Origin: Candidatus Bathyarchaeota archaeon
GTDB lineage: Archaea; Thermoproteota; Bathyarchaeia; Bathyarchaeales; Bathycorpusculaceae
Direction of reading: 5' to 3'
NCBI GenBank assembly: GCA_903901015.1
Contig: CAIUPH010000109.1
Coordinates: forward strand, 1-36,823
DNA: 36,823 bases
Shown here: piece after piece, positions 1 to 36,823 of the stretch
Numbering within the stretch: position 1 is the stretch's first letter
Layout: each line of letters opens with the position of its first letter
Program-made: the position numbers and the translations under genes
The notes under the pieces: generated by a model
Seen by the model: only the letters and a program-made list of their open reading frames with translations
Told to the model about the DNA's origin: nothing
Database searches by the model: none

Positions 1-1
1 A

Positions 2-322
2 GTAACTAAACGGTGCATTGTGCACCAGGTTAAGCCTGAAACATGCCGTGCAGGACCAATCACATTTGACATCAACTTTAAAACCAAAAAAGTCGAGTAT
101 TTCCTGAAGAAATACGAGATTTGCGCTTACGCGGGCGAATTGTTCAAGAACAAAGCCGCCTTCAACGACCACTACGAAGTGGCTAAAAAAGAAATCATGC
201 GTCTCGTCGAAGAGCTCTCGGCGGATGAGTTGCGGGTGCTCCATACAATTGATGAGCCGCAAACCTTCAAGGTCGGCGAAGAAGACTTGCCTGCTTCGGT
301 AGTTAAAAAACTCGGCTTATAA
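2..322 (+). CDS. Hypothetical protein, 5' end cut by the window edge
   Basis: I do not recognise this protein. The reading frame is open to the left edge (codons from base 2), so the gene may begin outside the window; a GTG at base 20 is an internal candidate start. The visible part is about 107 residues, soluble, Lys/Glu-rich, with no membrane segment. It has an amphipathic middle and ends in Lys-Lys-Leu-Gly-Leu. Two Cys are visible but no metal-binding pattern. Its last six bases overlap the 3' end of the leftward SCP2-like gene, so the two genes converge. The high-quality codon use in one frame and the clean stop support a real gene; function is unknown. Confidence 0.6.
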   Translation, partial: VTKRCIVHQVKPETCRAGPITFDINFKTKKVEYFLKKYEICAYAGELFKNKAAFNDHYEVAKKEIMRLVEELSADELRVLHTIDEPQTFKVGEEDLPASVVKKLGL

Positions 323-646
323 GAATCCTGCATCTCTAAATTTGAGCGCTACGGCGATGTCGCCTTTAAAGTGGACTCTTCCGGTGAAGAACGCTTTTTC
401 AGCGCTTAATTTGCCGTTCACCATGTCCATAAAGTCATTTTCGTTCATCTTCAACGTGACAGTGGGTTTTTCATGGGTTCCCTCGGTTACCTGCAGTTTC
501 TGGTCTTTGATGACGACTGTCCAGTTGCCTCCTTCCACTCCCGTAACGTTCAACTGCGCTATAACATCGATGCCGACTGCTTTTTCAGGCTTAAACCTTG
601 CTGGTAGAGTTTTTTCGAAGAAGTCCTGGGGTGTAGTTGTCTCCAT
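317..646 (-). CDS. SCP2 sterol-binding-like domain protein
   Basis: This is a small soluble protein of 109 residues that matches the SCP2 (sterol carrier protein 2) fold along its whole length. It has an N-terminal helix (about residues 5-16), then beta strands with the pattern Trp-Thr-Val-Val-Ile-Lys-Asp. These are followed by Pro-Thr-Val-Thr-Leu-Lys-Met, the helix Asp-Phe-Met-Asp-Met-Val-Asn-Gly-Lys-Leu and the Phe-x-Gly-Arg-Val-x-Phe-Lys-Gly-Asp segment typical of the family. The fold holds lipids or other hydrophobic ligands; the ligand here cannot be told. It lies 63 bp downstream of cofE on the same strand and could be the last gene of that transcript. The ATG start fits the family N-terminus. 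The family call is good; any role in C1 or F420 metabolism is only suggested by position. Confidence 0.8.
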   Translation of the reverse strand: METTTPQDFFEKTLPARFKPEKAVGIDVIAQLNVTGVEGGNWTVVIKDQKLQVTEGTHEKPTVTLKMNENDFMDMVNGKLSAEKAFFTGRVHFKGDIAVALKFRDAGFL

Positions 647-709
647 TCTTTCAGCCCGTTGATTTTCAGCGTATTTACGCAGTTGGGTTATTGAACGTTT
701 GGTTACAGG

Positions 710-1495
710 CTATCTGAAGAGGTCTCTTTCCTTAGCTCTTGTCAACAGTGTTGCCGCGGCGTTTTCGTCGGTTTTATAGTTGTATCCACGTATGATGGCT
801 GCGGGAATGCCCTCGTTGGCTTGCCCAATCACAAGTTCCGCGGCTGAAGAGAGTTCGTCGGCGATGGCGGTTTGCTTTATTCTCAGAACGTAGCCGAAGA
901 GGTCTTTTTCGCCCCGTCTATCCCGAATGGGCTTGAAACCTGCCACGCCCACAGCCACGTTGATTTCGCCCAACCTAAACGGTCGACCATGTGTATCAGA
1001 AACGATAACCGCCACGTCTGCGCCTGTTAAACGCTTAATTTCTCCTCGAATGTGTTCTGCTGAAGCGCTCGGGTTCTTGGGCAGAGGCACAACATTTCTG
1101 TCTCCCGAAACATTCGAGCGATCTACGCCAGCGTTGGCGCATATTATGCCGCTGACGGTTTCAACTATGATGCTGTTCTGTCCGACGCGCACAATATCCT
1201 TGGTTTCCTGCAAAATCACTTCGACAAGCGCCGGGTCTTTGTTGGTTTTCTGAGCAATCTCCTTCGCCCTCTCAGAAGGCTTCACCTGGTCCAGGTTGAT
1301 TACGTTTCCCTCAGCCTTCGAAACCACCACATGCGTAACCACAACGACGTCTTTTGGCTGGATTGGGTTGCCTTGTTTTTCTGCGGCTTCAACGATAAGC
1401 TTGCCAAGGTTGTCTCCTTTCTTTATCAACGGTAAATTTTCCACAGCGAATACTTGAACGGGATTCACGCTTTTTGCCTCTTCTAAGAGTTGCAT
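710..1495 (-). CDS. cofE: Coenzyme F420-0:L-glutamate ligase
   Basis: CofE adds L-glutamate residues to F420-0 using GTP, completing coenzyme F420, the deazaflavin hydride carrier of these archaea. The 261-residue length is normal for the archaeal single-domain enzyme. The N-terminal region contains Pro-Leu-Ile-Lys-Lys-Gly-Asp (about residues 22-28). It is followed by Val-Val-Thr-His-Val-Val-Val-Ser-Lys-Ala-Glu-Gly, then the Gly-Val-Asp-Arg-Ser-Asn stretch. Next comes Val-Ser-Asp-Thr-His-Gly-Arg-Pro-Phe-Arg, which is the metal/GTP region of the family. The C-terminal Asn-Glu-Gly-Ile-Pro-Ala-Ala-Ile-Ile-Arg-Gly motif is also present. It follows a MetF-like reductase and an FrhB-like F420 protein on the same strand, which fits an F420/C1 gene group. 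Start at ATG 1495. Confidence 0.94.
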   Translation of the reverse strand: MQLLEEAKSVNPVQVFAVENLPLIKKGDNLGKLIVEAAEKQGNPIQPKDVVVVTHVVVSKAEGNVINLDQVKPSERAKEIAQKTNKDPALVEVILQETKDIVRVGQNSIIVETVSGIICANAGVDRSNVSGDRNVVPLPKNPSASAEHIRGEIKRLTGADVAVIVSDTHGRPFRLGEINVAVGVAGFKPIRDRRGEKDLFGYVLRIKQTAIADELSSAAELVIGQANEGIPAAIIRGYNYKTDENAAATLLTRAKERDLFR

Positions 1496-1589
1496 ATTAA
1501 GCTTTAGAACTTAAGGTTATCTCGGAAAATCTTGGAAAAATGAAAAAAGACTTTTTGGGAGACCGTGTAGGTCTCTTGGGTTTTTGTGT

Positions 1590-2315
1590 TTAGTTTCTGA
1601 ACTTCTGCAGTTTTTGCAGCATCAGTTTGTCGCCTTCAGCGTCGCCTGCGCATGTAGCGATGATGCCGTCGACGAGTCCGACAAGTTTTGCTGCTTTCGC
1701 TTCAACTGTATCCATGGTTGCGGCAACTGGCCAGCCGATCATTTTGACGGTTTCAACGTTCTTGTCTGTTCCGACTAGGAAGTATGCGAACAATGGTTTG
1801 TTGAGTTTCTTGCATTCTGCGGATACTGCTTTGAGTGCTTCGAATGAATCGTCTGTTAGTCTCATGAAGTACACGAAGTCCCATGGCTCGCGTACCCGTT
1901 CGAGTGTTTCTTCGATTGAGCGTCTTGCGGTTAGTAAGCAGCCGAGTTTGAGGTTTTTTGTCTTAACGTTGGTGCGTATGAAGTCTCTTGCTGCTTCTGA
2001 TGAGGGCAGCATCGTTATGGGTTGACCGAACTTTGGGTTGTCTCCCATGGTGACTGCTAAGCCGTCGAGTCCAATGATGTCTGATGCTAAGGCTAAGCCT
2101 CCGACTTCAACTGGGCCTTTGTATTTTAGAATGAAGATCGGGACGACATATTTTTCTGGGTATTTGTATTTGAGTAAGCAACTTACTACTACGCCGCTTG
2201 GAGCTGGGAAACCTGCTGCGCCGTCGGTTACGTTCCATCCGTCGACTAAGTCTTTGAGTTCATCTGCAAGCTTTAAGAATTTACGTGTTGGCACAAATTC
2301 ATTTAGTATTTTCAT
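1590..2315 (-). CDS. MetF-like methylenetetrahydrofolate/methanopterin reductase
   Basis: This 241-residue protein resembles the TIM-barrel methylenetetrahydrofolate reductase (MetF) family, which reduces methylene-H4-pterin to methyl-H4-pterin with FAD. The family-like features are the Val-Thr-Asp-Gly-Ala-Ala-Gly segment near residue 31 and a central Gly-Leu-Asp-Gly-Leu-Ala-Val-Thr-Met-Gly-Asp-Asn-Pro segment (about residues 83-95), comparable to the Gly-Asp-x-Pro of MetF. A later strand carries Gly-Cys-Leu-Leu-Thr. It is shorter than bacterial MetF (about 295) and has no fused zinc or MetV-like domain. It sits 95 bp upstream of cofE and 115 bp downstream of an FrhB-like gene, all leftward. 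The methyl branch of the Wood-Ljungdahl pathway is the obvious context, since the CODH/ACS operon is in the same window. Substrate (folate or methanopterin) and electron donor are inferred, not seen. Confidence 0.72.
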   Translation of the reverse strand: MKILNEFVPTRKFLKLADELKDLVDGWNVTDGAAGFPAPSGVVVSCLLKYKYPEKYVVPIFILKYKGPVEVGGLALASDIIGLDGLAVTMGDNPKFGQPITMLPSSEAARDFIRTNVKTKNLKLGCLLTARRSIEETLERVREPWDFVYFMRLTDDSFEALKAVSAECKKLNKPLFAYFLVGTDKNVETVKMIGWPVAATMDTVEAKAAKLVGLVDGIIATCAGDAEGDKLMLQKLQKFRN

Positions 2316-2430
2316 GGAGATACATCTCAGGTTAAAGGGGTAAGATGTTTGGGTTAAAAAGGCTTTTGCATACGTAAAGTCTGGGTTTATAGTGGAAGGT
2401 TTTTTGGAGCAACATGCATAAAAACAAGGG

Positions 2431-3288
2431 TTATTTAGGCGTGTTTAAGGTGGCTGAGCTTTTTTTGGCGCGTTCCAACTTGAATTTCGATAATCTACAG
2501 ACTTCTGCCTTATCGACCATTGCCTTGGCGACATTGAAGTTCCTCACCAGTTCTCCCCCAACTCTCGACCGCACAACCACAGTCGAAAACCCAGTTTTGC
2601 TGCCAACCGAACCCACAGATACGTCGGCAAACCGCGAAGCAAAATCATCACAATAAAGACAAGCCTTCTCCGCGGCACAGTCAAGGTCTTTTACTTTGCA
2701 GCTGTACTCTTTTCCATCGACAAACGCCGTGAATTTTCCCTGGCGAATCTGCGTTTTCTCAACCTTATCCAAGTTAATGCCCAACCGCGCAGCCACTTGC
2801 TCTTTCAGCTTAGCTTTGTTGAAAGCTTCAAAGCAGAACAAGCCGATGACCGTGATTTCGCATTCGCCCTTGAGGGTTTGCAGGATTTTTCTGGCGGCTT
2901 TGGCTTCGCAGGGCGTGCAAACGACTGCTATTCGTTTTTTTCCTTGGCTGATTAGCTCTTGGAGTTTCTGGGTTACGTTGGCTCTGAGGTATTTGGTTCC
3001 GCTCGCAGCCAAAACCTCGCTTGCGTTCGCAGCCGTCACTGCCTCCGCGCTGTAGCCTTCCCCGCGGCGAACCACAACAGCGGCGTCAAAAATGCCATCT
3101 TCAAAACCCTTGACCAATAGCGCCGTAACCACCCCGCCGTCCTGACCTTCGAAACCGCTTTTCGCAGAAAACATTTCGCTGTAAACGCCAAGGTCAGGGT
3201 CTTTTTTGCCTTCCAGAAACTGCTGTTCGATTTTAGCTTCGTCCTGAGCTTTGAAATTCTGAGTTTTTATCTTTTGGTTCTCGGGCAT
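2431..3288 (-). CDS. FrhB/FdhB-type F420-dependent oxidoreductase beta subunit
   Basis: This 285-residue protein belongs to the coenzyme F420 hydrogenase/dehydrogenase beta-subunit family, which carries FAD and iron-sulfur and exchanges hydride with F420. The recognisable parts are the Gly-Gly-Val-Val-Thr-Ala-Leu-Leu helix near residue 53 and Val-Val-Cys-Thr-Pro-Cys-Glu-Ala-Lys-Ala (about residue 125). These are followed by Gly-Leu-Phe-Cys-Phe-Glu, then a C-terminal cluster region with Cys-x2-Cys followed by Asp-Asp-Phe-Ala-x4-Ala-Asp-Val-Ser-Val-Gly-Ser-Val-Gly-Ser. No hydrogenase or formate dehydrogenase subunits are nearby, and the usual extra N-terminal ferredoxin domain is missing. It is the first gene of a leftward set with the MetF-like gene and cofE, so it may feed F420H2 electrons to the reductase. 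That pairing is inference. Confidence 0.85.
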   Translation of the reverse strand: MPENQKIKTQNFKAQDEAKIEQQFLEGKKDPDLGVYSEMFSAKSGFEGQDGGVVTALLVKGFEDGIFDAAVVVRRGEGYSAEAVTAANASEVLAASGTKYLRANVTQKLQELISQGKKRIAVVCTPCEAKAARKILQTLKGECEITVIGLFCFEAFNKAKLKEQVAARLGINLDKVEKTQIRQGKFTAFVDGKEYSCKVKDLDCAAEKACLYCDDFASRFADVSVGSVGSKTGFSTVVVRSRVGGELVRNFNVAKAMVDKAEVCRLSKFKLERAKKSSATLNTPK

Positions 3289-3395
3289 TGTTGGGTCAAC
3301 CAGTTTTTTGCTATGTTTAGGTGGGGTTTTCGGGCAAATAAAGTTTTAAACTTGTGGGACTACGTGGTTTGGTGTCAAATGGGTAGGGTTAATTG

Positions 3396-3872
3396 GTGGA
3401 TAAACAAAAAATCAAGTACATTCACGGGGACGAGGCGTTGCTTGACCAAATCAAACCGCTTTGGGAAAGCCTAAACGAGCACCACCGTCAAAACTCACCG
3501 AACTTCAAAGAACACTATTGCCAGATGACCTTCCAGAAACGAAAATATGTTTTGCTAAAAAAGGCGGCGCTTGGAAAGTTGCGCGTTGACTTGGCAGTGG
3601 ATGAGGCTTCGGGGCAGAGCGTGGGGTACTGCATAAGCAGCCTTGATTCTGAAAAGACAGGTGAAATCGAATCCATTTTCGTCGATGCGGCTTATAGAAG
3701 AATTGGAATCGGAGATTCGCTGATGAAAAACGCGTTATCATGGATGGAGCGGGAAGGCGCCTTGGCGAAAACTGTAGAGGTGGCTGCTGGCAACGAGGAG
3801 GCTTTCGGCTTCTATGTCCGCTTCGGTTTTTTGCCCAGAAAAACCCTGCTTAAACAAATAAAAAAAGCCTAA
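3396..3872 (+). CDS. GNAT-family N-acetyltransferase
   Basis: A 158-residue acetyl-CoA-dependent N-acyltransferase of the GNAT fold. The acetyl-CoA site is visible as Ile-Glu-Ser-Ile-Phe-Val-Asp-x2-Tyr-Arg-Arg-Ile-Gly-Ile-Gly (motif A, Arg/Gln-x2-Gly-x-Gly type), followed by the helix Ser-Leu-Met-Lys-Asn-Ala. The C-terminal strand has the usual Asn-Glu-Glu-Ala-Phe-Gly-Phe-Tyr-x-Arg-Phe-Gly-Phe motif B. The substrate cannot be predicted. I chose GTG 3396 because AGGG at 3385-3388 lies 7 bases upstream; TTG 3393 in the same frame is the alternative. It is transcribed away from the FrhB-like gene and is followed by a 208 bp gap before cooC. Confidence 0.85.
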   Translation: MDKQKIKYIHGDEALLDQIKPLWESLNEHHRQNSPNFKEHYCQMTFQKRKYVLLKKAALGKLRVDLAVDEASGQSVGYCISSLDSEKTGEIESIFVDAAYRRIGIGDSLMKNALSWMEREGALAKTVEVAAGNEEAFGFYVRFGFLPRKTLLKQIKKA

Positions 3873-3919
3873 GCCGCCAAATTTACCCTGCTTTTGACTT
3901 CAAAATCAGCCAATACCGA

Positions 3920-3948
3920 CCTACCCCCTTAAGATTTGCCTACCCCCT
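3920..3948. repeat. Tandem 10-bp direct repeat upstream of cooC
   Basis: The decamer CCTACCCCCT occurs at 3920-3929 and again at 3939-3948, a 19 bp period close to two helical turns. It lies 133 bp before the first CooC gene in a 208 bp gap that is otherwise AT-rich. It could be a paired protein-binding site, but no regulator is identified. Confidence 0.45.
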
Positions 3949-4080
3949 ATAGGTTTGTGCATAGATATGATATTTGTATCCGAGCCCTGTGCACAATTCG
4001 GTTTTGTGTTTTCTTTCTTGTTTAACAGTAAGAGGAAATGTAAATTAACCTTTGTAAAATGAATTCTTAGTTGTGAGATT

Positions 4081-4860
4081 ATGAAGGTTGCTGTTGCAGG
4101 TAAAGGCGGCGTTGGCAAAACTTTGATTGCTGGCGGTTTAGCTCGGGGTTTTGTTGAGCGCGGCTTAAAAACAATCGCGATTGACGCGGATTCTTCTCCT
4201 AACCTTGGTTTAACGTTGGGGTTGTCGGCTGAGGAAACCCGCAAGATAGTGCCCATTACAGAGAATAAGCCATTAGTGGAGTCTAAAACCAGTACTGGTT
4301 TCAACAGTATTTACAATTTGAATTTCACGGTTGACGACATCGTTAGGGATTACTCTATAATCACTCCGTTGGGAGTAAATTTGATTGTTATGGGTACTGT
4401 GCAGGCGATGGAGGCTGGTTGCATGTGCGCCCCAAACGCCGTTATCCGCGCCCTTCTAAGGCACCTTGTCGTCGACCGCGATGAAGCCGTCGTCATGGAT
4501 TTGGAAGCGGGCGTAGAACATATCGGCAGAGGCACCGCAAGACAAGTTGACGCATTACTCATGGTTGCAGACTCCAACCTGAAATCGCTTGAAATCGCCA
4601 AACACATAAACGACCTGGCATCCACGGCCGGCATGAAAAAACTCTACCTCATCGGGAACAGAGTGATGAATGACACCCAAAAAGAAGCAATTCAGAGTTT
4701 CGCAGAAAAAAACGGGCTTAATCTGCTTGCCTTTGTACCCTATGACCAGAAGGTAATTGAAGCTGACATGCTAGGCGTAACGCCGCTTAAGAACAAGGAA
4801 ATCGCGGCTGTTAAAGCGATAGACAATATTTGTGAGCTTTTGCTTAAGAATAGTCAGTAG
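4081..4860 (+). CDS. cooC: CooC-type CO dehydrogenase maturation ATPase
   Basis: A MinD/ParA-family P-loop ATPase of the CooC type, which inserts nickel into the C-cluster of CO dehydrogenase (and acts on ACS in related AcsF proteins). The deviant Walker A motif is Gly-Lys-Gly-Gly-Val-Gly-Lys-Thr at residues 7-14, including the signature Lys8. Switch I is Asp-Ala-Asp-Ser-Ser-Pro-Asn-Leu-Gly (about 35-43). The Cys-Met-Cys pair at 114-116 is the dimer-bridging metal-binding Cys-x-Cys of CooC. The Walker B region reads Val-Val-Met-Asp-Leu-Glu-Ala-Gly-Val-Glu-His. At 259 residues it has normal length. It stands apart from the cdh operon, 4.7 kb upstream, whereas in many methanogens cooC lies between cdhC and cdhD. 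An Ala/Thr-rich weak promoter precedes it. Confidence 0.92.
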   Translation: MKVAVAGKGGVGKTLIAGGLARGFVERGLKTIAIDADSSPNLGLTLGLSAEETRKIVPITENKPLVESKTSTGFNSIYNLNFTVDDIVRDYSIITPLGVNLIVMGTVQAMEAGCMCAPNAVIRALLRHLVVDRDEAVVMDLEAGVEHIGRGTARQVDALLMVADSNLKSLEIAKHINDLASTAGMKKLYLIGNRVMNDTQKEAIQSFAEKNGLNLLAFVPYDQKVIEADMLGVTPLKNKEIAAVKAIDNICELLLKNSQ

Positions 4861-5053
4861 TGACTTTTCCTTAGGCTTTGCATGTGTTTCTAGCAGGTGC
4901 TGAAACAGGCTTCCTCTTTATTCATGCCAGATGGCCATTATACCGGTGAAACAGCAAATGCCCACTTGCTCTTTTTTAAGAGACCTTCAGCGCTTAGATC
5001 ATCTTGATTGCATTAGTTAGACAGTCGCAAGCCTTTTTCTAAGGGCTAAAATT

Positions 5054-5434
5054 TCAAGCGCTTTTTGTTTCCCATTTTGTAAAGTAAATTTTGCCATCTT
5101 CTCTAAAAGCGCGGAGAAGTTCACAGTGCCTAAAAAAAGCAAACTCTTGCTCTAATTGCTCTGGTTTGACGTTTAGGGTTTTGATCAAGTCTTCTTTTGT
5201 GATTTTGCCGTGTTTCTCTATAGTGCTGTAGATTTTTTGCTGTAGCTCAGTTAAGCCTGAACTGCCTGATTGGCCTAATTGTTTTCGCACAGACAAGGCT
5301 GATGAAACAGCCATGGGGTCACAAGCCTTAGGCGGATTAGTTTCATACATGTAACAGTCCTCACATAGGTGCTTGCCATGAAGTTCATAACCTTCGCTTT
5401 CCTTAACGTCTAAACCACATCGGTCACACTGCAT
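5054..5434 (-). CDS. Zinc-finger and winged-helix protein
   Basis: A 126-residue protein with two parts. Residues 2-30 form a compact treble-clef or LIM-like zinc finger: Cys-x2-Cys-Gly, then Tyr-Glu-Leu-His-Gly-Lys-x-Leu-Cys-x2-Cys. Residues about 60-126 form a winged helix: Leu-Gln-Gln-Lys-Ile-Tyr-Ser-Thr-Ile, then Lys-Ile-Thr-Lys-Glu-Asp-Leu and a wing with Asp-Gly-Lys-Ile-Tyr-Phe. Similar small proteins are found in methanogens and related archaea without a clear function; a DNA-binding role is the likely one. I chose ATG 5434 because the zinc finger begins there; TTG 5446 is a longer option. It diverges from the methyltransferase gene across 116 bp, so it could control that gene. That link is inference. 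Confidence 0.72.
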   Translation of the reverse strand: MQCDRCGLDVKESEGYELHGKHLCEDCYMYETNPPKACDPMAVSSALSVRKQLGQSGSSGLTELQQKIYSTIEKHGKITKEDLIKTLNVKPEQLEQEFAFFRHCELLRAFREDGKIYFTKWETKSA

Positions 5435-5550
5435 ATTGAAAACCAATCTAACGCTAAGAGTCCTTGTTTATTTCTTTTGCTAAAGAATTTTTCAACAGAT
5501 GTACATTAATACTCGATTGATTTTCGCTTAAAGCAGTTGAGGCGTTAGCA

Positions 5551-6141
5551 ATGGAACATCATATTGACCGTGTCAAGTTCTTAATGTCCGAAGAAAGAAA
5601 GCAATGGCATAATCCGCAAACCATCCTAACCGAGGCAGGGATTACGAAAGGAATGACCATAGCAGACTTGGGTTCGGGACCCGGCTTTTTCACTATACCG
5701 ATGGCTCAGATGACGGGAGAAAAAGGTCTCGTGTATGCCGTCGATAGCAACCAGACTATGCTAAATGGCTTAAAAGAAAACATTGCCAGGTCAGAAGTAA
5801 ACCCGAGAATCATAAAAATAGTAAATAGCGATGTCTGCCATACAGGGATCCCTGAAGAATCCGTCGACCTTGTCTTATTCGCTAACGTTCTTCATGAGGT
5901 GGAAGACAGGGAAGCGTTCTTCCGAGAAGTTAAACGTATATCTAAACTATCAGCTTTCATTGTTGATGTAGACTGGAAGAAGGTCCAAACAGAACATGGA
6001 CCGCCATTTAAAGAACGACTCTCGGAAGATGAGGCCAATCGGGTTCTTTCAGAGAGCGGCTTTACAGTTGTAAAACAGACTGATGCAGGACCATACCATT
6101 ATGAGTTAATTGCAAAATTATCGCTTAAACCGCATAGCTGA
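5551..6141 (+). CDS. Class I SAM-dependent methyltransferase
   Basis: A 196-residue methyltransferase with a Rossmann-like SAM-binding domain. Motif I is Ile-Ala-Asp-Leu-Gly-Ser-Gly-Pro-Gly-Phe-Phe-Thr at about residues 37-48. The acidic motif II end is Val-Tyr-Ala-Val-Asp-Ser, and motif IV is Val-Asp-Leu-Val-Leu-Phe-Ala-Asn-Val-Leu-His-Glu-Val. It is of the Methyltransf_11/UbiE-like type. The first residues, Met-Glu-His-His-Ile-Asp-Arg-Val-Lys-Phe-Leu, are common in archaeal stand-alone members. The substrate is unknown. It diverges from the Zn-finger/winged-helix gene and lies 173 bp before the peroxiredoxin gene. Confidence 0.88.
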   Translation: MEHHIDRVKFLMSEERKQWHNPQTILTEAGITKGMTIADLGSGPGFFTIPMAQMTGEKGLVYAVDSNQTMLNGLKENIARSEVNPRIIKIVNSDVCHTGIPEESVDLVLFANVLHEVEDREAFFREVKRISKLSAFIVDVDWKKVQTEHGPPFKERLSEDEANRVLSESGFTVVKQTDAGPYHYELIAKLSLKPHS

Positions 6142-6314
6142 AAAGTGGGGTAAAAATCGTAAAAAATATTATTAGTCATTTATCATAATTCAGACATTTT
6201 AGGCCATAAAATTATGTTCTGAACTCTAGTCATAATTAAAGGTAAGACAAACGACACTAAACAAATTCTTTTATTACAGATTACTTTTCCTATGAGTACC
6301 AAGTAGGTAAGAGT

Positions 6315-6764
6315 ATGGTTAAAATCAAATTGGGAGACAGAGCACCAGATTTTACCCTTCAATCAAGCACTGGTGAGAACATTAGTTTGTCACAGTTTTT
6401 AGAAAAAAAGAATGTTGTTCTTTTCTTTTATCCACGAGATGAAGGACCTACTTGTTGTAAAGAAGCAGAGACGTTCAGAGATAACTATGAAGCCTTCAAA
6501 GAAAAGAATGCGGAAGTAATTGGCATAAGTGCCCAAAGTGTGGAATCGCATAAAAGCTTTGCCAATCACCATAATCTGCCATATATCTTATTGAGCGACG
6601 CTGATAACAAAGTCAGAAAACTATACGGTGTTTCATCAACTCTCGGGGTTCCTGGAAGAGTCACTTTCGTTATAAATAAGGAGGGCATCGTTAAGCACGT
6701 TTTTGTCTCACAACTTCATTTCAATAAGCATGCTGAGGAAGCTTTACTGGCATTAAGGGGATGA
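6315..6764 (+). CDS. Peroxiredoxin, Bcp/PrxQ type, with vicinal cysteines
   Basis: A 149-residue thioredoxin-fold peroxidase that reduces peroxides with a reactive Cys. The conserved region Phe-Phe-Tyr-Pro-Arg-Asp-Glu-Gly-Pro-Thr-Cys-Cys-Lys-Glu-Ala-Glu (about residues 37-52) matches PrxQ, where the usual form is Pro-Gly-Cys-Thr-x-Glu-Ala-Cys. Here the peroxidatic Cys is Cys47. The usual resolving Cys five residues later is Glu52, and a second Cys sits directly next to it at Cys48. There are no other Cys in the protein. The partner Arg is visible in Val-Pro-Gly-Arg-Val-Thr-Phe-Val-Ile. The start is supported by GGTAAG shortly before ATG 6315. A thioredoxin gene lies 0.7 kb downstream and is a plausible reductant. 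Confidence 0.92.
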   Translation: MVKIKLGDRAPDFTLQSSTGENISLSQFLEKKNVVLFFYPRDEGPTCCKEAETFRDNYEAFKEKNAEVIGISAQSVESHKSFANHHNLPYILLSDADNKVRKLYGVSSTLGVPGRVTFVINKEGIVKHVFVSQLHFNKHAEEALLALRG

Positions 6765-6868
6765 TGAGGATGGTCAACGCAATGCTAGCTGGCAAAAAAA
6801 TTTTTAGGCGTCGAGTGTAGCCTCGGTGTCCTACTTATTTTCTTCTCCACGATTTTTGTTTTTTATGC

Positions 6869-7246
6869 TTATTTTAAGTGTTTTTGGAGGTCTATTTCGA
6901 AGCTGTCTACGAGTGCTTCAAGGCTTTCAGTGATTTCTTTTACTCGCTCGAGTGCATGCTTCTTAATTGTTGCTGGGTCAAGCATAGCGTAAGTATGGTA
7001 GTATCCGCCGCCTTTGAGGGATTTCGACTGCTTGTTTACTAAATTTAGGCTTACAAGCTTAGAAAGGCAGCGGTGTACTGAGCTTCGATCCTTCTGCACT
7101 ATTTTTGCGATTTGGTCAAGCGTAGCGTTTTCATTTTTTGCCACTGCAAGGAGGACTTCGAGGTCTGTGGGTTTTAGGTTGTATAGACATGTAAGTAAGT
7201 CGGTACAGGAGGCGCCCTTTTTTGTTAGTAGGTTAATGTTTTCCAT
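6869..7246 (-). CDS. TrmB/MarR-like winged-helix transcription regulator
   Basis: A 125-residue DNA-binding protein. The helix-turn-helix is in Ala-Thr-Leu-Asp-Gln-Ile-Ala-Lys-Ile-Val-Gln-Lys-Asp-Arg-Ser-Ser-Val-His-Arg (about residues 41-59). It is followed by a second helix, Leu-Ser-Lys-Leu-Val, and a wing with Gly-Gly-Gly-Tyr-Tyr-His-Thr-Tyr. A C-terminal helix (about 95-125) probably dimerises. There is one Cys pair in the N-terminal arm (Cys14 and Cys20) and one Cys in the recognition helix region (Cys60), so thiol-based redox sensing is possible. It diverges from the small-ORF/thioredoxin operon, and a strong dyad lies in between at 7278-7302, so autoregulation and control of the thioredoxin genes are likely. 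This is inference from position. Confidence 0.85.
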   Translation of the reverse strand: MENINLLTKKGASCTDLLTCLYNLKPTDLEVLLAVAKNENATLDQIAKIVQKDRSSVHRCLSKLVSLNLVNKQSKSLKGGGYYHTYAMLDPATIKKHALERVKEITESLEALVDSFEIDLQKHLK

Positions 7247-7277
7247 AAAGACTATTTATCATGTCTTGCATTTAAAT

Positions 7278-7302
7278 GGTATTGTTTGGTATTGACAATA
7301 CC
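7278..7302. promoter_or_regulatory. Probable operator with dyad plus extra half-site
   Basis: GGTATTGACAATACC at 7288-7302 is a perfect 7-bp inverted repeat around one central base. A third copy of the half-site GGTATTG lies directly upstream at 7278-7284, ten bases from the next one. The site sits in the 108 bp between the divergent TrmB-like gene and the small ORF/thioredoxin transcript, 32 bp before the regulator start, where a repressor would block transcription. Confidence 0.75.
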
Positions 7303-7354
7303 GTAAGATATATTTGGATGTGAGTTGCATTGTTACAGGATAGGAAGTATAGTA

Positions 7355-7462
7355 ATGCAGAAAAAAATTGAATGCCCACGCGGTATCCCCGAAGAACTAT
7401 GTGACCACTCTCCAACCTGCAAAGTCTGGGTAGCAAGGGAAAACGCTCAAAAACAAGCTTAA
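7355..7462 (+). CDS. Small three-cysteine protein before thioredoxin
   Basis: An ORF of 35 codons beginning Met-Gln-Lys-Lys-Ile-Glu-Cys-Pro-Arg-Gly-Ile-Pro, with Cys at positions 7, 16 and 22 and one Trp. I do not recognise a family. A GGATAGG-like Shine-Dalgarno at about 7338-7344 lies 10 bases before the ATG. It is the first gene after the dyad operator and is 36 bp before the thioredoxin gene. Position and the Cys content suggest a thiol or metal role, but that is a guess. Spurious ORF status cannot be excluded because of the small size. Confidence 0.5.
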   Translation: MQKKIECPRGIPEELCDHSPTCKVWVARENAQKQA

Positions 7463-7498
7463 AATCCTCAATAAAAAGAAAATCAAGGTAGTTAAGGC

Positions 7499-7909
7499 AT
7501 GTATAAAGAAAATGAATTAGAACAAATAAGAAACAGAAAAATTCAATCCATGCTAGAGGCTGCAAAAAAATGCCAAACACCGATTGCAAAACAGCCAATA
7601 CTCCTAACTGACAACAACTTTTCAGCATCAGTCGAAGCAAACGAATTATTGGCGGTAGATTTTTGGGCTCCTTGGTGTGGACCATGCAGAATGGTAGGAC
7701 CCATAATTGAGGCACTATCAGCTGAATATACCGGTAAAGCAGCGTTTGGAAAAATGAACGTTGACGAGAATCAAGTAGTACCGAGCAACTTTGGAATAAT
7801 GAGCATTCCAACTATAATCATCTTCAATCATGGCAAAGAAGTTGAGAGATTAGTTGGCGCTTACCCCAAAGCGCATATCGAAGCGATGATCAAACGGTAT
7901 CTGGGATAG
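7499..7909 (+). CDS. trxA: Thioredoxin with N-terminal extension
   Basis: A 136-residue thioredoxin. The active site Trp-Cys-Gly-Pro-Cys is at residues 59-63, preceded by Val-Asp-Phe-Trp-Ala-Pro. The cis-Pro region Met-Ser-Ile-Pro-Thr-Ile-Ile-Ile-Phe is also present. Compared with the usual 105-110 residues it has about 30 extra N-terminal residues: a charged helix with the pattern Glu-Leu-Glu-Gln-Ile-Arg-Asn-Arg-Lys and one Cys at position 25. It reduces disulfides in the cytoplasm and may recycle the upstream peroxiredoxin or the Cys of nearby small proteins. It is in a row of rightward genes after the dyad operator. Confidence 0.95.
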   Translation: MYKENELEQIRNRKIQSMLEAAKKCQTPIAKQPILLTDNNFSASVEANELLAVDFWAPWCGPCRMVGPIIEALSAEYTGKAAFGKMNVDENQVVPSNFGIMSIPTIIIFNHGKEVERLVGAYPKAHIEAMIKRYLG

Positions 7910-7928
7910 CAGCCACGGAGGATAGCAC

Positions 7929-8081
7929 ATGACGAGTGTTGAAGAAAAAATAGAAGCGGTAAAATCACGGTTCACTGGCGGCAACCTTTTGGTTATCCGC
8001 TGGAACAGCTTATTGCATGCGAGCGAATTCGTTGTGTTAAAAAAGCCTTATATATCAATCACTTGGAAGAGGCTGTCATGA
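7929..8081 (+). CDS. Small ORF overlapping the membrane protein gene
   Basis: An ORF of 50 codons (Met-Thr-Ser-Val-Glu-Glu-Lys-Ile-Glu-Ala-Val-Lys and on). A strong Shine-Dalgarno GGAGG at about 7917-7921 lies 8 bases before the ATG. Its stop overlaps the next start as ATGA at 8078-8081, the classic sign of translational coupling. It has no Cys and no clear membrane segment. I do not recognise a family. The good ribosome site and the overlap argue for translation; the mixed, family-less sequence argues that it may be a remnant or leader ORF. Confidence 0.5.
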   Translation: MTSVEEKIEAVKSRFTGGNLLVIRWNSLLHASEFVVLKKPYISITWKRLS

Positions 8082-8608
8082 CAGAACCAAAAAACGGTCG
8101 CCCAATTTTCTTCCCGGAAAACCTAGTTATACTTGGCAACCTCGCCCTTTTCGTGTGGATTATTCTTGACGCTGTCGCTTTTCTACTATTCAACATAGTG
8201 GATGGCATTGTGTTTCTTGTGGCGACGCTGATCTTAGTTTATGGTTTACTGCACCTTCTCGGTTGTCTGCGTCCATGCTACAATTGCATAAAATGCACTC
8301 ACGGCATGGGACGCTTGGCAGCGCTATACTTTGGCAAACGCATCTTCAAAGACTATAAATACAGCTACAAACTGCCCACAGCAATATTCTTTACTCTGTA
8401 CATAGGGGCGTTTCCAGCGGCATTCGCACTTTACTCTGCTGTCATGGATTTCACAGTCGTCAAAGCATCGGTTTTTGTGGTTCTCTTAGTGTTTACGGTT
8501 TATAGTGCTTTAACGTGGCGACCGAGAAAACCCAAAGCCCTAAAGGAGATAGACAGCTCCTCTGACAAGAATTCATCCAAAACCCCCTTCTTAAGTGGAA
8601 AAAACTGA
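8078..8608 (+). CDS. Four-helix membrane protein with a Cys cluster
   Basis: A 176-residue integral membrane protein of unknown function. Hydrophobic segments lie at about residues 15-37, 41-62, 100-122 and 128-146. Between the second and third there is a cluster Cys-x3-Cys-x2-Cys-x2-Cys (Cys63, 67, 70 and 73), followed by Thr-His-Gly-Met-Gly. This is a possible iron-sulfur, zinc or disulfide-exchange site at the membrane face. The C-terminus is a Lys/Ser-rich soluble tail. I chose ATG 8078 because it overlaps the previous small ORF (ATGA); a TTG at 8063 would add five residues. Position after thioredoxin suggests a role in thiol or electron transfer. This resembles no family I can name with certainty. 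Confidence 0.8.
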   Translation: MTEPKNGRPIFFPENLVILGNLALFVWIILDAVAFLLFNIVDGIVFLVATLILVYGLLHLLGCLRPCYNCIKCTHGMGRLAALYFGKRIFKDYKYSYKLPTAIFFTLYIGAFPAAFALYSAVMDFTVVKASVFVVLLVFTVYSALTWRPRKPKALKEIDSSSDKNSSKTPFLSGKN

Positions 8609-8696
8609 GAACTGAAATAGCGAAGAGCTAAGACCATAGACAATATATGCGAGATTACATAGAAAATATCAGTAAACTGTTTGAGGTTAATTGTGA

Positions 8697-9461
8697 ATGA
8701 AAACTCTTGTTACTGTTGGTCGTGGTGGAACAGGGAAATCCAGCTTCACTGCGCTTATGGCTAAATGCTTTGTTGAAAGTAATCAATCGCCCTTGCTGCT
8801 GGTTGATGCTGACCCAGACCAGAACCTAGGCGAAATGCTAGGGATAGACCTTAAAGAAGCAGGAAAATCCACTATAGCTGACCTCTTAGTAAGCACATTT
8901 ATCGAGCAGGGAGGCACCACAGTCGGTGTTCCCCCAAGGGAGCGTATTGAGAGCCGCATTTGGGAAAATGGGCTCTATGAGAGCAAAAACTTTGATTTCC
9001 TCGCGGTCGGCACCAAATGGGTTGAAGGCTGCTACTGCATGCCGAACTCCGCCTTGAAAGCGGCGTTGGAAGGATTGACTAAAAACTACAAGTACGTACT
9101 CGTCGATTCACCAGCAGGCCTCGAAAACCTCAACAGGCGAATAACCTCAGACGTCAACGACATATTCGACATCCTTGACCACTCAAAAAAATCCCAAGAC
9201 CACGTCAGAAGAGCCGTCAAAATAGCCAAGGAAGTTGACATGAAATTTGAAAACTTTTACTTAGTCGGTGGCTACCGTTTTCCAGCAGAACTGGGAAAGC
9301 AAGCTGAAGACGACTTGAAGTTCAAGTACCTTGGAAAAATCGAAGCAGACGAGACGCTTGATGAGTATGTTTTGAACGGAAAATCCCTGCTTGACCTGCC
9401 AAAAACCAACAAAGCCTATCTTTCAGTGCAAAAAATCCTCAAAACCCTTGGGTATCTTTAA
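8697..9461 (+). CDS. Second CooC/MinD-type ATPase, variant P-loop
   Basis: A 254-residue P-loop ATPase clearly related to CooC. The nucleotide site reads Val-Gly-Arg-Gly-Gly-Thr-Gly-Lys-Ser-Ser at residues 7-16. The invariant signature Lys of the deviant Walker A motif is Arg9 here, while the second Lys (Lys14) is kept. The Cys-Tyr-Cys pair at 112-114 is in the same place as the Cys-x-Cys of CooC. Asp-Ala-Asp-Pro-Asp-Gln-Asn-Leu-Gly (37-45) and Val-Leu-Val-Asp-Ser-Pro-Ala-Gly (Walker B) are also present. It lies 136 bp upstream of cdhA, which strongly suggests a role in CODH/ACS metallocentre assembly (CooC or AcsF type). Whether the Arg variant still hydrolyses ATP in the usual way is unknown. 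Confidence 0.85.
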   Translation: MKTLVTVGRGGTGKSSFTALMAKCFVESNQSPLLLVDADPDQNLGEMLGIDLKEAGKSTIADLLVSTFIEQGGTTVGVPPRERIESRIWENGLYESKNFDFLAVGTKWVEGCYCMPNSALKAALEGLTKNYKYVLVDSPAGLENLNRRITSDVNDIFDILDHSKKSQDHVRRAVKIAKEVDMKFENFYLVGGYRFPAELGKQAEDDLKFKYLGKIEADETLDEYVLNGKSLLDLPKTNKAYLSVQKILKTLGYL

Positions 9462-9544
9462 TCCCCAAGGCTTTTACACAGTTTTTCTAGTTCATTGCAT
9501 ACTTATAATTCGACCGTGACTTTTGCCTAAGAAATCTGGAAAGG

Positions 9545-9552
9545 TTTAAAAA
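9545..9552 (+). promoter_or_regulatory. TATA box of the cdh operon
   Basis: TTTAAAAA, preceded by a purine-rich BRE-like GGAAAGG, lies 53 bp before the cdhA start. A start of transcription about 25 bp downstream would leave a leader of about 25 bases containing the Shine-Dalgarno AGAGGT at 9585-9590. This identifies a strong dedicated promoter for cdhABCDE, separate from the upstream ATPase gene. Confidence 0.65.
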
Positions 9553-9597
9553 GTATGTAATCAAGCATAGATGTAAACCTTTACAGAGGTTTCACAT

Positions 9598-11946
9598 TTG
9601 ACAAGTAAAAACGTCCATGTAAAAATAGACGAAATGAAGACCAATAGCGGTCTCATTAAAAATTTTGAATTATCCATCGGCAAAGTTATGAACGACAATT
9701 ATGATGAGCCGATGGGTCCAACCCCAATGCCCTCCTTGACAGCCCTTCGGGATTGGGACATGAAACTTTTAACCAAATACAAGCCCTTCTACATGCCCGA
9801 CTGCGATCTCTGCTGCCTTTGCACTTTTGGCAAATGCGATTTGACCGCTGGGAAACGTGGCGCATGCGGCTTAGACATCGCGACTCAATCTTCTCGTATT
9901 GTGATGTTGGCTTGTGCCATCGGCGCAGCTTGCCACACAGCTCACTCGCGTCACCTTCTACACTCATTAATTGAGAAATACGGTAGAAGGTACCCCTTAG
10001 ACGTCGGCGGATTAAACATTAAAGTTGAAGCTCCAGTCAGCCGCCTCGTCACAGGCATAAAACCTGAAACACTCGGCGACTTAGACGACATTTTAACTTA
10101 CACCGAAGAGCAAATCACCCAAGTTCTCGCAGTAGGACACACAGGACAAGAAGGCAATAACTTAGATTTCGAATCGAAAGCAATGCACGTCGGTATGATT
10201 GACCACGTAGGTATGGAAGTCGGCGACATCGCACAAATCTCTGCATTAGGCTTCCCAAAAGCTGACCCAGAAGCACCGCTCGTAAAACTCGGTATCGCAA
10301 GCGTCGACCGAACAAAACCGGTTATCATGGCAATCGGCCACAACGTTATGCCGTCAGTCGGAATAATCGACTACGCAAAAGACAAAAAAGTTGACGATAA
10401 AATCGAAGTAGTCGGCTTATGCTGCACCGCACACGACATGACAAGGTACTATAACCGCGCAAGAATTGTCGGTCCAATCAGCTGGGAACTTAGATTCGTC
10501 CGCGCAGGATTAGCAGACGTAGTCGTACTCGATGAACAATGCATCCGAACAGACATCTTCGACGAAGCCAGCAAAGTTGACGCCCCCGTAATCGCAGCTT
10601 CAGAAAAGAACTGCATGGGCTTCAAGAACCGCACAAACGATTCAGCAGACGAAATCGTCTCGGACCTCGTCAGCGGTAAAGTCAAAGGCGTTTTGATTCT
10701 TGACCCAGAAAAAGTCGGCGAAGTCGCAGTCCGCGTAGCACAACAAGTTGCTCCAATACGCAAACGAAAGAACGTCCTCCCAAGCATAGAGGAAGTTACA
10801 CAAATCGCAAAAACCTGCACACAATGCAGCAAATGCCAACGCAACTGCCCACAAGACTACGCAATTCCAGCAGCCATGAAAGCAGCAGCACAAGGCGACC
10901 TAACACTACTAACAGACCTTTATGAGACCTGTATTGGATGCGGAAGATGCGAAGAAGCATGCCCACAAAAAATCATGATACACAGCCTCATCATTAAAGC
11001 AGGCGAAAAATCCATGCTCTGCGAAGACAACCTATGCCGCTCAGGCAGAGGCGCAGTCTCAGACGTCGAAATCCGCAACGTCGGCAGCCCAATCGTCCTC
11101 GGAGAAATCCCAGGCATCGTAGCAATCGTCGGCTGCAGCAACTATCCAAAAGGCGGCAAAGACGTCTACGACATAGCCCGAGAATTCGCAAGCAGACGAT
11201 ACATCGTCGCCTTGTCAGGATGCTCAGCAATGTCCGCAGGTAGCTACCGCAACAGCGAAGGCAAAACCCTCTACGAAGAATTCCCAGGCGGATTCGAAGC
11301 AGGAGGAGTCCTCAACGTCGGCTCATGCGTCGCAAACAGCCACATCGCAGGTGCAGCAATCAAAGTAGCAAACATCTTCGCAAAACGCTCACTACGCGGA
11401 AACTATGAGGAAATCGCAGATTACATCCACAACCGCCTTGGCGCAGTCGGCTTAGCTTGGGGTGCATACTCACAGAAAGCCGCATCAATCGGCGCAGGAT
11501 TCTGGCGCCTCGGCGTACCAGTACTTGTCGGTCCACACGGAGTCAAATACCGCAGAATGCTCTTGGGCAGAAAAGAAGACCCATCAAACTGGGAAGTCTT
11601 CGATGCACGCACAGGCGACAAAGTTAACGTCGGACCAGCACCAGAACACCTCTTCAACATGGCTGAAACCAAAGAAGAATGCATGGTTGCAATCGCAAAA
11701 CTCTGCATCAGACCCAACGACACATGGAAAGGACGCAGCATAAAACTAAGCCACTACGTCGACCTCAGCAAACGCTACCTCGGAGTCATGCCAAACGACC
11801 TGCACTTATACGTGAGAACCATGGCTGATGTCCCAATGACCATGAAAGAGGAATTCGCGAAGATCCTTGCAGATAACAACTGGAAAGAAACAATAATTCC
11901 GGACCCAACCCTCCTTCCGAGAATGGTCCGTAAAATGAAGGAATAA
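9598..11946 (+). CDS. cdhA: CODH/ACS complex, CO dehydrogenase alpha subunit
   Basis: CdhA reduces CO2 to CO at the nickel-iron-sulfur C-cluster and passes CO to the beta subunit. The 782-residue length fits the archaeal subunit. Residues 69-90 hold the Cys cluster (Cys69, 72, 73, 75, 80 and 90) for the B and D clusters, followed by the His-rich His113-x2-His116-x2-His119 proton path. Two ferredoxin-like Cys-x2-Cys-x2-Cys-x3-Cys-Pro motifs at about 406-417 and 445-456 bind the E and F clusters special to archaeal CdhA. C-cluster ligands are in Gly-Leu-Cys-Cys-Thr-Ala-His (about 272), Glu-Gln-Cys (about 314), Val-Gly-Cys-Ser (about 510), Ser-Gly-Cys-Ser (about 540) and Gly-Ser-Cys-Val (about 575). 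The start is TTG 9598, with AGAGGT 7 bases before it. First gene of the operon. Confidence 0.97.
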   Translation: MTSKNVHVKIDEMKTNSGLIKNFELSIGKVMNDNYDEPMGPTPMPSLTALRDWDMKLLTKYKPFYMPDCDLCCLCTFGKCDLTAGKRGACGLDIATQSSRIVMLACAIGAACHTAHSRHLLHSLIEKYGRRYPLDVGGLNIKVEAPVSRLVTGIKPETLGDLDDILTYTEEQITQVLAVGHTGQEGNNLDFESKAMHVGMIDHVGMEVGDIAQISALGFPKADPEAPLVKLGIASVDRTKPVIMAIGHNVMPSVGIIDYAKDKKVDDKIEVVGLCCTAHDMTRYYNRARIVGPISWELRFVRAGLADVVVLDEQCIRTDIFDEASKVDAPVIAASEKNCMGFKNRTNDSADEIVSDLVSGKVKGVLILDPEKVGEVAVRVAQQVAPIRKRKNVLPSIEEVTQIAKTCTQCSKCQRNCPQDYAIPAAMKAAAQGDLTLLTDLYETCIGCGRCEEACPQKIMIHSLIIKAGEKSMLCEDNLCRSGRGAVSDVEIRNVGSPIVLGEIPGIVAIVGCSNYPKGGKDVYDIAREFASRRYIVALSGCSAMSAGSYRNSEGKTLYEEFPGGFEAGGVLNVGSCVANSHIAGAAIKVANIFAKRSLRGNYEEIADYIHNRLGAVGLAWGAYSQKAASIGAGFWRLGVPVLVGPHGVKYRRMLLGRKEDPSNWEVFDARTGDKVNVGPAPEHLFNMAETKEECMVAIAKLCIRPNDTWKGRSIKLSHYVDLSKRYLGVMPNDLHLYVRTMADVPMTMKEEFAKILADNNWKETIIPDPTLLPRMVRKMKE

Positions 11947-11961
11947 ACGGAGGAAAAAACA

Positions 11962-12504
11962 ATGTCCTGTGAACCATGGCAATGTGGAGAAATCGCATCA
12001 ACTAAAAAAGCAAACCCCATAACAAAACCCGAGATAGCCGTAGCAATGATCAAAAGAGCCCAACGTCCCCTTCTCATCGTGGGAAGCAACGCAACAGAAC
12101 GGTACATGGAAGGCAAACAACTCATCGAATACGTAATTGAATTCGCTAACGCCTCCAAAGTACCCGTCGTCGCAACAGCCCATATGGTCGGCGAATTCAT
12201 AAAACGCGGGTACCAGCCAGCAGCATTCATGAACGCAATGGAAATCGGACAACGCGTAGTTGACCCCGAATGGATGGGACTCGACGGTAAAGGACACCCA
12301 GACCTTGTTTTGTTGGTTGGGTTACCCTACTACGTTGAATCGTTGATGCTTTCAGGCATGAAGCATTTTGCACCTGACCTAAAAACCATGACTCTTGACA
12401 ATTTATTCCACGTTCACGCAGCATGGTCTTTCCCAAATGCATCCCTTGAAGAGTGGGCTGCAAACTTTAAGGTAATGACCGAGAAATTTAATGGAGGAAA
12501 CTAA
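11962..12504 (+). CDS. cdhB: CODH/ACS complex epsilon subunit
   Basis: CdhB is the small non-catalytic subunit that binds CdhA in the archaeal complex; an electron-transfer role with FAD has been proposed for the family. The 180 residues match the usual length of about 170. The Rossmann-like fold of the family (DHS-like) is visible as Arg-Pro-Leu-Leu-Ile-Val-Gly-Ser-Asn-Ala near residue 34. It continues with Val-Pro-Val-Val-Ala-Thr-Ala-His-Met and Pro-Asp-Leu-Val-Leu-Leu-Val-Gly-Leu-Pro. The start, ATG 11962, has GGAGG 8 bases upstream and is 15 bases after the cdhA stop, so the two are cotranscribed. The early Cys-Glu-Pro-Trp-Gln-Cys is an unusual N-terminal Cys pair. Confidence 0.95.
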   Translation: MSCEPWQCGEIASTKKANPITKPEIAVAMIKRAQRPLLIVGSNATERYMEGKQLIEYVIEFANASKVPVVATAHMVGEFIKRGYQPAAFMNAMEIGQRVVDPEWMGLDGKGHPDLVLLVGLPYYVESLMLSGMKHFAPDLKTMTLDNLFHVHAAWSFPNASLEEWAANFKVMTEKFNGGN

Positions 12505-12506
12505 AA

Positions 12507-13928
12507 ATGTCTATGTTTAAAGATATACCTGTTGAAGTTGGCGTAATCTACGAAGGAGAACGTATCCGAAGAAACGACATGCAAGTTGAACTTGGCGGAC
12601 CCACAGTTAAACAGAAGTTTGAGCTCGCAAAAGTTAAACCCATGAATGAAATCGACGATGGAAAAATCACCATCATCGGTCCAGACCTAAAAGACATGAA
12701 AGAAGGCGGCGCATATCCATTCGGTATCCTCGTTGAAGCTGCAGGCGCAAAACTCGACGCAGGCCTCGAAGGAGTCATTGAAAGACGAATCCACGGCTAC
12801 CTAAACTACATCGAAGGCTTCATGCACCTAAACCAGCGTTATGACCTCTGGATACGCATAGGCAAAAAATCATTCGCCAAAGGCTTAAACAGCTTTGAAC
12901 CAATCGGCAAAGTCCTCTACCGCTTATTCAAGAGTGAACTTCCAATCATCGAGAAAGTACAAATAACCTTCATAACAGACCCCAAAAAACTAGAGGAAAT
13001 GACCCCTGAAGCCATACAGGCCTACGAATCACGCGACTCAAAAGCCAGAGGCCTCAAAGACAGCGAAGTAGACACATTCTACGGCTGCGCCCTGTGCCAA
13101 TCATTCGCTCCAAGCCACGTCTGCATCATCACACCACAAAGATACAGCAACTGCGGCGCAATCAGCTGGTTTGACGGCAAAGCATCAGCAAGCATCGACC
13201 CGAAAGGTCCAGTCTTCGCAATTCCAAGAGGAGAAATGATCAACGAAGAAAAAGGCGAATTCTCTGGCGTTAACGAAGCTGCAAAGAAACGCACCATGGG
13301 CGAAGTTAACCAAGTCTGGCTATACACAGCGTTTGATCACCCACACACTTCATGCGGATGCTTCGAAGCAGTAACCTTCTACATCCCAGAAGTCGACGGA
13401 TTAGGCGTAGTCAACAGAAGCTTCAAAGGCGCAGCAGTAAACGGCTTACCCTTCAGCACCCTCGCAGACTCAGCGGCGGGCGGACGACAAATCGACGGAT
13501 TCCACGGAATGTCCATCGAATACATGCGAAGCAAAAAATTCTTTGCAGCAGACGGTGGATGGAACCGTATTGTCTGGATACCTAAGGAAGTCAAAGAAAA
13601 AGTAAAGGACTTTATCCCAGCAGACGTCGTCGACAAAGTCGCAACTGAAGAAGACGCAAAGAACATTGACGAACTCAAAGCCTTCCTCAAAGCGAAGAAC
13701 CACCCAGTGGTCGCTAAATGGGAAGCAGAAGCAGCACCAGCAGCAGAAACATCAGCCATACAAATTAACGAAGAAGCAGCAGGCACCATGATGCCAGTCG
13801 CAACAATGAGTTCAATGCCAATAATGGCAGGCGGATTCAAAATCATACTCAAAGACGCCAAAATCTACGCTAACAAAGTCATCATCACAACTGTTAAAGA
13901 CAGCAAAGATAACAAAGACAAACGGTGA
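12507..13928 (+). CDS. cdhC: CODH/ACS complex beta subunit, acetyl-CoA synthase
   Basis: CdhC joins CO, a methyl group from the corrinoid protein and coenzyme A into acetyl-CoA at the A-cluster (a [4Fe-4S] joined to two nickels). A-cluster ligands are visible as Cys194-Ala-Leu-Cys197, Cys206, an Asn-Cys-Gly-Ala near 216, and the Ser-Cys283-Gly-Cys285 motif, which binds the distal nickel and bridges the proximal one. The 473-residue length fits archaeal CdhC, which lacks the N-terminal CODH-binding domain of bacterial AcsB. The C-terminal about 70 residues form an Ala/Glu linker, a Met-rich stretch and a final Lys/Asp tail. GGAGG precedes ATG 12507 by 9 bases. The stop overlaps the next gene. 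Confidence 0.97.
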   Translation: MSMFKDIPVEVGVIYEGERIRRNDMQVELGGPTVKQKFELAKVKPMNEIDDGKITIIGPDLKDMKEGGAYPFGILVEAAGAKLDAGLEGVIERRIHGYLNYIEGFMHLNQRYDLWIRIGKKSFAKGLNSFEPIGKVLYRLFKSELPIIEKVQITFITDPKKLEEMTPEAIQAYESRDSKARGLKDSEVDTFYGCALCQSFAPSHVCIITPQRYSNCGAISWFDGKASASIDPKGPVFAIPRGEMINEEKGEFSGVNEAAKKRTMGEVNQVWLYTAFDHPHTSCGCFEAVTFYIPEVDGLGVVNRSFKGAAVNGLPFSTLADSAAGGRQIDGFHGMSIEYMRSKKFFAADGGWNRIVWIPKEVKEKVKDFIPADVVDKVATEEDAKNIDELKAFLKAKNHPVVAKWEAEAAPAAETSAIQINEEAAGTMMPVATMSSMPIMAGGFKIILKDAKIYANKVIITTVKDSKDNKDKR

Positions 13929-15160
13929 TTTCAACGCCCCAAAACGACATCGCCAAAAAAAAGGATAATGAAGGACTACTGCTAAGCGACGAACTGATGG
14001 AAGCCCTCGCAAAATTCCAGACAATCGAACTGGAAGACTTCCAGATGGACGTCAAAGACCTCGAAATCATCTTTGAAGCAGGCGCAGCAGGACAGTTAAT
14101 GCCCAAACTCAAGTTGCCAACACCCATAGCGGGTGGCAAACCACTCAGCATGCTGCAGGTACCTTTCCTGCCACCAATCGAGAAATACCCAAACAAAATC
14201 TCAACCGTTAAACTAGGCGCAACAAAAAGCGAAGGCGGCACACGCGGAAGATCACTCACCATCGGCGGAGAAGTTTCTCCTGCCTTCTACACTTTTGAGA
14301 ACCCAATGCCCCACAAACCAGTAGTCACACTAGACGTTTTCGACATGGAAGTCCCCCTGTCAAAAGCCGTGAAGATGCACGTTAAAGACGTCGTCGGCGA
14401 CCCCGCAGCATGGGCAAAACTCGCAGTCGAAAAATTCGGCGCAGACATGGTTACAATCCACTTAATCAGCGTTGACCCACTACTCAAAGACGCCACACCA
14501 AAAGACGCATGCAAAACCATAGAGAAAGTTATGCAAGCCGTCGATGTACCACTCGTCATAGGCGGATGCGGAGACCCAGTTAAAGACACAGCAGTCTTCG
14601 AAGAAGTATGCGCACAATTCCCAGGCGAACGCTTCCTAATCAGTTCCGTCACACGCGACATGGACGTGGAGAAATGTGCCAAATTCATCAAGAAAGCAGG
14701 CCACGCAATCCTATCGTTCACCCCAATGGACCTTAACCTTGCACGTGAACTCAACAGGCGCCTCTACGACTATGTTGGCAGAGAAGATATCGTTATGGAC
14801 TTAACCACAGCAGCCTTAGGCTACGGCTTAGACTACGCATTCACGAACATGGAACGCGCAAGAATCGGCGGCTTAATGGGCGACATGGAACTCGCACACC
14901 CAATGTCCTCAGGCACAACAAACGCTTGGGCGGCAAGGGAAGCCTGGCTAAAGATGGATGCTCAATGGGAACCACGCGAACTCAGAGGACCACTCTGGGA
15001 AGTAACAACAGCCATAACTCTGTTGCTCGCAGGTGTAGACCTATTCATGATGATGCATCCAGCAGCTGTAAAAACACTAAAAGACGTCACAAACTACTTG
15101 ACCAGCGCCAAAAAAGCAGACCCATCAAAATACGCAAACTGGGTCACGGTAAAAGCTTAA
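13925..15160 (+). CDS. cdhD: CODH/ACS complex delta subunit, corrinoid protein small subunit
   Basis: CdhD is the small subunit of the corrinoid/iron-sulfur protein; with CdhE it carries the methyl group from the pterin to acetyl-CoA synthase. The 411-residue protein has a TIM-barrel core, with Phe-Gly-Ala-Asp-Met-Val-Thr-Ile-His-Leu (about residue 174) and Val-Pro-Leu-Val-Ile-Gly-Gly-Cys-Gly-Asp. The corrinoid-binding-family Met-Asp-Leu-Thr-Thr-Ala-Ala-Leu-Gly-Tyr-Gly-Leu-Asp-Tyr lies at about 292-305. The start is GTG 13925, overlapping the cdhC stop by four bases (GTGA), which implies coupled translation. No cooC lies between cdhC and cdhD, unlike many methanogens. Confidence 0.97.
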   Translation: MISTPQNDIAKKKDNEGLLLSDELMEALAKFQTIELEDFQMDVKDLEIIFEAGAAGQLMPKLKLPTPIAGGKPLSMLQVPFLPPIEKYPNKISTVKLGATKSEGGTRGRSLTIGGEVSPAFYTFENPMPHKPVVTLDVFDMEVPLSKAVKMHVKDVVGDPAAWAKLAVEKFGADMVTIHLISVDPLLKDATPKDACKTIEKVMQAVDVPLVIGGCGDPVKDTAVFEEVCAQFPGERFLISSVTRDMDVEKCAKFIKKAGHAILSFTPMDLNLARELNRRLYDYVGREDIVMDLTTAALGYGLDYAFTNMERARIGGLMGDMELAHPMSSGTTNAWAAREAWLKMDAQWEPRELRGPLWEVTTAITLLLAGVDLFMMMHPAAVKTLKDVTNYLTSAKKADPSKYANWVTVKA

Positions 15161-15166
15161 GGAGAC

Positions 15167-16600
15167 ATGACTGATATGGCAGAAAAGAAAAAAGGCGGAT
15201 TAAAAGAACTTAGCCCCATCACCATTTACAAGAGCTTGCCAAAAATTAACTGCAAAGAATGCGGCGTAGACAACTGCATGGCATTTGCCACAAAAATTGT
15301 CAACCGCGAAATCGAACTGGACATGTGCAAACCGCTCCTGAAACCAGAAAACGCCAAATCATACGCAGTTCTCAAAGACATACTAAAACCAGCAGTTAAA
15401 GAAATCATCGTCGGCGTCGGCGACAAAGCCAAGAAAATCGGCGGCAAACTAGTCATGTACCGCCACGAATTCACATACAAGAACCCGACAGCCATCGCAA
15501 TCGACGTAACTGACGAAATGTCTGAGAGCGAAATTGTCTCACGCGTCCAGAAAACCAGTAACTTTACTTTCGAATACATCGGCAACACCCTCAAACTCGA
15601 CATGATAGCTGTAAGGTGCACTTCTGGCGACGCTGACAAATTCAAGGCAGTCGTCAAGAAAGTTTCAGAAACCACAACCTTACCCATGATACTATGCACT
15701 CTGAGCCCAGCTATAGCTGAAGCAGGTTTAATGGCAGCTCCAAAAGCACGACCACTCCTCTACGCGGCAAACTCAAGCAACTGGAAAGACATGGCGGAAC
15801 TCGCCCTAATGTACAATTGTCCACTGGTTGCTTCCGCACCAAACGACCTTACCACACTGGTTTCCTTAGCAAAGACCCTGATGGCTTACGGCGTAACAGA
15901 CATAGTTCTGGATCCTGGCACTTTCATAAACGACGGATTACCAGACACAATCAACAACTTTACGATGCTGCGAAGAGCCGCAACTAAAGGCGGCGAAGAA
16001 CTCGCAGGCTTACCCCTTCTCGGTGTACCGATGGTTGCTTGGGTAGACAAGGGCGACACAGCAGACGACCTAATCAAATGGCGCGAAGCATACGTAGCTT
16101 CAATGCTCGTAGTCCGATACGCAGATGTCCTAATCATGCACGGCAACGACGGATGGTCCCTACTCCCAACCGCAGTGCTAAGACAAAACATTTACACTGA
16201 CCCACGCAAACCAGTCGCAGTCGCACCTGGCCTGAAAATCTACGGTACCCCCGATGAAAACTCACCAGTGCTCTTCACATCAAACTTCGCCTTAACCTAC
16301 TACACAGTCGCCTCAGACATCGAAAGCAACAAACTCAACGCCTACCTAATCGTCGTCGAAACAGAAGGCTCAGCAATCGACAGCGGAGTCGCAGGACGCA
16401 AACTAACAGCCGAACGAGTAGCAGACGCAATCAAAGCATCAGGCATCGAACAGAAAGTTAAACACCGCAAACTCATCATCCCAGGCAAAGCCTCACGCAT
16501 CAGCGGCGAAATCGAAGAACTCAGCGGCTGGAAAGTCCAAGTTGGACCACGCGACAGCAGCGAGATACCTAAGTATCTCATAGAGAAATGGCAACCATAA
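15167..16600 (+). CDS. cdhE: CODH/ACS complex gamma subunit, corrinoid protein large subunit
   Basis: CdhE binds the [4Fe-4S] cluster and the cobamide of the corrinoid/iron-sulfur protein and receives the methyl group from methyl-H4MPT. The N-terminal cluster motif is Cys-x2-Cys-x4-Cys-x16-Cys (Cys29, 32, 37 and 54). The middle is a TIM barrel with Ile-Ala-Ile-Asp-Val-Thr-Asp, and the last about 110 residues form the cobamide-binding Rossmann domain. Length (477) is normal. Start choice is uncertain: GGAG at 15161-15164 is only 2 bases from ATG 15167 but 11 bases from ATG 15176. The last 83 bases are repeated 850 bp downstream beyond a toxin-antitoxin pair (see the repeat entries). The gene itself is intact. 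Confidence 0.97.
   Translation: MTDMAEKKKGGLKELSPITIYKSLPKINCKECGVDNCMAFATKIVNREIELDMCKPLLKPENAKSYAVLKDILKPAVKEIIVGVGDKAKKIGGKLVMYRHEFTYKNPTAIAIDVTDEMSESEIVSRVQKTSNFTFEYIGNTLKLDMIAVRCTSGDADKFKAVVKKVSETTTLPMILCTLSPAIAEAGLMAAPKARPLLYAANSSNWKDMAELALMYNCPLVASAPNDLTTLVSLAKTLMAYGVTDIVLDPGTFINDGLPDTINNFTMLRRAATKGGEELAGLPLLGVPMVAWVDKGDTADDLIKWREAYVASMLVVRYADVLIMHGNDGWSLLPTAVLRQNIYTDPRKPVAVAPGLKIYGTPDENSPVLFTSNFALTYYTVASDIESNKLNAYLIVVETEGSAIDSGVAGRKLTAERVADAIKASGIEQKVKHRKLIIPGKASRISGEIEELSGWKVQVGPRDSSEIPKYLIEKWQP
16518..16600 (+). repeat. cdhE 3'-end repeat, copy 1 (inside the gene)
   Basis: The final 83 bases of cdhE are repeated at 17368-17450 with 81 identities; the two changes are A to G at 16539/17389 and 16594/17444. 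Weaker similarity goes on for about 15 bases past the stop. The repeat contains a perfect dyad, GAGATAC-CTAA-GTATCTC, at 16562-16579, coding for part of the CdhE tail. Confidence 0.95.
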
Positions 16601-16610
16601 GCCATCCACT

Positions 16611-16640
16611 CTTCTTTATTTTTAAATTTTTTTAATTAAT
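16611..16640 (+). terminator. T-rich terminator after cdhE
   Basis: Runs of T (CTTCTTTATTTTTAAATTTT and further T) start 11 bases after the cdhE stop. Archaeal RNA polymerase stops at such tracts without needing a hairpin. The second repeat copy is also followed by a T-rich tract at about 17461-17490. Confidence 0.5.
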
Positions 16641-16749
16641 CTTTTATTTTCTTGTTAACATAAACTTTTATTCGATATACCGTATTTTTCACAAGAGTTT
16701 TAAGTGCAGGTTGAGTGTACTCCAATAACAAAGGTATTTGGTGGTTTGC

Positions 16750-16977
16750 ATGGAAGAGTTGCTTGATAGAATAACTGTTGATTCTGATGTTCTCGTGGGA
16801 AAGCCCGTTATAAAAGGGACCCGGGTGCCAGTGTACCTTATAGTGGGGCTCGTAGCAAATGGAACCTCAACTAAGGAGATACTCAAAGAATACCCGCGGC
16901 TAAAAGAAGAAGACATCAAAGCAGCGCTTCTTTATGCTTCTAAACTTGTAGAAAGCGAAGTTACAGTCACACTCTAA
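16750..16977 (+). CDS. DUF433 antitoxin-like protein
   Basis: A 75-residue protein of the DUF433 (PF04255) family, small HTH proteins that serve as antitoxins. The family signature is clear: Arg-Ile-Thr-Val-Asp-Ser-Asp-Val-Leu-Val-Gly-Lys-Pro-Val-Ile-Lys-Gly-Thr-Arg-Val-Pro-Val. The HTH helix region Thr-Ser-Thr-Lys-Glu-Ile-Leu-Lys-Glu-Tyr-Pro-x-Leu-x3-Asp-Ile comes next. I chose ATG 16750 because GGTGG lies 5 bases before it; a TTG at 16738 would add four residues. It is 17 bp before a DUF5615 gene, the usual partner, and the pair is framed by the cdhE repeats. Confidence 0.92.
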   Translation: MEELLDRITVDSDVLVGKPVIKGTRVPVYLIVGLVANGTSTKEILKEYPRLKEEDIKAALLYASKLVESEVTVTL

Positions 16978-16994
16978 AAGAAGACAAAAGCAAA

Positions 16995-17354
16995 TTGACT
17001 CAGACAATTATAGTGGACGAAAATATCCCCGAAAGCGTAGCTAAATATCTAGATGCAAGGGGCTTCAAGACCCTGCGTATATCTGATGATTTTCTGAAAA
17101 GCGCTAAAGACTCGGTCATAGCCAAATATGCCGCTGAAAAGGGGTTGCAGATTTTAACATTGGATTCTGACTTTGCTCAGTTATACCATAACATCTTCAG
17201 AGGCAGAATCACTGTTTTGCTCGTAAAAGCAAATCCAACGAACGCTGAAAACATCATTGGAATCCTTGATGTTGCTCTGGAGAAAATAAGAAAAACTGAA
17301 ACTCAAAATAAACTTCTCATTATCTCAAAAAAGAGAATCAGAATAATCTCTTAA
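16995..17354 (+). CDS. DUF5615 PIN-like toxin
   Basis: A 119-residue protein of the DUF5615 PIN-like family, predicted ribonuclease toxins paired with DUF433. PIN-type acidic residues are visible: Ile-Val-Asp-Glu-Asn-Ile-Pro at about 6-11, Lys-Asp-Ser-Val-Ile near 43, and Leu-Thr-Leu-Asp-Ser-Asp-Phe near 60. The start is TTG 16995, 17 bases after the antitoxin stop. Base composition is more AT-rich than the cdh genes. It probably cuts RNA unless held by the antitoxin; that is family knowledge, and activity here is untested. The last about 20 residues are a basic tail (Lys-Lys-Arg-Ile-Arg-Ile). Confidence 0.9.
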   Translation: MTQTIIVDENIPESVAKYLDARGFKTLRISDDFLKSAKDSVIAKYAAEKGLQILTLDSDFAQLYHNIFRGRITVLLVKANPTNAENIIGILDVALEKIRKTETQNKLLIISKKRIRIIS

Positions 17355-17367
17355 TTCAACTGGTCAT

Positions 17368-17450
17368 AACTCAGCGGCTGGAAAGTCCGAGTTGGACCAC
17401 GCGACAGCAGCGAGATACCTAAGTATCTCATAGAGAAATGGCAGCCATAA
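17368..17450 (+). repeat. cdhE 3'-end repeat, copy 2 (detached)
   Basis: A displaced copy of the last 83 bases of cdhE, 850 bp downstream of copy 1, with 81 identities. In the cdhE frame one difference is Gln to Arg and the other is silent; the stop codon is kept. The dyad GAGATAC-CTAA-GTATCTC is preserved at 17412-17429. It has no start and no upstream part of the gene, so it is not translated as cdhE. Confidence 0.95.
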
Positions 17451-17544
17451 GTCATTCCCTCTTCTAATTTTATTTTTTGTTATTTTTTAACGTAAAGTAA
17501 TTCTTTTATAATTCATTCAGGTTTCTAGAAACTGGTGATTTTTG

Positions 17545-17943
17545 GTGGACCATACAATTGTACATTTTGAAATTCCAGCAAGCGATATTGAAAAAATTAA
17601 AAAATTCTATATGGATTTGTTCGGCTGGACCATGAATAAGTATCCTGGACCAACCGTCTATTATCTTGTGGGAACGGTTCCGGTGGATGAGAAAACCATG
17701 ATGCCTATTCGGTCGGGGGTTAACGGCGGCTTATTCGAGCGCAAGGACGCTGCAATGCCTGAGATGGCTAAGCCGACAAACTACATTTCTGTGGAGTCTG
17801 TTGAGGAATACAGCAAGAAAGTCGAGGCGTTGGGCGGCAAGATTGTGGTGCCGAAGATGGAGATTCCGGGTTTGGGCTGGTGGGCGCTGGCGCTGGATCC
17901 TGAAGGCAACCATTTCGGCTTGCTGGAATACATGAAAAAATAA
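17545..17943 (+). CDS. VOC-family (glyoxalase-like) protein
   Basis: A 132-residue protein of the vicinal oxygen chelate fold. Two half-domain signatures are visible: Val-His-Phe-Glu-Ile-Pro-Ala-Ser-Asp with Lys-Phe-Tyr-Met-Asp-Leu-Phe-Gly-Trp (about residues 7-30), and Leu-Asp-Pro-Glu-Gly-Asn-x-Phe-Gly-Leu-Leu-Glu-Tyr at the C-terminus. Likely metal ligands are His7 or nearby and the C-terminal Glu. Members of this subgroup are common in many prokaryotes and the substrate is usually unknown. I chose GTG 17545 with GGTGA at 17534-17538 upstream; TTG 17542 is the alternative. It lies just past the second cdhE repeat. Confidence 0.9.
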   Translation: MDHTIVHFEIPASDIEKIKKFYMDLFGWTMNKYPGPTVYYLVGTVPVDEKTMMPIRSGVNGGLFERKDAAMPEMAKPTNYISVESVEEYSKKVEALGGKIVVPKMEIPGLGWWALALDPEGNHFGLLEYMKK

Positions 17944-17948
17944 AAATT

Positions 17949-19301
17949 TTAGTTGGAGCTCTTTTTGCTCCTTCTAAAATAAGCCAATATGCCTACAGCC
18001 GCAACAGCCACGGCCACCGCTATAGCGGCTAACGTCACTGCTGCAAAGGGCTCAGTCTCTTTCACTATTGTAAAGTATATTGTATCTGAGGCTCCGGTAT
18101 TGCCGAATTCATCAGTTGCATAGACAGTAACGTTATGTTGACCAACAGGCAGCCCTGCTAACGCGAGGTTCCCCGTGAGGGTCGCGTTTGCTTGTCCATC
18201 CAGGCAGTACTGCATCGAGGCAACTGGTTTATTCACCGTGAAAACCAGCGTATCTTTTCCGGTGAAGCTGCTGTTTTGTGCGGAAACCAAACTGACGTCG
18301 GGCGGAACTGTGCCGTAACCAAAGGGTGTATACTCCAAATTCAAATCTGCAGTTTTGAACACGTACCTGCCGCCGATTGCATACAGTTTATCATCTACAA
18401 CGGCTAACCCAAAGTCCGCATGCGGCATCGGGATTCTCTGGGCTAAGCTCCACTTGTCTGTGGCGGGGTCATATGCGCAGCAGGCGCTTGAACCGAAAAC
18501 GTAGATTCTTTGAGGCGCCCATTTACCTGTCGTAACCACTGCAGCGTCCGGCAGCTGATCGGGCAAACCGTCAGGGGGGCTTGCTCTAAGGCTCCAGCTG
18601 TCAGTTTTCGTGTCATAAACCTCCGTCAGTATCCTCATGCCTAATGTCTGATCGAAGAAGCCAACAACTCCTATCCAGTAAACCTTGTCTCCAACAGCAG
18701 CTGAGGCTGCGTAGATTGCTGCACTGTTAAACCCGCCGGCGATGTTTGGAACTGGAGCTTTCACGGTCCAGTTGTCAGATACTGGGTCATATGCATAGTT
18801 GAGGGTTTGGTCGGGGTCGCCGCCCATCACATAGATTTTGCCGTCTGCAGCACTCACTTCAACGTTTGACCGCGCCGTGGGCATCGGGGCTTTAGTTTCC
18901 CATGTGTCTGTTGCAGGGTCATAGACTTCGTTTGTTGTGCCGCCGCCGATGCAGTAGATTTTGCCTTCGTAGGCTACTATGCCAAACTGGGCGCGGGCAG
19001 TGGGCATAGGCGCTTTCGTTGTCCAGTTATTGCTGGCTGGATTGTACATTTCGTTGGTGACAACGGCAACGCTGTCTCCATCCCAGCCTCCGATTGCATA
19101 GATTTTTCCGTTTACAGCGGCAGCTCTCAGGCCGCTTCGCGGCGTAGGTAACGGCGTCATCTCTGTCCAAGAGTTTTCGGTTACAGGCGGGGACGAACTT
19201 GGCTGCTCGGATGTGGCTGTAATAGGGGTAACTAATATGCTTGGGATTACTGACAAGAGAAGAATTAACAGTATACCATTTGCTCTGTACATCTTTTTCA
19301 C
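17949..19301 (-). CDS. Surface-anchored Kelch-repeat protein (1)
   Basis: A 450-residue exported protein. Residues 1-29 are a signal peptide (Lys-Lys, then a Leu/Ile core and Ala-Thr-Ser). Residues about 45-330 hold about six Kelch blades, each with Asp/Asn-Gly-Lys-Ile-Tyr-x-Ile/Met-Gly-Gly, Tyr-Asp-Pro-Ala-x-Asp-x-Trp and Ala-Pro-Met-Pro-Thr-Ala-Arg. After that comes an Ig-like domain with Val-x-Val-Tyr-Ala-Thr-Asp-Glu-Phe-Gly-Asn (about 335-415). A hydrophobic helix near 420-440 with a basic tail anchors it in the membrane. The Kelch propeller probably binds a sugar or protein outside the cell. The start is GTG 19301 or ATG 19292; GGTGA overlapping the first supports the second. A paralog is divergent across a shared control region. 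Confidence 0.88.
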   Translation of the reverse strand: MKKMYRANGILLILLLSVIPSILVTPITATSEQPSSSPPVTENSWTEMTPLPTPRSGLRAAAVNGKIYAIGGWDGDSVAVVTNEMYNPASNNWTTKAPMPTARAQFGIVAYEGKIYCIGGGTTNEVYDPATDTWETKAPMPTARSNVEVSAADGKIYVMGGDPDQTLNYAYDPVSDNWTVKAPVPNIAGGFNSAAIYAASAAVGDKVYWIGVVGFFDQTLGMRILTEVYDTKTDSWSLRASPPDGLPDQLPDAAVVTTGKWAPQRIYVFGSSACCAYDPATDKWSLAQRIPMPHADFGLAVVDDKLYAIGGRYVFKTADLNLEYTPFGYGTVPPDVSLVSAQNSSFTGKDTLVFTVNKPVASMQYCLDGQANATLTGNLALAGLPVGQHNVTVYATDEFGNTGASDTIYFTIVKETEPFAAVTLAAIAVAVAVAAVGILAYFRRSKKSSN

Positions 19302-19350
19302 CGCTACTATTGTGGGTGAGGTGCGTTTTAGTTCTATTCAAGGAACAAAG

Positions 19351-19368
19351 TGTTCCAGATCTGGAACA
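19351..19368. promoter_or_regulatory. 18-bp perfect palindrome between the Kelch genes
   Basis: TGTTCCAGATCTGGAACA is a perfect palindrome with no spacer, 50 bp before the start of the leftward Kelch gene. A GGAAC half-site occurs again at 19342-19346. It is suited to binding a homodimeric regulator that could act on both divergent genes. The regulator is unknown. Confidence 0.65.
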
Positions 19369-19472
19369 GTGGCCCTTTTTGTACTATTGCAAACTAAAAG
19401 TAGTAGGCTCAAGGACCCAAAAGTTGTCTTAAACAAAAGATGGGGGAAATATCTATCAACGGCGGCGATTTA

Positions 19473-19488
19473 GTCAAGGTTTCTTGAC
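19473..19488. promoter_or_regulatory. Inverted repeat upstream of Kelch gene 2
   Basis: GTCAAG-GTTT-CTTGAC is a perfect 6-bp inverted repeat with a 4-base spacer. It is directly followed by a TATA-like TTTTATAATTTA at 19497-19508, so it lies where a promoter-proximal regulator would bind. The Shine-Dalgarno AAGGAAGG is at 19517-19524. Confidence 0.5.
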
Positions 19489-19531
19489 GAAAAAGCTTTT
19501 ATAATTTAGCTTTTTTAAGGAAGGTTGGCGA

Positions 19532-20911
19532 GTGAAAATGAAACTGAGAGAAATGGTTTCTGTTTTTTGGCTGTTTTTTGTTTTGTTAGTGTCATGCGTC
19601 ATTGTATCTGAGACTGTTTCTGCGGTTAGTGAAGGTGGTTGGGGGACGAAGGCTCCGTTGCCTCAAGTGATTCTGGGGAAAGGTGGAGCTATTGTTGTGG
19701 ATGGAAAAATCTACGTTGTCGGCGGCTCGGCAACTTATATGTATGATCCGGCATCTAACGTTTGGACTGCTAAGGCACCTATGCCGACGCCGCGGTTCTA
19801 TTTTGGTATTGCTGCATACAAAAACAAGATATACACTATAGGCGGATCTGCTTGGGTCAACGGAACCGAAAAATCTTATTCGGTTAACGAGGTTTATGAC
19901 CCTGCTAGTGATACTTGGCAGACTAAGCAGCCAGTGTCTACTAGCAGATATGATTTGGCCGCCGGCGTTGTTAACGGCAAAATTTATCTAATCGGCGGGT
20001 CAACCGGCATTATTCAAAATCCGGGGACGCCACCCAATATGGGAACTGTTTACATGAATGAAGTTTACGATGTTGCAAACGATTCTTGGACCGCCAAAGC
20101 GCCGGATCCTTTAGCTGTTCAGGGTTCTTCGTCGGCTGTTTGTGACGGCAAAATCTACATATTGGGACAATTTTCCACAGAAATCTATGACCCTGCAAAC
20201 GATACGTGGACTCGGGGTGCCGCTAATCCGGGTCAAGTAGTCTATTCGGCTGCTGCGGCTACAACGGGTATTGATGCGCCCAAACAAATCTGTGTTTTCG
20301 GAGGAGCAACATATGAAATGGGTCTGAAGGGAAGCAGTTTAACTCAGGTGTACTTTCCCCAGAATAACTCTTGGTCCTATGGAGCCTCTATGCCTACGGC
20401 TCGGGAATATCTCACAGCCGCCGATGTAAATGACACGATATACGTCATCGGCGGCTCTAAGGGGCTGTCGCTTCCTGCTGTGACGAGTAATGAGGTTTAT
20501 TGGCCGATTGGATACGGGACCCCAGATCCGTCTTATGTGCCTGAAACTTTTCAGCCTGCGGTTTCGCTTCTTTCTCCTAATGCAGCATACAATGTTTCAA
20601 ATGTTCCTTTGATGTTTACTGCGGATAAGGCGCTTGATTGGGCGGGTTACAGCTTAGATGGCGCCAAAAACATAACGGTAACCGGCAACAGTACCATAAC
20701 TAACCTGTTTGATGGCCGGCATAATGTTACTGTTTACGCGAATGACACGGATGGAAACATGGTTTCGTCACAGACAGCTGTTTTCAACGTTACTCTGCCG
20801 CCTGCGCCTTTTCCAACGGCGCCTGTGGCAGCGGTTTTAATTGCATCTGTTGCTATCGCCTGCATGGGAGCAGCAGTCTACTATAGAAAAAAGAAGCCCG
20901 CGATTGTTTAG
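19532..20911 (+). CDS. Surface-anchored Kelch-repeat protein (2)
   Basis: A 459-residue paralog of the divergent Kelch protein, with the same plan. It has a signal peptide (about residues 1-33, ending Val-Ser-Ala) and about six Kelch blades (about 40-330) with Gly-Lys-Ile-Tyr-x-Ile-Gly-Gly and Tyr-Asp-Pro-Ala-Ser-Asp-Thr-Trp. An Ig-like domain with Val-Tyr-Ala-Asn-Asp-Thr-Asp-Gly-Asn follows, then Pro-Phe-Pro-Thr, a helix and the basic tail Tyr-Tyr-Arg-Lys-Lys-Lys. Many Asn-x-Ser/Thr sites fit archaeal N-glycosylation on the outside. The start is GTG 19532, with GGAAGG ending 7 bases upstream; ATG 19538 would be 13 away. Ligand unknown. Confidence 0.88.
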   Translation: MKMKLREMVSVFWLFFVLLVSCVIVSETVSAVSEGGWGTKAPLPQVILGKGGAIVVDGKIYVVGGSATYMYDPASNVWTAKAPMPTPRFYFGIAAYKNKIYTIGGSAWVNGTEKSYSVNEVYDPASDTWQTKQPVSTSRYDLAAGVVNGKIYLIGGSTGIIQNPGTPPNMGTVYMNEVYDVANDSWTAKAPDPLAVQGSSSAVCDGKIYILGQFSTEIYDPANDTWTRGAANPGQVVYSAAAATTGIDAPKQICVFGGATYEMGLKGSSLTQVYFPQNNSWSYGASMPTAREYLTAADVNDTIYVIGGSKGLSLPAVTSNEVYWPIGYGTPDPSYVPETFQPAVSLLSPNAAYNVSNVPLMFTADKALDWAGYSLDGAKNITVTGNSTITNLFDGRHNVTVYANDTDGNMVSSQTAVFNVTLPPAPFPTAPVAAVLIASVAIACMGAAVYYRKKKPAIV

Positions 20912-21127
20912 TCATCTGATTTGAACCCTCGCCTCTTATCTGTTTGTGGCTGTTTGCACAACCAACCTGCAATGTTAGGGAAGTCCAGAAAGCAAAATGC
21001 AATGTGCTGGGCGGTGTGTTGGTTGTTGTTGTATATAGGGGCTTTTTGCCAACAACTACTATAGAAAAAACCATAATGTCGCCGTAAGGTATTCGTCCAA
21101 TTACCCGTTGCCTTAAAACTGTTTAGT

Positions 21128-21150
21128 GTTAAAAATACCGTGGTTTTAAC
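21128..21150. promoter_or_regulatory. Inverted repeat upstream of the purF promoter
   Basis: GTTAAAA (21128-21134) and TTTTAAC (21144-21150) are perfect inverted arms with a 9-base spacer, 20 bp before the TATA box. Position fits a binding site for a purine-responsive regulator; none is identified here. Confidence 0.45.
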
Positions 21151-21170
21151 GTAAATTTGTACTAAAAGCG

Positions 21171-21176
21171 TATAAA
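21171..21176 (+). promoter_or_regulatory. TATA box of the purF operon
   Basis: TATAAA preceded by the purine-rich ACTAAAAGCG. Transcription would begin about 25 bp on, near 21197-21200. That is after the ATG at 21193 and before the Shine-Dalgarno GGAAGGGA at 21209-21216, which helps to place the purF start at 21224. Confidence 0.6.
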
Positions 21177-21223
21177 CCCCTTCACGCAATCTATGAGCAT
21201 TTACTGCTGGAAGGGACTGAAAA

Positions 21224-22708
21224 ATAGGCTGCGGTATCTTTGGGGCAATAAATTACGATAAACAACCAGTTTTCCCATACGTTTACTGGGGGTTACGTGC
21301 ACAAAATCATCGGGGGCACCAATCACACGGTTTCCTCACGTATGACGATAAAAAATTTTTCACCTACAAGAACCTGGATTTAGTCCCGAAAGTCAAAAGC
21401 AACGCCATCCAAGAATGGTTTGGACGCCTGCCAGGATCCATAGGTATCGGAAACGTAAGGTACACAACCTCAGGCAAATGCGACGACGTATCAATAATCG
21501 ATGGCACACAACCCGTCATTGCCGAAAGCGAAGGCGTAAAAGTTGCGCTCTCATTCAACGGCAACATCGTCAATACACTGCCGCTGAGAAAAGAAATGAA
21601 CCTAAACTTCAATGATTTTATTTACAATTGTGACTCCGACATTGTCTGCCACAAATTTCTTTTAGGACTCAAACAGGGCAAAACATTAGAGTCTGCAGCC
21701 CGAACCGTCATGGAAAGCTTAGATGGAGCATTCTCAGTAACTGGCATAACGGGAGACGGCGAATTCTTCGCTTTCAAAGACCCACATGGAATAAAACCAT
21801 TGTGCGCTGGACATGACCCCAACGCAGCAACCTTCGCGTTTTCATCAGAAACCGTTAGCCTTGACATGAACAGTTTCGTGCGCGACTTCGAATTAAACCC
21901 CGGTGAACTCGTCACCGTTTCATCCCAAGGCTTTAAACGAACCCAAATCATCCAAAAACCCCGCGAAGCCTTCTGTGCCTTCGAATACGCATATTTTGCG
22001 AGACCCGACTCAACTTTCGGCGGCGACAAATACGTTTACGAAATGCGTGAGGAATTCGGAAGAAACATCGTGAGGGAATTCCAGGAAATCGCAGAAGACG
22101 GCGACATCATCATGTCGGTTCCTGAGACAGGCGACGACTCCGCGATGGGGGTTCATGAAGAATCAGGTTTGCGTTGGGAACGCGCTTCAAGACGTCACCG
22201 CTACGTTACTGAACGCGCCTTCATTCTGCTAAATACCGAGCGGTTTTCCACGATTGATAAGAAAATTAACATTTTAGGCTCCAAAGTCGCGGGGAAACGG
22301 GTCATAATAACTGAGGACAGCATCGTTCGCGGCGACACCACAAAAATCATCATAGAGAAGCTGCGTAAGGCAGGCGCTAAAAAAGTCTATGTCTTCGTGA
22401 CTTTTCCGCGTATCATCGGACCATGCTTCTACGGCATCGACATGTCCACGTATGGGCAACTCGTTGGTTCACGCTACGACGCGGAAGGAATTGCTAAAAT
22501 CATCGGAGCAGACAAAGTGTGCTATCAATCCATCGAGGGATTAATTCGCGCCACAGGAAGAAGTGAAGACCAACTTTGTATGGCATGCATAAATGGCAAG
22601 TATCCGACGCCGTGCGCGCAGAAAATGGCTGACGTGATGAAGAAACGTTTCCAAGAGGGCTTTGAAGAGAAAAACAGAATCTACGAATCCGAAGAAGCCC
22701 AGCCGTAA
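21224..22708 (+). CDS. purF: Amidophosphoribosyltransferase, apparent ATA start
   Basis: PurF makes 5-phosphoribosylamine from PRPP and glutamine, the first step of purine synthesis. The N-terminal glutaminase (about residues 3-230) starts Cys-Gly-Ile-Phe-Gly-Ala with the catalytic Cys3. It continues with Trp-Gly-Leu-Arg-Ala-Gln-Asn-His-Arg-Gly and Ser-Phe-Asn-Gly-Asn. The PRPP site is Ile-Thr-Glu-Asp-Ser-Ile-Val-Arg-Gly-Asp-Thr-Thr near 359. Other family motifs are Pro-Cys-Phe-Tyr-Gly-Ile-Asp-Met and a C-terminal Cys-Met-Ala-Cys-x-Asn-Gly-x-Tyr-Pro-Thr. An in-frame stop is at 21218-21220, so translation must start between 21221 and the Cys codon. The only start-like codon there is ATA 21224, 7 bases after GGAAGGGA. 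The next ATG is at 21596 and would remove 124 conserved residues. Confidence 0.92.
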   Translation: MGCGIFGAINYDKQPVFPYVYWGLRAQNHRGHQSHGFLTYDDKKFFTYKNLDLVPKVKSNAIQEWFGRLPGSIGIGNVRYTTSGKCDDVSIIDGTQPVIAESEGVKVALSFNGNIVNTLPLRKEMNLNFNDFIYNCDSDIVCHKFLLGLKQGKTLESAARTVMESLDGAFSVTGITGDGEFFAFKDPHGIKPLCAGHDPNAATFAFSSETVSLDMNSFVRDFELNPGELVTVSSQGFKRTQIIQKPREAFCAFEYAYFARPDSTFGGDKYVYEMREEFGRNIVREFQEIAEDGDIIMSVPETGDDSAMGVHEESGLRWERASRRHRYVTERAFILLNTERFSTIDKKINILGSKVAGKRVIITEDSIVRGDTTKIIIEKLRKAGAKKVYVFVTFPRIIGPCFYGIDMSTYGQLVGSRYDAEGIAKIIGADKVCYQSIEGLIRATGRSEDQLCMACINGKYPTPCAQKMADVMKKRFQEGFEEKNRIYESEEAQP

Positions 22709-22758
22709 TCGCTATTAAGCGTTCCCTCCACTGTTTTAGCAAGTAAGGTGTCCTTTGG

Positions 22759-24171
22759 ATGGAGAAAATCGGTGTACTCTTGGTTTCTTATGGCGCACGG
22801 GAAGTCGCCATGGCAGATGCACTTCTACGAAGCAGAAAATATCAGGTGGAACTCTACGTTGCCGACAAACAATGCAACCCCTTCCACGTGCAACACGCCA
22901 AAAAACACAAGATTATTCCAAGCCTTGACATCCAAGAAATCTGCAAGTTCGCACAGGAAAACAAGGATAACCTTGATTTTGTCATGGTTGGCTCAGAGAA
23001 ACCCATAATCGAAGGCATCCGCGACTTAATCGAGAAACAAACAGGCATCCCAGTTATTTGCCCCACCAAAGAGTATGCCATAGAAGAGAGCAAAGTCGCT
23101 CAGAGGGTGCTCTTTGAGGAGATTGCGCCTGAAGCGAACCCGCGATTCAAAGTTTTCCATCCAGCCGATTACAGGGGAAAAGATGTTCGCGGCGTCGTTT
23201 ACAAGTGGCTTGATGAGCTGGATAACCAAGCCGTTGTTAAACCTGACAAACCCGCGTTGGGCAAGGGCGTCGGCGTTTGGGGAGACCACTTTGCAAACCG
23301 TGAACAATTGTTTGAGCATTTCATGTCTAACTTCCAGTATGGCTCAGTTATTATAGAGGAAAAGATTGATGGTGAAGAATCCAGTTGCATGGGCTTCTGC
23401 GACGGAAAACACTTCATTCCGCTGCCTGATACACGCGACTACAAACGCGCATTCGACGACGACAGGGGTCCGAACACGGGTGGAATGGGTTCTTACAAGG
23501 ACGTGGTTGATTGGCTGCCGTTTTTGACCGCGGCTGAAAGAGAGCAAGAGCTTGCGTTAACCGACAAGGTTTTCAAGGGCTGGAAAGCGAAAATCACCGA
23601 CGATTTCGCCTTACGCGGTGTCCCATTGTACCTTGCCTTCATGCATACGGGCAAAGGAATCAAAATCCTCGAAATCAACAGCCGCCCCGGCGACCCCGAA
23701 ATAATGAATCTGCTACCAATAATCAAAGACGACTTCGTCGATGTCTGCCTAAAGATGGCACATGGCAACCTCACGGGCGTAACAATGGAGAAATCAGCGA
23801 CGGTTTTAACCTACAAGGTTCCATCGGACTACGGTGGCTACGCAGACATGTTCCCCGATAAAGTTGATAAAGCCGTCGTCAACATGCCAGTCGACCTCAC
23901 CAAAGCAGAGGCACTGAGTAAAAAGTACGGTAGCAACATCCGCATCTACCCGGGCTCCATGGAATTGCGAGGCGGCAAAAACTACTCGCTCAAATCCCGC
24001 GCCATAGGCATCCTTGGAATCGGCGGCAGCATTGAAGAAGCCCGTCAAATCAGCCAGGAAGGCGCAAGAGCAATCACTGGCGGCGCATTGTGGAACCGAA
24101 CAGACGTCGCCTCAGAACAGCACATAGCCAAAAGCGTACGGCACATGGAGAAGTTGAGGGGCAGGGCTTGA
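22759..24171 (+). CDS. purD: Phosphoribosylamine-glycine ligase
   Basis: PurD joins glycine to phosphoribosylamine with ATP to give GAR, the second purine step. It has an N-terminal Rossmann part starting Lys-Ile-Gly-Val-Leu-Leu-Val-Ser-Tyr-Gly-Ala-Arg-Glu. This is followed by an ATP-grasp domain with Val-Lys-Pro-Asp-Lys-Pro-Ala-Leu-Gly-Lys-Gly-Val-Gly-Val, Ile-Glu-Glu-Lys-Ile-Asp-Gly-Glu-Glu and Gly-Pro-Asn-Thr-Gly-Gly-Met-Gly. The metal site Glu-Ile-Asn-Ser-Arg-Pro-Gly-Asp-Pro-Glu is present. The start of the protein has Ser-Tyr instead of the usual Gly-Gly of the nucleotide loop, so it is a divergent PurD. At 470 residues it is longer than bacterial PurD (about 430). AAGGTG is 8 bases before ATG 22759. 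The stop overlaps the next gene (TTGA). Confidence 0.9.
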   Translation: MEKIGVLLVSYGAREVAMADALLRSRKYQVELYVADKQCNPFHVQHAKKHKIIPSLDIQEICKFAQENKDNLDFVMVGSEKPIIEGIRDLIEKQTGIPVICPTKEYAIEESKVAQRVLFEEIAPEANPRFKVFHPADYRGKDVRGVVYKWLDELDNQAVVKPDKPALGKGVGVWGDHFANREQLFEHFMSNFQYGSVIIEEKIDGEESSCMGFCDGKHFIPLPDTRDYKRAFDDDRGPNTGGMGSYKDVVDWLPFLTAAEREQELALTDKVFKGWKAKITDDFALRGVPLYLAFMHTGKGIKILEINSRPGDPEIMNLLPIIKDDFVDVCLKMAHGNLTGVTMEKSATVLTYKVPSDYGGYADMFPDKVDKAVVNMPVDLTKAEALSKKYGSNIRIYPGSMELRGGKNYSLKSRAIGILGIGGSIEEARQISQEGARAITGGALWNRTDVASEQHIAKSVRHMEKLRGRA

Positions 24172-25250
24172 CGCGCGTCTTTGTCTCCGACTGCGAAGGA
24201 CCCATATCTAAGAACGATAACGCCTTCGAGTTGTCAGAGAACTTTATTCCAAACGGCGACAAACTGTTCACGAACATAAGTCTCTATGACGATGTGTTGG
24301 CGGATGTTCTGCATAAACCCGATTACTCTGCGGGCAGCACGTTGAAGCTGATTTTGCCTTTCTTCAAAGCGTACGGCGTCACCGATGCTCAGATGGAGAA
24401 TTTTTCAGCAAAAAACATCGTTCTAATCGCCAACAGCCAAGCCAGCCTCCACCATATCCAAGCCATAGCCGACTCCTTCATCGTCAGCACCAGCTACGAA
24501 CACTACATCAAAGCGCTATGCAAAGCCATCAAATTCCCATACAAAAACACGTACTGCACCAAAGTCAGTCTCGATCAATGCGCCGCTACCCCGCAGGAAA
24601 AAGACCGCTTAAAAAAAATAGCTCAAGAAATCGCGCAGATACACCCGATTAAAATTCCTAAAGCCACAAAAACCATGGAGGACTTTGCGCCTATCGACCA
24701 AGCGGTTATTGGGCGTTTGGATGAGATTTTCTGGACTGAAATTCCCAAGATGTTCATTGGCAGAAGCCTCGTTGATGTGGTGACGGTTGGCGGGGAACAG
24801 AAAGCTGAAGCCATCCGCGACATCGCCAAACGCACAGGCACCAAACTTTGCGATGTGATGTACGTGGGCGACAGCATAACTGATGTGGAAGCCTTCAAAC
24901 TGGTGCGTGACAGCGGCGGCTTAACCGTCTCCTTCAACGGCAACAGCTACGCCGTGAAGAATGCTGAAGTGGCTGTCCAATCGGAAAGTAACCTTGTAAC
25001 CGCCGCGATAGCCGACTTGTTCTGCAAGTTAGGCACAGAAAAAACCCTCAAAGCGCTGGGGTCATGGAGTTTTGACGCCCTGGCAAAGAATAATGTTGAC
25101 GCGGCGCTACTCAAACAGCTTTTGGCTGTGTACCCTGATGATTTGCCTAAAGTTCAAATAGTAACAGCCGAAATTATGGAATCACTCATAAATGAGAGCA
25201 GTGCGTTTAGGAAGAAGGTTCGTGGAGTAGCCATCGGGAGACTTGGATAA
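24168..25250 (+). CDS. Archaeal HAD-superfamily protein, EhaR/COG4030 type
   Basis: A 360-residue protein of the haloacid dehalogenase superfamily, resembling the archaeal group COG4030 that is often called energy-converting hydrogenase subunit R. Motif I is Val-Ser-Asp8-Cys-Glu10-Gly-Pro, a variant of the Asp-x-Asp nucleophile pair with Glu in place of the second Asp. Motif IV is Tyr-Val-Gly-Asp-Ser-Ile-Thr-Asp near 234-241. The middle cap domain and C-terminal helices are specific to the group. The start is TTG 24168, whose last two bases form the purD stop (TTGA overlap), so the proteins are coupled in translation. No hydrogenase genes are nearby; the purine and C1 context suggests a phosphatase on a metabolite of those routes. 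That role is inferred. Confidence 0.8.
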   Translation: MTRVFVSDCEGPISKNDNAFELSENFIPNGDKLFTNISLYDDVLADVLHKPDYSAGSTLKLILPFFKAYGVTDAQMENFSAKNIVLIANSQASLHHIQAIADSFIVSTSYEHYIKALCKAIKFPYKNTYCTKVSLDQCAATPQEKDRLKKIAQEIAQIHPIKIPKATKTMEDFAPIDQAVIGRLDEIFWTEIPKMFIGRSLVDVVTVGGEQKAEAIRDIAKRTGTKLCDVMYVGDSITDVEAFKLVRDSGGLTVSFNGNSYAVKNAEVAVQSESNLVTAAIADLFCKLGTEKTLKALGSWSFDALAKNNVDAALLKQLLAVYPDDLPKVQIVTAEIMESLINESSAFRKKVRGVAIGRLG

Positions 25251-26159
25251 ATGACTAAAGCAATAATCGAAAACACCTACGCTGAAGCGTTCACAGGGAT
25301 TTTTTGTCGAGTAATCGTTACTGCGGACGATGAGACAACTCTACATAAAGCAGCCGAAGACTCTACAGCGACGCCATCTGTGGTGATTGGCAGAACCGAG
25401 GGCGGCGTAGAAAAATACCTCACCCAAAACGAAACCCCTGACAAACGCGTAGGCGCCATATTGCAGTTCTGGGGAGAAATCAACCCGAAAAAAACCTTCG
25501 CGGAATCACTCAAAAAATTCGAAACCGAACTCTCCTACCGCATTCGCCAAGACATCCTTGTTAAACCCTTCACAGCAGTCTTCGATGCCCTGCCGAGGTC
25601 TGAGGGCAAACTGGACATGATGGAGAGTGTGGGTCACTGCGGCGACGGCTACGAGTGGGTTGAGAAACGTTTCGGACGGGAAGTCATCGTTGTTCCATTG
25701 ATGGTTCCCGATTTTGTCATTGAACGTTATCTTGGCTTTGCGAAGGGAGTTATGGGCGGCAACTTTTGGATAATGTGCACATCAAAGCAAGCGCTTAACG
25801 ATGCGGGCGCCAAAGCGTTAAAAGCAGTTCACAAAGTTTACGGTGTCGTAACGACCTTTGACATCTGCTCAGCGGGCTCCAAACCTGAAACGCACTTTCC
25901 AAAAATAGGACCAACAACAAACCACCTTTACTGTCCCTCGCTTAAAACACGCTTAGGAATGGAATCCAAGGTTCCGCAAGGCGTCGGTTACATCGCCGAA
26001 ATTGTTTTCGACGGCATTTCCTTAGACGCCGTTAAAGAAGCCACCAAAACAGGAATAAAAGCCGTATTAGACGTAGATGGTGTAGTTCGTGTTTCAGCGG
26101 GTAACTACGGCGGCAAACTTGGTGAACACAAAATTCAATTAAAGGAGTTGTTTCCATGA
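25251..26159 (+). CDS. ftr: Formylmethanofuran:H4MPT formyltransferase
   Basis: Ftr moves the formyl group between methanofuran and tetrahydromethanopterin, a step of the archaeal methyl branch of CO2 fixation. The 302 residues match the family length (about 297). Family sequence is clear throughout: Ile-Glu-Asn-Thr-Tyr-Ala-Glu-Ala-Phe, then Ala-Thr-Pro-Ser-Val-Val-Ile-Gly-Arg, then Gln-Asp-Ile-Leu-Val-Lys-Pro-Phe-Thr. Further on are Gly-His-Cys-Gly-Asp-Gly-Tyr-Glu, [10 protein letters not shown] and the end [10 protein letters not shown]. It starts at the base right after the preceding stop and overlaps the next gene by ATGA at 26156-26159. Lying in a purine operon rather than with other C1 genes is unusual. 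Confidence 0.96.
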
Positions 26160-27070
26160 CAAAATTTGACGTATTAGGATTCGGAGCACTCAACGTTGAC
26201 GTGCTCTTCAAAGTTGAAAAATTCGCAACCGCTGAAAAAGAAAGCTTTATCGAAGATTACACTGAAGCCTGCGGCGGCTCATCTGCAAACACGATTGTAG
26301 GGTTAGCTAGGCTTGGCTGCAGAGTTGGGTTCATAGGAAAAGTTGCTGGTGACCGCGAAGGCAAACTGCAGCTCGACTGTTTCAAAGCCGAAGGCGTAGA
26401 CACAGGTGGAATCGTTGAAGCAACAAAGGGCAGGAGCGGTTCAGTGATGGGTTTCGTGGACAGAACAGGCGCAAGAACCCTCTACATTAACTCGGGCGTT
26501 AACGACTTAATTGAGCCAAGAGAAATTAAGTTTGACTATATCTCCCAAACCAAACTCATCCACCTGTCATCTTTTGTTGGTGAAAAATCGTTCCGTGCAC
26601 AAAAAAAACTCTTAAGCTCCCTGCCTGAAGGCGTCGAAATCAGCTTTGACCCAGGCTCCGTGTATGCACAAAAGGGTTTTGGCGTCATAGAACCCATTAT
26701 CAAAAACTCCCACGTTATAATGCCCAACGCAGTGGAACTTGAACTGTTAACAGGCGAAGAAGACTTCCGTAAAGGCGCCGACTTCATGATTGGGATGGGC
26801 GTTAAGATTGTAGCGGTGAAGCTTGGCAGCAAAGGCTGCTACGTTACCGATGGTCAAGAACATCTCACTGTAGAACCCTTCAAAGTCAAAGCACTCGATA
26901 CTACTGGCGCAGGAGACGCTTTCAACGCTGGCTTCCTCTACGGTTTAATCCACGAAAAAAGCCTCTACGAATGCGGTCAACTGGGCAACTTTGTGGGTTC
27001 TAGAACTGTATTGGCTATGGGCGCCCGTGCGGGTTTGCCCTACGCGAAGGATTTGGAGTTTCTGAGATAG
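26156..27070 (+). CDS. PfkB-family sugar or nucleoside kinase
   Basis: A 304-residue kinase of the ribokinase/PfkB family. The N-terminal motif is Gly-Phe-Gly-Ala-Leu-Asn-Val-Asp, with Ala-Cys-Gly-Gly-Ser-Ser-Ala-Asn-Thr near 38-46 as the sugar-binding loop. The C-terminal signature [13 protein letters not shown] at about 249-261 holds the catalytic Asp and anion hole. It overlaps ftr by four bases (ATGA) and ends the rightward purine operon. In this setting a nucleoside or ribose-type substrate is most likely; family members include ribokinase, adenosine kinase and inosine-guanosine kinases. The exact substrate is not shown by the sequence. Confidence 0.9.
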
Positions 27071-27120
27071 ACTCCGATTGCTTTGGCACTGACTGACTGG
27101 CTGTCGCAGGACTCGGTCTG

Positions 27121-27306
27121 TCACGCGATGCCAGCGATGATGGTGTTTAGGCTGAACGTGGTTATGCGGGGGTCTATGGTGGGCGAAACCGTCAAAGTCA
27201 AGTTTGCCTGAACCGCCTGGTTTGGATTTAGCACGGTGTTCTGCAGGTTCCAACCCAGCGTCATGGCTTGCGAGGTTTGTGGAAATTCTACTGGCAATTT
27301 TCCCAC
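27121..27306 (-). pseudogene. Possible fragment of a secreted-protein domain
   Basis: A 61-codon leftward frame in the gap between the two purine operons. It reads like the C-terminal end of an exported archaeal beta-sandwich domain: Asn-Pro-Asn-Gln-Ala-Val-Gln-Ala-Asn-Leu-Thr-Leu-Thr-Val-Ser-Pro-Thr, then Ile-Thr-Thr-Phe-Ser-Leu-Asn-Thr-Ile-Ile-Ala-Gly. The only start is a GTG, with no signal peptide and no convincing ribosome site. The most economical reading is the 3' remnant of a lost gene, but it may be a chance frame. Confidence 0.35.
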
Positions 27307-27325
27307 ATAAAAAGAGAGAAGGGGT

Positions 27326-28144
27326 TTAGCTGGTTTTGGTTAATTTGTCGATGATGCTTTGGAAAATCAGTTTTCCATCGCCGTACTCCATCATCTGCTG
27401 CTGGCGTGTCCAGTCGGGTTGCTGCCACCAGTACATCGCCCGCTCGGGGTGAGGCATTAAGCCGAAGATGTTGCCTTCCCTGTTGCAGATGCCAGCGATG
27501 TCGTAGAACGAGCCGTTGGGGCTCGCGGGGTATTTGCCCTCGGCGAAATCGCCTTCTTTGGTGCAATAGCGGAAAACCAGCATGTCCTCATCGATTAGAG
27601 TTTTCAGCAGTGCCTCTTCTTTTTCTTTGGGAAACAGCAGCCGCCCTTCTCCGTGTGCGATTGGTAAACTGATGACTTTTCCAACTGGAATTTTACCTGT
27701 GAAAGCGCATTTGCCCCTGTTTTCCTGTTTCAGGTGAACCCATTTGCACTTGAAGCCCGAAGGTTCATTGGTTGTCAATGCGGCTTCGGGGTAGGCGCTT
27801 ACGCCTTTGAAGCCTGGAAGCAAACCGTATTCGACCATGATTTGGAATCCGTTGCATATGCCCAAGATTGGTCGGCCTTCGTCGATGAAAGTTTCCATTT
27901 CTTTAGCGAGGTTCGCGGAGAGGTGGCGTGCAAAAATTACTCCTGAACGCACGTAGTCGCCAAAGGAGAAGCCGCCTGGAAAAACAAGCACACTATAATC
28001 CAGAAGGTTACGGCGCTTGATGAGTTCGTTAACATGAACTGATTCCGCTTGCACCCCCAGCTCTTGGAAGGCGCGTTGGGTTTCAGAGTCGCAGTTGGTT
28101 CCGCCGACCCGCATTATGCAGACTTTGATTTCTTCTATCTTCAT
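27326..28144 (-). CDS. purQ: FGAM synthase, glutaminase subunit
   Basis: PurQ is the class I glutaminase subunit that gives ammonia to PurL in the conversion of FGAR to FGAM. The nucleophile elbow is Gly-Ile-Cys-Asn-Gly-Phe-Gln at about residues 94-100, with the catalytic His and Glu in Met-Pro-His-Pro-Glu-Arg-Ala. The N-terminal Val-Cys-Ile-Met-Arg-Val-Gly-Gly-Thr-Asn-Cys-Asp and Phe-Pro-Gly-Gly-Phe-Ser-Phe-Gly-Asp are typical. I chose ATG 28144 because it overlaps the purL stop (ATGA at 28141-28144); a start further upstream would lie inside purL. The 272-residue protein is longer than the small bacterial PurQ (about 230). Last gene of the leftward operon. Confidence 0.96.
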   Translation of the reverse strand: MKIEEIKVCIMRVGGTNCDSETQRAFQELGVQAESVHVNELIKRRNLLDYSVLVFPGGFSFGDYVRSGVIFARHLSANLAKEMETFIDEGRPILGICNGFQIMVEYGLLPGFKGVSAYPEAALTTNEPSGFKCKWVHLKQENRGKCAFTGKIPVGKVISLPIAHGEGRLLFPKEKEEALLKTLIDEDMLVFRYCTKEGDFAEGKYPASPNGSFYDIAGICNREGNIFGLMPHPERAMYWWQQPDWTRQQQMMEYGDGKLIFQSIIDKLTKTS

Positions 28145-30522
28145 TGCTGTGTCTCCTCTGGGTTTAGGGTTTTTTTCCAACTTCGCCTTAAAGTTTCGAG
28201 TGGAGCATCCACAACAATCTTTCCGTTCAAGCCGTGGATAAGCAGTTTCTGCTCCTTAGTTACTTCACCGATTAACGCGCAGTTTTTGCCCTTCATCAAC
28301 TCTTCAAAATCCTCGCGTTCTGCTTGGGCGACTTCGATTAGGAAGCGGCTGTTGGATTCAGAGAACAACACAAAGTCGCTTCTGACCAAATCTTTGCCTA
28401 TCACTTCCCGTAAATCTAATTCTAAGCCGTAGCCGCTTGCAAACGCCATCTCCGCCGCCGTCACCGCCAAGCCGCCCTCCGAGAGGTCATGGCACGATTT
28501 AACCATGCCTTCGTCGATGGCTTGTGTGACTGCTCTGAAGGTGCGTTTGGCTTTACCCATCTTAACTTTGGGTACGCTTGCGCCAAGGAACCCTTTGAGT
28601 TTGTAGTATTCTGAGCCGCCTAGTTCGTTGAATGTTTCGCCGATGATGTAGAGTAGGTTGCCTGGGTTTTTGAGGTCCATGGAGACGGTGGATTGGATGC
28701 TTGGAATCACGCCTACCGCAGTGATTAGGAGCGTTGGAGTTACTGGCCCCAGCGGCGACTCGTTGTATAAGCTGTCTTTGCCCGAAATGAACGGCGCTTT
28801 AAACGCCACTGAGAAATCATAGCATGCCTGGCACGCCCGCACGAGTGATCCGAGACGTTCTGGCTTTTCGGGGTTGCCCCATGTGAAGTTGTCGAGCAGC
28901 GAGATTCTTCTTCCGCCCACAGCAATGTTGTTGCGGATTGCTTCGTCGATGGCTGAAGCCGCCATCCAGTACGCGTCGATTTTGCCATAGTTGGGGTTCA
29001 TGCCGCATGAAATTGTTAAGCCTTTGAGTGAATCGTCGAGGGGTTTTAACACGGCGGCGTCATTTGGACCCGCATACTCGCCTTGCAATGGTTTGAGGGT
29101 GGTGTTGCCTTTGACTTCGTGGTCGTAGGTGCGGATGACGGACTCTTTGCTGGCGATGTTTGGGGCGGCAAGCAGTTGCAGGAGGGTTTCGGTGAGGTTT
29201 GCTGGTTCGGGGAACTCTGGTTCGGTGAGGGTGGTTTTTTCGATGGTTGCAACTTTGCTGCTCATGCATGGGTTGAAGAGGAATGTCATGTCTATGTCGC
29301 TGACGGTTTCGTCGTTGTAAGTTAGTTTTAGGCGTCTTTCAGTTGTTAGGGTTCCAATCGCGGTTGCTATAACGTCTTCTTTCTCAAAAACCTCCATAAC
29401 CCGCATCAAATTCTCCTGCGGCACAGTGATGAGCATGCGTTCCTGCGATTCGGAGAGGTAGATTTCCCATGGTGCCAAACCCTGGTACTTTAGAGGAACC
29501 TTAGCCAAGTCCGCGGTTACTCCGCAGTCGAAACGTTCTGCTGTTTCGCCCACTGCTGAAGATAAGCCTCCGCCGCCGATGTCTGTGACGGCTGAAGCAA
29601 GCTGCAGGTCGCGGATTTCGATTATGGCTCGTTTAACTTTTTCCTCCTCTATGGGGTCTGCGATTTGGACGGCTGGACGCGAGATTTCCTCAGATTTCTC
29701 CGTGAGTTCAGCGGATGCGAAGGTTACGCCGTGGATGCCGTCGCGTCCTGTTTTGCCGCCTGCCAACACGACTGCGTCGCCGACTTTAGCGTTTTTCGCG
29801 TATCTGTTCAGTGGTAAGAGTCCGATGCAGCCGCAGTACACGATGACGTTGCCCGTGTAGGAGTCGTCGAAGTATATTGCGCCGTTGACGGTTGGGATGC
29901 CCATGTTGTTGCCGTACGCGCTGATGCCCGCGGTTACACCCATGTACACGTACTTGGGCTGCTTCACGCCCGCGGGCAACTTCTTGTAATCGTAATCTAA
30001 AGGACCAAAACCCAGCACATCGGTGCACGCGATTGGATCAGCCCACACGCCCAAAATGTCGCGGATAACACCGCCCACACCCGTTGCAGCACCGCCAAAC
30101 GGCTCAACCGCAGACGGATGATTGTGAGTTTCCACCTTCGCCGCGATACCATAGCCTTTGTCGAACTTGACGATGCCCGCATTATCCTCAAACACGCTCA
30201 CGCACCAGGGCGCCCTGATTTGTTTGGTGGCTTTTGCGATGTAGGTTTTAAACAGGCTGTCGATTTCTTTGCCGTCCAAATTGATTTTGCCCTTGAAGGT
30301 TTTGTGGCAGCAGTGTTCACTCCAGGTTTGGGCGATGGTTTGGAGTTCCACGTCGGTTGGATTGCGTTTTTCTGTTATAAAATAATTTTGAATTTCCTTT
30401 AGTTCCGCGAGGCTGAAGCCCAATGCGAGTTCACTGTTGATTTCGGATAGTTGCTCGTCGGTGGCTTTGGCTGTTTGAGCTTCGATTGCAAAGCCGCGTT
30501 TCACAAAGAGGTTGCTGCTCAT
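28141..30522 (-). CDS. purL: FGAM synthase, large subunit
   Basis: PurL uses ATP and ammonia to turn formylglycinamide ribonucleotide into its amidine, the fourth purine step. It is the small-type PurL that works with PurS and PurQ. Tandem AIR-synthase-like halves are visible: Thr-His-Asn-His-Pro-Ser-Ala-Val-Glu-Pro-Phe-Gly-Gly-Ala-Ala-Thr-Gly near 131-147, then Thr-Asp-Ile-Gly-Gly-Gly-Gly-Leu-Ser-Ser-Ala-Val. The second half carries Ser-Gly-Lys-Asp-Ser-Leu-Tyr-Asn-Glu and His-Asp-Leu-Ser-Glu-Gly-Gly-Leu. At 793 residues it is a little longer than many (about 720-740). Its start overlaps the purS stop (30519-30522), and its stop overlaps the purQ start, so purS, purL and purQ should be made in ratio. 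Confidence 0.97.
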   Translation of the reverse strand: MSSNLFVKRGFAIEAQTAKATDEQLSEINSELALGFSLAELKEIQNYFITEKRNPTDVELQTIAQTWSEHCCHKTFKGKINLDGKEIDSLFKTYIAKATKQIRAPWCVSVFEDNAGIVKFDKGYGIAAKVETHNHPSAVEPFGGAATGVGGVIRDILGVWADPIACTDVLGFGPLDYDYKKLPAGVKQPKYVYMGVTAGISAYGNNMGIPTVNGAIYFDDSYTGNVIVYCGCIGLLPLNRYAKNAKVGDAVVLAGGKTGRDGIHGVTFASAELTEKSEEISRPAVQIADPIEEEKVKRAIIEIRDLQLASAVTDIGGGGLSSAVGETAERFDCGVTADLAKVPLKYQGLAPWEIYLSESQERMLITVPQENLMRVMEVFEKEDVIATAIGTLTTERRLKLTYNDETVSDIDMTFLFNPCMSSKVATIEKTTLTEPEFPEPANLTETLLQLLAAPNIASKESVIRTYDHEVKGNTTLKPLQGEYAGPNDAAVLKPLDDSLKGLTISCGMNPNYGKIDAYWMAASAIDEAIRNNIAVGGRRISLLDNFTWGNPEKPERLGSLVRACQACYDFSVAFKAPFISGKDSLYNESPLGPVTPTLLITAVGVIPSIQSTVSMDLKNPGNLLYIIGETFNELGGSEYYKLKGFLGASVPKVKMGKAKRTFRAVTQAIDEGMVKSCHDLSEGGLAVTAAEMAFASGYGLELDLREVIGKDLVRSDFVLFSESNSRFLIEVAQAEREDFEELMKGKNCALIGEVTKEQKLLIHGLNGKIVVDAPLETLRRSWKKTLNPEETQQ

Positions 30523-30770
30523 TTGACTTCAGCGACGCTTATGGTGTAGTTGTCTTTGGTTGGGTTCGCAAGGAGGCGTTTGCTCATTTCCTCTGCCTTC
30601 GCCTCAGCTTCGGCAAGCGATGTGGCGTCGAGGTGTACGGTGTAGAGTTTGCTCACGTCCACCGCCTGCACCTTGTAGCCGAGTTCCACCAGTAAACGCG
30701 ATGTTGTTTCGCCTTCCGGGTTGCTGTGTCCGGGTTTGAGGCTGACCTCTATTTTAGCAGCGTATTTCAT
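30519..30770 (-). CDS. purS: FGAM synthase, PurS subunit
   Basis: PurS is the small dimeric protein that holds PurL and PurQ together and guides ammonia. The 83 residues match the family: Tyr-Ala-Ala-Lys-Ile-Glu-Val-Ser-Leu-Lys-Pro-Gly-His-Ser-Asn-Pro-Glu-Gly-Glu. The helix Leu-Leu-Val-Glu-Leu-Gly-Tyr and the end Leu-Leu-Ala-Asn-Pro follow. It ends in an overlap with purL (ATGA). 57 bp separate it from the purM stop upstream, consistent with one transcript. Confidence 0.96.
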   Translation of the reverse strand: MKYAAKIEVSLKPGHSNPEGETTSRLLVELGYKVQAVDVSKLYTVHLDATSLAEAEAKAEEMSKRLLANPTKDNYTISVAEVK

Positions 30771-30827
30771 AAGCCTTTAAATTATGCTTTGGGATTTAAA
30801 CGCTTTCGTCAAGAAAAAAGCAATATT

Positions 30828-31910
30828 TTACGTGAAAACCATGTGTTTGTTCTTGTACTCTATTTCCACGACTTTCTGTTTGTTAGTTATCTTGCCGATC
30901 ACCTCGGGGTTCACGCCAGCCTGCTTCAGTGCGCTCAATGTTTTCTCGGTGTCTGCCTTATCCATCACGATGCCAAAACCCCAGCCCATGTTGAATGTTT
31001 TGAACATTTCTTCGTCGGTGATAGTATAGCCAAGTTCCGCCGCCGTCTTCTGGATTAAGGCGAAGATTGGTTGAGGCTTAAAATTGTTGAATGCGAAGCC
31101 GATGCCGGGCGAGTAGTTGGCGAGGTTGTTGAATTTGGTGTAGGCGTCGCCTGTTATGTGGACTGCGCCTTTGATTTTGACTTCCCCTGCGAGTTTAAGG
31201 AGTGGTTTGACGTAGATTTTTGTGGGTTCCAAAACTTCCAGCGCCACTTCCCGCTCTAACCCCTCTGGAATGTCGGCTGCGTCGTATTTGCCGCCCCACT
31301 GCTTGAATAGAATCTTGCGGACAAGGGTGATGCCGTTGCTGTGGACGCCGCTGCTGGGTAATCCGATGATGGAGTCGCCGGGTTTGATGCCTTCGCCCGT
31401 GATGATGTCGGGTTTGTCAACTTTGCCAATGGCGGAAACAACCATGTCAAAGCCAGAGTTTGGAGTGAGGCCTTTTATGATTTCTGCAACGTCGCCTGTC
31501 TCGCCGTTTACAATTGGGCATTCGGATTGGTTGGCACCGTCAATGATGCCTTTGAGCCAAGCGTTTACAAGTTCCGGTTCACTGGCGACTGCATGAATGT
31601 TGTCTGCAAGCGCGAGCGGTTTAGCTCCCGAGCGGATAACATCGTTAACCACCATCGCTACAGCATCCACGCCAATAGTGGCATATTTACCTGCAAGTTC
31701 AGCAACCAACACTTTAGTTCCGACGCCTTCAATTTCTAAATCAAGAAAAGCGTTGTCGCCGACGGGGAATATGTTGCCGTACGGCAGATGCATAATACCG
31801 CCAAAACCAATGTGCCTATACGTTTCTTTAAGGGCAGTCAACGCTTTTTTGGATTCATGGCGTTGCTGGCGGTTAACGCCTGCATCGGTGTAGGTGTAGT
31901 TTTTGGGCAC
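30828..31910 (-). CDS. purM: AIR synthase
   Basis: PurM closes the imidazole ring of FGAM to aminoimidazole ribonucleotide with ATP. Family features are Tyr-Thr-Asp-Ala-Gly-Val-Asn near residue 5, and Gly-Val-Gly-Thr-Lys-Val-Leu-Val-Ala. Then come Asp-Ala-Val-Ala-Met-Val-Val-Asn-Asp-Val and Gly-Glu-Thr-Gly-Asp, followed by Gly-Leu-Pro-Ser-Ser-Gly-Val-His-Ser-Asn-Gly and His-Ile-Thr-Gly-Asp-Ala. The 360-residue length is typical. I chose GTG 31910 because AAGGAG lies 8 bases before it and the conserved N-terminus begins there; a longer open frame upstream lacks family sequence. First gene of the leftward operon purM-purS-purL-purQ, divergent from the TIR-like gene. Confidence 0.96.
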   Translation of the reverse strand: MPKNYTYTDAGVNRQQRHESKKALTALKETYRHIGFGGIMHLPYGNIFPVGDNAFLDLEIEGVGTKVLVAELAGKYATIGVDAVAMVVNDVIRSGAKPLALADNIHAVASEPELVNAWLKGIIDGANQSECPIVNGETGDVAEIIKGLTPNSGFDMVVSAIGKVDKPDIITGEGIKPGDSIIGLPSSGVHSNGITLVRKILFKQWGGKYDAADIPEGLEREVALEVLEPTKIYVKPLLKLAGEVKIKGAVHITGDAYTKFNNLANYSPGIGFAFNNFKPQPIFALIQKTAAELGYTITDEEMFKTFNMGWGFGIVMDKADTEKTLSALKQAGVNPEVIGKITNKQKVVEIEYKNKHMVFT

Positions 31911-31991
31911 GGCTTGTTTCTCCTTGCACGCTAAATGTGTAGGTTTCTGTCTGATAACGATTTTGTTTGCTAAAGTCTTGAAAAGGTTTTT

Positions 31992-32861
31992 GTGCACAGA
32001 ACGCTTGATTACCCGTTGATACGCGTGCAAGCACCTCCCAAATACCACATCTACGTAGAATACGCCGAGCCAAACAAATCCGGCATCCGCTTTAACGTTT
32101 CCCAAGAGGAACTCGTGCGCACCTTCACTTCACCCTTCAATGAGGGCAAACCCTTCTGGTTCATGGGCAAACTATTAAACCCCCACAAAGTCGCCAAAGC
32201 CGCTATCTTTTGGTCTTACCAAACCGCCGATAAACTAATCCTTCCAAACCAAGAAAACCTTGTAGTTGCCAAAGACAAAAAATATGTTCTCGACAACATC
32301 GTCAAGGGCAAAGTTAAAGGTGTCTATTTGTGCACCGAGAAATTTTTGCCTCCGACCCAAAAACCTGCGGCTCCCATGCAATCGGTAAAGTCTTCTTCGG
32401 TGGTGCGTCGCAGGGTTTTGGTTGTCTGCGGCACAGATGACAAGATGAAGCATGCCGTTACTAACGCTTTGATTAAACTTCAGCTTGTACCTGTCGTCAT
32501 GTGTGAAGAGCCAAGCCAAGGCAGAAAAATTGTTGAACGCTTCCAAGACTACGCCGACGTTGGGTTCGCCGTGGTTTTGCTCTCGCCAGATGAATCATTG
32601 TACGACAAAGACGAGTCGCCCACAAAACGCAAACTCAGGCCGCGGCAGGACGTGGTTTTCGAACTGGGCTTTTTGTTGGGCAAGCTCGGCAAGGGCAATG
32701 TGCTTGTCTTCCAAAGGGAATGCGCCAACTTTGAGAGTCCCGCCGATTTTGAAGGCATAAAAGTAACGGCGTTCGATGACCGCAACAGCTGGAAGCTTGC
32801 CCTTATACGTGAACTCGCCAACAGCGGATACTCCGTCGACGCTAATAGAATCCTGCAATAA
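31992..32861 (+). CDS. TIR-like (PF10137-type) predicted nucleotide-binding or NAD-cleaving protein
   Basis: A 289-residue soluble protein. Residues about 138-285 match the TIR-like domain PF10137, also found in CAP12/Pycsar (PycTIR) antiphage effectors. The match includes Arg-Val-Leu-Val-Val-Cys-Gly-Thr-Asp-Asp, Pro-Ser-Gln-Gly-Arg-Lys-Ile-Val-Glu-Arg-Phe and Val-Gly-Phe-Ala-Val-Val-Leu-Leu-Ser-Pro-Asp-Glu. It continues with Arg-Gln-Asp-Val-Val-Phe-Glu224-Leu-Gly-Phe-Leu-Leu-Gly-Lys-Leu-Gly. Glu224 is in the place of the catalytic Glu of NAD-cleaving TIRs. Residues 15-115 form a separate beta-rich domain of unknown role, possibly a sensor. No cyclase or other defence gene is next to it. The start is GTG 31992 with AAAGG at 31982-31986. 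An immune role is inference. Confidence 0.82.
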   Translation: MHRTLDYPLIRVQAPPKYHIYVEYAEPNKSGIRFNVSQEELVRTFTSPFNEGKPFWFMGKLLNPHKVAKAAIFWSYQTADKLILPNQENLVVAKDKKYVLDNIVKGKVKGVYLCTEKFLPPTQKPAAPMQSVKSSSVVRRRVLVVCGTDDKMKHAVTNALIKLQLVPVVMCEEPSQGRKIVERFQDYADVGFAVVLLSPDESLYDKDESPTKRKLRPRQDVVFELGFLLGKLGKGNVLVFQRECANFESPADFEGIKVTAFDDRNSWKLALIRELANSGYSVDANRILQ

Positions 32862-32957
32862 ACTCGCCAACAATCGCTAACAAAGTTAGATAGTAAAGTT
32901 TCTATATCAAATGAACTATCCCTATGCAATAGCTGCCGCGCTCAGCCGGTAACAGTT

Positions 32958-33033
32958 GCGGTTGTAGTCTAGTTCGGTAGGACATCAGCTTCCCAAGCTG
33001 AACACTCGGGTTCAAATCCCGGCAACCGCACCA
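32958..33033 (+). tRNA. tRNA-Gly (anticodon CCC)
   Basis: A full cloverleaf can be drawn by hand. The acceptor stem GCGGTTG pairs with CAACCGC; the D stem is GTCT with GGAC. The anticodon stem TCAGC pairs with GCTGA around the loop TTCCCAA, which gives anticodon CCC. The variable loop is ACAC, and the T stem TCGGG pairs with CCCGG around TTCAAAT. The discriminator is A at 33030, followed by an encoded CCA. No intron is present. Confidence 0.95.
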
Positions 33034-33682
33034 CAATTATCGGCAAAGGTTTTGGGTGCTTTTCTAACCGTTTCAAACCCCGAGCGAGTTAGGTCTCTAT
33101 GGACTTAGCCCCAGACAAGTATGAGGCCTTGTAACTTGAAACATCTCAAGCTTTTCTTCCCAAATCACAAACCCATTACGTACCTGCTGGGGCTTGAACA
33201 CATTTTGGTTCAGAACCTAATTCAGCCAACCAGAAGGGCTAACTGAAAATAACTACAGTGATCGCTCTTGGTGCATAGCAGACCGGGCGGGGTCTGAACC
33301 TAATGGGTTTAAACCACACAAGCTGAAGAGCAAAAATAATAATGTCTCTTGAAAAACAGATCATAAGAATTAGAGCACCACGATTTAATTATTCTGCAGA
33401 CAATGATATTGTAAAATTATCGTATCGTTTTGAATTTAACAAGAAAATGAGTGCGAATACAGGAAACAACGAAAGTTTTTCCATCTAAATCACAAAAAAT
33501 AGCACTATTTTTTCAATGCAAACATTAACACATCTAAGTCAGGACAGTACCGAATTTAGCTATCTTATGGAAAACAGCGCAATTAGTACATTAAGTTGAA
33601 ATGCTAAAGAACGCAAAAGTATTTGAGAAACAGTTTTCGAATTGTTTGTATTGCTTTTGCATTGTTAAGCGGATGTTTGTAT
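33034..33682. other. Gene-poor stretch after tRNA-Gly
   Basis: About 650 bp with no confident gene. The first half is of mixed composition and the second half is AT-rich. It has a repeated GAACCTAAT (near 33213 and 33296) and one 48-codon frame, listed separately. I see no second tRNA, no integrase and no clear copy of the tRNA 3' end, so the sequence does not show a tRNA-linked insertion. Confidence 0.5.
33342..33488 (+). CDS. Small ORF of unknown function
   Basis: An ATG frame of 48 codons beginning Met-Ser-Leu-Glu-Lys-Gln-Ile-Ile-Arg-Ile-Arg-Ala-Pro. It is basic and rich in Asn, with no Cys. No strong ribosome site is visible (GAAGAG is 12 or more bases upstream). I do not recognise a family; it may be a real small protein or chance in AT-rich DNA. 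Confidence 0.25.
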   Translation: MSLEKQIIRIRAPRFNYSADNDIVKLSYRFEFNKKMSANTGNNESFSI

Positions 33683-34564
33683 ATGAGCGAGATGAAAGGG
33701 CAAATCTGTGTTGTAACTGGTAGCAACTCTGGAATAGGGAAAGAAACTGCCTTAAGCTTGGCGAAGATGGGTGCACACGTTGTTATGGTTGTTCGCAACC
33801 AAGAGCGAGGCGAAAGAGCACGGTTGGAAATAGTAAAGCAAACTGGAAACAACTCCATCGATTTAATGATCTGCGACTTGTCTTCGATGGAATCAATCAG
33901 GCACTTCGCACAGAAATTTAAGGGGAAATACGACAGACTCGATGTGTTGGTTAATAATGCTGGAGCGATGTTCAATAAGCGAGAGGTTACACTGGAAGGT
34001 TTTGAGCGTACCCTAGCCGTCAACTATCTAGGACCATTTCTTCTTACACATGAGCTACTGGGTTTGCTAAAATCTAGCGCGCCTTCCAAAATAATCAACG
34101 TAAGCTCAGGACTTGCAAAGAATGGCAAAGTGGATCTTGATGATCTTCAAAGCGAGAAAAACTATAGGGGAACGAAAGCGTATTCTCAAGTCCGAGCACC
34201 TGTTTACGCTAAAACTAAACTAATGGTAATGATGTTTACTTATGAACTATCTAGGCGGCTAAAAGGTACTGGAGTTACTGCAAATGTTCTTATGCCTGGT
34301 TTTGTCGCGACTAATCTTGGAAAAAATAGCGGCAGCCTAAGTTCGTTTCTTATGTTTAAGATGGTTCGTCCTATGCAGGTCAGCGCCAAGAAGGGAGCGG
34401 AAACTTCTGTTTACCTAGCCTCCTCAGGCGAGGTAAAAGATGTAACGGGAAAATGTTTCACTAAGAAAAAGGAAGTATTGACTTGCCCCGAGTCATACGA
34501 CGAAGAACTGCAGAAACATTTATGGAAAAAGACGGAGATCATGCTATGTTTGGCTTCAGAATAG
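33683..34564 (+). CDS. Short-chain dehydrogenase/reductase
   Basis: A 293-residue NAD(P)-dependent oxidoreductase of the classical SDR type, close to retinol dehydrogenase-like members. The cofactor motif is Val-Thr-Gly-Ser-Asn-Ser-Gly-Ile-Gly near the N-terminus, followed by Val-Val-Arg-Asn, which suggests NADP(H). The structural motif Val-Asn-Asn-Ala-Gly is present, as are the catalytic Ser in Asn-Val-Ser-Ser-Gly and Tyr-x3-Lys in Tyr-Ala-Lys-Thr-Lys. The region before it has another Tyr (Ala-Tyr-Ser-Gln-Val-Arg), so the active-site loop looks longer than usual. I chose ATG 33683; a TTG at 33623 would add a hydrophobic N-terminal stretch that looks like a signal or anchor. Substrate unknown. 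Confidence 0.88.
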   Translation: MSEMKGQICVVTGSNSGIGKETALSLAKMGAHVVMVVRNQERGERARLEIVKQTGNNSIDLMICDLSSMESIRHFAQKFKGKYDRLDVLVNNAGAMFNKREVTLEGFERTLAVNYLGPFLLTHELLGLLKSSAPSKIINVSSGLAKNGKVDLDDLQSEKNYRGTKAYSQVRAPVYAKTKLMVMMFTYELSRRLKGTGVTANVLMPGFVATNLGKNSGSLSSFLMFKMVRPMQVSAKKGAETSVYLASSGEVKDVTGKCFTKKKEVLTCPESYDEELQKHLWKKTEIMLCLASE

Positions 34565-34669
34565 AAAGATGACTTTACGACTGCGCAGCGCTACTTTAAT
34601 GTGCAAGCAGTAAGCTTTTTCTCTAAAAAGGCTCATGCATTCAGGATCGCTTTTTATTCTATGAAAGCT

Positions 34670-35185
34670 TCAAGTGATTTGTTCTATTTCGATAGCAACC
34701 TCGTTTCTTCGCAGGAATCCCGGGATGAATGGCGGGTTGTAGAGCATTGTGAAAACGTTACCTTTTGTCTTGATATTTGCTTCTGATAATGTTTTCAACA
34801 GGTCTTGTGTTTCTTTTTCAAAATGGGCTTCTGACCAACCACCAGAAAAGCATAGAGCAGCAATTAGTCTTGCTGGAATTTCAGCAATTTTCACCTGGTT
34901 GTTCAAGGGTTCAGGGGTTGTTTCAATAGTATATTCTTTAGGCATCACAAAAGCCATAGCGCCTGTTTCCGAAAGCACAGGTGAAGTCATCTCGATTTTT
35001 TGGGAAACTACTGGGGAAGTCATTTTCACTTTTGCTCTTTGCCTATTCTCTCCCGTTATGAACCTGTAGAGCAGATTGAACGCGTCTGGAGAGTCATCGA
35101 CTTTGGCTACGATAATTTTGGGGTAGCTACGTACCTCGACCTTGCCTATTTCACGTACGACTTCATACTTTATTGTTTCAACCAT
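34670..35185 (-). CDS. SOUL-family haem-binding-like protein
   Basis: A 171-residue protein of the SOUL/HBP family, known for haem or other hydrophobic ligand binding. The opening Tyr-Glu-Val-Val-Arg-Glu-Ile-Gly-Lys-Val-Glu-Val-Arg-Ser-Tyr is diagnostic. It is followed by Phe-Ile-Thr-Gly-Glu-Asn, Lys-Met-Thr-Ser-Pro-Val and Glu-Met-Thr-Ser-Pro-Val. Later are Met-Pro-Lys-Glu-Tyr and Tyr-Asn-Pro-Pro-Phe-Ile-Pro-Gly-Phe-Leu-Arg-Arg-Asn-Glu-Val. Members in prokaryotes are poorly understood. It lies 48 bp downstream of the ABC permease stop on the same strand, so it may be the last gene of that transcript. Confidence 0.92.
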   Translation of the reverse strand: MVETIKYEVVREIGKVEVRSYPKIIVAKVDDSPDAFNLLYRFITGENRQRAKVKMTSPVVSQKIEMTSPVLSETGAMAFVMPKEYTIETTPEPLNNQVKIAEIPARLIAALCFSGGWSEAHFEKETQDLLKTLSEANIKTKGNVFTMLYNPPFIPGFLRRNEVAIEIEQIT

Positions 35186-35233
35186 AATCTTACACTTATT
35201 TCAACCATTATAATGTGTGACTTACAAGCTTTG

Positions 35234-36025
35234 TCAGGAAATCTTCTTTCGGAAGACCAAAATGCTTGCTCCCAGCGTTATTATACCAATTATTATGATG
35301 GATATTAAGGCGTATTCTATTTTTTGCCAAACAAAGCCGTTGATAATCAGCGATTGGAATGCCTGAGCAATATAGGTGAAAGGATTGACTTTAGCTACTT
35401 GCTGCACCCACGATGGCAATAAGCCTAGTGGCATCACTGCGGCTGACAAGAAAAGCAGTGGAAAAGTGGTGAGTAATCCGACCGATAGAGTGGTCTGTGA
35501 GCTTTTTGTAGTGAGAGCAACGAAAAGAGAAATTCCCGACCATGCAAAACCGAAGGCCGCTGATATAAACAGGATTATTAGCGTGCCAAGTATGCCTGAA
35601 GCAATGTGTACGCCCAACGCCAGCCCTATGAGTAGTATTATGATGACTTGCAGTACTGTGGTGATGGCATCGCTGAAGAGTTTGCCGAACAGAATTGAAG
35701 TCTTGTTTATGGGTGCTACCCGCATTTTATCCATGAAACCGCTGTCAAGATCATTTACCAAACCAAGTCCCGCGCCCAATGCTGAAGAAGCGATAGTTTG
35801 GATGATGACTGCCGCGGTGAAAAAAGTAATGTAGCTACTCGTGCCAGTGAGCAACTTGAAAGTTGGAATGCCTCCTATGGCTGAAAAGGCTTGAGTGAAT
35901 AGCAGAAACCACACTAACGGCTGGATGAGTGAGAAGAAGATTAAGATCGGCTGGCGCGTAAGCTTGGTGTTCCAGCGTTTGAATATGGCATATATTTCAG
36001 AAAGCATCTCCATCTTCAATTTCAT
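35234..36025 (-). CDS. ABC-2 type exporter permease, DrrB-like
   Basis: A 263-residue membrane protein with six predicted helices in the ABC-2 arrangement. The first is near residues 27-45, and there is a cytoplasmic loop with Leu-Asp-Ser-Gly-Phe-Met-Asp-Lys-Met-Arg-Val-Ala-Pro-Ile. The re-entrant Phe-Leu-Ser-Ala-Ala-Val-Met-Pro-Leu and Val-Asn-Pro-Phe-Thr-Tyr segment is typical of the family. It works with the ATPase encoded just upstream, whose stop overlaps its ATG (ATGA at 36022-36025); AAGGAGG is placed before the start. Such DrrAB-type pairs export lipophilic compounds or drugs; the substrate here is unknown. Confidence 0.93.
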   Translation of the reverse strand: MKLKMEMLSEIYAIFKRWNTKLTRQPILIFFSLIQPLVWFLLFTQAFSAIGGIPTFKLLTGTSSYITFFTAAVIIQTIASSALGAGLGLVNDLDSGFMDKMRVAPINKTSILFGKLFSDAITTVLQVIIILLIGLALGVHIASGILGTLIILFISAAFGFAWSGISLFVALTTKSSQTTLSVGLLTTFPLLFLSAAVMPLGLLPSWVQQVAKVNPFTYIAQAFQSLIINGFVWQKIEYALISIIIIGIITLGASILVFRKKIS

Positions 36026-36823
36026 CTGCCCCTCCTTGTGTTGGGTCGTATGGCTTCTTTTCGTTCCACCACATTGAGCGTTTTTCCGGTGAGCTTAAGA
36101 AAGACCTCGTCAAGTGTTGGCACTGACAGGTTAAGTTGTTCCACAGAGATTCCTGCTCCGTCCAAAACTCTTACCACTTGTGTGATTATGGCAGCGCCGT
36201 TTTTTGTCATTAAGGTGAGTCCGTTCTCTACTGCCAATCCTGTCCCGCATTGACCTACTGCCTCGATGCCCTGAAGCTTAGACAACAAAACTTTAGCCTT
36301 CTCACAGCTACTGAGATCACTAGCTTTAAAACGAATGGTAATTGTGTCAGCGCCCACTTGTGCCTTCAGTTCGTTGGGTGTGCCCTCCGCCACGATTTTT
36401 CCTTGGTCAACGATGCACAGTCGAGTGGCAAGGCGATCTGCCTCTTCCATGTATTGTGTGGTGAGAAAAATTGTCATTCCTTTTCTGTTTAGTTGGGTAA
36501 CGTATTCCCAGACGTCTTGTCGACTTTGTGGATCCAAGCCTGTTGTCGGCTCGTCTAAGAAGAGTATTTTCGGATCTGAAACAAGTGAAGATGCCAGGTC
36601 TAAGCGTTTTCGCATTCCTCCAGAAAATGTTTTCAATCTGCGATCCGCCGCTTCAATAAGCCTAACAGTCTCAAGCAACTCTTCCACCTTTTTCTTGGCC
36701 TTATCTTTTGGAATGTGATGAAACTCACATTGCAAGAGCAAGTTCTCACGTGCGGTAAGGTCATCATCTACGCCTACGTCTTGGGAGGAGTAGCCGATAA
36801 TGCGTCTCACCTGTGCCTGGTCG
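36022..36823 (-). CDS. ABC exporter ATPase, DrrA-like, cut by the window edge
   Basis: The ATPase partner of the permease. The frame is open to the right edge, and the Walker A part lies outside the window. Visible are the Q loop (Gly-Tyr-Ser-Ser-Gln-Asp), the ABC signature Phe-Ser-Gly-Gly-Met-Arg-Lys-Arg, and Walker B Ile-Leu-Phe-Leu-Asp-Glu-Pro-Thr-Thr-Gly-Leu-Asp. The switch is Leu-Thr-Thr-Gln-Tyr-Met-Glu-Glu-Ala-Asp, where Gln instead of His is usual in the DrrA group. The C-terminal Pro-Thr-Leu-Asp-Glu-Val-Phe-Leu-Lys-Leu-Thr-Gly is a DrrA hallmark. A GTG at 36810 is internal and not the true start. It overlaps the permease by four bases. Confidence 0.94.
   Translation of the reverse strand, partial: DQAQVRRIIGYSSQDVGVDDDLTARENLLLQCEFHHIPKDKAKKKVEELLETVRLIEAADRRLKTFSGGMRKRLDLASSLVSDPKILFLDEPTTGLDPQSRQDVWEYVTQLNRKGMTIFLTTQYMEEADRLATRLCIVDQGKIVAEGTPNELKAQVGADTITIRFKASDLSSCEKAKVLLSKLQGIEAVGQCGTGLAVENGLTLMTKNGAAIITQVVRVLDGAGISVEQLNLSVPTLDEVFLKLTGKTLNVVERKEAIRPNTRRGR

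Follow-up and report, generated by a model that had tools for sequence, protein, structure and literature searches.

A compact MTHFR-superfamily protein encoded beside cofE as a probable replacement for Mer in Bathyarchaeia

The conversion of methylene-H4MPT to methyl-H4MPT is classically carried out by Mer, an F420-dependent enzyme of the luciferase family. Which enzyme performs this step in a Candidatus Bathyarchaeota archaeon that encodes the CODH/ACS and is without a recognisable Mer is the question raised by the stretch of DNA analysed here (the window; 36,823 nucleotides). The original prediction, made from this sequence, had proposed that the products of an FrhB-like and a MetF-like gene lying by cofE could form an F420H2-dependent methylene reductase, which would stand in for Mer in the methyl branch and so supply the CODH/ACS of the same window. 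The ORFs, their order and their coordinates could all be confirmed, as could the CODH/ACS operon, to which ftr is added (Table 1). On the minus strand the order is frhB, the MetF-like gene (here called X, as is its product), cofE and the SCP2 gene, with intergenic gaps of 115, 94 and 63 bp, and the frhB and X ORFs are both intact and begin with ATG (285 and 241 aa, respectively). The CODH/ACS is encoded 7 kb from X. The genome to which the window belongs encodes Mch, and a profile search found no Mer over the cut-off; PF02219 found no MetF there either. The weak Mer match in this genome (L067, 74 bits) was rejected as Mer, being a generic luciferase-like oxidoreductase. A small SCP2-domain protein is encoded after cofE in nearly all relatives, both those with X and those with Mer, and ftr is surrounded by ORFs resembling purine-biosynthesis genes (21596-30522), next to an ORF (24090-25250) that presumably resembles EhaR.

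Table 1. Coordinates of the features of the window that bear on the methyl branch
Feature	Position	Strand	Remarks
X, compact MTHFR-superfamily TIM-barrel protein, 241 aa	1590-2315	-	Proposed methylene-tetrahydromethanopterin reductase in place of Mer
FrhB, short FrhB-type F420 oxidoreductase subunit, no ferredoxin domain	2431-3288	-	Conserved Cys set; immediately precedes X
CofE, F420-0:gamma-glutamyl ligase	710-1495	-	TIGR01916 over equivalog cut-off
SCP2-domain protein, final gene of the conserved block	317-646	-	Domain match
CooC/AcsF-like ATPase (CODH/ACS maturation)	4081-4860	+	Divergent from X in most relatives
Second CooC-like ATPase	8697-9461	+	Directly before cdhA
CODH/ACS operon cdhA-cdhB-cdhC-cdhD-cdhE	9598-16600	+	cdhB assigned by position
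Ftr, formylmethanofuran:H4MPT formyltransferase	25251-26159	+	Methyl-branch enzyme in the window

X is a real conserved protein, among the more conserved ones of the region. It is present in 57 of 201 sampled Bathyarchaeia genomes (the window's own included), with 60-92% identity in the other 56, and the X of another genome, from a separate collection, is 95% identical. Orthologues with 46-58% identity turned up in a phylum-wide profile search in families f28, f32, f35 and f57, as did distant homologues of 230-270 aa in many other Thermoproteota. As a single sequence X has no match in Pfam, NCBIfam or PDB sequence searches, so that annotation pipelines overlook it; it falls below the PF02219 gathering cut-off, and single-sequence comparison gave no significant match to any MTHFR. 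Since the homology appears only through the family, calling X a MetF-type TIM barrel was not obvious, and the call proved right. A profile built from the Bathyarchaeia X proteins plus added crenarchaeal homologues matched the Bathyarchaeia MetF profile with 97.3% probability (E 2e-11; profile-profile comparison with hhalign), placing E6 on the Glu of GELEP, NVTD on NITD and MGD on TGD, while the control profiles (Mer, MtrH, CdhD, CdhE, MetE, Mtd, Ftr and a luciferase-like protein) all scored 0.1-1.4%. The Bathyarchaeia-only alignment, being too uniform, gave a weak hit (16%), and a bacterial-type MetF (L149) alone had no match to the X profile. One distant homologue of X (L120) is itself over the PF02219 MTHFR cut-off.

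The AF2 model of X (pLDDT 95) has a beta/alpha barrel pattern, and its best PDB folds in Foldseek were the MTHFRs 8uy1 and 5ume (TM 0.69-0.71), with the mycobacterial flavin-independent Mfr among the top folds and TrpA behind MTHFR, nearly equal by E-value. TrpA was the top fold only for the first AF2 model (pLDDT 73), which the second superseded. By this model X is an MTHFR-type TIM barrel, its predicted (beta-alpha)8 fold being closest to MTHFR. E6 (in NEFVP) is invariant across 30 diverse X homologues and D92 (in MGD) is kept in at least 90% of the 30 when aligned; they align with the catalytic Glu and the pterin-site Asp of MTHFR, respectively. The MTHFR carboxamide position, which we take to be Gln183 in E. 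coli, is seemingly not conserved in X (Met/Arg in the profile alignment), and the loop that follows strand 5 in MetF is shorter in X. MTHFR, Mfr and Mer share a strand-1 glutamate as catalytic acid, together with an acidic residue at a second pterin-binding position (PMC11094777). As in those enzymes, protonation by E6 would turn the substrate into the 5-iminium cation, and D92 would contact the pterin.

Among known reductases, X shares with MetF/MTHFR (PF02219), in particular the archaeal MetFV type, the fold, the catalytic Glu, the GD motif and the profile homology, but it is some 50-60 residues shorter; unlike for archaeal MetFV, we noticed no MetV next to it in the loci that were read. With Mer (TIGR03555) it has in common the reaction proposed here, the position beside cofE in sister genomes and the strand-1 EFVP motif, whereas the sequences are unrelated (hhalign 0.2%). 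Mfr, an enzyme of H4F and NADH, resembles X in its fold, its short N-terminus and its catalytic Glu near residue 9, but not in sequence.

We scored Mer by TIGR03555 and MetF by PF02219 in the 201 Bathyarchaeia genomes, mostly draft MAGs. Mer over the cut-off was found in 38 and MetF in 82, and neither occurred together with X in any genome, although Mer and MetF are found together in 14. The Fisher p value for the exclusivity of X (7e-25) ignores phylogeny, and weight was therefore given to swaps within genera: g1, g3 and g23 each hold X genomes as well as Mer or MetF genomes, with one kind per such genome. In 12 X genomes outside Bathyarchaeia, MetF over the cut-off was likewise absent. Mch is present in 54 of the 57 X genomes, which therefore have the H4MPT branch, and counting X raises the Mch-bearing Bathyarchaeia with a known reductase from 69 to 123 of 152. 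The remaining 29 carry none of the three, so a further reductase type may exist; perhaps these are that, or perhaps incomplete bins.

The strongest evidence that X, Mer and MetF do the same job is that these unrelated or remotely related reductases exchange at one spot. In all four Mer genomes examined (G186, G139, G154 and G137), cofE is no more than about 2 kb from mer, which occupies the place held by X elsewhere, and in G186 and G137 there are CODH/ACS genes nearby. The archaeal MetF, which fills the same metabolic slot, is found at the same locus in genome G160, with metF directly before cofE. In the cofE tree the Mer genomes branch among those with X, and at least three changes are required by supported branches; this count is a lower bound, because a mer genome (L144) and a metF genome (L176) were wrongly labelled as X. 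That X takes the place of Mer in the methyl branch, as originally predicted, is thus supported both by the strict exclusivity and by the presence of mer at this locus in sister genomes.

Pathway genes also accompany X in relatives. In family f57 the order is cdhC-cdhD-cdhE-RACo-CooC-X, and in family f2 it is NfnA-NfnB-X-Mtd. At loci L109 and L111 the X ORF overlaps that of an NAD(P)-type methylene-H4MPT dehydrogenase (mtdB, Mpt_N; L109:7133-8867 and L111:6893-8612). At L074:1854-4987 and L075:1840-4927, X is directly downstream of NfnA-NfnB-like genes, which in L075 are preceded by an FlpD-like protein; it is possible that NfnAB-X of these two loci is a bifurcating methylene-H4MPT reductase. 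Locus L073 has fwdD (assigned by eye), Mtd, Ftr, X and CooC in that order, and family f32 has X-FTHFS-MtrH. The distant crenarchaeal homologues adjoin MetE (L126) or corrinoid proteins and MtrH (L119, L128), and an ADP-forming acetyl-CoA synthetase adjoins X in many Bathyarchaeia. Genes for adjacent steps of the pterin side, together with acetate formation at the other end, are consistent with X as the putative methylene-to-methyl reductase. L109 and L111 each combine two consecutive methyl-branch steps in one operon, and no cofE was detectable in their host genomes.

The exclusivity, the exchange beside cofE, the pathway-gene neighbours and the MetF homology and fold, all of them observed, make it very probable that X is a methylene-H4MPT reductase replacing Mer; from them we infer activity, substrate and direction. 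X would take methylene-H4MPT to methyl-H4MPT in the branch feeding the CODH/ACS, and we put at roughly 84% the probability that it is a compact, unrecognised member of the MTHFR superfamily that interconverts the two and so completes this branch.

The original prediction had also assigned the electron input, to an FrhB without a hydrogenase partner. FrhA and FrhG are indeed absent next to this FrhB within the window. It matches PF04432 (E 3e-32) and PF04422 (E 1e-14), the two Pfam domains of the FrhB/FpoF/Fsr family (which includes the CODH-bound FrhB of Ca. Ethanoperedens), and keeps the FeS cysteines conserved among relatives; it differs from that family in being the smallest form, with no ferredoxin domain and with neither a hydrogenase nor a CODH gene in its operon. 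In the 18 sampled genomes that have this short FrhB (14 in g1, 4 in g3), X follows it directly on the same strand without exception, and in genus g7 and in f8 X is flanked by an FrhB of another type, one that has a ferredoxin domain. The predicted pairing therefore holds in one direction, FrhB implying X in 18 of 18, but X without FrhB is common: 9 of the 23 X genomes of the window's genus have no adjacent FrhB, and in 8 of these no homologue was found at E<=1e-15 anywhere in the genome. NfnAB stands in place of FrhB in f2, and no CofE was found in seven X genomes of f57 and f28 (96-99% complete), whose X proteins (54-58% identical) can therefore probably not use F420. A general requirement of X for FrhB as its electron-input subunit is not supported, since genomes of the same genus do without it and X orthologues occur in genomes without cofE. 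In our view X is the fixed component and the electron module the variable one, with FrhB a lineage-specific module at most; elsewhere NfnAB-like modules, or NAD(P)H directly, appear to take this role. In the window's lineage we see an even chance that the adjacent FrhB is the electron-transfer partner of X, in which case it would pass electrons to or from F420. On balance, we lean slightly towards X representing a third class of archaeal methylene-H4MPT reductase, fed by interchangeable modules (FrhB for F420, an NfnAB type, or NAD(P)H alone).

A partner-free X is a serious possibility, to which we give somewhat less than even odds: hydride would pass directly from F420H2 or NAD(P)H in a ternary complex like those of Mer and Mfr, and FrhB would just regenerate F420H2. 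The persistence of X without FrhB, the rank of Mfr among the folds, the Mer-like EFVP motif and the shortened loop after strand 5 all agree with this, but the nearest profile relatives of X are the MetFV-type archaeal MetF proteins, which are thought to be flavin-dependent, and X is recurrently paired with flavin or FeS modules. More doubtful, though worth keeping as a tentative proposal, is an obligatory F420H2-dependent complex in which FrhB serves as the electron-input domain of a MetF unable to accept electrons itself. It would account for the fixed position of the short FrhB upstream of X, for the ferredoxin-bearing FrhB beside X in g7 and f8, for the adjoining cofE and for the retained FrhB cysteines; the nine same-genus genomes without it (eight with no FrhB homologue found), the NfnAB neighbours in f2 and the seven genomes without cofE argue against it. 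It is unlikely that FrhB serves the CODH/ACS instead, as an F420-reducing CODH of the kind in Ca. Ethanoperedens, and has nothing to do with X. The CODH/ACS is nearby and FrhB has the CODH-bound 8riu_B as its top match in PDB, but the margin over Fsr and FrhB is just a few bits, frhB runs in the same direction as X and against cdh, and the short form never occurs away from X in our sample. A role for X as a pterin-binding methyltransferase (methyl-H4MPT to corrinoid), or as some other CODH/ACS-linked TIM-barrel enzyme, is very improbable. It would suit the barrel and the linkage to CODH/ACS and MtrH, but X has no profile similarity to MtrH, and such a role leaves unexplained why X excludes Mer and MetF and exchanges with them at one locus.

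Bathyarchaeia are among the most abundant archaea of sediments, and X as a methylene-H4MPT reductase would change predictions of acetogenesis and autotrophy for them. It would close the methyl branch in lineages that had been declared incapable of CO2 reduction, and also in other Thermoproteota without detectable cofE. The former include the termite-gut group TB1, now Bathycorpusculum, in which X is present. TB1 was reported to be without Mer, no Bathy-6 member was found to have a methylene-THF reductase, and the loss of CO2 reduction to methyl in TB1, that is, of the methylene-to-methyl step, was inferred (PMC7886697). Six TB1 MAGs of that study (WQSY, WQYG, WREZ, WRNB, WRGM and WRJX) carry X, as do two TB2 MAGs, WQVG (locus L040) and WRCX (locus L049), the division into TB1 (phylotypes 1-7) and TB2 (8-9) being our reading of PMC7886697. 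Mer was reported in TB2 (PMC7886697); with TIGR03555 at E<=1e-20 we found none in G072 and G145, apparently the WQVG and WRCX genomes judging by their X loci. Elsewhere, mer was described as missing in two families and an unknown alternative complex was suggested (PMC8407382). We found no description of X in the literature searched.

Two further features were seen in the Mer genomes. A small ORF (109-131 aa, no Pfam match) lies directly upstream of mer in three of them (L185:10266-10661, L186:10441-10779 and L187:8656-8985) and was not noticed beside X. In G186 (L185:2742-6644), an FrhB fused behind [2Fe-2S] and ferredoxin domains (520 aa) adjoins two ORFs that by eye resemble homologues of NuoF and NuoE; this is possibly an NAD(P)H:F420 oxidoreductase encoded beside the CODH/ACS of a Mer-bearing sister genome.
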